From assembly GCA_010645155.1 (NCBI GenBank), contig JAAGOF010000071.1:927106-991105 (forward strand): a DNA stretch of 64,000 bases. The letters run 5' to 3'. This DNA is from Tigriopus japonicus. Lineage: Eukaryota; Arthropoda; Copepoda; Harpacticoida; Harpacticidae. The notes under the pieces are model-generated. The model saw only the letters and a list, made by a program, of their open reading frames with translations, ran no database searches and was not told the origin of the DNA. The translations under genes and the position numbers were made by a program. Below, in pieces: positions 1 through 64,000 of this stretch (position 1 is its first letter; every line of letters starts with the position of its first letter).

Positions 1-3000
1 ATGGTTTGATTTTGATCAGTTTGATCCCTTTGAGGACCACTCCATCGATCTAATGGCCTCGGCTGATTTTGAGGTTGACTCTCTTGACTAACAGACCAGC
101 GTGACAACCTTTCATCTTGCAACTCACTTTGTTTTGGCATCTTCCACGAAGAATCTCTTGTAGTTATATCTAGATCATTTCGACCATTTGATGATTGGGT
201 TGAGAGTGCAAAAGGAGTTGGTAGTCGTTGAGAGAATCCAATAGACACTGGTGGTTGAAACTTGGGTCGAACCGGACTTCGTGGTGGAGATGGTTCTGTG
301 GGTAGAGTGGGATCATACACTCCCGAGGATGATTTGCTGTCTCGTTTAGGAGTTGACGGAAACTGGTCTTGCCAAGGATTGATTGGAGCATCTCTCTGAG
401 GTCGTTCCAGAGGGGACCGTGTACGTTCATACCCCAACTTCGGCAATGGTGCTGGACTTCTTGAGCGCGGAGTTGGTTCACTCCAAACATTGATTGGTTG
501 CCCATGACTATTGCCATTTCTTGAGAAAGGTCTTGGGTCAAGCGCACTATCTCTGCTAGTGGAAAATGGTTTGAACTCGTTATTTAACACGGGGTCTTGT
601 TTCTCAAGGGCAAATGGCACAGTTGGGGTTCCATATTCATTTTGTAGCGCTTGGCCAACTTCACCACTAGTATATTTGCTTGGCACTTTGGGTGATGCTT
701 CTCTTGATTTCTTCTTTGATTTTTCATGGGATCTCTCACGTGACCGCAAACGTTTTGATCTGGATCGTTCTCGTTCCCGAGATCGTCTGGAAGACTCTCG
801 AGATCTTTCGCGAGATCGCCGAGACTTTCTGTCCGAGCGATCTTGTTCCTTGGTGCTATGGGAATGAGGTTTGGAACTAGAATTAGAGGTCTTCGAGTTG
901 CGGGGAATTTCTTTTACTTCGATCTGAGGAACACCTCCATATTCTGAAGTGTCCTCATTTGAGTATTTCGAAGCCAAGATTGGGCTCCGTTCAATATCAA
1001 CCAAATCCACTATGTTGGGGGATGTCGCTTTTGTGCCCATTAAATAATCTTCCAACTCATTTATATCAGAGTTACGGATGAGTGGCATATTATGCTGTTT
1101 CGCAGCCTTTTCGTAGTTCTCCTTACCTCTGCCAATTGTTTCAATAAAATAGACGATACAAAGAAGGGAATAAAATTCGATATCGGCCCCAAAAGTTCGG
1201 GCAACTTTGTAGTTGGTCTTGAGGTCTTCAGGAAACGATCTTTTTTCGAAATGAATCTTGCCCGCTTGTCGGATGATCGGCTTCTTTTTCATGGTGTAAA
1301 GTCTCACCAACTCCAAAGGCGAAAGATTGTCTTCATTTGGGGGAGAAGGAGACTTCTCGTTTTTGTTACTTGGACGTTCTGATTTTGATGATCCATGATG
1401 GCCTTTGGCGGCCTTGAACTGATTGAGCATGTTCCTCATCTTGCTCACACTTACCTCTTTTTTCTTTGTCTGTTCTCTTCGTTTGGCCTCCTCCATTTCT
1501 TCCTTGTTCTTCCGTTCGATTTCCTCAAACTTACTTTGTAGTGAATCGACCTTGGCTTGAATTATAGATTGATCTCTCGCAGCAAGGATATTCGGACTCT
1601 CTGCATTCATTAAAGACGACTCGTCCAACAAATAGCTTTCAAGACTCTTGCCAATTGCTCCCAACTTGTACGTTTGACCTTTGAGGTCGTTCTGGAGCTT
1701 CTTTCTGCTTATTTTTTTCAGACTATTCTTACTGATATCGCCGTGTAGTTGTTGCGTCAGTGCAGTTGTGAAAATCTTGGCCAGATGGTAGGCAACTTCA
1801 AAGTCAGTTTTGGTCCGAAGGAGTTCCATGGACACGGGTCCGTCGGGATTCTTGATCATGATGGCCTTGGCACAAAGGTTATTGGCAGCCATCATATTGT
1901 GTTGAGAAGCATACGTGTTAATGGCGTCGTAGAATGGATAGTGCGGATTACATGCGGCAACGGCGTGCTGCTGGAATTGATTCACCAGTGGGACTTCACT
2001 AGGAACAACCATTTGAGGTGGTAAAACAGTTCCGTTCTCCTCTGGTTTCTCCCAACGTGTTGTTTCTTTGTGGTCATCTTCAGGCAGTGGTTCAATCCTC
2101 ATCTTCTGAAACTCTGCCGTGGACAAGTCAAAAGCCTTCAAGAAATCTTTCAGAGTAAGGGATTCGTGAGGCATCAGAGTGGCAGATTTGGGCCGTACAT
2201 CGCCAATAAAAGCCACATAAGCGACGAAGTGAATATCATTGGAGCTCTTCAAGAATTTTTTGAACTTTCGTTTTTCCGAGCTGGAAATCTCTTCGAGTTG
2301 ACATTTGATTTTGTCGCCAATCTTTAAAAATCGAAATAAATCTGAATTTCCCACGTTGACGCAATGAATATAGAGATCTCTCCTGGTGAAAAATGCAAAC
2401 TTTCCTTCATGGGGGCCTGATGTTAGCTTCACCAGACCTCCGTGTCCACGAGTATGAGCTTCGACTTTGGCAATTTCCACCAATTCCCCATCGTCCACTC
2501 GAGAAGCCAAAGGAAAGAAGTTTTTGAGCATTAATTTGCCATCCACCCATCGCATGAAAGCTTCATAATCGAGGCTTCTACTCCCCATCCACGTACCAAA
2601 TTCCAAGTCGTCCACTATTGAGATTGGTTCTTTTTTGATCTGGCCGATGTAACAATTCTTGACTTTGGGCGCTCCATTGGCAGTGTGGACTTCAGCCTTG
2701 ACTTCATCTCCACCCCGCAGATTGTATAGAAAATCGGCTTGTCGTAGACAATGACCCCAAATGTAAAAGGCGTTGTTTTGAACCAGAAATTTCTGGCCTT
2801 CATACTCACCCTCACTTAAAACAATATATAAAGAAGAAACCTTGGCTTTTCCGGTAAAGCACTTGGCTGGTTTTTTGAGCTGAACTATTTTCCCTGCCAC
2901 CAATGTGATATCGGCCGATTTTTCTTTCACCTCCGGCAATGGATGTTGTGCTTCAGCTTTAGAAGGCGTTGTTTTCTGCTTCGATTCGACTTCGCCCTTC

Positions 3001-3506
3001 GACTCTGAGCCCTCTTTCGTGTCTTGATTTTTTTTGTCGTCCTTGACCTCGGAGGTTGGTGACGGCTCTGAAGCCGCGGTTGAGGTTTCTTCTCCACTCG
3101 GAATATCAATATCGCCTATTTCGTCCACTTTTTTACCTCTTTCAATCTTTTTGACTTCTACCAAGTACCCTTCGACGGCAATCCAATCCGGAGTGATCTC
3201 GATCATCCGACATGTCGTTTGAATATCCCCATTCGGACCGATTTCCTCTTCGTCTTCTTGACACGTTACCTTGGTACCTTCCGTATTTGAAGCTACCTTG
3301 CAAACAATTTCATCACCGGGACTCATATATTTGTTGATTTCATACAAGGACGCGGTCTCCTCGGCGGTCAAGGTCTTGCCATTGAGCCCCAATTGAACCA
3401 ATCCCGGCCGAATAACGCCAATGGTCTCCTCATCATTATCCATGAACTCAAAAAGGATTGCCTCTTGGTTGACTTGGAAAACGGTTCCCACGACTTCTCG
3501 AGCCAT
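1..3506 (-). CDS. RS-rich nuclear protein with cold-shock-like modules and a Cdc73-N-like domain (3' end missing)
   Basis: One frame stays open from the ATG at 3506 to the window edge, about 1168 codons with no stop, so the C-terminus is missing. Residues ~5-80, ~210-290 and ~345-420 look like repeated OB/cold-shock-like modules, each with a G-x-x-aromatic strand and a later 'GD-[EK]-[IV]-x-C/A' strand (for example GDEVKAEV near 267 and GDKIKC near 397). Residues ~500-700 are helical and charged, with a coiled-coil-like E/K stretch. Residues ~728-824 match the N-terminal domain of Cdc73/parafibromin: an L-x-x-Y-x-x-x-KK motif, then KTNY, then a C-terminal 'P-x-x-R-x-x-D-x-x-x-L-x-x-YL-x-G'. 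Residues ~890-925 are an RS/RE tract, followed by a P/S-rich tail. A splice-acceptor-like CAG lies 13 bases before the ATG. The role is unknown; the RS tract and the Paf1-complex-like domain suggest transcription or RNA processing. The frame is solid and the domain calls are moderate. Confidence 0.8.
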   Translation of the reverse strand, partial: MAREVVGTVFQVNQEAILFEFMDNDEETIGVIRPGLVQLGLNGKTLTAEETASLYEINKYMSPGDEIVCKVASNTEGTKVTCQEDEEEIGPNGDIQTTCRMIEITPDWIAVEGYLVEVKKIERGKKVDEIGDIDIPSGEETSTAASEPSPTSEVKDDKKNQDTKEGSESKGEVESKQKTTPSKAEAQHPLPEVKEKSADITLVAGKIVQLKKPAKCFTGKAKVSSLYIVLSEGEYEGQKFLVQNNAFYIWGHCLRQADFLYNLRGGDEVKAEVHTANGAPKVKNCYIGQIKKEPISIVDDLEFGTWMGSRSLDYEAFMRWVDGKLMLKNFFPLASRVDDGELVEIAKVEAHTRGHGGLVKLTSGPHEGKFAFFTRRDLYIHCVNVGNSDLFRFLKIGDKIKCQLEEISSSEKRKFKKFLKSSNDIHFVAYVAFIGDVRPKSATLMPHESLTLKDFLKAFDLSTAEFQKMRIEPLPEDDHKETTRWEKPEENGTVLPPQMVVPSEVPLVNQFQQHAVAACNPHYPFYDAINTYASQHNMMAANNLCAKAIMIKNPDGPVSMELLRTKTDFEVAYHLAKIFTTALTQQLHGDISKNSLKKISRKKLQNDLKGQTYKLGAIGKSLESYLLDESSLMNAESPNILAARDQSIIQAKVDSLQSKFEEIERKNKEEMEEAKRREQTKKKEVSVSKMRNMLNQFKAAKGHHGSSKSERPSNKNEKSPSPPNEDNLSPLELVRLYTMKKKPIIRQAGKIHFEKRSFPEDLKTNYKVARTFGADIEFYSLLCIVYFIETIGRGKENYEKAAKQHNMPLIRNSDINELEDYLMGTKATSPNIVDLVDIERSPILASKYSNEDTSEYGGVPQIEVKEIPRNSKTSNSSSKPHSHSTKEQDRSDRKSRRSRERSRESSRRSRERERSRSKRLRSRERSHEKSKKKSREASPKVPSKYTSGEVGQALQNEYGTPTVPFALEKQDPVLNNEFKPFSTSRDSALDPRPFSRNGNSHGQPINVWSEPTPRSRSPAPLPKLGYERTRSPLERPQRDAPINPWQDQFPSTPKRDSKSSSGVYDPTLPTEPSPPRSPVRPKFQPPVSIGFSQRLPTPFALSTQSSNGRNDLDITTRDSSWKMPKQSELQDERLSRWSVSQESQPQNQPRPLDRWSGPQRDQTDQNQT

Positions 3507-4595
3507 GATGTGCCAAATACTGCGTAATAATAATAGGACACTAGTGTTAATACAACCGAATAAAATCAATGGTGTCCTCCATTCCAAATGGCCGCTCGGG
3601 TATAAAACCCAATCCTCCTCAAAGCCCCATCATATTACCTGATTTTCGAGGAGGTTCTTCCCAAGTTCGTTCGAGTTTCAAGGGCGAGATCTGGAAATGT
3701 AAATGACACACAAGTCAGGCAAGCTAAATCTGGGCAACAATGAGACCTGGAGAAGAGATAGGGATCCGGAAACAAGCAATCAAACTGGTGATCCTCGGCG
3801 ATTTGGTTTGTTGGTCTTGCCTCTCAACCCAAAAAATGAGGCCATTTGGCCAACGTCATCAGAACCGCTCCTCTAAGTATGATGGCTGAAAATCAGACCT
3901 CCTCAGTCAATCGTTGTAATACTTACCCTCACTTCAAAGCAGAAGATCAGGATAAGGAGCCGAATATCCGGATTGACCCCCCAACCCAGGATTTGAGAAC
4001 AACACGCCTTCTTCTTTGATCTAATGGCTTTATTGAACTGTGCGAAGCGGGAAACGAATTAACCAACCTCGAGACGGGTGGTTTGGATTCAGCTGATTGG
4101 GTTTAAAGAGAACAAACAAGCCTTGAAATTTTTCATGATGTTCAAGAAATTTTGCTTGGTGTAAGCTTTGAATGATAATGTTTATCTCAGAATAGGTACC
4201 TTAGCAAATTAAAATTTCAAAAGGAATAAATGGTTTTGACCGAGTTATCATTCTAAAAGTAAATTACTAGATTTTAATCAAGGGATTTTGTTAACACTAC
4301 TCCCGCTGATTGTGAGGAGTTTCGTGATATTTCTAATTCATTAATTAGTTATCGCTCAACCTCGTTTTACGATTTCATTTCTAGCATGGAGTCAAGGTAA
4401 GAATTAAACTCAGTATCAAAGGCTTTAAGCCTTTACTCTGTAGAGGTACCCTGGCATGGAGTACACGGGCTTCTTTAGCATGGAGGAGTACATAGGCTTC
4501 TTTATGGAGGGGGCTTTTATTCATCTGCTACATCAGATACCAAAAGGTATCAATTTGGAAGGCCATAGAACAGGTTATGTTCTTGAATCATATGG
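3507..4595. other. Intergenic, with a short imperfect tandem duplication
   Basis: No gene was seen. This stretch lies upstream of the RS-rich gene and downstream of the minus-strand dioxygenase. An AATAAA on the minus strand (4516-4521) is 75 bases past the dioxygenase stop and is its likely polyadenylation signal. A unit of roughly 28 bases beginning GCATGGAG and ending in CTTCTTTA is present twice at about 4454-4512. It makes a short artefactual frame (4456-4638) that I do not call a gene. Confidence 0.5.
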
Positions 4596-5978
4596 TTATT
4601 TTTTAACTTTGGTTCCATCGATCTCTATTCCCGTTTGAGTGGCCCAGCATTCTTTGATGGATGGATGCATCAGGTACTTTTCTCGCACCCAATTGGGCAA
4701 ATGGTCGCAAAGTGAGCTATATTCGGCGTAAATGGGTAGTTTGTTCAATAGAAACGCGGCAAATGGCAATGGCTCTTTTTTCAACGGGTACATCGATTCA
4801 GATCCAGGAGGTAGGAGCTTCTTGGGCATCTTCACATTGATATCGGTATCACAACCGGGTTCGTAAAAGAACGGGATGGAGAATCTAGACGATTGTAAAG
4901 GAAATGACAATATGAGAATTAAATGCTTCTAATACACAATCACCTGTCCTCTCCGATATCAATCACTCGATGAATGGTTGCCTTGAATCGTCCGTTGGAC
5001 ATTTCCGTCATTTGCTCTCCCAAATTGACCACAATCGTATTGGGACTCTGAGGAGGAGGGACGGCATACCAAATCCCATCTACTTGAATCTCCAATCCGG
5101 GATAATGAAAGGTTTGCAAAAGAGTGAGAAACCCGCTGTCCATGTGAGCTGGAGTCGATAAAACTGAAATTCAGAAGATATTTTATTTGAAAATATAAGG
5201 CACGTTCGGATGTTTAATAGTTGGATTAATTACTGCGTCCATCTGGAAGGTAAGCTCCTTGAGGAATGTTATCTACCCGTTTGGGGTATTGAAGAGGTCT
5301 AAAAGTATGCAAAGGGCAATCAGAAAACATTGGCTCAAAATAATTTGGATCCTCCTCTCCGGCTTCAGCTAGCAATCTCATAATCAAATCGGCTGTTTGG
5401 TGCATCAGATTCCGATGGCCATACATAACCTTGACAAAAAATATGTCTTTTACGAAATAATAAAAGAATAGAATTTGAGCACAGGTGCTTACTTCATAAA
5501 ATTCATCGAGCTCTTTTTCCCGGCCTTCCAATTTTAGAAAAGGAGTCCGTTCCACCAAAGGGATCCCTTTTAAATGTTCCGGAATCTCTAAAAGATGGCC
5601 AAGATCCAAACCGCGTTTACATGATAATTGTCCTGGTTGAACAGGAAAGTAGCCACGATATGAGTTTTTATTTTCCGGATTGAATGCCCTAAGATCGAGA
5701 TAAGACTATTAGTTTCCTCCTTACACTTTTTACTGGTTTTACCTTGTGCCACATTGTTTGATCTTCTCTTCTTCGGGAATTTCGTAAAAAAACATTTTTG
5801 TCCACTTCAGTAGTTTTGCCGAGTCATATCCAGTGATCCCTTTGATTTGGCAAAAACCAACATTTGAAAAACTGTCCAAGAGTTGTTGAATGGCCTCAGA
5901 TCGAGATGTGAGGTCAGACAAATTTTCTTGGGAGAGATCAATTTCTTCTAGAGTAATGTTTTTGGGTGAAGATTCCAT
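4596..5978 (-). CDS. 2-oxoglutarate/Fe(II) dioxygenase, isopenicillin-N-synthase-like, copy A
   Basis: Five exons can be read with GT-AG borders: 5743-5978, 5493-5688, 5234-5429, 4944-5163 and 4596-4884. They join without phase conflict into 378 residues, about the usual length for this family. An N-terminal DIOX_N-like part ends near 'NVGFCQIKG'. The catalytic core has the metal triad H216-x-D218 (in STPAHMD) and H274 (in ATIHRV), and the 2-oxoglutarate contact R283-x-S285; R283 is split by the last intron. The family is soluble and uses 2OG and O2 to hydroxylate or desaturate small molecules; the substrate cannot be inferred. The chosen start, the first in-frame ATG, begins MESSPKN. Its partner at 7019-8582 is a divergently transcribed paralogue with the same intron positions in the catalytic region. 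No break was seen, so it is probably functional. Confidence 0.88.
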
Positions 5979-7018
5979 TTTGATGACGCGGAGAAAGATG
6001 TCGTAGATTGAGCAAAGCTGGACTGAACTTCTTTTTCCTGGGAATCTTGCTCTGAACACATTGAAAACTGAATGATACCCAAACTAGTCTAGAGAAAGAT
6101 GGGAGCAACTAAGTGAGAAGAAACATTTAATTGACTTATCCTCATTGTGTTATTCATTGCAGTCGTTCATAAAAACTTCATCTACGTTTGACAATTATTG
6201 ACCGTGTTAAAAAACATCAAATGATGTTGCAGACAAGTAGAATGCCACTTCGATGCTGAATAATTCATTCCACACCAGAAGCTCGTTGTTCCATAACAAC
6301 TAATTCTTTTTCTTTAGTAAAAATGAGCATGTTACGCACACTTGTCTGTTGCGACACAAGAAAAACGTGTTTGAAGCAACATACTAAGACTGCAATGGTA
6401 CTTGATTGTTTTCTAGAAGTTTCTATGCGCTCTTCCTGCAGGAAATATTCGAACTATTTCAACCAATGAATGCTGCACTCGTATCTCGTTTTCTTATGCT
6501 CGAAATTTTTAACTGCCTTTTCTATTTTTGAAAATGTAGCCGAGTTTGGCCAAGTTCCCCTCAGAAAGGTGAATTACATGCAAACGAAAACGTGAGTTTT
6601 TAAAAATATTCTATCCATCCAGACGTCCTTGAAGCAATTCATTACAAAAAAACGAGGTGCACTGCATGAACGTTTCACATTTGGAATCGAATAAAACCCG
6701 TTTGTCAGTGAGAGCGGCCGCTACAAAGTGTCTTAAACAAGATCTTTGCTGATATATGGAAATTTCAATGAAAGATTAACAACTCATCTTTGGTACATGT
6801 GTTCTGTACGACGCTTTAACGCCAAGAATTTGTTACCAAAGGAGACAGACGAAACCCTTAACACGTCTTGAAAATTCTTCATACAAGAAAAGTAGTACTT
6901 CAGTTCAGCTTTAGTTGCACATAAACAAGTGTCCAAAGTTTCAGCCAGCCCAAAGAACCCCCTCATATAAAAACCGGTAACAAGTGGAACTGTTTGCAGT
7001 CTAATGAAATCCACAGCG
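5979..7018. promoter_or_regulatory. Divergent intergenic region between the two dioxygenases
   Basis: About 1 kb separates the two start codons. On the plus side a TATAAAA box at 6966-6972 is followed about 31 bases later by an initiator-like GCAGT (A at 6998), then the ATG at 7019. On the minus side an ATTCAGT initiator-like motif lies near 6070, without a clear TATA box. The two genes may therefore use different core promoters. No other gene was seen here. Confidence 0.5.
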
Positions 7019-8582
7019 ATGGCTCCAAATCGAAATGAAGGTCAAAAAGGGTGAATTCACTTGCCTCGACGCAATTTGAAATATTTTATGGCGAACATGT
7101 GGTGTTAATGTGCTTTATGTTTCAGGCTCGCAGAAGATGAGGTTCCGCCCAACATTCAATTGGAAATTATTGACTTGTCCCCTGAAGCTCTAGCTTGTGC
7201 TGACCGACGTGAAAAAGCCCGGCAACAAATCATTGATAGCTTCTCTACCTTGGGATTTTGTCAGGTCTCTGGAATGAAGGAATACTCGGCAGATGAACTA
7301 CTTCAGGGATCAAAATGGTTCTTTGATGATGTTTCGGAGCAAACCAAGCTCGACCAAATTGGTACCAAGTGAGTGGGGCATTTTCAAAGCCACATATACG
7401 TATATTCAAATGAAGTCAATGATAACCTGCTCTGATATTACAGAGCGTACAACTCGAACAATACGAATCATTATCGAGGCTATTTCCCCGCTCAACATGA
7501 TCGGATGTCATGCAAGGAAGGTTATGATGTGGGCCTCCAATGGGAGATTCCGGACCATCTAAAAGGCATTCCTTTGGTTGAAAAAACTCCGATGCTTCGA
7601 ATTCCAGGACGGGAAAAAGAGGTCGATCATTATTATGAGGTAAACATTTATAATCTTTGTTTGATGAGACTGGTGGTCAAAATCTAACATTGTAGACGTT
7701 GTTTCGCCATCGTGATATTGTTCGTGGTGTAGGAGATACCATTATGAGCCTTATTGCCGAGGCTGGAGGTGAAAAAAACGATTATTTCAAGCGAATGTTC
7801 TCTGAGTATGCCCAACACACTATCAGACCAATCCGATATCCTCAAAGAGTGGGTGAAGTTCCCAAAGAGGCAATTTTGCCAAATGGTCGAGGTCAGTTGA
7901 TTCCTATCACCAATCGGCGTTAAATCAAAGGCTCTTGTTTTCTTGCAAACTTTCAGTGATATCTACTCCCGCTCATGCTGATAGTGGATTCCTGACCTTA
8001 CTCCAAACTTTCAACTATCCTGGGCTGGAATTGCTCGTGGATGACAAATGGCATGCCGTTCCACCCAATCCGGAGACTCTTATCGTTAACGTAGGCGAAC
8101 AATTGAGTGAAATGAGCAATGGAAGGTTTGCTGCCACTGTCCACAGAGTTATGGATATCGGCAAATCCCGGTAAGGACTCTCATGCAGAACTCTTTTGCT
8201 TTTCTTCACAAGTCTTGATTGCCGCTTGTCCCCGGTGTTACCTGTCTCTCATTTTAGGTTTTCAATGCCGTTCTTCTATGAACCCGGAGCGGATGCGGAT
8301 ATCAACACCAAAATCCCAGCGTCGCTTTTGCCTCCCGGAACGGAGGACAAATTCGACAGATCTTACTATCCCTACGTGACATTCCTGTTCTTCAAGTTGC
8401 CCATCTATGCCGAGTACAGTCACGTCTCGGATAATATTCCGGAGTCTGTCTACAAGAAGTACATTGAAAATTACGAGCCCAAGGAATGCTGGGCCACGAA
8501 AACTGCAATTCAGGTGGATGGAGCCACTTTCATGCAGCGCAAGCTCAAAGCCAAATACCAAGAAACGTACGCAAAGTCCTAA
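7019..8582 (+). CDS. 2-oxoglutarate/Fe(II) dioxygenase, isopenicillin-N-synthase-like, copy B
   Basis: Six exons: 7019-7050, 7126-7368, 7444-7639, 7696-7891, 7957-8170 and 8258-8582. They join into 401 residues with consistent phases. The small first exon (MAPNRNEGQKG) is inferred. Exon 2 opens directly after a TTTCAG acceptor with no in-frame ATG, while the ATG at 7019 has G at -3 and +4, follows a TATA/initiator pair and ends at GG|GTGAAT in the right phase. Catalytic residues are H229-x-D231, H285 and R294-x-S296. The two 196-base exons equal those of copy A in length and phase, so the genes arose by an inverted duplication that kept the introns. Copy B carries a longer N-terminus (AEDEVPP). 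The substrate is unknown. Confidence 0.87.
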
Positions 8583-9022
8583 TTGAGTGGTGATGGAGTA
8601 ATTGGTTTCTTGTCAGACAAGGTTTTGAGAATATCTCTTATTATGGACAATGAAAAAGCTATTTAGACTATTGGTTTAGTAAACGTTTTTAACATCATTT
8701 TGTTTCTCGGCCTCGGGTTAGATTGTGTCTACGATCGAAATTGTTCGCCGTCTGATATTTTGGCTCGCCTTTGGTATGGAATGCTTCAAATGCATTGCTG
8801 TACGCACAGGGTAGCAGATAAGTTTCCCAATCTCTTCTTTATGTCCTAAACCACTACGTATCTGAAAAACGTCACGTTCAAATTTGCTGAAGTAATCCTT
8901 TGACATTAAAATAATTCATAACTTGTGTGTAAAATCTACATATTTTGACCTTTTGGCAGTATTTTTCCCAAAATGATTGATTGACGAAAAAAAAAATCAG
9001 TTCTTTTTGTTTCTTTCTTTTA
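8583..9022. other. 3' flank of dioxygenase copy B
   Basis: No gene was seen. There is no AATAAA close to the stop. An ATTAAA at about 8904 is the nearest candidate polyadenylation signal. Confidence 0.35.
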
Positions 9023-9219
9023 CAAGGAAGCCAGAGTGGCCGCGCGTACTAATGCGTTCTAATATGTAAGTGCCGGGTGTAAGAGCTTCCCCAGACGGCG
9101 TAGGATCGAATCTTGTTGGGGGTCGGATTGAAGGTATCGGGAGAAATCCTTGATTACAGGGAATCGCATTCCTTGTAGCGGTAGTTGAAAATCCGCAAGC
9201 AATTATAAAAAAAAAAAAA
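9023..9219 (+). mobile_element. tRNA-derived SINE with a long variable arm (Leu/Ser-like head)
   Basis: A box-A-like segment (9037-9056, starting TGGCCG) and a box-B-like segment (GGATCGAATCT, 9103-9113) are 66 bases apart. That spacing fits a tRNA with a long variable arm such as Leu or Ser. About 95 bases of unrelated body follow and end in a run of 13 A (9207-9219). Box B departs from the consensus, so this is a retroposon and not a working tRNA. No clear target duplication was found. Confidence 0.55.
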
Positions 9220-9871
9220 TGTTGGTGTTTTATGCCATAATCAAATGCAGAAAATTCAAAACAACAGTGTCATATGAGACAAAACTTATTTTATTGCTTG
9301 GACCTCATCATGGTTCGAATTTCATGTTACCCACATTCAGGTACACACCTTGATTTGTAACATTGTAACGGTTGATTTTTTTTATTTCAACAATTACGGT
9401 GATTTTCAACCCGACTATGGTACAATTTAATTCAGTCTGAACATACATTAAAAACTATTTTTAACCAAAACATGGTGCAAAAAACGAATTGGACAACTAA
9501 TCAAAAAAGATGTAGATTTGAGAGAACTGCCTATGAATAAATTTCCACTAATGAATTAAAAGAAGAAAAAATTAATTTACCAGAAAAAAAGCAAAAGCAA
9601 AAATTCATGAAAATGTATCTAGAAAAGATGTATTTGAAGGGATGGGGAAATTGTAAACAATCATGAATGATGATGTAAGCCAAAATTGAATGAAAGATGT
9701 AAAAAACATATTTGAAGATGAGGAAGATTTCTATACATAGTTATGCATCAAGATACATAACTATTTTTTCTACTTTTACACTATTATCTTGATTTAAAAA
9801 AAATATTTGTTTTTTATCTCAAAAGCAATGTAAGCAAAACCATATAATACCATTCCACAAAGTCTCGATCC
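9220..9871. other. AT-rich intergenic DNA
   Basis: A strongly AT-rich stretch with many A and T runs. No gene, promoter or repeat could be supported. Confidence 0.4.
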
Positions 9872-9922
9872 TACAGTGTGACAGAAAAGTCGCAACCTTA
9901 TGAATAACAGACCATAGAAGTC

Positions 9923-10941
9923 TTAAAAACAAACAATGTGTATTTTATTAGTATCCACTGTGATCCCCTTCATTTTGACAACCATTTTCATCCTTTCGGG
10001 TATTGACTCCACCAGCGCCTCAAGGGTATGGAGCCTTATTTTGGACCAAGCCAATTGCACTTGCTTCTTGAGCTGACTCAATGATGACGCTTGTTGCATT
10101 TCTGACACTCAATTTCAATGTCGCCCTGAAATATTCAATAGGATTGAGTTTGGGGGAGTTGCATGGCCACTCAGCCTTCTTTCAATACTGTTGAAAGTTG
10201 TCATCCATCCACTTGGAAGTACTTTTGGCCGTGTGGAGAGGAGCGCCATCTTGCATGATGATTCCTTAAGAAGTCGAAGGTGTCAATTTGCGCTGAGTTA
10301 AAGTCCCCATGTCCCCATAGATTGGCAGTTTGATTTTCTGGCACAAAGTGCAAATCTGACAGTCCGCAGGGTCCAAACATCACTCAAAACATCACTTTTG
10401 GTGAATGCTTCACAGTTAGAATGGTGGGAACTGTGCTGAAATCCTGGGCCCAAATGGGATCACAAGCTTAATTTGCTGGTGGAAAGAGATAAAATTGGCT
10501 CTCATCAGACCACATGACCACTTTCCAGTCGTCCAGTGACCATTACAGCTTTTTGGTGGCTAACTCTACATTCACTCGACAGGTAAGCAAAGGCTTTTTC
10601 TGCTGCCGGTAGGAGGTGACATGAAGTTGGGTCTTGAAAGGGTGCCTCACACTCTCTCTTGAAATGGGGTATCCCTTCTTGGTCAATCTTTCTGCCAATT
10701 TTTAAGCTTTTTGTCGTTTTTTCCCAAGAATCAGGGAAAGCACATGTTTGACAACTCCCTTCACAATCCTTGACCAACCAGATCTTGGTTTGTGTTGAGC
10801 CCCTGGCCGGTTTTGTGACGGGACCACCTTGATTGTACTCAGTGAGACCTTGAGACTCTTGGCATTGGTGATCTGTGTCATTCCACTCGCTATTATGCCC
10901 ATAATCCTTCCTCTCAGGCCATTATCAGTGACTGACACCAT
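9923..10941 (-). pseudogene. Decayed Tc1-like transposase (DD37E)
   Basis: Read in pieces on the minus strand. An N-terminal helix-turn-helix region starts at 10941 (MVSVTDNGLRGRI, with an L-x-VS-x-ST-I segment) and ends in a stop. The first catalytic aspartate is in WSDESQ. The second is in QDGAPLHTA, with the glutamate in NPIEYF. The last two are 37 residues apart counting one in-frame stop, giving DD37E rather than the common DD34E. The usual SPDLNPIE reads SPKLNPIE. The C-terminal piece (SIPERMKMVVKMKG) is in another frame. Multiple stops and shifts make it non-functional. Confidence 0.75.
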
Positions 10942-11067
10942 TTTCGTGAAGTCACAAAACTAGGGTTTGTTAGTGGGGTGGAAAGTGAGGTATTCTGTTG
11001 AAGGCCATGTAGCCACATTGTGAGATTGGAACAAGCCTTAAGAGTGTTGAGCAAAGGCCCCTATGGT

Positions 11068-12129
11068 CAGGGTTGGTAGGGGGGATTATCCCCTCCGAAA
11101 CGAGTCCTGTTTATCCCCCTTGGGATAAGCAGAATTTTCCTTCAAGTAGTAAAAGGGATAAACGAGACAAACGGAATTTTCCTACTTTTCAAGCTTTTTT
11201 CCTACTTTTCAAGCATTTTTTCTTACTCTTCAAGCATTTCTTCCTACCTCACAAGCTAATTTTCCTACTTTTCAAGCATTTCTTCCTTATTTCTTTAATT
11301 ATTTACAAATTTCCCTAACACTATATTTCACACAAAATCTCACTTTTTTCAATTAGGTCCCACACAAAAATTATTTCCATTTGTGCAATGAAAACTCATA
11401 GGTTTTTAGCTTTTATTTGTTTGTGTTTTCGAAGTTAAAACGCAGTTTCGCAGCTGCAATCTGATAAAGGCTGTCCGCTCAGTAGGAATATTGCAGGGTT
11501 AGTTGGTGGATTATCTCAACCATAAAGCGTCTCGTTCATTGGGATTAGTGGGATTTTCCTCCAGGGAATAACGGGGACAAAGGGGATTTCCCTCCTTTTT
11601 GAACAATTTCCCTTAATTTCTAGAAATAAGTTCATTTTTATGTCTCTGTATTATATTTACTGAGCATGAAGTTTTCTGACTTAGATAACCTTCAACTTTG
11701 GCAGATTTCTTCAATTTCATCACGTCTCATTAGGAACCGTCAATTGTAGGCTTTTTGTAACATATTTTTATTTATTTAATAATATATAAAAAAATTCTGT
11801 TATATATACTGTTAAATATTGTAAATATATTTTAATAATATTATATTAAGCCTTCAGTTTGATCGGCTACTTTCAGGGATGCCAAAATTATTCAAACATG
11901 TCAAAATTGGAACAAAATTGGCTTTATTTTGTTTATCCACCGGCTCATCCCGTTTATCCCCCATTTATCCCGTTAATCCCTCATTTTATCCCGGTTATCC
12001 CCCATTTTTCACGTTTATCCCCCATTTATCCCGTTTATCCCCCCATTTATCCGTTTATCCCCCAATTTATCCCGTTTATCCCCGGGTAATGGGGATAAAT
12101 CGAAAAAGTTGATCCCCTGACCAACCCTG
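11068..12129. mobile_element. hAT-like MITE nested in the Tc1-like element
   Basis: The terminal inverted repeats begin CAGGGTTGGT at 11068 and end ACCAACCCTG at 12129; similarity continues inward (AGGGGG.ATTA against AGGGG.ATCA). The flanks are CCTATGGT (11060-11067) and CTTATGGT (12130-12137), an 8-bp target duplication with one difference. CAGGG ends and 8-bp duplications are hAT hallmarks. It is 1062 bp with no transposase, so it is non-autonomous. A second left-end-like segment starts at 11494. Near the right end lies a tandem block of the form GTTTATCCCCCATTTATCCC. Confidence 0.75.
11928..12090. repeat. Short tandem repeat of a GTTTATCCC unit inside the MITE
   Basis: About nine imperfect copies of a 17-20-base unit built on CCGTTTATCCCCCATTTAT. 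The pattern produces overlapping proline/tyrosine frames on the plus strand that are artefacts of the repeat. The same GGATAA/TTATCC theme appears near the left end of the MITE. Confidence 0.8.
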
Positions 12130-12226
12130 CTTATGGTTCTTGTTTTGACCACTAATTCAGCTCACAGTGGCTGCAGAGCAAAGCGACAGTTTTGAAAAGG
12201 GATCACGACTTTTCTGTCACAGTGTA

Positions 12227-13996
12227 ATACATAGACCACGGAGCTGATGCCTACTCCGAGATCGTTTCTTTCTGAAAAGCAAGTGAACTGATGAGGCTAA
12301 AAAAAACCGAAATCACAAGGGGCATTGTACGACCTTTTTCCATGTGAGGCGCTTCGAAAATTGGTTTCCCATCAATAAAAGTTGATTTTACGCAGAATAA
12401 GTGGAAGATCATGCTGATGAACGATTAGTTGTTTTTGAGACTGTTTTTTAAGACTTGGGTTCGCTTTACGTTCATTTGTCTTCCGATGGCGGTGAAACAA
12501 ATGGATTATCTGAACCTAGATACGTGCACGCAGCAAACCTGGTGACTAGACTTTAGGGTGTGAGATTGGAAGACATCTTGGGGCCTTTGAGCGATTTCCG
12601 GAATAATCGATTCGTGACTTCAATTCTCTTCAGGGTGGCGATTTTCTTGTTCAAAATCGCTCCGGTGGGATATGCGAGGATGCTAGTATGATGAACTAGG
12701 AAGTGGGTGCAGTTCTAACTGATCTTTAACTCTTCGCACTTCAAAAGCTCCTGCATAAGTTGGTTGTTCTGAACTGCACTAACCCTTAGCCAAGATAACA
12801 AAGACGACGATGTATTGGGTATCACGTCGTTCCAAGATGTGTTTTCATGGTGTCATCCATCGCAGATGAATGTGACATCCTCATAACATCTTTCGAGTCA
12901 AAACGGATCTGTACGGAAGTGCAACAAGCCACACGGATAGACGCAAGTAACTTTTTAAAATGGGTTAAACGTCAAGTTCAAGGTGAAAGGAGACTTGCAA
13001 CGCACGTGATTCGTCAAAGAATATTTATTCAACGACAAAGATTGACAAGAACGGAGAGGGGTTGGCAACAGTGTCCTGAACAAAATGACTGGTTTATTAA
13101 AGCAGTGTTCGGTAAGACACTTCATAAGATGAAAGTCCCCTTGTACATCCCAGGCCAATCGTTAATTGGCCCGTGCGTTCTTTTAGGCAAATGTATAAAT
13201 AGCTATGATAATTTATTAGTCAAATGAGTCAAAAAAGTGTACCAGGTGCCAGAGGGAGTCTTCAATCTATTTGATGATTTCTACGTGCGTTTTGAATTAT
13301 TTCAGACACATGGAAATTAAAAAAAAAACGGACTGAAATTGCCTAAAAAGTAAGTTTGTTAGCGAATTTCGTTAATACGGTTAAACTTTTTTTAAGTCCA
13401 CTCGCACTGACGAAAAACTTTCAAAAGAATGATATTTGCTTATAAATATGAAAAATTCAAGAAAAATATGAAAAGGAAATGAAGATTGTTACAAGTATAT
13501 ACAAAATGCAATTGCTGTTGTCAATGTTCATTTATGGTTTAGCTAAACGAGTTATGTTTCTACATTATTCTCGAAAATAAATCGAACTTACCAAATACAA
13601 ATCCCAAACCTTTAAATATTTGTAAAATTGTTAAATGCAATCTATGAAAAGGTTTTCTTTTTCTGCCAATATTTGTAAAGGACGTGGGTGTGCTCACCCG
13701 ATATTATATCTTCGTTTTGTTTGTACAAGTTTAGGTATCAACCAAGTGTACAACTTTTCACAAATGCCGTTGAACATATTTTCTACTCTACTAATTATCA
13801 CTTTCGTTCACAGAAAACTAGCAAATGAGGTAAAAACCAATTTGAGAAAACTGTTCGCATCTAATTGCAAAATGGTTGATACCATATTTCGTGATATTCC
13901 AATAAACAGAAAGGAGAAGTTGCATACAAATTGCTTTTAAAAACTAGGGAGACGTGCAAAAAAGTATTTTTTTATTTCAAAATAAAAATTATTTAA
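12227..13996. other. Intergenic, no supported gene
   Basis: A 126-residue frame at 12847-13227 (+) is the longest here, but it has no recognisable domain, splice context or promoter. AT content rises after 13300. Confidence 0.4.
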
Positions 13997-14239
13997 GGGA
14001 GGAGACGTGGCGTCGTGGTTAGCTCAATTTCCTTTAGTGAGAGAGGTCCCAGGTTCGATTCTCCTCCCCGACCTTTCTCAAGGAAACTTTTAGACGCTAA
14101 TTCACATCCACAGGCGGAGAACCATTCTGATACCGGACATGAGATTGCCTATCGGAACAATTTGGACGATGTGATGGCTGGCTTCGCTGGCTGGGCGAGG
14201 CTCAACCCCCCGACCCTAGCACCAACACTCCAAAAAAAA
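13997..14239 (+). mobile_element. tRNA-derived SINE, second family
   Basis: A box A (14008-14025, starting TGGCGTCGTGG) and a box B (GGTTCGATTCT, 14052-14062) have normal short-arm tRNA spacing. The body runs to an A8 tail at 14232-14239. The anticodon arm is degenerate, so this is not a functional tRNA. It differs in head type and body from the SINE at 9023. A 75-residue frame over it is an artefact. Confidence 0.6.
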
Positions 14240-16634
14240 TGATTAAAAAGTATGCAAGTCCAATAATGCCACAATCCTTGAGGATCTACAATTTTAATGC
14301 TGCCTGTTAAAACAATTGTTTAGTTCGTAGTGTAAAAGAAATCAATAGTGATCTTTACTTGAAGGCGTGACGAATACGTATCGCCAGGACGCCAAGTGTT
14401 ATGGCCCGTTTCATCCCATCAGTTCATGTCAAGAAGTGTTACTATCCATTTATGACCAACAACTATAACTTGATTTAATTCTCAACAGTTCAGGCAGACC
14501 CATTTCGTGAAGACACACTTATTGCACCACCCTTTTTGAAATGGGTTCCTCTTCCGATCCAATCAAACTCGTCAACTTCATAGCATGGCCCAATAATCAC
14601 AACAGTTGTATTCCATTCGTGCATGATGCTGTGAGCTCCATGCACACACACGATCTATCTCTCAGGGCAAATAGCGGACCAAACGAGACCAAATCCAGGA
14701 TGAGGGACCACAAAGAGTTAGTTGCGGTGCTTCACGCCGAGTGAAGATGGGCAACAACCCAGTGTTATGATTAGGCTAAAACGTGACAACAGATGGCTTA
14801 GTAAAGTCGACCAAGGCGGAAACGGCTCAAAACCTTCGGCATCGTAAATTAACACTCCAAGTCTGAAATTGATTTTCATTGCAGGTTATTCGAGGACCTG
14901 GGCATCCATCACCGGCTTAGGGTTGAAGGAGATGAATGGCCGTTTTTTCCCTTTTAAAACCAGGCTAAGATACATTGTTCATATTGCAGCCAATGAATGG
15001 GTTATGTGATCCTATATATAGTTGGTGTGGGAAACTTTCTGACTTGATAATTGAGGGTCTTGATGCTTGTTCGAAGTAATGTTGTTGAGAATCCGGAAGA
15101 CCTTCCTTAAATGATGCGCATACGAAATTGAAAATTGCTCTATTAGCTCTGTCTACCAATGCGAAAGAACGTATATTGTAGAGTAGTTTTTGGTATTAGA
15201 GTGGGCGGTCGACCTGAGCCAAAATGAGCCCACCTCGTTGCTTTAACATATTTTGAATGACAGACCATTATTTAGCGAGGTGTTGATGAATGATGAATAT
15301 TGTCTTATCCATGAGAATGTACGTAGAAACCTTTATCATCATTTTGTACTTTCTGTCATCTCCTCTCCGAGCATGCCAACATGAAGTAAATCGTCTGACC
15401 AACGTCTATCGTGGAAAGAATAATATTGTCTTCTTTCCATGATTTGGCACATTTTCCAAGTCTAAAAAAACCCAGAATTCTTGAAAGTTGTCTTGGATTT
15501 AAAAACCTCTCGAACCTTTTGGAAGTTCACTTTAACGTTAGAGACTCGAGTTAGAAAGAGATCCTAACATTGATTGATTTCCTCTTGTAGATACATCAAT
15601 AAATCAAAGAAGCATGAACATTTTGACTTGCATTAAAAAGTGCTTGAGATATGAGTATATATCTATATATAATATTAAAAAATATAAATATATAAATATA
15701 AATATCTAATATCTATATCTATCTAAATATCAGTATTAGAGATATGAAAAAAACTTACAATCCGAGCAATACCTTGTTGTTACCCAAATATCGTCATAGC
15801 CACTTCAGTCAGATGCGGATTATCTGCGCTCCAATTCAAATACAGCAGCTTCTCCTGACAAAGCAATCCTTTCTTCTAGCCTCCGACCAATATTGCGAAT
15901 TAAATTTGCCCACTCCCAAGCTCGTCATCTTGCCATTCAAATGAGCAATTGTGCCTGGGTTTGTGGGGAGTCGCCAAAGTGGCAGGACCATGTCTAATGT
16001 CTGGAATCAATTACAGTCCTCAGAAGCTGATGGTGAGGGCGGCAGTGTTTTGGTTGATGATGATATGTTGGTATCATGAATGGAACCAAGAATGACGTGG
16101 AGGGCCGTCAACCCATTCGAAATGGCTTCTCCGCAAAGGTCACAACGGGAATGTCAACAGACTGGCAAAAATGGTGACGACTGCAGTTTTGAAGTGAACT
16201 ACTGATTGGGGTTTCCATCTCCATATTCTTCGACGAAATTGGCAAGATCAACCATTCTGGGAAACAACGGTAACTTACGCTTCCCAGCAAAATTGGAGTA
16301 CAACATATCTGGCTTGTCCACAAATTTGTGCACTCGAGATCAAAATTGTGGAATTTGTCAAATGGGCCGTTTCTTCCTCATTTTCAAGATTCCTTCGCTT
16401 CCTCGTTTCAGTTTTGGTTGGCAGTCGGTGCTTTATGATCTGGACCGAGAGATCCCTGGACGGGTTTTAGTGCATAAAATGCTAAATTTCAAAGGGATCA
16501 TTTGCTAGGGAAACGACTCGCAAAATTACCCCTTTGTGCTTTATTGGGGGTGGAATAAACCGTCCAGAGACATGGGTCCCCTTATGTACATTTGCATATC
16601 TTTGCAACGCTCATCGACATTATGGCCTCCATGT
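14240..16634. other. Intergenic, with an AT microsatellite at 15655-15730
   Basis: No gene was supported. The stretch 15655-15730 consists of TATATC/TATAAA-type units. The remainder has only short unsupported frames. Confidence 0.4.
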
Positions 16635-16642
16635 GAGATCGC

Positions 16643-17445
16643 CAGGGCCACCAGATACATGTAAATTACATTTTACAATGTAATTACCAAAATCTGCGAT
16701 TTTTCTCCAAAAATTTCATAAATGAGGAAAAAATTAAATAAATGTGCAAAAAATGCCTGTTTTGATGGATATGATATGGAAAATTGTTTGATTTCACTTC
16801 AAAGTCAAGATAAAGAAGCAAAAAGGTAGCGTTTTTAATTTTTTTACAGGTACATTCAGTTAATCCTCAGGCCCGCTGGGTTGTTATAAATGGTATGTTA
16901 CATTGTAGTCACAAACAATGTGCATTTTTTGTCGAAAAATACAAAAATTGGGAAAATTTCGAAAGAATGTAGAAAAAATGCCTCTTCCGTTGAGAGTGAT
17001 CAACAAAAAGGATGTCAAAAATCAAAATAAGAATAGAAGCTGTTATATTTGCAACAATTGTGACATTACATTGTGACAATCATTTTAGCATCTTTCCCTA
17101 CCCATGAAATAAAATTTAGATGATGCAAGTACATAAAAGGGCAGTTTTTAGGCGATATAGTGAGAAAAGTATCTTTAATAATACCAAAAAAATCCTATTT
17201 TGTTACGTCATTTCTCAAAAAAGCACCAAAAATAATACGTTTCGACAAAATACTTTGCATAAATTTGGTGGCCCTGATTGTAACACACTGTTTTTATGTA
17301 AACAATGAGAAAAGGCTTTAAAAACAAACTTACCAAACAACCAAAAAAACTACCAAAAAATCCGATTTCATTACATTATTTCCAAGAAAAACTACCAAAA
17401 AAATAAATTTTTTGGCAATTTTTTTACCAAAATTTGGTGGCCCTG
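16643..17445. mobile_element. hAT-like non-autonomous element, 803 bp
   Basis: The ends are CAGGGCCACCA (16643) and TGGTGGCCCTG (17445), an 11-bp perfect inverted repeat. Both sides carry the identical 8-bp target duplication GAGATCGC (16635-16642, 17446-17453). The interior is AT-rich and has no transposase frame. A 16-bp copy of the right end (AAATTTGGTGGCCCTG) also occurs internally at 17261-17276, so the right half has been duplicated. Confidence 0.85.
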
Positions 17446-17453
17446 GAGATCGC

Positions 17454-20400
17454 ACACAGAATCTCTCAAGACTGTGTTGTCCATAAAATGCTTATCAAGA
17501 ATGTTTTCATGTCCTTAAGTTATCACTTGAACCCGAATTTGGGATATTTCCAGAAGAATTTGAACTTCAGCAAGATATGAACTATTCTTGACGGGCATTC
17601 TTTTGGTTCTCGACGCGATGCTCGACCAACGGAATCTCATCAACTCAACAGAACCCCTCCATTCGAGCCCATCTTGAATTCAAGCTTCATTGAATATTCC
17701 AATTCAGCATTGTGGCAGACTTGTTCGCAAAGGGTTTCTTTCTATTTCTGCCCACTACTCATAAGTAACACGACGTTATCTCTGAAGAAGGAAATCGTGG
17801 CCCTGTCAAGAGCCGAGCATGACCTCAAGGAAGTAATGTTTCAAGATGATCGGATCCTGTTCGGTTCCGCTCGACTCTTTTTACATCATCGAATCAAAGA
17901 TGGCTGATTCAAGATTGTGAGACTTGAAATCCAACTCGGCAAAGGTCATATTTCTATGACTCGTCAACATTAGAGGCTGGTTTATCTTGATTTGATTTAT
18001 ATAAACAGCATCAACAACAATATTTGCCATGATAAATGCATGAGAGAACTAGATTAAATGACCATTGTTTTCGAATTTGGAGTGTTACAAGGAATAAAAT
18101 GGTTGCAACTCACGTGATTATACAGTGGATGTGATCTAATAAGGAGGATGTATTAATCTTTGCCTATTTTTCACCTGTTTTGTTTTTCAATTACTCGTTG
18201 ACAAAACAGAACAAGATTATTTAGACGCACACTAGTAGAACACTCATTTCCGGAGCCAAATTGAATCTAAAGTGTCCAATCAAAAAATGAAATCTAGTCC
18301 GTGTAGTAAATAGTTCGTAAGACTCAAGTTTCGGACCTTGGCATTTTAGGCGTAGTAATTGTTTGGCACATTATGAAATGAGTCAGTCACTCAACGATGT
18401 CCATTCAAGGCCCCATAATGTCGTAAAAGAAAAAAAATCGGCCCATGAGATCGCCTGATATGCTCGAAAATTTGTAAATCAGGCCTCCTTTCAGCAACAC
18501 TTCCGTGACAGGCTTTTGAATGGAAGACAATTATGAAGATGAGTGACGAGGGACAGATATGAATGTGACTTGAGGAGGATAGAGCGAAGAGGCCTCTGCT
18601 TTACCATCCTCCCAAGTATTGTACAAGATCGTAGGAGATCCTTTGGAATCGATTTCTATCGTTGTATTCAAATGTATTTCTGAGTATTCCTCCAAATGAA
18701 TCCCCCTATTGTGATGGCGGTGAAAGAGAGTAAAAACCTTGAGAATCCGATGGGTTTCAATGGAGAAGCCAAGCCCAATGTCATGAACAGCTGTCAAAAC
18801 TCCCAAAGAAGTGACGGATGTCTTGAGGAGAGAAAGAGAGAAAGAGAGAGGCCCAAGAAAGATTGATCAACAAGCTTGTAATCTTATCATCATCACTTTC
18901 ATAATCACGACTCGTGCACCAACATCTTCAAGAGCACCGCTTTTATGGCAGTACCACAGATTGTACTTTGTTGCCATTTTTGACGACTGTTCTTAGTCAA
19001 ATGTCACTTCCCCGATTGAGGCTGATGAGTTGCGGAAAGTGGAAGAGTTTTCATCGGATTCCGGACTCATCTGAAGGAGATAGCCTTCCGTTCAGACATT
19101 TGAATGCACTTGAAGTTCCGTTTTCATTATCCCAACCGTTTTAAGATTCCTTGAGACAAATGTTTTATTACTGAACGATAGTACTTGTAACCCACACGGA
19201 GTCCTTGGAACTTTCAGATCAAGTATCTTCTTTGGCGAAGAATCTACCATTGCTTCACCAAGCATTTAAAAAGTCCAGAGATGAAATTGAAATCAGGTCT
19301 TGACATCTGAAAATGTTGGGTGCTCAGCTTCCGCTTGGAAGTATGATATCGTGTTTGATTCCTCCGCAGGAATGAATGGCATCGTGTCCTGAATTGCATG
19401 TCCTATGCGTACTTGCAAAAGAAGGGCCATCTTCATCTTATCGTTTCCATCGTTCCAAGCATCTCGGACCAATTTCTCTCAGACTGAGCTTGATTTATGA
19501 TCTAAGGAGACTTCAACGCCAGTTCATATCGTATATGAAGAAGCATTTGGTACGCGTTTATGATGTTGACCCCTCAGAGTTAGAAAAGCTCGTTCATCAT
19601 GATTCACAGGCAGGGGAAGCATTCATTCCGCATTGCCAAGATGCCCAAATGATAGATGTACTACATTAGTGTTGAACCTGCTGCACTCAAGAACTCCCCT
19701 TCGCGAAGAGTCTTATGTCATGGATCTCTTGTGAAGCCTCCACATCATTCCAATCAGAAATGTATAAGATTCGTGATGTTGACCTTCACGACTAATTTCT
19801 AGTTCTTGTTAAGTACTTCAATGGCTTAATGGCCAAATGCTCGTTTGACCCGGACCTCGTTGCGTGTTGCCAGCTTTCCGTTGACCGAACGACCGACCGA
19901 CCGACCAACCATTTTCATTTTCAAGCCACGAAGAAGACGTCCTCGTAGAAATGGCATCGAATGAGCAACTATCTTGAATGACTTCAAGGCCAAAATGATT
20001 CTAAGCAGAGGTCGCATTGAAGGGAACCCTTCAATTGTTGAGAAATACGAGCCTTATAGTCGAGCTACTAATTAGCTCAATTGCTATACCCATAAGTAAC
20101 TCTTCTTTGATTTCTGTAAAAGGCTCTGAAACTTGTCATTGAGAACGAGATACGGAATGGTGTGCTTTAGTACTCTCCAAAGTACATTTAAGTTTAACCA
20201 GTCTAAACGACTTTCCTGTGTATTAAAAAATGAGTACTAAAATATAACTATTGAATCACGAAGTTGGCCCTGTATTTTGGTCTCAATGTAGCTTCTCTTG
20301 CATTAGCCCTTCATACATAGTTGAATATTTGATGAACCCTCGGGGTAAAGATGGGCAATAAACAGTACTGCTGTTTGGATGGATGGACGAACGAACGAAC

Positions 20401-23400
20401 GAAGAATGAGAGGGTTTCCAGTTTGAACCAAGGGAAACTCGAATGTCCTAATGAACAATACCATTCTTTTCTCCTTGACAGTGCTGCTATTGTGAGCTGG
20501 ATGGAAGCAAGCATGTTGTGAACTTCCTCAAGGTTGAGGTACATAATCCATAAGAAACAGCCGATCAAGCGATTTAGACGTATTCTGGTGAATGGCTATT
20601 AAAAAAAGATCTACCAGTTTATCGCATCGCCTATAGTTCTTGGGCCAAAGATCTTTGCTGGCAAGCGGAATGAACGGAGAAGAAAGAAGGCCCAATAAAC
20701 TACAGGGCAGACCTTTACTATTGCCAATCGCCGTGTAGCAAATGACCCCATTGATGACGAGCTATCACACTCAAGGTCACTCTAATCGAGGACATTTAGC
20801 TTGATCCATAAGCATCCTAAATGGTAGAACCCTTTTCACAGCCATAACAAAAAGGGCCCTCAGCCTATTCTGGGCCTAAAAACAAGCGTGCCACAAAATT
20901 CGTGGGTGACCCAGAAAGCTTAATTCCGCAATTCATTTGCATTGAACTTTGACCGTTCAAAAAATGGTGAAGGTAAAACAATGAAAAGAAACAAAGGGGA
21001 ACACGGGGAACAGGATCCATGCGGAACCTGAGCATGTTACCGAGTTCCTTATTGTTTTGACACCCTGATGCATTTCTCCCCTCACAACAGAATGACTTGC
21101 GTTTCTATTCAGCGCCAGGATCAAGTCTGGAGCGGCGCATCTTCAGATCTATCCTCCATCTTATTGTAATTGGCGATTTTCTTCCGTATTTGGAAGTGCC
21201 ACAATGTGTCTGTCATTTCAGGAGAGTAATTGATATCAAGATTAGGAACACTTGGCACCACGAGAGAACAAAAAAATAATGAGCTACCTGTGGAACTGTG
21301 AATTAATTGCTTGTTCTGCGTTTCCTACATTACACCTGTGGTGTTGACCCCCTAGAGGTTAAATACAACACTTAGATAAACAGTTATGCCAAAGTGACAA
21401 CTGACGAGAAAAGAATGTATATCCAACTATCTCATTCACGATCGCCATTATTCTAACTTTGGTACTGAGCAGGTCTCAACATTTCATTGAGCCAGTTAAC
21501 AAGATCGAGAGGGCGGACGAGTACAATACTTGAACCTGTGATTGTCTTTGAACAGAGAGTAATCAAAAGGTGGAGCACAGATCATCCCACTCAAATTGAC
21601 ATTAAGAAAATTGGACCTTAACGGTTGCGGGCGAACGACAAACCAGACTAGAACTGTACCGTTCTTGACTTGGGTTGGAAGAGAACTCGTTATCCTCCAG
21701 AGGAAATTGTCTTTGCCTCATTTTGCGGAGCATCCAAGGGTAGAGAGAGGTACACGATTTCTCAACACCACCTAAGCCAGAAATTAATGTCCACATGACC
21801 AATCCTGACCGTTGAGTGAGGATCTCTGTATTTTGACCAATCTTGGAGAAGTCGCTCTGGGTCAAGTTGAAATGCATTTGCTATCTCGGCATACTGACAA
21901 ATGATTCCCAGATAAGGTATTACCTCTTTGATAAACCCGTGACAGTGTCACTGAACCGGAGGTGTTCTTCCGATAGCGGGTTCACTAACAGCTTTATAAC
22001 TTTGGGTGGGCTCTGTTTCTAATTTAGAGGCACGAAAATCCTTGACATTGCTTGACTTTTTCAACTGAACTTGAAAGACATCATGTTGTAGAAAAGGAGG
22101 TTCAGAGCGGGCGGCTCCAAGCGAATACACACCTGGTGGAAACGAAGACGACAGGAAATCCAAATCTCCTCCCCTAATTTTGAATCCAAAAAGCCTGCTC
22201 CTCCTCTTCTTTTCCAATGTTCAATGTACACTGAGTAAGTGAGTAAGTGCCCTTACCAAAAGGAGGAATTGGAAGCAACCCTAGAATTGACTGTTACAAT
22301 GGTTAGTCATGGGAGGATGTTTAAGAGTCAGGAAATCATGTAACCTTGTCTAAAAATGGTTACTCAAGAGTGGTAAGTACGTACATCATTAGATTTTCAT
22401 GCTCCTGCCTCCTTTTGGGGGTTATCGCGATAGATTTAGATGATTCCAATATAGCGCCTAATTGGTCGTTAATACACCAGATTTTGAAGAGTATACTCAC
22501 CAATTTGAAGGTAACAAGCTCAATTCACTCTTTACGAGCACATTCAATCCCAAAAGCATTTGATCACGCTAAAAAGGAACTTGGCAAATCCCAAATTCAT
22601 GAAGAGCACTTTGAAGGGCTTAGAATAAGGACAATCTACAATGAAATGGGGATTCGACATTAAATCGTTTTCCTTGGCTCTTGCTAAGATCAACGCTTCT
22701 ACCATCATTGAAGTCTATAGAAACTAGAATAGCTCATTAATCCACCTAGCACACTCACGTTCATACTTATCATCGTCGTTTGCTTGACATGTCAGGTTTC
22801 CAAGCTCATTACGCCCCCAACTTGTGGTCAAAGAGAACCCTATAATAAGAGAGGGCATCTTTTCCTGGAGGCATTCTATCTTCACCTAAATGACCGTGGT
22901 GACTGTCAAGTGATAAGATTTATGGTTTATCCTGGGCATAAGATTTCATCTGGGTCAACGGAAGCACTTTTCAAGTGTAGAAAAGCGAACTCAAACTATT
23001 CAGGGACGCTTGACACATCTACGTGCAGTACATCTTGGAAATACGGTTTTATTGACTTTGAGCTCACTCCATGTTTGCAAAGAACATTGCTCGCCTCAGG
23101 GAAATGTTGCACCCCGGGTACAAAACATGCTGTCATGCTCACTACATCGAGGAATGTGTGATCCCTCGGGGAGGTAGATAGTAGATCCTACATATTCAGT
23201 TCCTATGGACACCTCCGATCATGAACTCGTCTGAGAGGCTCAACTTTTTCTCAGCATGAAACCACCTCGAACTTTTATTATGAGGTTTAACCGAGACTCA
23301 TCTTCAACTTCCTCTCTTCTAAGATTGGCTGGCGATGCGAGCTATTGAAGGTCATTGGATAGGGGATCGTCGTCATAGAGCCCATAATGTTGGATGTATA

Positions 23401-26400
23401 CTCAACCCTTGCTTGTGAGCGGGAAGACGGGGGAGACTCATTACTGGATGACCTCTAAAGTAGTAAGGCGTTGCACAAAAACAGACATCCAACCATTTTG
23501 GACTGGACATCTTCAATTTCACGAGGGCAGGTGAGCAGCGGAGCTCGTTCAAGACTGTCCACTTCGTTTAGCTTGGATACCCAAACAAGACGAACTCACA
23601 TTCCTCACGCACCGCAACAGTGCTGAAAAGTCTTCGATGTCAAAATATGGATAAGCAATTGACCCTCACTCAAGAGATCGAGCCACTTGGCACGCATTGC
23701 CCAACCATCTACTTAACCAACGTCTTAGGGCCACTGAAAAAAGGTTAGGGATGAAATTAGCGAAGCACTTGCTCTTTCCAAATGAATCAGCCCGTGTGCG
23801 TATTTCCTCAACCTCAGTTCCTTTGAATAGGTCAGTTCAGGCTTGAAAGGATGCCAATTTGTTAGGCCTACTAGGTCTTTGTTGTGCCAAAGTCCTGTTG
23901 CCTCCAATATGTGCATTTGTAAGATCCCAGATAGGATTATTCCACTTTGATCAGACAAGCATAAACGAGAGAGTGTGATTACATCTAGGAGGAAGCTGCA
24001 AGAATGCGTGAAGAGCTAAGCATCTTGAAAATCCCTACCTAATTTGTACTGTTTCTGGCTCATCGAGATTCATTCGACGAATCACATATGGGGTGGCAAA
24101 ATATGAGCTCCATATTTGTACCCCCGTTAGGCCACCAGATACCATGATGTGACAACTTTATGACAAAGAGCTTAGCGTCTCTGTCTGAGTGTTTTACTTC
24201 TATCTATTTCCTTCATTTTTTAATGCCGTTGACCACAAGTCATCCTCAATTAGAACTAGCACTCAATTTTTAGAACACAGTGCTATTGATTTGGCTTTGG
24301 AGTAGGTAAAATGCTGTCTGTGGCCTTCTAAGACTGATCGTTTAGATCAAATGAAACCGTCTGAGGCTGTCATGGCCAAGTACGAGAGTTTTGGCTGAAG
24401 TGAGCAACTGCCACACTTTTGGACACTTATCACGAGCAGATCATTGCAGACCAGCGACTTCCTGCTTCGAATTACCGCATCTTTAACCATAAAGCGACTA
24501 GATCTTGTTTCCCCAAAGATGGAAAATCTCTTATTCCACTTGGTATATGCCAAGATCTTTAAGCTTTTGTTCTGTCCATGAAAAAAACGTGACATGAGTG
24601 GTAGAATATTATCTAGGCCCTAAAAAGAATCACCCTTGTCACCTGCCTACCGTTCTAACTTTGGCATAATTTGATCAAGAATGATCCATCTGAAAGGTGA
24701 GAGGATGGATCCTTTCCTTGGAACTGGGTAACCAGTAATGAATTCCCATTTCCCAGTTCAATCATACCTTTGACACCCAATCTCCACGGGCTTCAGTCAA
24801 AATGGTAGACATGATGAGGATCATGTGTCTTGCAATGTTTGCTTGGTCGTGTCAGGCACTTTTCCAGGATGACTCCTAATCCATTTTCCTTCTTTCCTCA
24901 CTTTTGGTGTCACCCCAATCTGCCTTACGGGACGTTCAGCTGAGGTGCTCATCAGGATTGACATTTTCGGCCGTTATTCCAAAGGATTTCTCATGATACG
25001 CACAGATGCAATCTTCTCCCGCTGCTCTTCAAGTTCATTGCCATTTTTTCGCCCTCAATCGCGAGTGACGTTGAAGATGATTGAAAGGTGCGAGGTTGAA
25101 TAACTGGGTGCGAAGTCACAAAAATGCCTGGTGTCGGTTTAATCGAACGATTCGTATTTCCTTTTGGATGTGAGACCGAAGGTAAACAACAATAGAATGT
25201 AAATCAATCTTGAAGTTTGGACTCCAATCTTTGGAAACTGTCAGTATCAATTTAGATGATCCCGCCGATTTGGAATGTGGGTTTTGACGAATTTTTCGCT
25301 CATTTCCTTGACTGATGCCCAGATTCTACCCTATGTAGACCGTGCCATATCATGATCAAGCGGAATGGATTCGAAAAAATATTTTAATAGTGGCAGTGAT
25401 GATGATTGATGATTAGAAAGAAGCCTGAACTTTACGTGTAATCTCTCTCATCTTCCTGAAGTCAAGGACAACACCGAGTTTCAATTCTGAAGCGGATTGC
25501 AGAAAACGTAGTCATCGCACACTTCACTCTTGCAAGAATCCCTGTTGGGTGCTTTTCTTAGCTTGTGCGGGCCTCTTCACAACGTGGCGTTAGTCAAAAA
25601 GAAAAAAAGAGGGGAACATGTCACCCTGAAGGACCCCAATGTGTGAGTTAACCGGGATTCATCTCAGGTATGTCCTCAAAATGAGGAATGCGTGCCAAAA
25701 GCAAACGGCACATTTTCTTTCGAAACGCAAAACCGGAATCAAACCGTTTGGCATGGCATTGCCAGAAAATAGCAACTTGAAGGACTTGTGTGGCGATATT
25801 GAGTCAATAGTTACGGTATGATCTTCAACCAAGAAGAGAAACATGGCGATGTTCGCAGATGCTATCATTACTACGTCAAAGCCCGCATTGTTTGTTTATT
25901 TGTTTAGTTATTTCTGGTTTGAAAGCGAGCATCTGTGTTGGAAATGGCAGAGTCAACCATTGGCAACCAATTAAACCAGTGAAGATGGGCAAAAAGTCAA
26001 TAACGAACTTTCAGAGAGGGAATGACTAATGCACCTCCATTTTCCTTAGTTCGTTGATGATGACTGTTGTTCAAAGGTCAAGATTATCAGGAAGACACTT
26101 GGCAAACGGCTCATCCCTTACCCTCTATTCCATTCAGTAAAGGGCTTGAGTCAAAGACGGAATTGTTCGAGGCTGACACTCGCCCATATGTCATCGACGT
26201 TGACAATGACGGCAAAGCACTAAGCAATCGTTCTTGAGCTCTTTAGGGGTTACCCGTGACAGGGGCTGACGGGAGAGAGATATTCTGGTGCATTTCGTAA
26301 GCCATAAATCGTATGTCAAGAGGTCGAATGAATATTCCGTCATGCCACCGTGCAAAGTTTTTCCGTTTCTCCCTGCAATTCAAGTTCCTTCTTGCTGGAT

Positions 26401-29400
26401 GGTGTGATAATGGTCTGAGAGACTTGAATAGGGAAACCTGAATTTGGTTGGCACTTGAGAACATGAGTTTGAGACGGACGTTTGTACAGGAACCCTTTTA
26501 CTACACAATGGGCAATTCTGTAAATTGCATAAAACCTTCAGTCGACGTAGAGCAAATCTCGTTTGATGGCGAAATAGGTTCATGATCGTTGCATGGGCAC
26601 TCTGTTTTTAAATTAGAAACCGAGCATTTCGCACGACGAATCTTAAGACCACCAACCACCTAGCATGCTTCCATTTCATTCCGATGCAAGTGGTTAGGGT
26701 TTGCCATATAATTAATACTAAATTTGAATAAAAGAATCATTTCCAAATGTCAGACCAGCGCTCAACATGCAACTTTTCATGGGTTATACGCTCACAAACA
26801 AAAAAGTTGAGGGCTTCGTTCGGAAGAGAAAAAGGAAATAAAATCCATAGTTTATGGTCATGCATTGACCGGGAAGATCACACAAAGTCAAGAATTCAAT
26901 ATATCAGTGACAAGATCGCCTAGAAAATGGTTGAATCTTCCTTAAATATTGTCTCCACCGCATGACAACAACATCGGACAAAATTCGAATGAAATCGGCC
27001 AGAGAAAGGTCAAGGACTCCACAAAGCATATTTTTGGCCGATGTCTGGGGTTGAGCTTGAGCGGCTATCTTTACCTAGAACCCCTACACCTTTTCTTCTC
27101 AACGACCCGGACTTCTCTGTGAAGTTGAAATATTCTCAAGAGTTGTTCAGAAGACGTCCTAACGTATGGAATGTTTGCCATGTCATTGGCCGTTTCCCTT
27201 GAAAACCCATTTTCATGCTTAATGGTTTTAGTCAACGACACCACTTTTTGCTTTGCGTCCGTATCTTACTCTTGATGACAGCAAGTTATTGAATATCCAT
27301 ATCTATTAAGAAGATTTTATTAAAGCTAAGGAAAATGACCCACAATAGTAGCAGCGGAAACTTAATCCTCTTGGATTTAATTAAAAGCTCTTTTGGTTGG
27401 TCCTTCCAACCTGGTTCATACGGTACAACTTAACGAGATTTGAAGATGCCTCTGGCCGATGATTTGTCACTTTTCGTTTCCCCAAGTTATAAATACCCAT
27501 TGTCTTGTTTCATCCAACTAGCCAACAAGGATGCCGTCCGTCCTTCAAGGTCACACGAATTCTACATACACGAATCAGCTGCTTAATAATACTCGTCTTC
27601 TTTTCCTGCTCTTCACTAAGCTCCGTCGTTTTCGTAACGTTTCTTCCAATCATGGCTCATATGAACCAAGGCAGCAGAATGGTGTACTCGTGTTGTACTG
27701 TAGTCTGTACTAGAATAGGAACCCGGTTGGTTCCTCGATGAGAGTGAATCGGAGCTCTCACGATGCGGATATGTATTTACGTACGCATATCATGCACGCA
27801 CTCCCCGGCTTCCCGCGTGTCCACATTTTGTTGCAGTAATAGAAATAAGTTGGTAGTAGTACTCATTAGAGTTAGATGACTTATGCTTTATTACTTATTT
27901 GCATTTTGTAGGCTTTTGTGCCATCCCTTTTTTTCTGTAGATATTTTCAATTCCATAAAAATGATTGAATTTAATGACAAGCTAAAAGAAAATCTAAAAA
28001 AATCAAAAAAATATTGCATCAACCTAAAATAGACCAAACATTACCTGAAAATGTCTAATGTTTTGGCTATGTTTGTTTGGCATCGCTCATAGTTTTGTCT
28101 TGCTCAAATATTCCTTACCTGAAATTACACAATGAAAATATTCTTCCTTAAATGTATTATTTGATTGACGTTATATCACCTTAAATATGTACAGTTGAAG
28201 CCCATTTACAATTCATTCTTCAAATAAAAAAAAAGCATGGAAGGCGAAAAACTTTACAAGAAACATCTGTTTTTGTAGGGTAGCTAACTTTTGTTTTCGA
28301 TAGGTGTTTAAAACAGTTCAACTTTTGCCAAACTTTTTGTTTCGACTTGTCCACTAGCTTTTGAAACAAGGAAAATCTAAGAAAAATATAGCCCTCTGAA
28401 ATCCTGAAGTACTTTATTGAGCATGTAGACACGTTTTCAGCGTCTTTCCAGCTCTGTTAGAGCATCTTTTTTACAGCTCTAGTAATCAGAAGACCTGAGC
28501 AATGGGGTACATTCCCACACACACACATTTGGACAATCATCAGTGTTGGTCGATAGCAAGAGATCCTTATCAACGTTTATCTTACGATTTCGTGAAGATG
28601 AGCAACGTATTACCTGCCTTCGGCATGTGAGAAACGGAGAAGCAAAGGGGCAGTCTGAACACTGGATCTTCGAGGAACAATACAATCTCAACACACTGAA
28701 GAAGTTGAAATTGTACCATTCACGGTAGAACGTGGCAATTAGTCCGCTCTTGGCGTTGATGAAACTTGAACTTGTCGGCTTCCTCGTCCATTATTCTGGC
28801 CCTAACATGAAGTTCAAAAGAATCCGAGCAAGCTCAATCCAGGAAGATCGAAATCCACGTCAAGCCACGTGGCTTTGCTCTGACTCATTAATTAGAGGAT
28901 AACCATTAATTTGAATGGGACCATCAGGTCCGCACTCAGTTTCGGAGATTTCAATGAACAAAGAAGAACAGAGGATGGAATGCCTAGTGCATTTGAAAAG
29001 AAGGATAACCGTGGTTTTGAGACGAAGATGGGCTATCTGACTTACCACCTATTCCTGAACCATTTCGTTGGGCACTATACCTGATAACTTGAAATTTGGA
29101 TCAAAGATTGGCCAATGAAATAAGTTCTCTTATTGGTACGATAAGAAGATATTTGAAATCCTATTAGATTGGTAATAGCTAGGAAAACAAATGTGGTACT
29201 AAACAACTAAGGTTTTTTTGCGATCTCTTTCGCTATTATTTGGGCATCTTTTTCTTATAAGCCAAAGATGAATGGAAGATGGCGGAAAAAACTGTCGATC
29301 AGTAGGATCTAAGTTATCCATTGAATGTGAGTCATGCTTCCCAAATTGATACTTCGAGATTTGGTCCGATTTGAGACTCACGATTAAATCTCTATTGGAT

Positions 29401-31560
29401 GTCGTGGCAGGTACTTGAATCTTTAGCTTTGTAGATTTAACTCACTTTGTGTTTGGCTTCTTGATTCTTTGGCTCTGACTTGGGATATCATTTTCATATC
29501 CTTGACTGGCTATTATGCACTTCCTCATATCAAAATTCTAAACTGTTGCCAAAGGTGTTAAAATCCATTTCAAAAAGGACGTAACAATAGCCGATAATCG
29601 GGTATTGATGTTTCTTGAGAAGAGAAAAATGATGCTCAAATTCAAAGCCTCCATCTAAAAGCTTTCAATTCCAAGAGCATTACCATCCATCCAGATGGCT
29701 TAGCAAGGGATAAAGGCTCGCTTTAGATCGAAAAGGCACTTTGGTATTCATTGGTTAAACAAAGGTGGAAGTTAATTCATGAGCATCTTCAATTTCCCTC
29801 GACTCTCAAAAAGCGAAACGTGGCGAGAAGGACACGAAAAAAATCTTGCTCTAGGCACGTGGAATGTCCTGAGGTTTCAGATGAGCAACAGTGGTAACGT
29901 ATGTCTCCATATTCTGGCACAGCTCTTCTTTCTGTCCTATTTTACCATTATCCAATGTACTCATTTGTTTGGTTCTACAAAGGGGGAGTTGTTATTAGTT
30001 GGTGGGAATAAGCGGCCTTAACATGCACAGGAAGTAAACGCTTTCGTCATGAAAAGTGGATTAACTCCTCTGAAAAAAGCTGATGGTTTCATTGACATTC
30101 AAGGTCACGAGCATGACCAGGTATGGTTTGTTTACTCATGACTTCTCGAACTTTGAAAAAAAGTGTAAATGTTCACAATTCGCCAGATGATTCAAGAAGA
30201 CCGTTGATAATTGCGCTGCGGGCAGCAACTTTGTCAATCTTTCCGTACATTCTCTTTTCTTTTTTTCTTTGAAATCTTAGCTCGCTTCCCCCATGAATCA
30301 TGAGTCAGCGATAAACATGTTGGCTTTTAATTTGCCAACATTAGCCGGACAATGAGGGTCGTGAGAAGCTCCAAATTGGCATTAATATTCACCTCACAAA
30401 GTCTTCCATCTTAATCGTCCTGACCCCCAGGACGGGCTGATTAGTTATCTTTGATAGGTCCAATTATTTTGACACAGGCCAAGATTGATGTCCAAGGATT
30501 TAGACGAATAAAGAACCACAGTCATAAAAGAGGGTGAATAAAAAGATTTCCAGTGTTGGTCAAATCAAGATTTCCCTTTGATGGAGCACTAGCACGACAC
30601 GAATGGCCTCTTGACACCTCGTCGTCAAGGTCGGGTCATCGCCATGTTCATGCCATTGAAAAGTAACTGCATCCACGCGTTTTACGATTGCATTTCCAGC
30701 ATTTCTCTTTTGTATTCAAATTCATTTAAGTGGGATTCAAACCTGAAAATTGGCCATAAGATTGCCACCTCCGAAAAGGAGAGCTCAATCAACGAAAACT
30801 TGCTTTGGCTTGTGTCATGCCGTCATGATGTTTTGTCACTCTCCAGATATCGAAAATGCCATTCAATGCAATCTTCAAAAACCGGTTGAGAAGGTGGATT
30901 CCTGATGTCATGGTCAAGAAATGGCATTCGCCGGTTACATATTCGCGATCTTTATGGTCACCGACGTCGTTGTCGTCCAGGCGTGGGTTTCAGCATCGAT
31001 CTACAAAATCCCATGTGATTCATCATGGATGGGATTTAAAACCATTAACTATTGACCACAAAGTTTAAGGTCAAATGACCTGTTTTGATTTTGTGTTTCC
31101 GAGTTCCAGAGAATCTTCACTCTGTCTCCCTCGTGACCACAAAAACCACTCATGAGATTTGTGTCTAATGCTGAGAACAGGTGCTTGCTTACAGTATACT
31201 CTTGTTATTTAGTTGTCCCATGAATGAGTGCCCATGGGAAACATTGAGTGTCAAGTGCATTATGGTATTACCATAGACAAATGGGTTTAGGATAAGCATA
31301 ATAATCCCCTATGGTACATGTAGACGACTCTGAGATCTGAATCGAGATGTTAATCTTAAAAGGCAGGAGATCAGACGTTGGCTTTGTTCGAGCCAAATTT
31401 GGTTCTTCAATGGTTTGTCTGTTCTTGTTTACGAATTGTCAAGGGAGATTTAACACCTTCGCCACCCAAACCGAAAACTGGATGTCCATCCAGCAATCAT
31501 TTTCTTCCTTTATCCTTGATCTTTCGACAATGGTATGCAAACAGAGGCCTGAACACTTGA
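17454..31560. other. 14-kb stretch without a convincing gene
   Basis: Only short frames without recognisable domains are present. Simple repeats: GA-rich at 18827-18850, GACC at 19883-19910, GAAC/GGAT at 20377-20403. A possible core promoter (TTATAAATAC at ~27487, then an ATG at 27531 in a 60-codon frame) and a possible two-exon cysteine-rich frame at 22388-23161 are the only hints of genes; I regard both as unproven. Part of this could be intron of a gene whose exons I cannot see. Confidence 0.4.
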
Positions 31561-32223
31561 TATTTTTGTTTCAACAATTTATTTTGCATTCTCGCGTACA
31601 TCAATAATGGAAATGGTAGAGAATATCATCATCATTCATGGAATACAATCGTCACACACACACTCGCACAAGAGAAGCCTCTTTCTTGAATCTTGGGGTA
31701 AAACATGAAGTGGGATAGAACCCTCGCTAAACGCTCTCACGAAAGTTACGGAAAGAAACGTCTTTTCATCCTATGGCCACTTTTCTTGAGAGTTTTATGG
31801 CAAATAAAAACCGAATTCCTGGTATGCAATATTTGAGCAATATCGCTTGAAGTTGGCGGATTGCTCGACGAGTCTTCTTTTGGAAAGAGTTAATAGGTTT
31901 TGCATATCAGAAGAACCTTAATGAAAATGTGTCTCCGTCACTTTTTTCTCGAAATTTTCCTTGGCAAAAATCACCAAAAATGGAAACTTCCAATGTAATC
32001 ACAGCTGCCAACGGAGGGCGATAAGGAATCCAAAAAAGCCATTATTGGCAAATGAGCAGGCCAAATCTTTTGCTTATGTGACTAGAGATGAGTATTACTT
32101 CCAATGCCACAACAAGTGTTTTGATTAGGGTTTTCCCTTTCCGTACATAAGTAACAAAAGTAGACTGAAATTAAAGATGGATTGCTCGTTTTTTCAACAA
32201 GATATAACAATAGGGGACCTTAG

Positions 32224-35200
32224 CTAGACAATTGGTAGGGAATCACTTTCCTTGCTGTTTTCAACCGCAACCGTTGCTTCTGTCGTGGCTTGACTGCTTT
32301 GATCTGCACGGGTATTCAGAATTCGAGTCGAGGCCGTTGGATTAAGGGCCCTCGTGTTCAAGACTTGGCCGCTCAAAAGTGGAAATAAACGGGTACTAAG
32401 TGAACCCGTGGGAGAGAATGGAGAAGGGGTGGGTTCGAAAGTACTTTTGGGCTTTGGAGTTGACTCCTTCGAAGCCGGAGAAGATGCCGGCCTATTTTTG
32501 GAGTGCTTCTCTATCAAATTAGCGAGAGCGGTAGACACTCGTCGAGAATTACTCGAGGAAGTGCTAAGAGTATCATTAGAGCCTCTATCTTCCGATTGGT
32601 TGGGGCTCGTTATGGGCTTTTGGGTGTCTGTTATTGATGAATTGGACACAGACAACGATTGAAGCTCCTCTTCCTTTTGATCCTCATTGATAGGAGTGTT
32701 TGATGTTGTGTTGCTCACATCTTCTCCGTCTTCATCATGATTATTATTGGCATCTTCGCTGCTGCTTGTGCTGTTGTGGTCGTCGTCAGTCTGGTGCCGA
32801 ATTGTGATTAATGGCTTCTTGTTACCCCGACGATTCGACGAAGAGAACTTGGGCCGAGAACTATGTCTGAAGGGATGTTTTCGCTTGATTCCATTGTCGC
32901 CAACGTACCGACTTTTGGCTTTTAAGTCGGATTTGACACGAGGTGTCTGTCCGTCTGGTCTAACTAACGGAAGTTTATCATCAGGGTTCAACTTGTTCTC
33001 CAGTCCTTGAGCGTTGGAATCAATTGACTTTTCAAATCTGGTTTGATCGGAGGCTTCCACTGTGGCTACTTTACGAGATAACTTGTTTCGATTGAACAGC
33101 TTTCCGCGGTTGGCCAATCGAGCGCGGATGTTGGACTTGACACGGGGTTGTTTGCCATCCGGTCTCAAGGGAATAAGTTCCGGATCTCTTTCTGCTTCTT
33201 CGAAAATGGGATCAGGAGTAAGGGGGGGTTCGAAGGTAGAGGTTGACGAAATTCCCCCCGGGACTTCTGTTACAGCTTCATCGTCATATTGAACGCCAGC
33301 CGTAACAGCCAAACCGGGCACCCTCTCGGTTACAGGATCGGCGACATCGTCGTCGGATACGTCTTCCGGCGTAGTTGTTACCGCAACAAAGTTAATGTTG
33401 GATAAATCAATATCCACTTTTTTGCCCAAACGCTCATTTTGGCCAGATTTTTTCCTCTGCCAACGGTTCTTTTGGGCAATTTGAAGGTTGGACTTGACAC
33501 GTGGTTTTCGTCGAGGTGGGTATGTCACAATTGGGGGTAGTCGTGGTTCCACAGTGGTTGTAGGGGGTAGGGTCAGAATAGCACCTGAAGCAACCCCGGG
33601 AATTCGGCCTGGTTCTTGATCAAGGGATGCTTCTGAAGTGACCTCATTTTCAGGGGTTGTATGGGGAGAGGGAGTTGGACGTCTTCTAGGATTGAATCGA
33701 GACCGGCGCCCATCCAAAGATGTAGGCTGATTATGAGTAATAGGAGAACTCGATTTGTTTTCCGAGGTGAGTGTAAAATCAGGTAAGCCTTTAATGGTGG
33801 CCGTTCCTTTGAAGTGAGCCAAAAGTTGTTCCTTGGTGAGTAAATGTGATGGTCTTGAACCTTGGGCTCGAGGAGAGAAATCGAGCTGAGGCTCCTCCGT
33901 TGTGGATATGGTCCTCTCTGTTGTTGTTGTGGTGGTTGTGGTGGTTTCTGGTTCTTGGGTAGTGGTGGTGAATCTAGATGAACGAGAGAAGCTAGGGCGA
34001 GCTTTTGGGGTAAAAATGCTTCTTGTTGTTGACACAATGGGTGAAAAGTTATTGTTGTTGTTGTTGGATGGTGTAGGTATGAACCTGGATGATAATCCAA
34101 ATGAGCGGACAGTGGACGTAGAGACGGGAGCAAATGTAGTCGATCGCACAGGGGCAACAGTGGTTTCAACAGATGGGATCACAGTTGTAAAGGGTGGGTC
34201 ATCTTCAAAGTCCTCGGCATAGAAATATTCCTCGTTTTTATCGTCTTGAGCTCTTAATGAAGGAGCCTCTGTGGTTCGAACTGACAAAGGTCGGGCAAAA
34301 TTATTCACCCTGGGTCGAGGAGTGGTGATGAGAGGATCTTCGTAGTCCGAAAATGGCTCCAGAGTGACGTCCACTTCGTTTTCAATTTCATTGATGCCTT
34401 CGTTTCCAGTCACAGACTTGCCGTCTCTGAGAGGTGTGAGTTGAGCGAGAAGTTGATTCAATTCTTGTCGAGTTTTCTTATTCTTATTACGTCTTCGACC
34501 GGTGATACGGTTTCCCTTCTTGAAAAGATGATGGAAATTGCGTTTCCTAGCCTTGATATTCGATTTCACTCTCGGTCTACGCCCATCAGCCACTTTGGAA
34601 GGTGGACACTTGAAAGGATTGGAACATCCTTTGTCGAAGGTATTATTATCAAAAGCGCCATCGTCATCATCATACTCATCATCGTCGTCATAATCATTGG
34701 TATTTTGTGCAGGAAGTGGCGAGGCAACGCCGAATTGGTGCTTTCTGATCTTGTTCCTTCTCGAACCTCCAAAGCGTCCTCGATTTCGTTGCCTTGCCAA
34801 GATGTCAGACTTGACTCGAGGCTGTTGACGAACACGAGTAGGTGGGGTATTGACATTAACACTAGTGCGCGGCTCTTCGTCGAACTCATCGACTTCGCCA
34901 ACAAATTCAGGCTCTTCTGGTTCCAAAAAGACATTTGGTCTGGCAGATACACGAGGCCGTTTTCGGATGATAGGTTGTCTTCCACCACCTCGTCCTCGGA
35001 ATCTGTTTGCCCCTCCCCTTTGTTTGAGATGAACATTTGACTTAACACGTGGTGGACTACCCGGTGGTCGAGCACGTGGAAAGGATGGAAATCCATTACG
35101 CGGTTTCTCTTCGATAAAAGTGTTGTCAGAGAACGGTTCGGGGGTTGAAACCTCGAATGTGGGCTGGATCGTTGAGGATATGCCGGGTGAATTTGAAACG

Positions 35201-38200
35201 GACACATCGACAGGTCCGAAGGTGCTGGAAACGAAAGGCGGTCGAAACGTGGTGGAGACGAATTGAGGCCTTTCCTTTCTAGGTTTGGCCGAGAAGGGAT
35301 GTATCTTTGGCCCTGGAGTTGGGCTGAAGAATGGTCGAGAAGTGACGGGAGACAGAGTGCTTGAGGGGAAAATGGTATTGGGGGTTGTGGGATTGAATGC
35401 TTGGAACCCTGAGGGAGCAAACGAGTCGGTGACTGTGGGCTCAAAGGGTGCCACAGAGGAAGGCCCACGTGTTCCTTGAGAAATGGGACCAAACCCAGAA
35501 TTTTCAGTTGGTCCAAAGTTGTCGAAGGGGTTTTCAGTTGTTCCAATTGTAGCCAATGGAGAGGCTGTTGGAATTTGGTCGAAAGGAGATGAGTTGTCTT
35601 GCGGCTTTCGAGAGCCAAACTTTTTGCGATTGAACCTGTTCCTATTGTTGTTGTTATTGTGACGTATGTTGGATTTCACTCTGGGAGGACGGCCATCTGG
35701 TCTGACCTCGGGTCCTCCAATAAAGGTGTTCTGTTCCACTTCAACGTTTTCATTATTGGTGTTCTCGTCGTCGTCAAAGGGAGAAATGAAATTGATATTG
35801 GCGTCAACAAGTTCGACCTTGTTACCAATCTTGTTCCTGGGACTCTCGTTGAACCGGTTACGGCTTCTCAAAATGTTGGATTTCACTCTGGGAGGTCGAC
35901 CATCGGGACGCACCACCGGGCCTTGGTTGTCATTTACTTGGCTATTGAAGTTGTTGATTTCGTCAACCGTGTCAAATCCTTGGTCTGTTCCGAAATCATT
36001 CGAAGTGTCAATTGTCACCTTGTTCCTGTTTCTATTCTTGAATCGGTTTGCGTTGTGCCTATTAGCGTGGATGTTCGACTTGACACGTGGAGGTCTTCGA
36101 GTGGTCTTGGTCACTCCGATTGGGATGGCAGTAGTGGTGGGTGAGAGGAATGGAGGCCGGTTTGGGATCGGAGGTGTCTTGGGTCGTGGCCCAAAAGGTC
36201 TGGTGCTCACATCCTCGTCCTCATCATAGTCTGAACCTCCTTGGAAACCGTTGTTGGAAGTAATCCTAGTATTCTGCCCTCTGCCAGAGTCGCGGTTTCC
36301 AGTCAACACTGGCGAGCTATTGGCTAAAAAATGATTGGCCTCGTTTTGTTGGTTGGGCGTGGTGAACCGGGTGTTCTCCTCCTCATATTCATAGTAATCG
36401 TAGTTATCCACTCCATAGTCGTCTTCGTACAGGTTATCTTGTTCCCCTGGTTGTGAGGAGGGTTGCTGCTTTTGACCGAAATCATTGGTAAACAACAGCA
36501 CGGATTGCTGGCAATCGACCTCAAACCAATTGGTGCAGACTAAATTCTGTTGATCGAATACGGTGTCATTCGGACACAGAAATTTAAAGTCCCGGAACTG
36601 CAAAGAGACAAAAGGAGAAAATTTTAATTGTCATCTTGAGGTTGTGGTCCAAGAAGGGTAACTAACGAAACCGTCATGCGAGTCATAACGGATCCTGTCG
36701 AATGGTATTTGCACTGACACCGAAAATGGAGGGGCTGTCCTTTGTATCCTATTACTATTACCCTTATTGCTCCCTGTTGCAAATACTTCCTATTTGCCTG
36801 CATGAGGCCATCGCATCCTAATGTCAAGTTGACTACAACACATCTGTGGAAATACGCAGCGTCTGTAGCCCATATCAGGATTGACCTTTCCCCTTCCCCA
36901 TCTAACCTCCTGTTCATGCATTATCAATCTTTCTTCAGCTTGGGTAACCTTGGGTAACGGCAAATGTCTAATTTCACGCACCTCCAATAACAAGGCAATA
37001 CGTAGAGTGGATAGTTTTCCGCATTCTACGAAACTGGTAGGCTTGCTATTTACCGTGGATTTGCTGGCACTTGCCTATCATGACAATCTGACCCTGAAGT
37101 CCTTGAGATTTGGTTCTTATTGTTGTTTTGGTATTTGTTGTTTTTTTTCTCCCAAAGGAAAACCACCATGGCTATCATCATCAAGCCATAAATCGTTGCT
37201 TTTGAGAAATCTTTGAAAACAATCGTGGATGAGCCCAAAATGGTTACAATGCCTTTGAAACAGTACTGCTCAGCTGGCATCATCATCTTTTGTTCTCTAC
37301 CTTGAGCATGGAGATCATCTTCATTTCAGGACGCACCAAGCCTGCTCATAGTCTACCTAGAGTGCAGCTCAGGGCAAAAAGCATCATGATGATCACCATC
37401 ATGATCATCATTATTATTGGGTGCATGCATGAGAGCAGCCAGCTCAAAAATAAAAAATATATATTCTATTCTTTGCCCATACACATACATCGAAACTGAG
37501 TAGTCTACGACTTTATTGAAAGCAAGAACGGAACGGATGCACCGAAATCAATCAATTTCTTCCACTCTTAGATCCCACCAGACTCAAAACGGGCACGTTT
37601 AGAGGATGACCTTGCACTGTCTTAACAAGGTCTGGTATTGGCATCCTTCAAAAATTGCATATCAAATTTACACCAATTGGGTTCTGAATAAAACCCGCTA
37701 GCCACTTAAAATGACGAGCGAGATTCGGCGAATTCGGGAGACGAATTTCGTTCGTGGAATCCCAAAATTGGTTGGAAACTCATCTTCCTTCAAGTTCATT
37801 TTGAAGAAGGTAGGAAGATCTTTTAAATGATCATTAGCTGTGGTTCTTGTCAGGGCCCTTAGCTCCCCAAATCAACGACCCATCTAAGAAGGATGAGTAC
37901 AGAGAAACGATTTTCAACGATCGATCCGCCAACAAGGCTTCTGGAGTAGTGAACTAGAACGAACAAATGTACGGACGAAGCAAGCCGCAAAGCAGCTATT
38001 TCAAGTCGGAAATTCCTCAGTTGACGAACAAGTTCAAGGCCTTTTCTCGGTTGTGCTCTAGGCTTGGAAAAATGAGTTGTCGCTCTTAAGTACTGAATAG
38101 AAATGAGGGCTATTTTTAGCGAACTAATGCAAGGTCTTCTTCGCTTTTCGTTCTACCACCACGTGCCTTTTGCCAGGGTAAAGATTATAATTATGCGAAA

Positions 38201-40718
38201 GAAATGACGATATTAGACGCAATTTGCAAAACAAAGCAATCAGAGCCACATGGGGGTCCAGGTTTGCCATACAACACGAGACGAGTTAGATATATGTATC
38301 ACATCTATTCTAACAACAACACCCATTAGTTTCATTCTCGAAGTATGTTTGTTTATTCACTATAATCTTAGTTACGCACTAAATTATAAATTCGTGTTGT
38401 CATTCCTCTGTTCCAGGAACTCTACGTATTGGGATCGTGTCAAACATCGAGGTCGACATGCTAATTTTATAGTTGGTTTTTGAACAAGACCTTCAATTAC
38501 GACATGTTTGTTTTATGGCCAAAGCACCCTTTTTACACTAAAGAAAATTACAATTGATTTCATCTCCGAGGTCGTGATCATTATCACATTTATGCAACGG
38601 ACTGAATGTCACCCACCCCTACGCCGGAAATTCGATTGCAATTCGTACTTTGAGTGAACGATATGATGCTATGTTGATGTTCAATATTAGCCGAGTAAGC
38701 TCGGGTTCGATTTCGAAGACGTGCTTGCTTGAAACAGTTGTGTTTCCTGTTCTTCATTTTCAAATTCGGCTATATTCTTGCAAGTCGCGATTTCAACGTG
38801 TCTTCTTCTTGAGTATGGGAATTTCTGATCTCTACCAACACGACGCATTGAATAAAAAAAAGATTCAGTGCTTCACTTCCCTGAACTCTCAAGGGTCTAA
38901 GGAGTCCCGCAAGGAAGGTAAACATCGCCAATTTTTAGGCCTAACGCGACATTGAATCAAGCTCTGCCAAATGGAACCGTCGACTTCTTCCATTCAATCG
39001 ATTTGATGACGATCATGATTCATGACAGAGAGATTACTTCGTGTCGACGCTCATGGGGTTCCAACTTTTTCGTCGTTCTGTCTGCGCATATGACCAAAAG
39101 TATTTCAAACGGGGTATTGAAGGAGAAGGAGCCATAAAGTAGGGGTGCCTCTATAAAAGGTCAGGGTCACCGCAAACACATCTTCAGAGAAGTAGTTTTG
39201 ACATTTGAGAAACTAGTTGGGAATGCTTTAACAGGACTCTAGTCTGTGGCACCATCTTCAGGTAGAGGTATGCCATTCACATACCAAAGATCTTTCCGGC
39301 CTATCCAGACAATGCGAAAAAATATCCTCTTCATTATGAAGGTGCAAGAGAGATAAATCCTTCTGTTGTTTCATTGGACGTTGACTAAATGCCATTCTGT
39401 GTAGAGACCCGCAATATCTGCAAGGCCAAAAGGCCAAAGGTAAAAGACGAAGTGTGTACACACATCTTACAACAACTTAAAAACGGATGTAGTAGAAGGA
39501 ACTACGGGAAATTAATCTTTCTTAACTGTGCTCAAGCATGAGTAAGAAATCCACAATTACTGCCAAGAGGATCGTTCTAACAGCATTTATTGCTTAGAAT
39601 ATCCCAACGGAAAAAAGATTATAAGTTGCAGATTAAAACTGTTTGCATTAGAAGAGCAACAACAAAAAAAAATACATTTTTAAATATGTATGTATATATA
39701 TATATCTTTTAAATATGAGCAAAGTATTTGGAGATCACTTAAAATAAGAATAAACCATTTTTAAACCCTACCTAAAAGTGCAGACCCTCGCTAGCTTATT
39801 GAGCATTAGAGGCTCTAGAATTTATACCACGGAAACAATCAGACGAATGTAGGTCGGTCGTCCTTGTCAGATTTATGTGATGAGTTCGCAATCTTCTCTA
39901 AATAGACCTTCTCGGCTATATTAAACTCAGGCCAGTTTTTTGAGTAATTTGCATTTAGAGCAGTTGAGAAACATCTTTCGACTCCAAATCCTCACGACTG
40001 GGACCATGATCCATAAAGTGCCAACACAGTGAGGCCTTGAATCAGTTGCTGGCTGTTGTCGAATCTTTTGTGATAGTGTCGAGGGTGTTAGCAAAATGCC
40101 CCGTGATACACGACATAGTTTGATTATTCAAAGTGAGATCGCGCTTGGAGCAAAGCAACGATTTCTTCCATCTCGCTTGACTTTGCCAGCACCTCTAACG
40201 AATCTGACGAGAAAGAAGGGCCTCATTCGCTCTGCCACTAGTTCTTGGAACACCGTGGAAAAACGACATTTGGCTCTACCTCCAACACCACGACACAAAA
40301 ACGTCATGACTTGAGACTTTCTTGGCTTTGGCACAACACTGTTTCGCCTCTAATTCTATCTACGAGAGGCTTTGGAATCTCATCAAGATGCGAGTCATCA
40401 GAAGCGTTTGCTTAAACTTCACTTTTGACGACTTTGTTTGCCTTCCATCTTTGCCCCAAGATGACAACTCGACCCAAAGTCAGACAACTACCTCGATGTA
40501 TGAGTGTTAATGTAAGTGCCATGGCTCTCTTACCTCGTGAATATCAATTTGTAGACACACATGGAAAAGCTGACATTCGGCCTCCGGATCAGCGTAATAA
40601 CCACCGGTTATCTTATTCTTGCACGTGAAACTCGTCTCGGGGATGTTGTCGGGTGAATAATTGGGCGGCCTCTTTTGGGTCTCTGAAGTGGAAATGCATA
40701 ACGACAACCAGAGAAAAC
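32224..40718 (-). CDS. Secreted chitin-binding (peritrophin-A) protein with PRVKSN repeats; first exon not found
   Basis: Two exons are visible: 40534-40718 and 32224-36597, with a 3936-base intron, joined in phase (CAC GAG | TTC CGG). The junction rebuilds one type-2 chitin-binding domain with six cysteines: FTCKNK, ECQLFHVC, FLCPND, VCTNW, VDC. Exon 2 opens with a hydrophobic FLWLSLCI segment, the end of a signal peptide, entering in phase 1 after a TTTCAG acceptor. The ATG must be in an upstream exon I could not identify; a TATAAAAA box at ~40893-40900 (-) is a candidate promoter. The 1457-codon last exon holds nine copies of the motif PRVKSN[ILV] or PRVKSD, each followed by a basic N/R-rich stretch and separated by acidic and Thr/Pro/Ser-rich linkers. 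It is likely a cuticle or peritrophic matrix protein of the extracellular matrix. The stop at 32224 ends ...DSLPIV. It is intact as far as it can be seen. Confidence 0.85.
32900..36100 (-). repeat. Nine dispersed coding repeats of the PRVKSN module
   Basis: On the minus strand the motif is encoded near 36075, 35880, 35673, 35040, 34808, 34565, 33495, 33137 and 32938. Several copies are preceded by RPDG[RKQ] and followed by an [R/N/K]-rich tail of 20-30 residues. Spacing is about 200 bases within the left and right groups and up to ~1070 bases in the middle, so the array is modular but not regular. Confidence 0.85.
37382..37420. repeat. ATC/ATG microsatellite in the chitin-binding gene intron
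   Basis: An imperfect run of ATG, ATC and ATT triplets inside the large intron (36598-40533). Otherwise the intron shows no supported gene. A good plus-strand TATA box (CTATAAAAGG at 39151-39160) lies within it, with no clear coding exon after it. Confidence 0.5.
39151..39160 (+). promoter_or_regulatory. Consensus TATA box, orphan
   Basis: CTATAAAAGG is a strong core-promoter match on the plus strand. An ATG at 39269 starts only 27 codons. If real, it would drive a transcript antisense to the chitin-binding gene intron. Confidence 0.3.
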
Positions 40719-43700
40719 CTGAAACGGGGAAATAGAAAAACAAGGATGAGAAATACTAAAAAAACTTTGAGTTGAGAAATCCTTGGTCTTTTTTACTTGT
40801 AGGTCATGCTTCAGATTATCTGAATAAGCATCTGAGTGCCCAACAAAAATGCACTTTTTCGTCTTTGGTCATTTAGTCGAGCATTCATAACCGTTTTTAT
40901 AACCACGTGTCGATCGAAATTTCAAATCAGCAATTTAAAAAAGATCAACGGAGCAAACACGAGTAATCGCGTGTGTCTCTTAATTTCGTCAGGAAGGCTT
41001 CCAGGCGTCCCGAGTGAAATAGGCGTCATTTTTTGCCACGACAACTGGTTTCATCAACGGATTCAGTTTCCTCCTTCGCCAATGCATTTGCACTTTACAA
41101 GAGAGAAAAAAAAAGAATCTCAAATCATCTTCCAGAAACCTCTTGTCACTCACTTGGAGGAGCTGATGATCAAAGGAGAGGAAACAAAATTCCATCTTCA
41201 TCTCGATTTCATGGAGCATCTTCCCATGACAAGATCCGAGCCAAGACCATCAAAACAAACGTACCACAAACAATCACATTCTCAAGAGGTGCGTGAGCGT
41301 TGAGGACCGTGATATCAGCTAAATGGACTTTGTACTTTAAGAGAGGCCATCTTTGTAGGATTGAAATTACTCTCCCCCATGACTTTAGATATGCGGAAGC
41401 TGAATGATTGAAAGCTGGATTATTTACAACCATTCAGCGAAATCTAGTGAGGCAACGTTTTGCTATGAGTTTAAGTTTTGAGCGTTGGAATTGATTATAC
41501 AAATACGTAGGAGGAATTTCTTGCGTGTGTGAATCATTTTTCAGCGGATCTTGATGGGGATTTCGATGAAAGCAAAGCTCGTGGTTCAGTTTCCAATTTC
41601 GCTCGGGTTAGAGATTTACTATCTTTATTGTCTTTTAATGATATTAAGAACAGCTTAAGTTGCTTATCAAACCACGACATCAATTTGCTTGTCAGGATTA
41701 TCCATTTCAAATTTCAGGGAAGAGGTCGGTTCCATTAGCCGTCCATGAGACATGAAAGAAATCGAAGAACATGCATTGCAAGCAAGGACTCTTATTATGA
41801 ACCGCCCAGAAAGATTTGTCGATTTGTTTATGGTATCAGCTTTAAAGATCTTCAATATTCATCTTATTTACAAGCACTGGAAAGGTCTCCCTTGGTCAGA
41901 GAATGGTTTCGCTCGGCCGAAGAAACCGGCCTTGAGGTCTGGATTGGAAAATAATCCTCCTCATGGGATGCTGACTCATACTGCATCGAGTAATGAAGTT
42001 CTAATGACGGTTCATTACTCAACTGTATTGATATTCTTGACATCTAATTGGCTGGACAATCAAAGTTCAGAGCGAAGCACTTTGTGTGTACATGAAAGTC
42101 TCCTGTCTCAAGCACTCTTCGGCAAATTGTTGATTGGTCCAACCCAAGCAAGGATTTTCTCGTCAAGCAATTCTTAAAAGCACCTTTTGTGCAAATACTT
42201 AGCTTTGCGGAAATAGCTTGTTCACTTTTGCTCTTCGAAGGATTGAAAATTTTGGCTAATAACTCGATTTGTTGAGCCATTTGCCCACCAGATAAGGTGA
42301 CTTTCATTTCTTTTATGAAGCCTCTTCAATTTGAATTTTGGACATGAAAGGACAAACCAAGGAACCTCTTTGAAGTTTTGAGCGAAATTAAAGTCAGGAA
42401 ATATGGGGACTTTTTTCTCTCTTTCATTCTTGTCAAGCTCAGTCTTGCCAAATAGGCAGAACAAACCCAAGATCGGTTGCGTCTTTTTGCCTCAATGAAT
42501 GCCATTCAAATGGGTGGCTCCATTCTTTTTTGTAACTCAGAGAATGGGGTGGGCTGAGCCGAGAATCTTCAAATAGCTTCTTCTTCTTCTTCTTCTTCTT
42601 TCCTCAAGATGGATGGAAATGAGCTTTGGTAAAGTGAAATGAAGTAGCATTGATGAAAACCTTGACCGAGAACGCATTGACGACCACCGACTAAAAAAGG
42701 AACGTCTCATGCATAAAGATGTATCTAAATGACAAACGAGCAAACATGTCAAACCTTGGCTTTCTGCATTCCCGTATTTCTGTGTGCAGAATAAATTTCT
42801 TTTTTTACCTAATCAAGATTTTTTACTCTTATCTAGAATTGAAACGTCAAAGCTGAAAATACACGATCTAACAGTAATCAATTGTCAGACAGGATCATGA
42901 CAAATTATCTTAAAACCCATTTTCGTTTTCAGAAATTTGCCACGGATACATAGAAATCTAACAAAAGCCATATTACTTTCGAATATTTTTGTGCCAATCA
43001 ATTTCTTATAACAAATTTCACCTCATTCGCAAATCCACCTATAGAATAAATTTTGGTCAACCTTCAAAGTGGGGCAAACCACTCATTTTGGCACAAAAGA
43101 CTGGCTCACAATTTGACACATAACGGTGCTGTCCGCCCAAATTATCCGTTTGCCAGAGTCTCGTCGCATATTCATTAGAAAAAGCCTCTCATTACCCAAT
43201 ATTAATAGCACGTATTTGCAGGCATTGTTTCTAGCATCCCACAATGATTTACAGTGTCAAAGCAAGCAGAGCATGAAGCCCAGTTACAAAGGTTCACTTG
43301 AAAAAAAAACAGGACCTACTAAGCGTGTTTAATGCTCCTAATTTGCCCCACCTGCTTCAAATTTGCCAAAGCACGTGGGATCGACCGTCATCTTTGGGTT
43401 AGTTGCTTTGTGTCGAAATCTGATCCGAATTCTCGCTCTTTCAGACCATTAATTCGCGAACCAAACCACAAATACGGCCATTTCCGAGTTCGATTGCTTT
43501 TGTTTTGGGAGCTTTGTCGGTGAATTGATGATGTTAATGATAGTTCACATTAAGATGACCCCTTGACTCATTGGAATATGACGGTTGAAGCGAGAACAAA
43601 GGCCTAATTCAATCACACTTCTCTCCCGCATAGTTTATGATTGTCGTAAATGAAGTTTGATTGACCAAATTCTTATTGTGAAAAGCCAGAACAATGACCA

Positions 43701-46700
43701 ACCTTTAAGAAACTTGAATTCCTTTCTTGACCTTTTAAGGCTTTACAAACATGCTCCGTTCTTGGTCATCGTCTTTGTTCGGTAGTTTGTAAGCAAATTG
43801 CATGCCAACACTTCTGTCTCGTCGTCCATTACAAAGTACTAGAAGTTGTCGGTCTATTTGCAATCATTTATTGCTAATTTGACACGGTGCATGGAATTCT
43901 AAACGATTGTGAGACGGTGTTGTGTCGTAATCATTATTGCGCTAATGAGACAACAGGAGAAAAAGGTCCCACGTCCCAAAAAGCGGATATGTTTTTGTTG
44001 CTTTTTCGACAGAAAATCAGATTTGGATAACATATCCTTGTGGGAGGTAGGGCGTCAAACACCGCACGCACCATTTCCAGATTTTTTTTTCATGTTGAAT
44101 CGTTGTTTCTTCAAGCAAACGATAAGGGTTTCTTGACAAAAAACGCAAAAGTGAGGCGTTAAATCTTTTCCGAAAAGACTGAATTTATGACTTCAATCCG
44201 AAGCTCTCATCCTCGAAAAACGTTCTAGAGCCTTCTTCCATCCGGCAATTTGACTATTAAGGCAATGGGCTTTTTTCTTTAGCAAGAATGTAATTCAAAG
44301 CCAAATATGGCAGTCAGAGACTGCTTCAAGAAATCCTGATTGAAAAAGTTTATGATTATTTGCTCCCAGGCAACTCACTCTGGCTATTAGATAGTAGAAA
44401 AGATTTGATTGGACATTTTTTCTGCATTCTAAACGGAAACAAGCAATTACATACCATTCCTTTAGGCTAAGACGACAATTCAAATGTTTAAAGAGACTCA
44501 AAGGTAGATTTCGGTTGTTCGAAACTCGCTCATTTTTAACACGATAAGATGGGCTCAAGAGTGAAGAAGCTTGGTTATTTTTGCGTGGTGCTAGCCTTAA
44601 AGGATATCCCTTCACATGACAAATAGTGGCCGGCGAGAATCGGGTCCATATTTGGTCTCTGTTCCGCAATAAAAGGTCCGCCAGGATGATCCAGCAAAGC
44701 AAGTCGATCACATTGTTAAAAAAGCAATTCAAGTCCAGTCATAGCAATGAAACTGATACTGTAATGGTGGGAATTTGAATCCAAGAAGCAACGCGAGAAT
44801 TGTTTGTATATCATTAGGGTACAATACATATCAGCTAGGCACCTAAACGGAAATCGGAAGTTCTATTCGGATTCGGAAGGTGCGTCGTATTTGTGTACCT
44901 TGGTGAAGCGTCCTGAATGCCTTCAGAATATTCTTGACATCATAAATAATCATCCGATGAGCCAAGTCGGAAGCTAATAACGACAAAAGCTCTGAACGGG
45001 CCATTTTTTTGTTTCAATTCAGTTTCTTTTTCTGATTTCAGTTACACACTTGCAAACACAGGAAGCTTTGCCTGAAGCACCGTTTCTCAATGGGATATTC
45101 AATCAGTGTTGACGATTAGTGCCTTCAATGGGGTCCGTTATTGTTTGGAACTGAATTGCAAGGAACTAACACAGACTGACATTCGCCATTAGCATTTGCT
45201 CCTCGCATCTCCTTGGCGATAAACACAATCACCATTTGAACAATTGCAACACCATCCCCAATCGCGGCAACAACTGCCAGATGAACAGCCACAACTGTCA
45301 CGGGTACTTAAGTCACATCAAGAAACATTATGAGGTGACAGTGATTTGTAATTGACATTGCTTAAGAGATCTGCCTAGGAGGAATTGAAAATATCCCCCA
45401 TCCACCTTGGTCAAGAGACTTTAAAACACTGAATGTTCAACTTGGCTGCCAAATCATGCCACTGATTTGCACTCACTGAGACCAGAGCGATAAAGAAAGT
45501 TTGGCAACACTGTCCATCAACAGCAACAGGAAACGGCGACCCGCTTCAAACTATATGGGGAACTTTGACATTTCCATACATATTTGATCAATTGAGGAGA
45601 TAGATTCAATGTTACAATAACCATTTTGCACTCCCTCTAAATGGATTCGACCTTAGCCTGACAAGCTCTGAATATTTTGACGATGCATTTAGGGTGGCAA
45701 CATCACTTTTCAGAGCTCGGAACAAGTGGGACTTGGCTTGAAAGCGATTGAATTTATTTGTGGGTGTGATTGACAAAGAAGCATAAGTGGAATACATCAC
45801 TGAGATGATAAATCATTCATGTTTGGATCAAAATTGAATTTGCTGTACGGCCATTATGTTATGCAAGAATAGTACAGGTGTGACGATTGCTTGCCTTGGT
45901 GAATAATGCCTCTTTATTTTGAAAGTTTTTGAAACAAAGTGACTTAAGTTATGGAAAAAACATTTTATCCATAAATACTTCGTTGGAAGAACAAACCCAT
46001 TTTGAAAAAAAATGCCTCATTGCGCATAAAAAGGCTTTAGAGGTTCAATGGATGACCCGCTCTAGATTTACTGTTGATTATGTGCAGAGAAGGACAAAAG
46101 ATGTGTAATTTTACTGCGCTCTTGGAGTCTAAAACTACCTGGCCTCATTTTCCATACGAGTAGACAACATAATTTAGATTGGCTCTATTCATAATGGAAT
46201 CCTCCAAGGTGATACATCATGTCTAAATGAGTTCGCTCTGACCGAAGTTCCGGCGTTGAGGTCTCTGAAATTGTCACGTTGTTCATCAAGATACGATAGT
46301 CGTACTTAAAAGAACTTCTGGCAGTACATATGCAAGTCCGAAATTAACGTGCTTCCAAAACCGGGAGGTGACGAAAAGTTTTTCTTAATTGTGATTTTGC
46401 GGTTTCGTTTACCAAGAGCACCTGGCCAGAGGATGACTTGATTTCCGGAGTTGTGCGAAACGGAACAATGACGTTATTAAAACACATTCCTCGCATTGCA
46501 AATTGAGTTTTGGAAAATATTAATCGTTCTTGAGGAAGTTCTGATGATCTGTCGACACATGAAATGTTAGAAATGTTTCCAGTATTCTTACCTAAACAAG
46601 GGATCCAGTGTTTGGAGTTGAAATATGAAAGACTAGTCCCTATCATTTTGAACAAATCACATATGAGGTCGCACTCACAAAAACTGTTTGTTGTCTCTCT

Positions 46701-49437
46701 CAACACTTGACCGATTCAAACTCGTAGGTGGCCGTTGTCACAGTTGTCACTCACTACTCAATTAAGACAACACCTCCATCCGTGGAAATTTTCAAACTGG
46801 AAAAAATCACTCAAAGGAAGTACTTCAAGTGGTTGTTCAAGATCAGACAGACCTTGGAGACCAAATGAGTTCGATGGTCACTTTCAAATTGGGGGTCTTC
46901 TTCACCGACGTCGTGTCTGGTAGGATACTGAAATGTTCTCCCACGACTGGTCAGGGAAATGAGCACCTTTGACCACCACGTCTCTTTTCTTCGGTCACTC
47001 GGGATATCATCCAGTCGTCTTCTTCTTCATCTTCTTCTTCTTTGGAAGGACAAATTATGCATTTACGGGGGGGTTGATGTTGGGGTGTCAGACGCGAACC
47101 CGTGTCACCCAATCACTGATTCCAAGGAGGCAAGATTATTTGGGATTTCGGGCCATCTTCAGCCTCTGCCTTCATCGAGCACTGAGCGACCTAGCCACTT
47201 TGAAGATGAGCACTTTTTCGTGAATCCGACGCCGACCGACATGATTATTGCTTTGGCAACGGCTTCTCGGGAAGGTCGCGACGAACTTCTTCCCCCCAGC
47301 TATTGCATATGTGAATGCGTCGAGGGTAACCAACACCAACCATCCTCGAGCATGGTTGAGCTGCCGCATGAAGCACCCGATTTCCACTCATAAACCAAAG
47401 AGGAAGCGAGGGAGGACGTCAACGTCGAAGAACAAGAGAGGGACGCTATGGTTCATACTCGGGCCACAGGTGGGCACGAAACCTGGATGGATGGAGACGA
47501 TCCTCATTTGCGTTGCATGAAGAAGGCAACTTCTTTCGTTGGCCGCATGTCGGAATGACGTCATTCATTCGATCAGAACGCGTTTGAGCTCCGTCGGGTC
47601 GACGGAGTCCGTCCTAGGATCTTCACATGTGCAAATCCATCATTGTTCCACGAGGTCTCAACGAGTCGACTACATTCACGATGCAGTGAGTTGCGTGCGG
47701 ATATAAATTGAGCTCAAACCACTTCTCACATAAACCACTTTAGATCAAGAACAATGGGAAAATCAAGTAACCATCCGTTTTGGAGCCATTTGCTTCCATC
47801 AAATGCAACTCCAGTCACACCAACCTCTGTACGAAAGAAATATCCCATTAGTAGGAAAACATCGCGTAAAATGAATAGAAATTTGAGTAAAATAATGTTT
47901 CATATTATAAGAACATAATGATAACTATTTTAACCATGAAATAAAGTTAAAGCAAGTCATAACATCAGATTGCTTCCTCATGGCTCAAAAGCACCAATCC
48001 ATGTTTTTTTCCTAAAGCCAAACACTTTTCGGAACAAAACTTGAACGACAATGACGCGGCAACGCGCCTCAATCGAAAGATTGTTCACTGAAGATGAGAC
48101 GATCGACCTAGCGTACTTTAGGAGACACGTTACTTCGAGCGTCATTTTCCTGAATTGTATACGCATTCCTCCTCTGCTTTGCTTCTACTTGTTCGTATGC
48201 TACCCCGACAATTTCCCACACAGGTTGCCAGGTAACTGAGGAATACCGCCGGAAAGCCAGTTTGGAATGCTTGGTCAAGCCCGAGGCAGTGATTGATACC
48301 AAACCGAAATTCGAAGATGGTCAATGGAGAAGGAAATGACACCAAATGACCTGCCTAGTGGTAGGTTCGGAAACAAGATGTTACACGTCCTTGGTCAACA
48401 AAAAGCCGGGTCACATTAGGGATGAGATTGATTTCCAAATAACCAGACAATTACCTTGAGCGCCCATAGATTTCCTTGTAACTTGGTCTGAACCGGAAAC
48501 TAAGTTGGCAGATTTTCGACCAGCTACCCATTTAACTTGTCAAGGGGCATCCACGACATTTGAGAAAGGTCAAAATGCCTTGGTAAGTTTACGTTCAGGC
48601 ATTATCCCTCTTACAACTTCGACTAGTAAAATTTCAGGTTGTGATTTGATGAATTTTGTTAGACAAGACAAGATCTCAGGGTCACTATGTGAGGTTACTC
48701 AAAAACAATCAATAAAACACAGGAGATTATAATCTCCCACGTCATAATCTAGATTCCGACCGCGTGGTTTTCACGTTGCTGGTCCTTAGTTTTGTTCGTG
48801 ACCGAGAAAATGGCTATTGTACCTCTGGTTGTTTCAAACGTTTTCATGAAGTCAATCTGACCCATATTTAGATGGGCCCATCTTGATATCAGCAACCAAA
48901 TCATTGCACGCAATCTCATCTACCACGTCTAATTCAAAAAGAGATGAATAAAAGCTTTTTCATTCATCAGAGCAGAAACACAAATGTTTCCTTTGTGTAA
49001 GCAATCGTCTTTGAACTTGCTGATGATTGATTTTCATTCGGTTTAAATGAAGCCTAATTTGGGTCAATATTTTTAACGTCCCTTTAGTGGCTTTTCGATA
49101 CCCAAAACACCAGCTGGTATCAACTGATGATGGAGCGCAGCCTTCGAACGAGGCCATAACACAAACCTAAAACAAAACAAAAAACTTATAAATGTACCAA
49201 AAAATTGTCAATGTTATTTTGGGTAATGGTGACGATGTGAGGTCCGGACGAAAGAACAAGAAATCAGCGTTGCCAGATATTTCAAAACCAGTTGTTTCAA
49301 GTTCAACAATGGCAAATGCCAATTGACTGAAAACACTTTCCTTTCATTTCAAATATGTTCCACTTTCAAAACTGAAAGAAAAATATCGCCTAAAGGAAAT
49401 TTCTCATTGTACAAACAAGTAGTTTTCAGACCTGTTC
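40719..49437. other. 8.7-kb stretch without a convincing gene
   Basis: Short frames only, the largest being 145 codons at 44295-44732 (-) and 144 at 46959-47393 (+), neither with a recognisable domain. A CTT microsatellite is at 42577-42600. A TATAAAT at 47702-47708 is followed by an ATG at 47752 (MGKSSNHPFWS..., 54 codons), a possible but unproven small gene or first exon. The signal-peptide exon of the chitin-binding gene should lie somewhere here. Confidence 0.4.
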
Positions 49438-49868
49438 AAGATACTTTAATAAAGTATCTAGATAAGATAGTATTTTCCGCAAAGTATCTAGATAAAGATA
49501 GTTTAAGATACTTCTCAAAAAATGTATCTAGATAAAGATACCTCACAAAACTTTCTTGAAAAAGTATCTAGATAAAGATAGTTCAAGATAGTTTCCCGAA
49601 AAAACTATCTAGATTAGATACTTTTCACAAAACGTTTCTAAATAAGATACTTCTAGATACTTTTTGGGAAAATGCATATTGCATACTAAACAATGCATAA
49701 TGTATGCTTTGACACAAAAGATTGAGAGAACACATTATCTAGATAAAGATATTTCAAGACAGTTTGTCAAAATATAGATACTTCAACATATTTTCCCCAA
49801 AGCAGTATCTAGATAAAGATACTTGAAGATACTTTCCCGAAAAAAGAGCATCTAGATAAAGATAAAAG
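49438..49868. repeat. Imperfect tandem array built on the palindrome TATCTAGATA
   Basis: About ten copies of AGTATCTAGATAAAGATA and variants, at irregular steps of roughly 32-70 bases. Many are followed by an inverted-looking AAGATACTT. Each unit is itself a near-palindrome. The array gives no sensible reading frame. Confidence 0.8.
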
Positions 49869-50667
49869 ATGAATTCATTGACATTACATTAAAACAACAT
49901 TAAAAGATGGATTTTCATTTTGATTAAATTTCATTTTGATTAATATGCATTTCTGCATTTTTTTGGCGTTTTCGTCGAAGATTGGTGCATTTTCTGGAAA
50001 TTTTTCTCTTTTAGGTATTTACATTTTTGGTCTTGTTGTGGAAATTTGGAGTTTTTTCTAAAAAACTCCAAACATTTGATATATTTCACCAAATTTAACA
50101 AGTTACCTTACGTTTTCCCTTTGGGATGCATAGCTACATTTTTTCAATTGAGGTTTTCATGATCAATCACATCTATTCACTCCTCAAGGGCAGTACCTTG
50201 ATTAAATGAAAGATATATTGCAAGAAAGAAAGAGAATGAATTTTTTGAGTACCATGTTGGAAAACTTCTAGCTTTAAACGTTTAAGATTTCTCCTTGACA
50301 TTTGTATTTTAAGTATTGCAAACAATACGAGAACAAATCTGTTCCAAGTGCAAATCTTTCAGACCCAAAATGCAAAGTTTTGCCACACCAACAACAATTC
50401 AATTTGCCAACATTTTTTGATTTGCATTTTTTTGAAAAAATGCAAATTGCAAAATTGCAAAAATGCAAAAATGCAAATGCAAAGCGGCCTTGTCTATGAA
50501 TGATTTTACTGGTTTTTATGGCCATTTAATTTAGTCCAAATATTCCTCAACTTACGCTTTTTGTATTTTATTTTGCATTTTTTTGGCATTTTTGTTGCTT
50601 ATTTGGGCGTTTTATTTGCATTATTTGTGCAGCCCTTGTGATAATGCAATTGCAATAAGAAATCTAC

Positions 50668-51791
50668 GGCAAACGTTATTCTGCACCGATGAAAACCCAG
50701 CAGCTTCAGAACCAAGCTGCGATGCTGTCCAACAATAGCAGGGTGGCCAAAATAAAGGAAATCAACAGTTAAAGCAATCTCACGCAATGATAGTCCAAAA
50801 AGTAGAAAGCCAAGGTCTTATGTCTTTGCGTTACAAGCTAAAACTTAGTTGGGCTCGGCAGGTTCCATTTAGCTTTCAAGGTGCTCATATTGATATTTTG
50901 GCATTACTTCTCCTTTCTTTGCTGGTTTGACTATATTTTCGACGTTTTGAGAATTTTTTTTTCATCGATTTTTTAAATATTTTGGCTTTTTCAAGGAAAA
51001 ACTAAATACATTCTCGAATATTTGAGTCAGAAAAACTATTTCAAGCAAAATTGAAGAAAATAAATGAACAGCCAATGCACAATAAGGCTCACCAAAAATA
51101 CACCCAAAATACAAAAACCTCTACAAAATGGCATTTGTACTAAGATTATAAACATTCACAACCAAGACTACTGTCATCCACAAAAAAACTGCGCCATCTA
51201 TTGAGGCAAATTGAAAATTATATTTTTGAATCAATTACATTCAAATAGGCCTCCAAAAACGGCCAAATGCATCAGATTCACCAGAAACGAATTTGGAAAA
51301 TCGGTGCACACAGATAAAAATAGTCTAACCGAACAATTTTTCTTCCGCTTCAACGTAACAAATCTTACGCAATTTACATATTTTTAAGCGCAATACTTTC
51401 TTTTGTCGTTTTTACCTTCCGCACTTATTTTGAGCCACCAGTTTCATTTGACTAGAGCGCTATAATATTATAGCGCTCTACATTTGACCGGTATTTCGAA
51501 ACCCACGAGGCTTGGGATCTTGATGGGGGAGTTGAAATCTATGAACATGTGGGCAGGGATTTTAATGTCCAGCCATGTCTTGTTTACCACAAACCTGAAT
51601 GTGATTCGTTCCAGTTGAGAGTTAATATGTTTGATGTAAATGCGAGGGATACTTGAGATATTGAAACTTAAATAATTGGACTCCGTATTTGGCCACCCTG
51701 CTATTGTTGGACCTTAGAACTCTGTGTTGGACGGCATCGCAGCTTGGTTCTGAAGCTGCTGGGTTTTCATCGGTGCAGAATAACGTTTGCC
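50668..51791. mobile_element. Long-TIR (Mutator-like) non-autonomous element, 1124 bp
   Basis: The left end GGCAAACGTTATTCTGCACC (50668) recurs inverted at the right end (51791). The inverted arms continue for ~82 bases on the left and ~102 on the right, the right arm having a ~20-base extra segment. Both arms end inward at CAGGGTGGCCA (50739-50749) / TGGCCACCCTG (51690-51700). The identical 9-bp sequence GAAATCTAC flanks the element directly (50659-50667, 51792-51800). Long TIRs plus 9-bp duplications fit Mutator-like elements. The interior has no transposase frame. Confidence 0.75.
51445..51488. mobile_element. 28-bp perfect palindrome flanked by 8-bp direct repeats
   Basis: Positions 51453-51480 are a perfect palindrome with arms TAGAGCGCTATAAT. 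The identical 8-mer CATTTGAC sits directly on each side (51445-51452, 51481-51488). Ends of TAGAG type with 8-bp duplications resemble a hAT insertion reduced to little more than its two ends. It lies inside the long-TIR element. Confidence 0.65.
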
Positions 51792-52023
51792 GAAATCTAC
51801 TTGTTATTGTACGAAATGGAAAAGACGCTTTGAAGCATTCGTTTTAAGACACAGCTATGTGCTTTCAAAAACGCTCGAAAATATGTTCAAAAAGTGAATC
51901 GTGGGCTAGAAAAAATGAGGATTAATAGGATTTACCCTTATCATAGAAAATATCAAAATCTCAATCCCTTGCTGTTGAAAATATCTTTGATGGCACCTTA
52001 CGAAATACTGTGTTCGTTCACAG

Positions 52024-52897
52024 TAGTGATGGGGGGCAAACAAGAGATTGGGCAAGCTGTACTGGCACAGTGCTTGGGCTTGCAGAAGCTTGGCATAGCT
52101 TGGGTGTCTGTACAAGCACTTCTCCCAGCTAACAGGTTTGCCAAATTTGCTATGAACAAAGAATAAACTTGACATCCGAATTTCACTAAACCAGGCTGAT
52201 TCAGCTAAATAGGGACCATACCTTTGAAGGGATGTACTTTTAAGAAAATTACACACTTCAATTCTCTCACATGGGGAAATGCAAAGGATTTCGAGAATAC
52301 TTAAAAACAGATTTGGCATCTTACTTTTTCATGCCGGCAACTCTGAGTAAACGAGATTGTTCTGGAAGTGTGACTTCCAAATCTCGGTCTTGATTAGCCT
52401 CAAAAGCGTGTCATGTGTGTATTCATGTGTGGCCTAGAACCGAATCTAAATAACCCATCCATACTATGCAAATTGAAATATTTTTTGTATCACTTCCACT
52501 ATTTTTTGCTAAATTATTAAGGTCAAAAGATCATCGAAAATGCAACTTGACATTTTTTTCTTCTAAGTCACACTGCAAGTATCTTAACTCTTCAAAGAGC
52601 AACTGCCGGCAACTGCATCTTCCAATGTTCCTTGAGCTTGCCAAGTGTATTGGTGTATTGCCCAAGTAATGCTTGTCAACAACTTGTGCTTGGGTGTCTG
52701 TGATGACTAGGCCTCGGATAAATATTCAGTTTTGCTGTGGAGCAGAATCCCAGACGTTTCACAACGTAGTGTTTACTGTTAGCTGATTGTCAGCTGACCC
52801 TATTCCTTGGAACGTCTGAAATTTCTGCTCAACAGAAAAACTCAATATGTCTCCGAGCCTTAGTGATGACTCATTACTTGCCCAAGTCACATCACTA
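52024..52897. mobile_element. hAT-like non-autonomous element, TAGTGATG family, 874 bp
   Basis: The ends are TAGTGATG (52024) and CATCACTA (52897), flanked by identical GTTCACAG (52016-52023, 52898-52905). GCTTGGG-type motifs recur near both ends; a 14-mer GCTTGGGTGTCTGT is present at 52098 and 52688. The right end (TTGCCCAAGTCACATCACTA) is nearly identical to that of the element at 62562-62860, so they are one family. There is no transposase. Confidence 0.85.
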
Positions 52898-52905
52898 GTT
52901 CACAG

Positions 52906-54166
52906 AGCTTGCGTGTTGGGATCTTAGATCAATTATAATCACTAGATAGCGTGCAAGCTTTAGTCTGGCTGATTTGGCAAGTGGGGCGGAATGCGTTGAA
53001 TTTATGAGGATAATGTCGCCATCACAACTGTTGAGCGGACAGTTAGTGTGACCAAACATGTGAATCAAGACCAACTTTTTTTAACTCGTTCTTGAAGCCA
53101 CAAGTTAACTTTTGTCCATATATGCATTAGATTAGCCCTACATAACGCAAAAGCTTAAATTTATGTTCTTCCTACCAATGACTTATTCAATGTATTGGCA
53201 AAAAATTTCCAAGTTGAAGTATTCAAATCCAAAGTATGGTCACCTAGTACCGTCTTCAGTTCTTCCGAGAAAGTGACCACTAGCAATAGCAAAAAAATGA
53301 GCCAAAACCATTACTCAATTCCACCTTTGATTCATCAATTTCATAGTTGTCATTTGCCTGGTCACTCATTTCAAATGTTCCCGCACTTTTGTCCGCTTAA
53401 CAGTTGGCGACCGGAGACACATTTTAAGGCTTACACTCCGTCTAGTATTAATAGAAGTCAATGGTTGGGATCAATGACAGTGAGGTTGCTATTTGTCCTA
53501 CAACTGTATATAGTTTGTCCAGTTTGTCCTTCCAAATCATTCTGAAGGGAACAATCAGTTTCACCAATTCTTTTTTAAATTTACCTACTTTTGTAGTCTT
53601 GGACAAAAATATCAGGTTTTTGTAATTACCTTATAAATACATTTTACAAGTATCTGTAGCCTCGAAGATAAATTAAACATTTTTATGTAGCAACTATCAA
53701 ATATGAAGTTGGCCCGTTTCCCAACTTTGATTTTGACTGATGAACAAATCTCGCTTCAGAAAATTTTCAGCAAAACAAGCATTTATCCACTTTTTTATTA
53801 ATTTTTTATTAATTTTGATATTATTGGACAAAAATCGAAGAAAGTAATTACTTTGTAAAATGTTATTTACATCTATATGGTGTCTGAGACTCAGTTTAGA
53901 GCCTCCAAATCTTGCGCCTTTTGGGGTCTGATTTGCGGAAAAAATATCTTATGTTGTGAATTGCTCTTTTTTTCATCATGTTCTCTGCGCTTTTTAACAT
54001 TGGCTTTTCAAGTAAATTATGCCTTTCCAAAAAGCATTGGCGCTTTTTCATTCGATCGATATGGAAGCTATAAGTCACCCTGACTCCAAAACTTTGTACC
54101 CGTTAATTTCCCAACAAAACCTACCATCTCATGTGAAATTCTCTCAACCAATTATCCAATTACACC
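52906..54166. other. Intergenic with a relic of the CAGGGCCACCA hAT family
   Basis: On the minus strand the segment ending at ~53886 (GATGTAAATAACATTTTAC...AGTAATTAC) closely resembles the left subterminal part of the element at 16643. A second, more diverged copy lies at ~53600-53660. No gene was seen. Confidence 0.45.
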
Positions 54167-54898
54167 ATGAGTGATCCCACCCGTTCGCCAAAGATTAACA
54201 CCTCACCGGCATCTGCCTCCCCTGAAACCAGCAGCTATGACACCCATCTCTTGGACAAGCATATTCACACAATTTTGTCCCAGGAAATTGGCCAACTTAC
54301 TCCCATCCGTCAAGCTCATGAAACTGCCCGAAATTGCCGTCAAAAACGGGCCGAACTTCTTCGACAACTGGAAGAGACCGATTTGACAGAGAAACGGGCC
54401 AAAGATTGCGTGGAAGCTGTCATCAAACAATCGAGACCGTGGATAACGCGATTCAACGAATCCATCACTCCTTCCGATTTCCTTTCTACTCAAGACCAAC
54501 TGGGTTTGCCCGATTTTATGTGGGAAGAGCTCTTCGCTCTCCCCGAAGCTCAGCTAAGCAACACCATCGAGGCTGTTCTGAACATCCTGGAGATTCAAGT
54601 CCGTCGGATCCCATGCGATGGACAAGGTCGTACCCAAGTGTTACACTTGTTAATGGTGGTGGTCAGATTTCGAGAGGGTCTGGCCCAAGCTATGGTAAGC
54701 CATGGATGGCGCCAAGAGGATCGTTGCGAGACGCTTTTGACTGAGATGTTGGTGTGGCTGGGCAAATGCAATAATTGGAGCGATATCACGCGGGCTGAAG
54801 CCAAAGTGTTTAATCTTGTCCTAGATGAAGTACTCGAGCTACCGGCGGTTGTGGTGAAGTTGGTCAAAAGCCTGCTCCAGGAGAAGATTCGGGCTTAA
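54167..54898 (+). CDS. Uncharacterised 243-aa helical protein
   Basis: A single-exon frame starts in ACACCATGAG. I do not recognise the family. Residues 1-25 are polar and S/T/P-rich. Residues ~45-95 are a charged, probably coiled-coil region rich in R, Q, E and K. The rest is predicted helical, with W, L and V in amphipathic spacing, ending in VVKLVKSLLQEKIRA. There is no signal peptide, membrane segment or zinc motif. Codon use is balanced and the frame is clean over 732 bases, between genes that are clearly real, so I take it as coding. It is convergent with PGAP3, whose stop lies 70 bases beyond its own. It could be a scaffold subunit of a complex; no function is claimed. Confidence 0.75.
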   Translation: MSDPTRSPKINTSPASASPETSSYDTHLLDKHIHTILSQEIGQLTPIRQAHETARNCRQKRAELLRQLEETDLTEKRAKDCVEAVIKQSRPWITRFNESITPSDFLSTQDQLGLPDFMWEELFALPEAQLSNTIEAVLNILEIQVRRIPCDGQGRTQVLHLLMVVVRFREGLAQAMVSHGWRQEDRCETLLTEMLVWLGKCNNWSDITRAEAKVFNLVLDEVLELPAVVVKLVKSLLQEKIRA

Positions 54899-54968
54899 TC
54901 AAAAGTGAAGTAAGAGATGAATTGATCAAAACCGAGGATGAATTATTAAGTTTTTATTGCCAGTTCTG

Positions 54969-55955
54969 TCAAACGAGTTTCTGTTTATCGGACGACTGAA
55001 GTTCTTTCTGAAGGTCAAGGCAGTCGGCCGTAATGAATTTGTACCAAAACCAATGAATGGGGACGGTTGAAAAGTGCCATAAGGAATGAGAATCAAATGA
55101 CCAGAGCAGTGGAGAAAAATCCAATAACTCCAATAAGATCGTACCGTTAAGTAGTAGGACAGCGATGAGAGCATTTTTGACGTGAGGTTTGGTTTTCCAA
55201 TGATAAATGGTCCAAGCAATCCAACATAAGGAGTTCACGGCCCCCACTGAAACGTTTAGGGTCATATTGTAACCGTAATCAAATTTAATAAAGGCCATTC
55301 TGTAAATGTGATTGAAGAACATGGCTAGACAGGCCACGCAAGCGGCATTGGATATCCAGTTCCAATTTGTTCCACAGATCCGAAGAATGAAGGCCATCAG
55401 AGAATAAGTGACTATCGAGAAGGCGCAAAAGTAATCCATTTTCTCAGTCCAATCAAAGTCTCGAGTATGGAACACGGTGGACCAAAACCAAGTGTTCATA
55501 GATATCAAACCATACAAGCTCCACACGCGATACATCCGTGTCGATGGTTGAATTGTTCCACGGAATTTCCTCAACATTATCGCGTGGGGCAAGAAATTGA
55601 GAATCGAAAAAAAGGCCGCAGCAGGTTCTTGGACACCAAATATTCGTTTGAAAGGCCATTTCCCATGAAATTGGGGCGTTTTTTCCCCTAGTTTGTGAAA
55701 TGCTTCCACCGTCTGCCACATACACGTATATCGGCACTCATCCTGACAAGACCATTGCAGCACATTTTCGAAAAAGGGTTGATTTGAATGAAACACTTCG
55801 ATATGAACGGACGTGGAACAATTCATGGAAAAGCATGAACTTAGACAACGCTTTTGGAATCCGGATCCATCGCCTTTGGAGGCTATCACCAAATTATATG
55901 AGGAACAGACGACGAGAACAGTTATTACTAAAATACACTTGGTCTTTGGATCCAT
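54969..55955 (-). CDS. PGAP3: Post-GPI-attachment-to-proteins factor 3 (Per1-like), GPI lipid remodelling
   Basis: A single-exon, 328-residue protein, as long as the family usually is (~320). Residues 1-26 are a signal peptide. A cysteine-rich lumenal part follows (CLSSCFSMNCS and WSCQDECRYTCMW, near 37-80), then about seven membrane segments. The CREST-superfamily catalytic motif is visible as FWSTVFHTRDFDWTEKMDY (H163, D166, D174), with a late conserved histidine in SLWHFSTVPIHWFWY. The family removes the unsaturated sn-2 acyl chain from GPI anchors in the Golgi. An AATAAA (54953-54958, minus) lies just past the stop. The ATG is preceded by a strong splice acceptor 20 bases upstream and by LSM3 only 107 bases away. 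Confidence 0.93.
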   Translation of the reverse strand: MDPKTKCILVITVLVVCSSYNLVIASKGDGSGFQKRCLSSCFSMNCSTSVHIEVFHSNQPFFENVLQWSCQDECRYTCMWQTVEAFHKLGEKTPQFHGKWPFKRIFGVQEPAAAFFSILNFLPHAIMLRKFRGTIQPSTRMYRVWSLYGLISMNTWFWSTVFHTRDFDWTEKMDYFCAFSIVTYSLMAFILRICGTNWNWISNAACVACLAMFFNHIYRMAFIKFDYGYNMTLNVSVGAVNSLCWIAWTIYHWKTKPHVKNALIAVLLLNGTILLELLDFSPLLWSFDSHSLWHFSTVPIHWFWYKFITADCLDLQKELQSSDKQKLV

Positions 55956-55990
55956 GTTGGCACTTTATTTCTCCACTGCAGACAGCAAGA
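55956..55990 (-). promoter_or_regulatory. 3' splice acceptor before the PGAP3 ATG, overlapping the LSM3 polyadenylation signal
   Basis: On the minus strand TCTTGCTGTCTGCAG ends at 55976, an excellent acceptor, and leaves a 20-base leader before the PGAP3 ATG. An AATAAA (55964-55969) lies within that leader and is the only close polyadenylation signal for LSM3. This is the layout expected of an operon junction using trans-splicing, or of a 5' UTR intron. Confidence 0.6.
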
Positions 55991-56062
55991 TTAGTGTATT
56001 ACTAGGTCCATTTAGGGCTTCTCGATCGATGGTAGGTAGGATGGTTGTAATAAGTGCCAACT

Positions 56063-59000
56063 TTAGTTGCCACCTCGCATGGGAGGTGACACCAAAATGA
56101 CTCCGTCTCCTCGAACAAAGAGCATCGGAATGTTCCTCTTGGTTGAGCGATAGACTTCCTCATATGTCTCTTCATCGATTTCTACCGTGGTTACAGTTTC
56201 CTCCACATCTCCCAGAATCATGTTCAAATGCTGATCGTAAGCCTGCAAGGAGAAGAAAAATTAAAACATGGACAGCTTCACAAACAGAATGTAAACACTT
56301 CGTTATCTCGCCTTGCGCCTACAAGCGCCTTCCTTGACTTTGGGTATCGAAATCGATACTAAAATGAACGTACAAGTGGAATCAACCCAACTCGAAATTT
56401 CTAATCTTTGGCTGAAGCAAATAAAACTATTTTTTTTGTTTTATCGGTCGTTTTTTGTTTTAGGCACAAAACTTCTTCCTTCCGTATTGCTGGTAATATA
56501 ATTTGAAAGCTTAAATCTAAGTCTTTTAGGCCCCGTCAAACTTAATGCATTTGAATTGACAAACGTAGTGTATCGATCAAATGAGGCCTGACACGATTAA
56601 GATAAATGAAAATGTAAAAAGTAACAAAATCATAAAATTCAATGGTTGCAGATTGACCGAAGGATTTAGTATGTAAACTTCTGATCATTTTCTATAATCC
56701 TTATCCTAAATGTTAAAACTCATCGATACAAAATGTCAGGTGGGTGGAATTTTCTTCTACACGTCCGACAATTTTTTTTTAGGTTTAACATTTTTTTAAG
56801 TAATCGTGTTTGTTAAATCCGTCTTGAATTTGGGATTAGAAATCACGCCCTCTGAAGAGTTCTTATTTCCAACCTTACAAACAATACAATAGACTTCCAG
56901 GAGCTTCCAGGCCTTCTATTAACCTAACGGCAACAATACAAGTAATAGTCTTTTTGTAAGAATGTTTGTGAAGGGAAATAATTTCTACGACTTTTTCAAA
57001 ATATGTTATCCTCGATCGGAAAAGTCGAAACACTCATCAGTACTGATGGAGCTCAAGTTGGTTTTCAATCTCCTCAAAAAAATTTGCGCGCCCTACTTCG
57101 TTGCCAATGCCAATTTACGCAAAGTGATACATTTGTCACAAATATGGGAAAGCGATTTGTCAAAAAAAATATCCAAAAAGAACCCCTGTTTTTGGAGACC
57201 TCGGACCAAGGATGCCATCAAGATTACGCAAAGATTTTTTCACAATATGACTGGAAAAGACCAATGACATTGATGGCAATCCTAAAAGAGTGAACAGATT
57301 GAATCCCATCAGTATTCATCAGGCTTCAATCAAATTCTTATTGGGTTTGCAAAGTCAGGACAAAACTAGGTTCTTTATGACATCGGAATTAAAAAATGGC
57401 TTTGGGCTAAGGGGGCGTTTTCGACAAAGTTTAATTCTGCTAAGCCGTACAAATGGGGTTTTGAGGAAACGTGGAACAAACACTACTACGTTAGTATCAA
57501 ATAGTTATCTTGAGAAGACAGTTTTTCAGGAAGCCAATTACAATCCGATGTATTGAGGTGATTTTGGCCCTTTCTTTTCATTACTTTTTTGGACATTGCT
57601 CACAATAATCTCTAAGTATTGAAGTTTCCTGATTGGAAAACTGCAGAGAAAATAGGATGTGCCAAATCATCCCCCTCCCAAAAAGGGATCACCTGGTTCC
57701 ACTATTGAGTTGTTTTTCTTCAATGTGACAGCATTTTCAAATCGTTACATGGGGTTAAATTTAAGTTACCTTTTGTTTGCAATAGTCATTTTCTGCACTG
57801 TTAGACACGGCATAATCTCTGAAGTCATGAAAAAAGGCAGAAAAATGTTAAAACACCTCCGAAGAGCAACAAAAAAAGTTTTTCATGCAAAAGCCTTTCA
57901 GCTAGAGATATTTTTTGACAACTTAAAGGGTAAAAAATCCAATTGAAAACTATGTAGGACTTGGTTCAAAACAATAATTTATAAGAGCTAATTTCATTTC
58001 CGATTGGTCGGTTAGAGCACACAAGTGTAATCCGATTGCATAAAAATGTACTGAAATAATAGAGGGAAAAGACCCCCAAAACAACATCTGACCAAATTTG
58101 ACGAAATTAGTAAGTTTGATGCTCACCTCGTGGAAGTCGTGAGAACGATTTCCTCTTTCTTCGCATGACGATGGCGACAGAAATCTCAAGCGTATCCATA
58201 TCTTTGTCCGATCAAGTTTCTGTTATTTGAAACAAGACCACAACCAAGCTATCACTTGTTTCTCTATTCAAAAAGTCCATCTCTGATCTTCCACCCTTAC
58301 GTGATTACGTCCAATCTTGCAATTATTGAATTTAACTACCAACCATGAATCAAACCAAAGACGTTTTCAAGAAAACGACGTGAACAGTTAGAACAGAAAT
58401 TGAAATTCTCATTTGAATCGAACGATGTCTCCCGATTTGCTGCGACCCAGGATTTAGGATTCAATAACTCGGTGTAATAATCCAAAGATTGGTTGAAAAA
58501 ATTAAGTGCCATCAAAGCTGGCAAAACGACGAGATTCGTCATCTCTGTTAAAAAGAACTTTCATTTTTGCCTTTTTTAGTGCGTTTTGGGAAAGCTTAAC
58601 ACTTGACCAAAAAGTTCGATTGAGCTTACAAAACTGGCAACGTTCAAATAAAAATAATCCACTCTCATCCCTACAAACAATCTCCGTCCAAGTGTGAAGT
58701 CATCTTTGACCTGACCCAGAAAGCTGAGCTGATATCCGTTTGTTTTGAAAGCTAATCTAAATTTCGAGGGAAAAACCTCCGCAACTGTTAGTGCAAAGGG
58801 GAAAGCCTAGACCAAATATCCCAAACATGAACTACTGTAGGCACTTAAAAACTACATGCTAGAAGAGACTTAAAAAAAAAAGAGAGGAATATGATCTCAC
58901 TTACATTCAACCTTCCCTTCAGCTCTCGCTCATTTCTCATTTTGACGTAGATTCTTTCGTCCAAACTTAGCCTGATGAGGTCCAAGGGCTCTTCCACTGC

Positions 59001-62000
59001 GCTCACGGCAGCGCCGGAGTTCTGAAATCGAAGCACCCAAAATTCGTAGGCAAGCAGCAGCAATCCATCTTACCCAAAGAAAGAGTCTGGCAAAGATTGA
59101 TGACAGCTTTGATGCTCTCGCGTTCGTTCAAGAAAGAGTCCAACGAATCCAGTCCGTCATGAATTTGATAACTTTTATTGACTCATCCAACAAAATCAAC
59201 GCGATAGCAAAATTCGCTTGACACTTCTCTATTTTTGTTTCAAATCAAGCTTTCGGATCTCTTGGATCATCTATCAGTTTATGACGATGACTTGAGCATC
59301 TACAGAGGGGGCATTCAAATGGAGGCGTGCCTCAAACACGGACACGATGGCAATTCATGTTACCAGAAAAAGAAAGAGACCTACTTATTTTTCAGTCAGG
59401 TACGAACATATCTCATGGCACCACAAACTCGAAATGAAATGGTTTATGAAGCTACCTGACACCCGGATTGGATTTTGTTCTCTTCGCAAGATACTTGATG
59501 GCGATACTGGGTCTGCTGATGTTGATGGGTAGAGGAGGAAGTCCATCCAAATTCATCCTTGCGGGATCAACCTTTGGAGCCAGATGTCATCTTATGCTTC
59601 TTGTTTTCAATCTCGTAGATGAGCAGTCGCCAAAGTTTGACGACAAACACATCGGCTTCCTCATCCAAGACCATTTGAACATCTTCGATAACGGCCTTAG
59701 GAGTAGATCCAGCCAGAACTTTGGAACAAATAAAGTCGGTGAGGGCGGGCTCGGGTTCACCAATGTACTCGGCAATCTTTTTGCTAACCCAAGGACGAAT
59801 TCGCCGCTCCATGAGATGTTGATCCACCAGGTCCCAATTGATACTATATTCAAACAAGGACTCTTTGTCCGTCGGGATCTTTTCGATAAGAGTTTTGATG
59901 TGCTTTCGCTTGTCCTCGCTACCTGATTTGTGAACGCTGGACGACGATGATGACTCGTCTTTGCGATTGCCGGACAAGGATGGAAGCTTCTTCTTTTTGG
60001 ATGGAGACACATTGTCGTCGTCATCAGCTTGGGAGAACACTTGACTAACCTCGAGCTTCTTACGACCACTGACCTGCAACGGTTGTTTAATAGTGGGAGG
60101 AACAATGGTGGGAGGGTTCGAGTCTGAGGAGGGCTCTCTCACGTTATTCCGAGGTGAATCGACAGGAGCAGGCACAGCTTGGATAGGAGCGTGAGAGGGT
60201 GGCGTGGATTGGGTGGTGGGTGACACGGGTGGGCGGATCACAGATATCATGGGATGATGGTGATGATGATGTTCGTTACTAATATTGTCTGAGACATGAT
60301 GGCGGTCATTGAGATGGGATGGAGGCTCATGGTGGTATTCGGGTAAGGGTTCACTATCAAAGTTGTCAGGGCTGGCTTCTAGGGAATTGCCGTTCGGTTC
60401 GATCACGGCAATATCGTCGTCATCGTCATCATATCCGGTGGATGCTTGGGGAATAATCACGTCGGGTGTGGTGGCGGCTTGAATGGCCGACGCAATCATC
60501 ATCCGCCGTTGAAGTTCGGCATTGGGATCTTGAAAGCCTTCCTTCATGATTTGCGCTTTGAGCTCCTCGATCTCTTCCTTCTCACGGAGACGATCTTCCG
60601 TGTCCTTCTGAGCTTCGCGTTCACGCTCCAACAGTCTCTTTTCAAGCTCGCGGTTTTTGTAAAATTTCTCATCATCGCGGGTGTCTTCATAATCCTCGAG
60701 GAATTGGCGCAGTTTACGCGCCTCTTTCTCGAGATCAGCTCGCCGTTTCAGTTCTTTCTCGCGATAACGGGCGTGGTCTTTGGCCATTTTCGCTTCTCGA
60801 AGCTCCCATTTCCGAAGACGCTCCTGATAACTGGCCTCCTTCTCGCGAGCCTTCTTTTCAGCCTTGATGGCTTCTTTCTCTTCCTCCTCCATCTCACGTT
60901 CCTTTAGAGACTTATTCTCACGATCACGTCCGCCTCGATCTCTTGAACGGGATCGAGAACGACTTCGGGATCGGGATCGGCGGTAGCTATGTGATCGCGA
61001 TGACCGCATTCGGGCATCGGCTTGATCCCGACCCCCTCGCATCCCACGATCACCACCTCGACTTCCACCGCGGTCACCTCCCCGATTGAGACCACGATCG
61101 CCACCGCGACTTCCCCCTCGATCCGAGCGATCCATGCGATCTCGACGTTCCATTCGCGATGGAGGCGGGGTTCGAGTCCGACTTCGGGATCGAGAGTATG
61201 TGCGACGACGACTGTGGATCGAGCGTTCACGGCTATCACGGATGGTGATGATGCTCCGTTCGCGTTTGCGCGTATCGCGTCGATCGGGCTCGTCCGGCGG
61301 TGGACCCTCGACTTCTTCGCGTTTCTTTTTCTCTTCCTCCTTCTCTTTCTCGCGAATCTTCATAGTTTCGCGGAACTTGTCGATCTCACGATGAATAATG
61401 TCTCGCTTGCCATCTTCCATTTCCACATCGTCCAAGGACTCTTTGGGTCCGGTTTGGTAGTCCTCATTGTTCTTCTTTTTATCGGCTTTCTTGACTTCGG
61501 GCGGGACGTAGTTTTGCATCTCTTGGCTATGATCCTGGAGGATGGCGCCAATGCGTTCCATGGCCATTTGATCTTCGTGTCGCATGGCCGGATCGACGCA
61601 CTCTTCATCCTTGATTTCGGCCCCATCTTCGACGGGAGGCGGTGACTTTCCGCCCATCATCTTTTTCTGTCTTTGTCGCTTGTACTCGTGTAACACGTCC
61701 TTCGTCTTGGAGTCCACCTTGACCACGAGTCGTTTATCGCCAATCATCATATCATGGAGGATGCGAATAGCGCGGGCAGCCGCATCCGGATTGGCGTATT
61801 CGCAGAATCCAAATCCCTGCAATTTGCCCGTGGCTCCTTGAACCCGTTTCCAATGAATGATGGCCCCGCAAGTCGTCAACAAATGGCGAATCATGGCATC
61901 TTGGGCCCTTTCCGTGATATTACCCACAAAGACGGTCACGGGTGGGCCCGTGGGCACTTCCATGGCCGGCATAGCGGGGCGGGCCATGATGTGGGGCGGG

Positions 62001-62275
62001 CCCGAGCCTCGAAATCGCGGTGGATGACCCATCATGTTGGGCGGTCCGTGTCCGCCGTGTCCGCCATACATGGGCGGTTGGCCGGGCATGAATCCGGGGG
62101 GCGGGCCTCCGCGGTAAGCCATGATGGGCGTGTTTAGCGTCAGTCAAACTCGGTCCGGGATTCAGTGGGCGTGTCTACTCAGTCTGATTGTTCCCTGATT
62201 GATTGTTTGTGTCTATTTGTTTGATCGTTTTTGTGTGTGTTTTTAACTGTTTACCTGTTCCGCTTCCTCAGTCAT
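56063..62275 (-). CDS. LSM3: U6 snRNA-associated Sm-like protein LSm3, three exons
   Basis: Exons 62255-62275, 58905-59021 and 56063-56242 give 105 residues; known LSm3 proteins are ~102. Exon 2 encodes [20 protein letters not shown]...GRLN and exon 3 starts [10 protein letters not shown] and ends near [17 protein letters not shown], nearly identical to animal LSm3. Sm1 and Sm2 motifs are both present ([14 protein letters not shown]). Exon 2 has no ATG. The only fitting start I found is MTEEAEQ at 62275, ending CAG|GTAAAC in phase 0; it resembles the acidic M-x-D-x-V-x-Q start of known LSm3. This makes intron 1 3233 bases long, containing all of RBM25 on the same strand. LSm3 is part of the LSm2-8 ring on U6 snRNA and the LSm1-7 ring in mRNA decay. 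Exons 2-3 are certain; exon 1 is inferred. Confidence 0.85.
56243..58904 (-). other. LSM3 intron 2
   Basis: A 2662-base GT-AG intron (GTAAGT donor, TTGCAG acceptor). Only short frames of no recognisable family were seen on either strand. Confidence 0.7.
59173..59178 (-). terminator. Polyadenylation signal of RBM25
   Basis: AATAAA on the minus strand, in GTCAATAAAAG, ~390 bases past the RBM25 stop and ~150 bases before LSM3 exon 2. It would end the RBM25 message inside LSM3 intron 1. Confidence 0.55.
59567..62122 (-). CDS. RBM25: RNA-binding protein 25 (RRM + RE/RD-rich + PWI), splicing regulator
   Basis: An intronless frame of 851 residues, as long as vertebrate RBM25 (~840). Residues 1-60 are a G/P/M-rich leader. 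An RRM spans 61-138, with RNP2 VFVGNI and RNP1 [10 protein letters not shown]. Residues ~285-400 are RS/RD/RG-rich and ~400-540 a long charged coiled coil. After a low-complexity H/P/S stretch (a run of six histidines near 625), a PWI domain ends the protein (~755-845). The PWI signature reads RPWVSKKI, with valine for isoleucine. In the family, RBM25 joins U1 snRNP and exon-junction factors to choose splice sites in nuclear speckles. The start ATG (MAYRGG) is 132 bases downstream of the LSM3 exon 1 donor. Lack of introns is unusual for this gene and could reflect retroposition or intron loss. Confidence 0.93.
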   Translation of the reverse strand: MAYRGGPPPGFMPGQPPMYGGHGGHGPPNMMGHPPRFRGSGPPHIMARPAMPAMEVPTGPPVTVFVGNITERAQDAMIRHLLTTCGAIIHWKRVQGATGKLQGFGFCEYANPDAAARAIRILHDMMIGDKRLVVKVDSKTKDVLHEYKRQRQKKMMGGKSPPPVEDGAEIKDEECVDPAMRHEDQMAMERIGAILQDHSQEMQNYVPPEVKKADKKKNNEDYQTGPKESLDDVEMEDGKRDIIHREIDKFRETMKIREKEKEEEKKKREEVEGPPPDEPDRRDTRKRERSIITIRDSRERSIHSRRRTYSRSRSRTRTPPPSRMERRDRMDRSDRGGSRGGDRGLNRGGDRGGSRGGDRGMRGGRDQADARMRSSRSHSYRRSRSRSRSRSRSRDRGGRDRENKSLKEREMEEEEKEAIKAEKKAREKEASYQERLRKWELREAKMAKDHARYREKELKRRADLEKEARKLRQFLEDYEDTRDDEKFYKNRELEKRLLEREREAQKDTEDRLREKEEIEELKAQIMKEGFQDPNAELQRRMMIASAIQAATTPDVIIPQASTGYDDDDDDIAVIEPNGNSLEASPDNFDSEPLPEYHHEPPSHLNDRHHVSDNISNEHHHHHHPMISVIRPPVSPTTQSTPPSHAPIQAVPAPVDSPRNNVREPSSDSNPPTIVPPTIKQPLQVSGRKKLEVSQVFSQADDDDNVSPSKKKKLPSLSGNRKDESSSSSSVHKSGSEDKRKHIKTLIEKIPTDKESLFEYSINWDLVDQHLMERRIRPWVSKKIAEYIGEPEPALTDFICSKVLAGSTPKAVIEDVQMVLDEEADVFVVKLWRLLIYEIENKKHKMTSGSKG

Positions 62276-62480
62276 TTCTGTCTACAAAATCAGCCAAAAT
62301 CTGGACAAATAACCGAGGAAAACGATTTTGACCGATTGGGCCGATGTCTATGAATGTCACGCGGGCGACGAGGGGCGGAGCCGAAGACGAGGGGCGGCGT
62401 GGGCGGGCTTTAAAATGGGGCGATTCTGAGTCTCGGGCTTTCTTCGGCTTCGGTTTCTCTCTCTCTCTCTCTTCACTCGA
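62276..62480 (-). promoter_or_regulatory. GC-box promoter region shared by LSM3 and RBM25
   Basis: GC-rich, unlike the surrounding DNA. GGGGCGG/GGGCGGG boxes lie at 62372-62378, 62391-62397 and 62401-62407. A TATA-like TTTTAAA (minus, 62409-62415) lies among them and a CT/GA run at about 62456-62473. No coding frame is supported. It is the only promoter-like region seen upstream of both genes. Confidence 0.5.
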
Positions 62481-62561
62481 CAAAATTGACAATGCGGATT
62501 CATTCAGGTATGCTAAAATGGAATTAACCATGAGGTCAAATCAGGCATGGCGGATGGAGCG

Positions 62562-62860
62562 TAGTGATGTGAAATCTGGGCTTGGGCAAGTTTTTTCACG
62601 GGAGGTTGCAAGTTAGGGTCACCTAATGGAGATTTTGTGCTTTGCTAACTAACTCAAGCAAACACAAATTTGAGGTTTACTTGCAACCCTGATCCAAAGT
62701 TACAAAAGTCAGGGGCGTGTTTCAGTGCTTCTTAATGAAAAACCGGTTTATGAAGATAGGTAGGCAGAAGGCAATACCATTACACTGAAGGTAAATTGGC
62801 GACCCCGGTGTACGATGTCACGAAAAAAAAGCTTGCCCAAGCGCCCAAGTCACATCACTA
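62562..62860. mobile_element. hAT-like MITE, TAGTGATG family, 299 bp
   Basis: The ends are TAGTGATGTGA (62562) and TCACATCACTA (62860). The inverted similarity continues through CTTGGGCAAG and a T6-8 run to CACG/CGTGA. Identical ATGGAGCG flanks it directly (62554-62561, 62861-62868). It has no coding capacity. It belongs to the same family as 52024-52897. Confidence 0.9.
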
Positions 62861-62868
62861 ATGGAGCG

Positions 62869-63954
62869 ACGAGGAACAAGTTAGTTTAGAAGTGAAAAAT
62901 TGAAGAACGAGATGGGACGGGAAGTTTAGATTCATTGAAAGGGGCATAACGCTTTTTAATGCAAATCAAAATGGAGTTGGTAAGGCTCAAATGGCTTACC
63001 CATGTGACTTTTTGCAATCATCTTCATCTTGAACTCGGATTCGTTTGAAATGCTTTAGTAATATGAAGAATTTAACAATGGAAAGGAGTCGAGACCTAAG
63101 ATATTTGTCAGCATGTCCAAATCTGATTTGTGACGGATTTGGCTTGGGCTTGACAAAGTTGGCAAAGTTAAAAGGGAAGATGATTGTGTGGCCATTTCGG
63201 CCACGCCGTTCAGCGTGACCGGTTTGTGACTGGTTTTTGGATTCAAGAAACTGCCATAATGCCGATGAATGGACGAGTATAAACGCGCTCTAAATCCTGC
63301 AGCCACACGAAATGAATTTTTAATGCTCCTAAGGCATTTTTGTCATTGAATCCATACGAAGTCAGAGTATGAACGTGTAGTGTCATGTTTTATTAATAGA
63401 GGTTTGAGGCAGCGTCGTAAACACGGTTTTCGAAACAAAAAGGCAAAAAAATATAAATCTCCTCATTTCAAGAAAAACTTCAACCTTACAACAATGTGGG
63501 AGTTCATACGGGTGTATGAATTGAACCCCAGTTTTAGTAATTCGTTTCACAAATCATTGCTTGCGTCAAGTTTCGCCACCTCAACACCGCAAACAAACGT
63601 TTATGGCGAATTTCAGGGGGAGCAAATTCAAGCTCGGCGAGCTACATGAAGCTAAGTTTTCAAGTCACTCTCCTTTTTCAAATGCTTTTATTTAGCACAC
63701 AAAGTTAATTATTTTTGTGCTTATATATCATGAATACTCTTCCTGTTTGCCCTGAGCTCATGCTTAGAGACACAAATCTTTACATTTTCACCTTGAATTA
63801 GACCTAGAAACAGTGCCTCCATTCGTTCTCACCCCATGGAAAGTTTGCACTATTTCTTGTCAAATATTGTAACTGAAATTAGACCGTCACGAATTCAAAA
63901 GGGACGTTCAAGTTTCAAACACTATTCTAATCAAAGTTTTCCTAAAGAATCAAA
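62869..63954. other. Intergenic
   Basis: No gene was supported. An 83-residue frame on the minus strand (63055-63306) lacks an initiating ATG at its head and any recognisable domain. A TATATAT at ~63724 is too far from the next ATG to be a clear promoter. Confidence 0.4.
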
Positions 63955-64000
63955 ATGAAATACTTTTCGTTGCTAATGTTAGCCATTGTTATGTCTCTCA
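63955..64000 (+). CDS. Start of a secreted or membrane protein (signal peptide), cut by the window end
   Basis: ATG in AATCAAAATGAAA is followed by MKYFSLLMLAIVMSL, a typical signal peptide start: a lysine, then a hydrophobic core. The remainder lies beyond the window, so the product is unknown. Only 15 codons are visible, so this could be chance. Confidence 0.5.
   Translation, partial: MKYFSLLMLAIVMSL

Follow-up and report, generated by a model that had tools for sequence, protein, structure and literature searches.

An RBM25-like gene within the predicted first intron of LSM3 in Tigriopus japonicus, probably forming with it one transcription unit with two fates

In the stretch of Tigriopus japonicus DNA that was analysed (the window; 64,000 nucleotides of contig JAAGOF010000071.1), two genes, LSM3 and an RBM25-like gene, lie on the minus strand, and RBM25 sits whole within intron 1 of LSM3. 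This confirms the nesting claimed in the original prediction, given an LSM3 exon 1 that is itself predicted, and we consider it probable that the same-strand nested pair is a single transcription unit whose RNA can take either of two fates. The features to which this reading refers are as follows.

62276 to 62410, minus strand: presumed promoter, with CCGCCC boxes at 62406, 62397 and 62378 and a CCAAT-type pentamer at 62339
62255 to 62275, minus strand: predicted coding part of LSM3 exon 1, MTEEAEQ, with donor CAG/GTAAAC, fitting the N-terminus of the family
62243 to 62275, minus strand: 10-codon upstream frame, if intron 1 is retained
59022 to 62254, minus strand: LSM3 intron 1, 3,233 bases, containing RBM25
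59567 to 62122, minus strand: RBM25-like gene, one open frame of 851 aa with RRM and PWI domains
59174 to 59179, minus strand: AATAAA, the likely RBM25 3' end and the sole same-strand AATAAA in intron 1
58905 to 59021, minus strand: LSM3 exon 2, with AG before it and GTAAGT after it
56243 to 58904, minus strand: LSM3 intron 2, 2,662 bases, with no same-strand AATAAA and one ATTAAA, at 57435
56063 to 56242, minus strand: LSM3 exon 3 with the stop codon, preceded by CAG
55964 to 55969, minus strand: AATAAA, the likely LSM3 3' end

The RBM25 frame runs on the minus strand from an ATG at 62122 to a stop codon ending at 59567 in a single exon. Judged from its sequence, the product is RBM25: an RRM_1 domain at residues 64-132 (2.6e-12), a charged middle part that by eye is rich in RE and RD, and a C-terminal PWI domain at residues 775-841 (1.1e-11; both domains from a domain search) follow one another in that order, and aligned with 16 relatives picked from the search list the protein showed 43-60% identity. 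Joining 62275-62255, 59021-58905 and 56242-56063 gave a predicted 105-aa protein that is identified as LSm3 by its LSM domain (9.2e-19 in the domain search), by LSm3 being its nearest family member, and by an acidic N-terminus resembling MAEExEQ. Its best solved relative was the LSm3 of entry 3jcr (3.2e-51), the human protein, and its identity to the best 120 of 3343 relatives was 76-90%.

When the genome (194.85 Mb in 158 contigs) was searched, RBM25 had a full-length match at one locus alone, the two further matches being partial (36 bits each, covering residues 63-181 and 43-137), and LSM3 exons 2 and 3 matched here only, save for a partial match of 27 bits on another contig. A second full copy of RBM25 or LSM3 was not found in these 158 contigs at the sensitivity of the copy searches, which score just the best candidates from a first look, such that a diverged copy of either gene could escape. 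Since this is the one place where exons 2 and 3 find a good match, the present locus should supply LSm3, and since no second copy was found, it is unlikely that LSm3 is supplied from elsewhere and LSM3 transcripts should cross RBM25. The idea that RBM25 is a retrocopy of an intron-bearing parent elsewhere was unsupported, given that a match across the protein was confined to the present locus. Five of the best 41 RBM25 matches, P0122-P0162, were predicted on contigs longer than 9 kb (P0123, P0129, P0132, P0135 and P0139, of which P0132 is without the N-terminal part of RBM25); provided that these contigs represent genomic DNA and that each protein comes from a single frame, RBM25 with few introns would predate T. 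japonicus.

The original prediction placed the start of LSM3 in a 7-codon exon, MTEEAEQ, at 62275-62255, and this placement held up well. Candidate N-termini were scored against a profile from 48 of 120 listed LSm3 relatives, which were 100-110 residues in length with the conserved block starting 10-22 residues in; the profile comprised 42 unique heptamers, a few of which resemble extended starts. The candidates were phase-0 first exons, 7-12 codons long, within the 4,919 upstream bases. With exon 1 predicted from sequence, which cannot by itself show splicing, it could be argued that the true first exon lies elsewhere, either far upstream or in the gap that separates exon 2 from RBM25, and that MTEEAEQ is a chance likeness. 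Against this, MTEEAEQ scored highest of the 27 upstream candidates, at 12.07 bits versus 1.15 bits for the runner-up, and was alone in reaching that score among 540 candidates from both strands of the whole window. When the upstream stretch was put through 1000 dinucleotide shuffles the score was not reached once, and over a further 10 kb upstream the best of 49 candidates had 2.13 bits. In phases 1 (20 candidates) and 2 (24 candidates) the sole equal score came from the ATG of MTEEAEQ itself combined with a later GT. The N-termini of relatives include MTEEVEQ (P0032) and MAEEAEQ (P0033, Acartia pacifica). We give scarcely any credence to a first exon elsewhere, and infer, strongly, that 62275-62255 is the first exon of LSM3.

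No better LSM3 start was found closer to exon 2. The frame 5' of exon 2 is open for 16 codons up to a TAA at 59072 and is without an ATG; it does contain four near-cognate codons (GTG, CTG, CTG and TTG) just before exon 2, and these count against the one-unit reading. The earlier statement that exon 2 has no in-frame ATG was incorrect: LSm3 codon 35 is an ATG (58940-58938, by calculation). That codon falls inside the conserved Sm fold, and a start there would cost LSm3 conserved residues, E17 to R36 being mostly invariant among 20 aligned sequences. Since no ATG precedes the Sm fold in exon 2, LSm3 apparently needs an RNA that crosses RBM25 and has RBM25 spliced out of it. That the one LSm3-like first exon found is 5' of RBM25 supports the one-unit reading.

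The frame ahead of exon 2 also bears on a different explanation, namely that RBM25 and LSM3 form an operon whose bicistronic RNA is cut after RBM25, with a spliced leader trans-spliced at the exon 2 acceptor. The two genes are closely spaced, copepods are known to have spliced leaders, and leader-based libraries of two calanoids are reported to have yielded cDNAs of LSm3 (PMC4664967). However, a leader joined at 59021 would yield no ATG ahead of the conserved fold in a frame that is closed at 59072. The 16-base core of the calanoid leader, TTGCTTGATTCACTTC, had 305 places in the genome at up to 2 mismatches versus 145 for the reversed pattern, an approximately twofold difference in favour of an operon, but no exact match was among the first 100 places listed, the best having 1 mismatch. 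A siphonostomatoid-type leader was without a match in the genome search at up to 3 mismatches, and neither leader is reported from the harpacticoid data sets described in PMC4664967. We regard the operon as very improbable. The same source reports AAAAUGGCU as the start consensus for two calanoid copepods, and the RBM25 start, ATCATGGCT, includes the AUGGCU of this consensus.

If intron 1 were kept, the LSM3 start would become a short upstream frame ending in GTA AAC AGT TAA, as had been proposed, and a 10-codon frame was indeed read at 62243-62275. It ends 120 bases ahead of the RBM25 start, and a sequence scan found no further ATG between it and the ATG of RBM25. An in-frame fusion of MTEEAEQ to RBM25 was considered and is out, as there is no AG from the in-frame stop at 62146-62144 to the RBM25 ATG.

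A single promoter region for both genes fits the sequence, and the GC boxes within that region are weak evidence for a promoter, since nine of the 12 GC boxes listed in 58900-63900 fall inside RBM25. Two promoters could instead be envisaged, with RBM25 transcription starting just downstream of exon 1 and that of LSM3 upstream, the two being in contact by interference. The 132 bases (62254-62123) that separate the LSM3 donor from the RBM25 ATG leave room for a separate RBM25 start site, which counts against a single unit, and the GC-rich 5' part of RBM25 has GC boxes of its own, from 62104 to 61982. A precedent is reported in mammalian H13/Mcts2, where transcription of the nested gene favours intronic polyadenylation of the host (PMC13309782). 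H13/Mcts2 resembles RBM25/LSM3 in that one gene is nested within a host gene, and differs in being imprinted and in having a separate promoter, within the host, for the nested gene (PMC13309782). On the other hand, 132 bases is so little room that two promoters are hard to separate, and there are zero GC boxes in 62254-62123. We consider two promoters unlikely, though not to be dismissed lightly.

In the arrangement that we prefer, with both genes in one unit, RNA polymerase would begin upstream of 62275. Were the donor at 62254 then joined to the acceptor before 59021, with the RBM25 poly(A) signal bypassed, the 3.2-kb intron carrying RBM25 would be discarded and LSM3 mRNA would result. Were intron 1 kept and the RNA cut downstream of the poly(A) signal at 59179-59174, RBM25 mRNA would be the outcome, with a leader bearing the LSM3 start codon as the 10-codon upstream frame. 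It is plausible that both mRNAs come from one promoter region and that the fate of intron 1 decides the product; the use of exon 1, the common start site, and the choice between splicing and polyadenylation are what we infer.

The minus strand from 62300 to 55800 has two AATAAA hexamers, one after each stop codon (RBM25 and LSM3). AATAAA is not enriched in the window (87 versus a shuffle mean of 79.9), and as it is not commoner than in shuffles it is the placing of these signals, rather than their number, that carries the argument. ATTAAA is a weaker poly(A) signal; it also occurs twice in this interval, at 60091 in RBM25 and at 57435 in LSM3 intron 2, and both occurrences count against the one-unit reading.

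The splice sites of intron 1 are predicted to be usable but not optimal, and they are leads to regulation rather than proof of it. The exon 1 donor, CAG/GTAAAC, is non-consensus, with a predicted U1 pairing of -8.3 kcal/mol versus -11.8 kcal/mol for the consensus, while the exon 2 donor is weaker still at -5.1 kcal/mol. The argument that a weak donor is a sign of regulated retention was dropped because the predicted pairing of the exon 1 donor is of intermediate strength and exceeds that of the exon 2 donor. Acceptors were scored with a generic matrix, by which the pyrimidine-poor exon 2 acceptor was equalled by 7.7% of the AGs in the window and ranked 7th of 209 in the intron; the exon 3 acceptor was excellent, with just 0.03% of window AGs scoring equally well. 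The non-consensus donor of exon 1 and the pyrimidine-poor acceptor of exon 2 weigh against the one-unit reading.

It had also been proposed that RBM25 protein tunes the choice between LSM3 and RBM25, an idea that is speculative. RBM25 has been described as taking part, together with U1 snRNP, in the choice of 5' splice sites (PMC6329799). A homeostat can be imagined in which RBM25 acts on donor 62254 of its own host intron, thereby linking the U1-side and U6-side splicing capacity: when RBM25 rises, its own coding sequence would be removed more often and LSm3, of the U6 particle, would rise, and when RBM25 falls, intron retention would increase RBM25 mRNA, with the start codon of LSM3 serving as the upstream frame of RBM25. 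We view such a homeostat as improbable. CGGGCA, the RBM25 motif, has a single occurrence in intron 1 (61830) against four over the full minus strand of the window, and we saw no sign of enrichment in these raw counts. A lone motif in the intron gives the feedback loop no support.

Nested pairs of this logic are already known, and these precedents favour the one-unit reading, to which RBM25/LSM3 would add another example. In the tick Ixodes scapularis, ChAT and VAChT are reported to have exon 1 in common, with the whole VAChT frame being one exon inside ChAT intron 1 (PMC7524744). The likeness lies in a nested frame in a single exon, in the first intron of the host and on the same strand, the host intron here depending on the predicted exon 1; as described for ChAT/VAChT, one start region serves two proteins of one pathway (PMC7524744). 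In contrast, exon sharing was derived there from transcript data and at RBM25/LSM3 it is predicted, and the LSM3 first exon holds the start codon of the host, which in RBM25 mRNA would open an upstream frame. Human RBM12 is reported to have its coding sequence in one exon and a promoter and 5' exons in common with CPNE1, the choice between the two being attributed by the authors to splicing and/or polyadenylation; Table 1 of that paper gives 24 promoter-sharing pairs, some of which are fusion genes (PMC2568002). CPNE1/RBM12 differs in its genes, in having common exons that are non-coding and were demonstrated by cDNAs and RT-PCR, and in an arrangement reported in human, mouse and zebrafish (PMC2568002). 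In Caenorhabditis elegans, unc-60 (ADF/cofilin) is described as having a single first exon and two downstream exon series, with RNA-binding proteins promoting retention of intron 1A and so switching the outcome; it differs in yielding two isoforms of one kind of protein, both of them spliced (PMC3469465). Nesting of RBM25 in LSM3 was absent from the titles and abstract beginnings among the matches listed in the open-licence literature.

If this choice truly operates, LSm3, a core component of the U6 particle, could not be made unless the coding sequence of a second splicing factor were discarded, so that any one transcript would give one product or the other. The locus would then be a compact natural test of splicing versus intronic polyadenylation in which the product of one branch could influence the choice. 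Should transcripts confirm it, the distinctive points would be the conversion of the host's coding first exon into an upstream frame for the guest, and the role of the two proteins alike in splicing. Loci of this kind may well be mis-modelled by automated gene finders.

Searches of other collections gave an alignment match for RBM25 among bacteria and archaea that was single and weak (27% over residues 633-803, Parcubacteria record L001), while in the viral collection the RBM25 and LSm3 alignments had 48 and 21 pattern matches, with no relative among them. As the collections searched were viral and bacterial/archaeal, not animal, they are silent on conservation of the nesting. No Rfam family reached its gathering threshold in the window. 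The nearest recognised frame upstream is adenosine-deaminase-like, on the opposite strand near base 1944 of L016 and about 3.7 kb from exon 1 by eye, and it probably has no part in the LSM3/RBM25 promoter. Next downstream is a PGAP3-like Per1 gene, the start codon of which is 8 bases from the AATAAA at 55964-55969. The PGAP3-like protein is 98% identical to one unnamed protein and 67% identical to EukProt entry Tk02557, a label that we take to denote the harpacticoid copepod Tigriopus kingsejongensis.

At its 3' end, LSM3 appears to overlap with the 5' end of the next gene downstream, which is PGAP3-like (Per1) and lies on the same strand.

55955-56063, minus strand: junction between LSM3 and the PGAP3-like gene.

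Only 8 bases of the minus strand separate the likely LSM3 poly(A) signal (AATAAA, 55969-55964) from the PGAP3-like start codon (ATG, 55955). Near this start codon, on the same strand, a 3'-splice-site-like sequence, ctaatcttgctgtctgcag/tggag, ends at 55976, and an equal or better generic score was obtained for 3.6% of the AGs in the window.

A tightly packed pair on one strand was also observed by eye in L016, the neighbouring stretch upstream of LSM3 (1944-4913, plus strand), in which a WD40 (CIAO1-like) open frame starts at 3873, after the final open frame of an adenosine-deaminase-like gene, which stops at 3856. When the 16-base calanoid spliced-leader core was matched at up to two mismatches against the genome containing the window, 305 near matches were identified versus 145 for the reversed control (~2-fold), with no exact match among the matches listed.

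Elsewhere in the window, the genes of a head-to-head pair (4599-6083, minus strand, and 7109-8579, plus strand) both look, by eye, like non-haem dioxygenases. One open frame of this pair scored 21.2 bits for DIOX_N, which is under the cut-off of 27.3, and the second frame tested (4599-4928) had no domain match. An open frame of 1468 residues (32227-36630, minus strand) had no Pfam match at E 0.01. Another, of 1209 residues (3-3629, minus strand), reaches the window edge and carries a CDC73_N-like domain (61.3 bits, residues 771-906) with an RS-rich stretch after it; this combination looks unusual.
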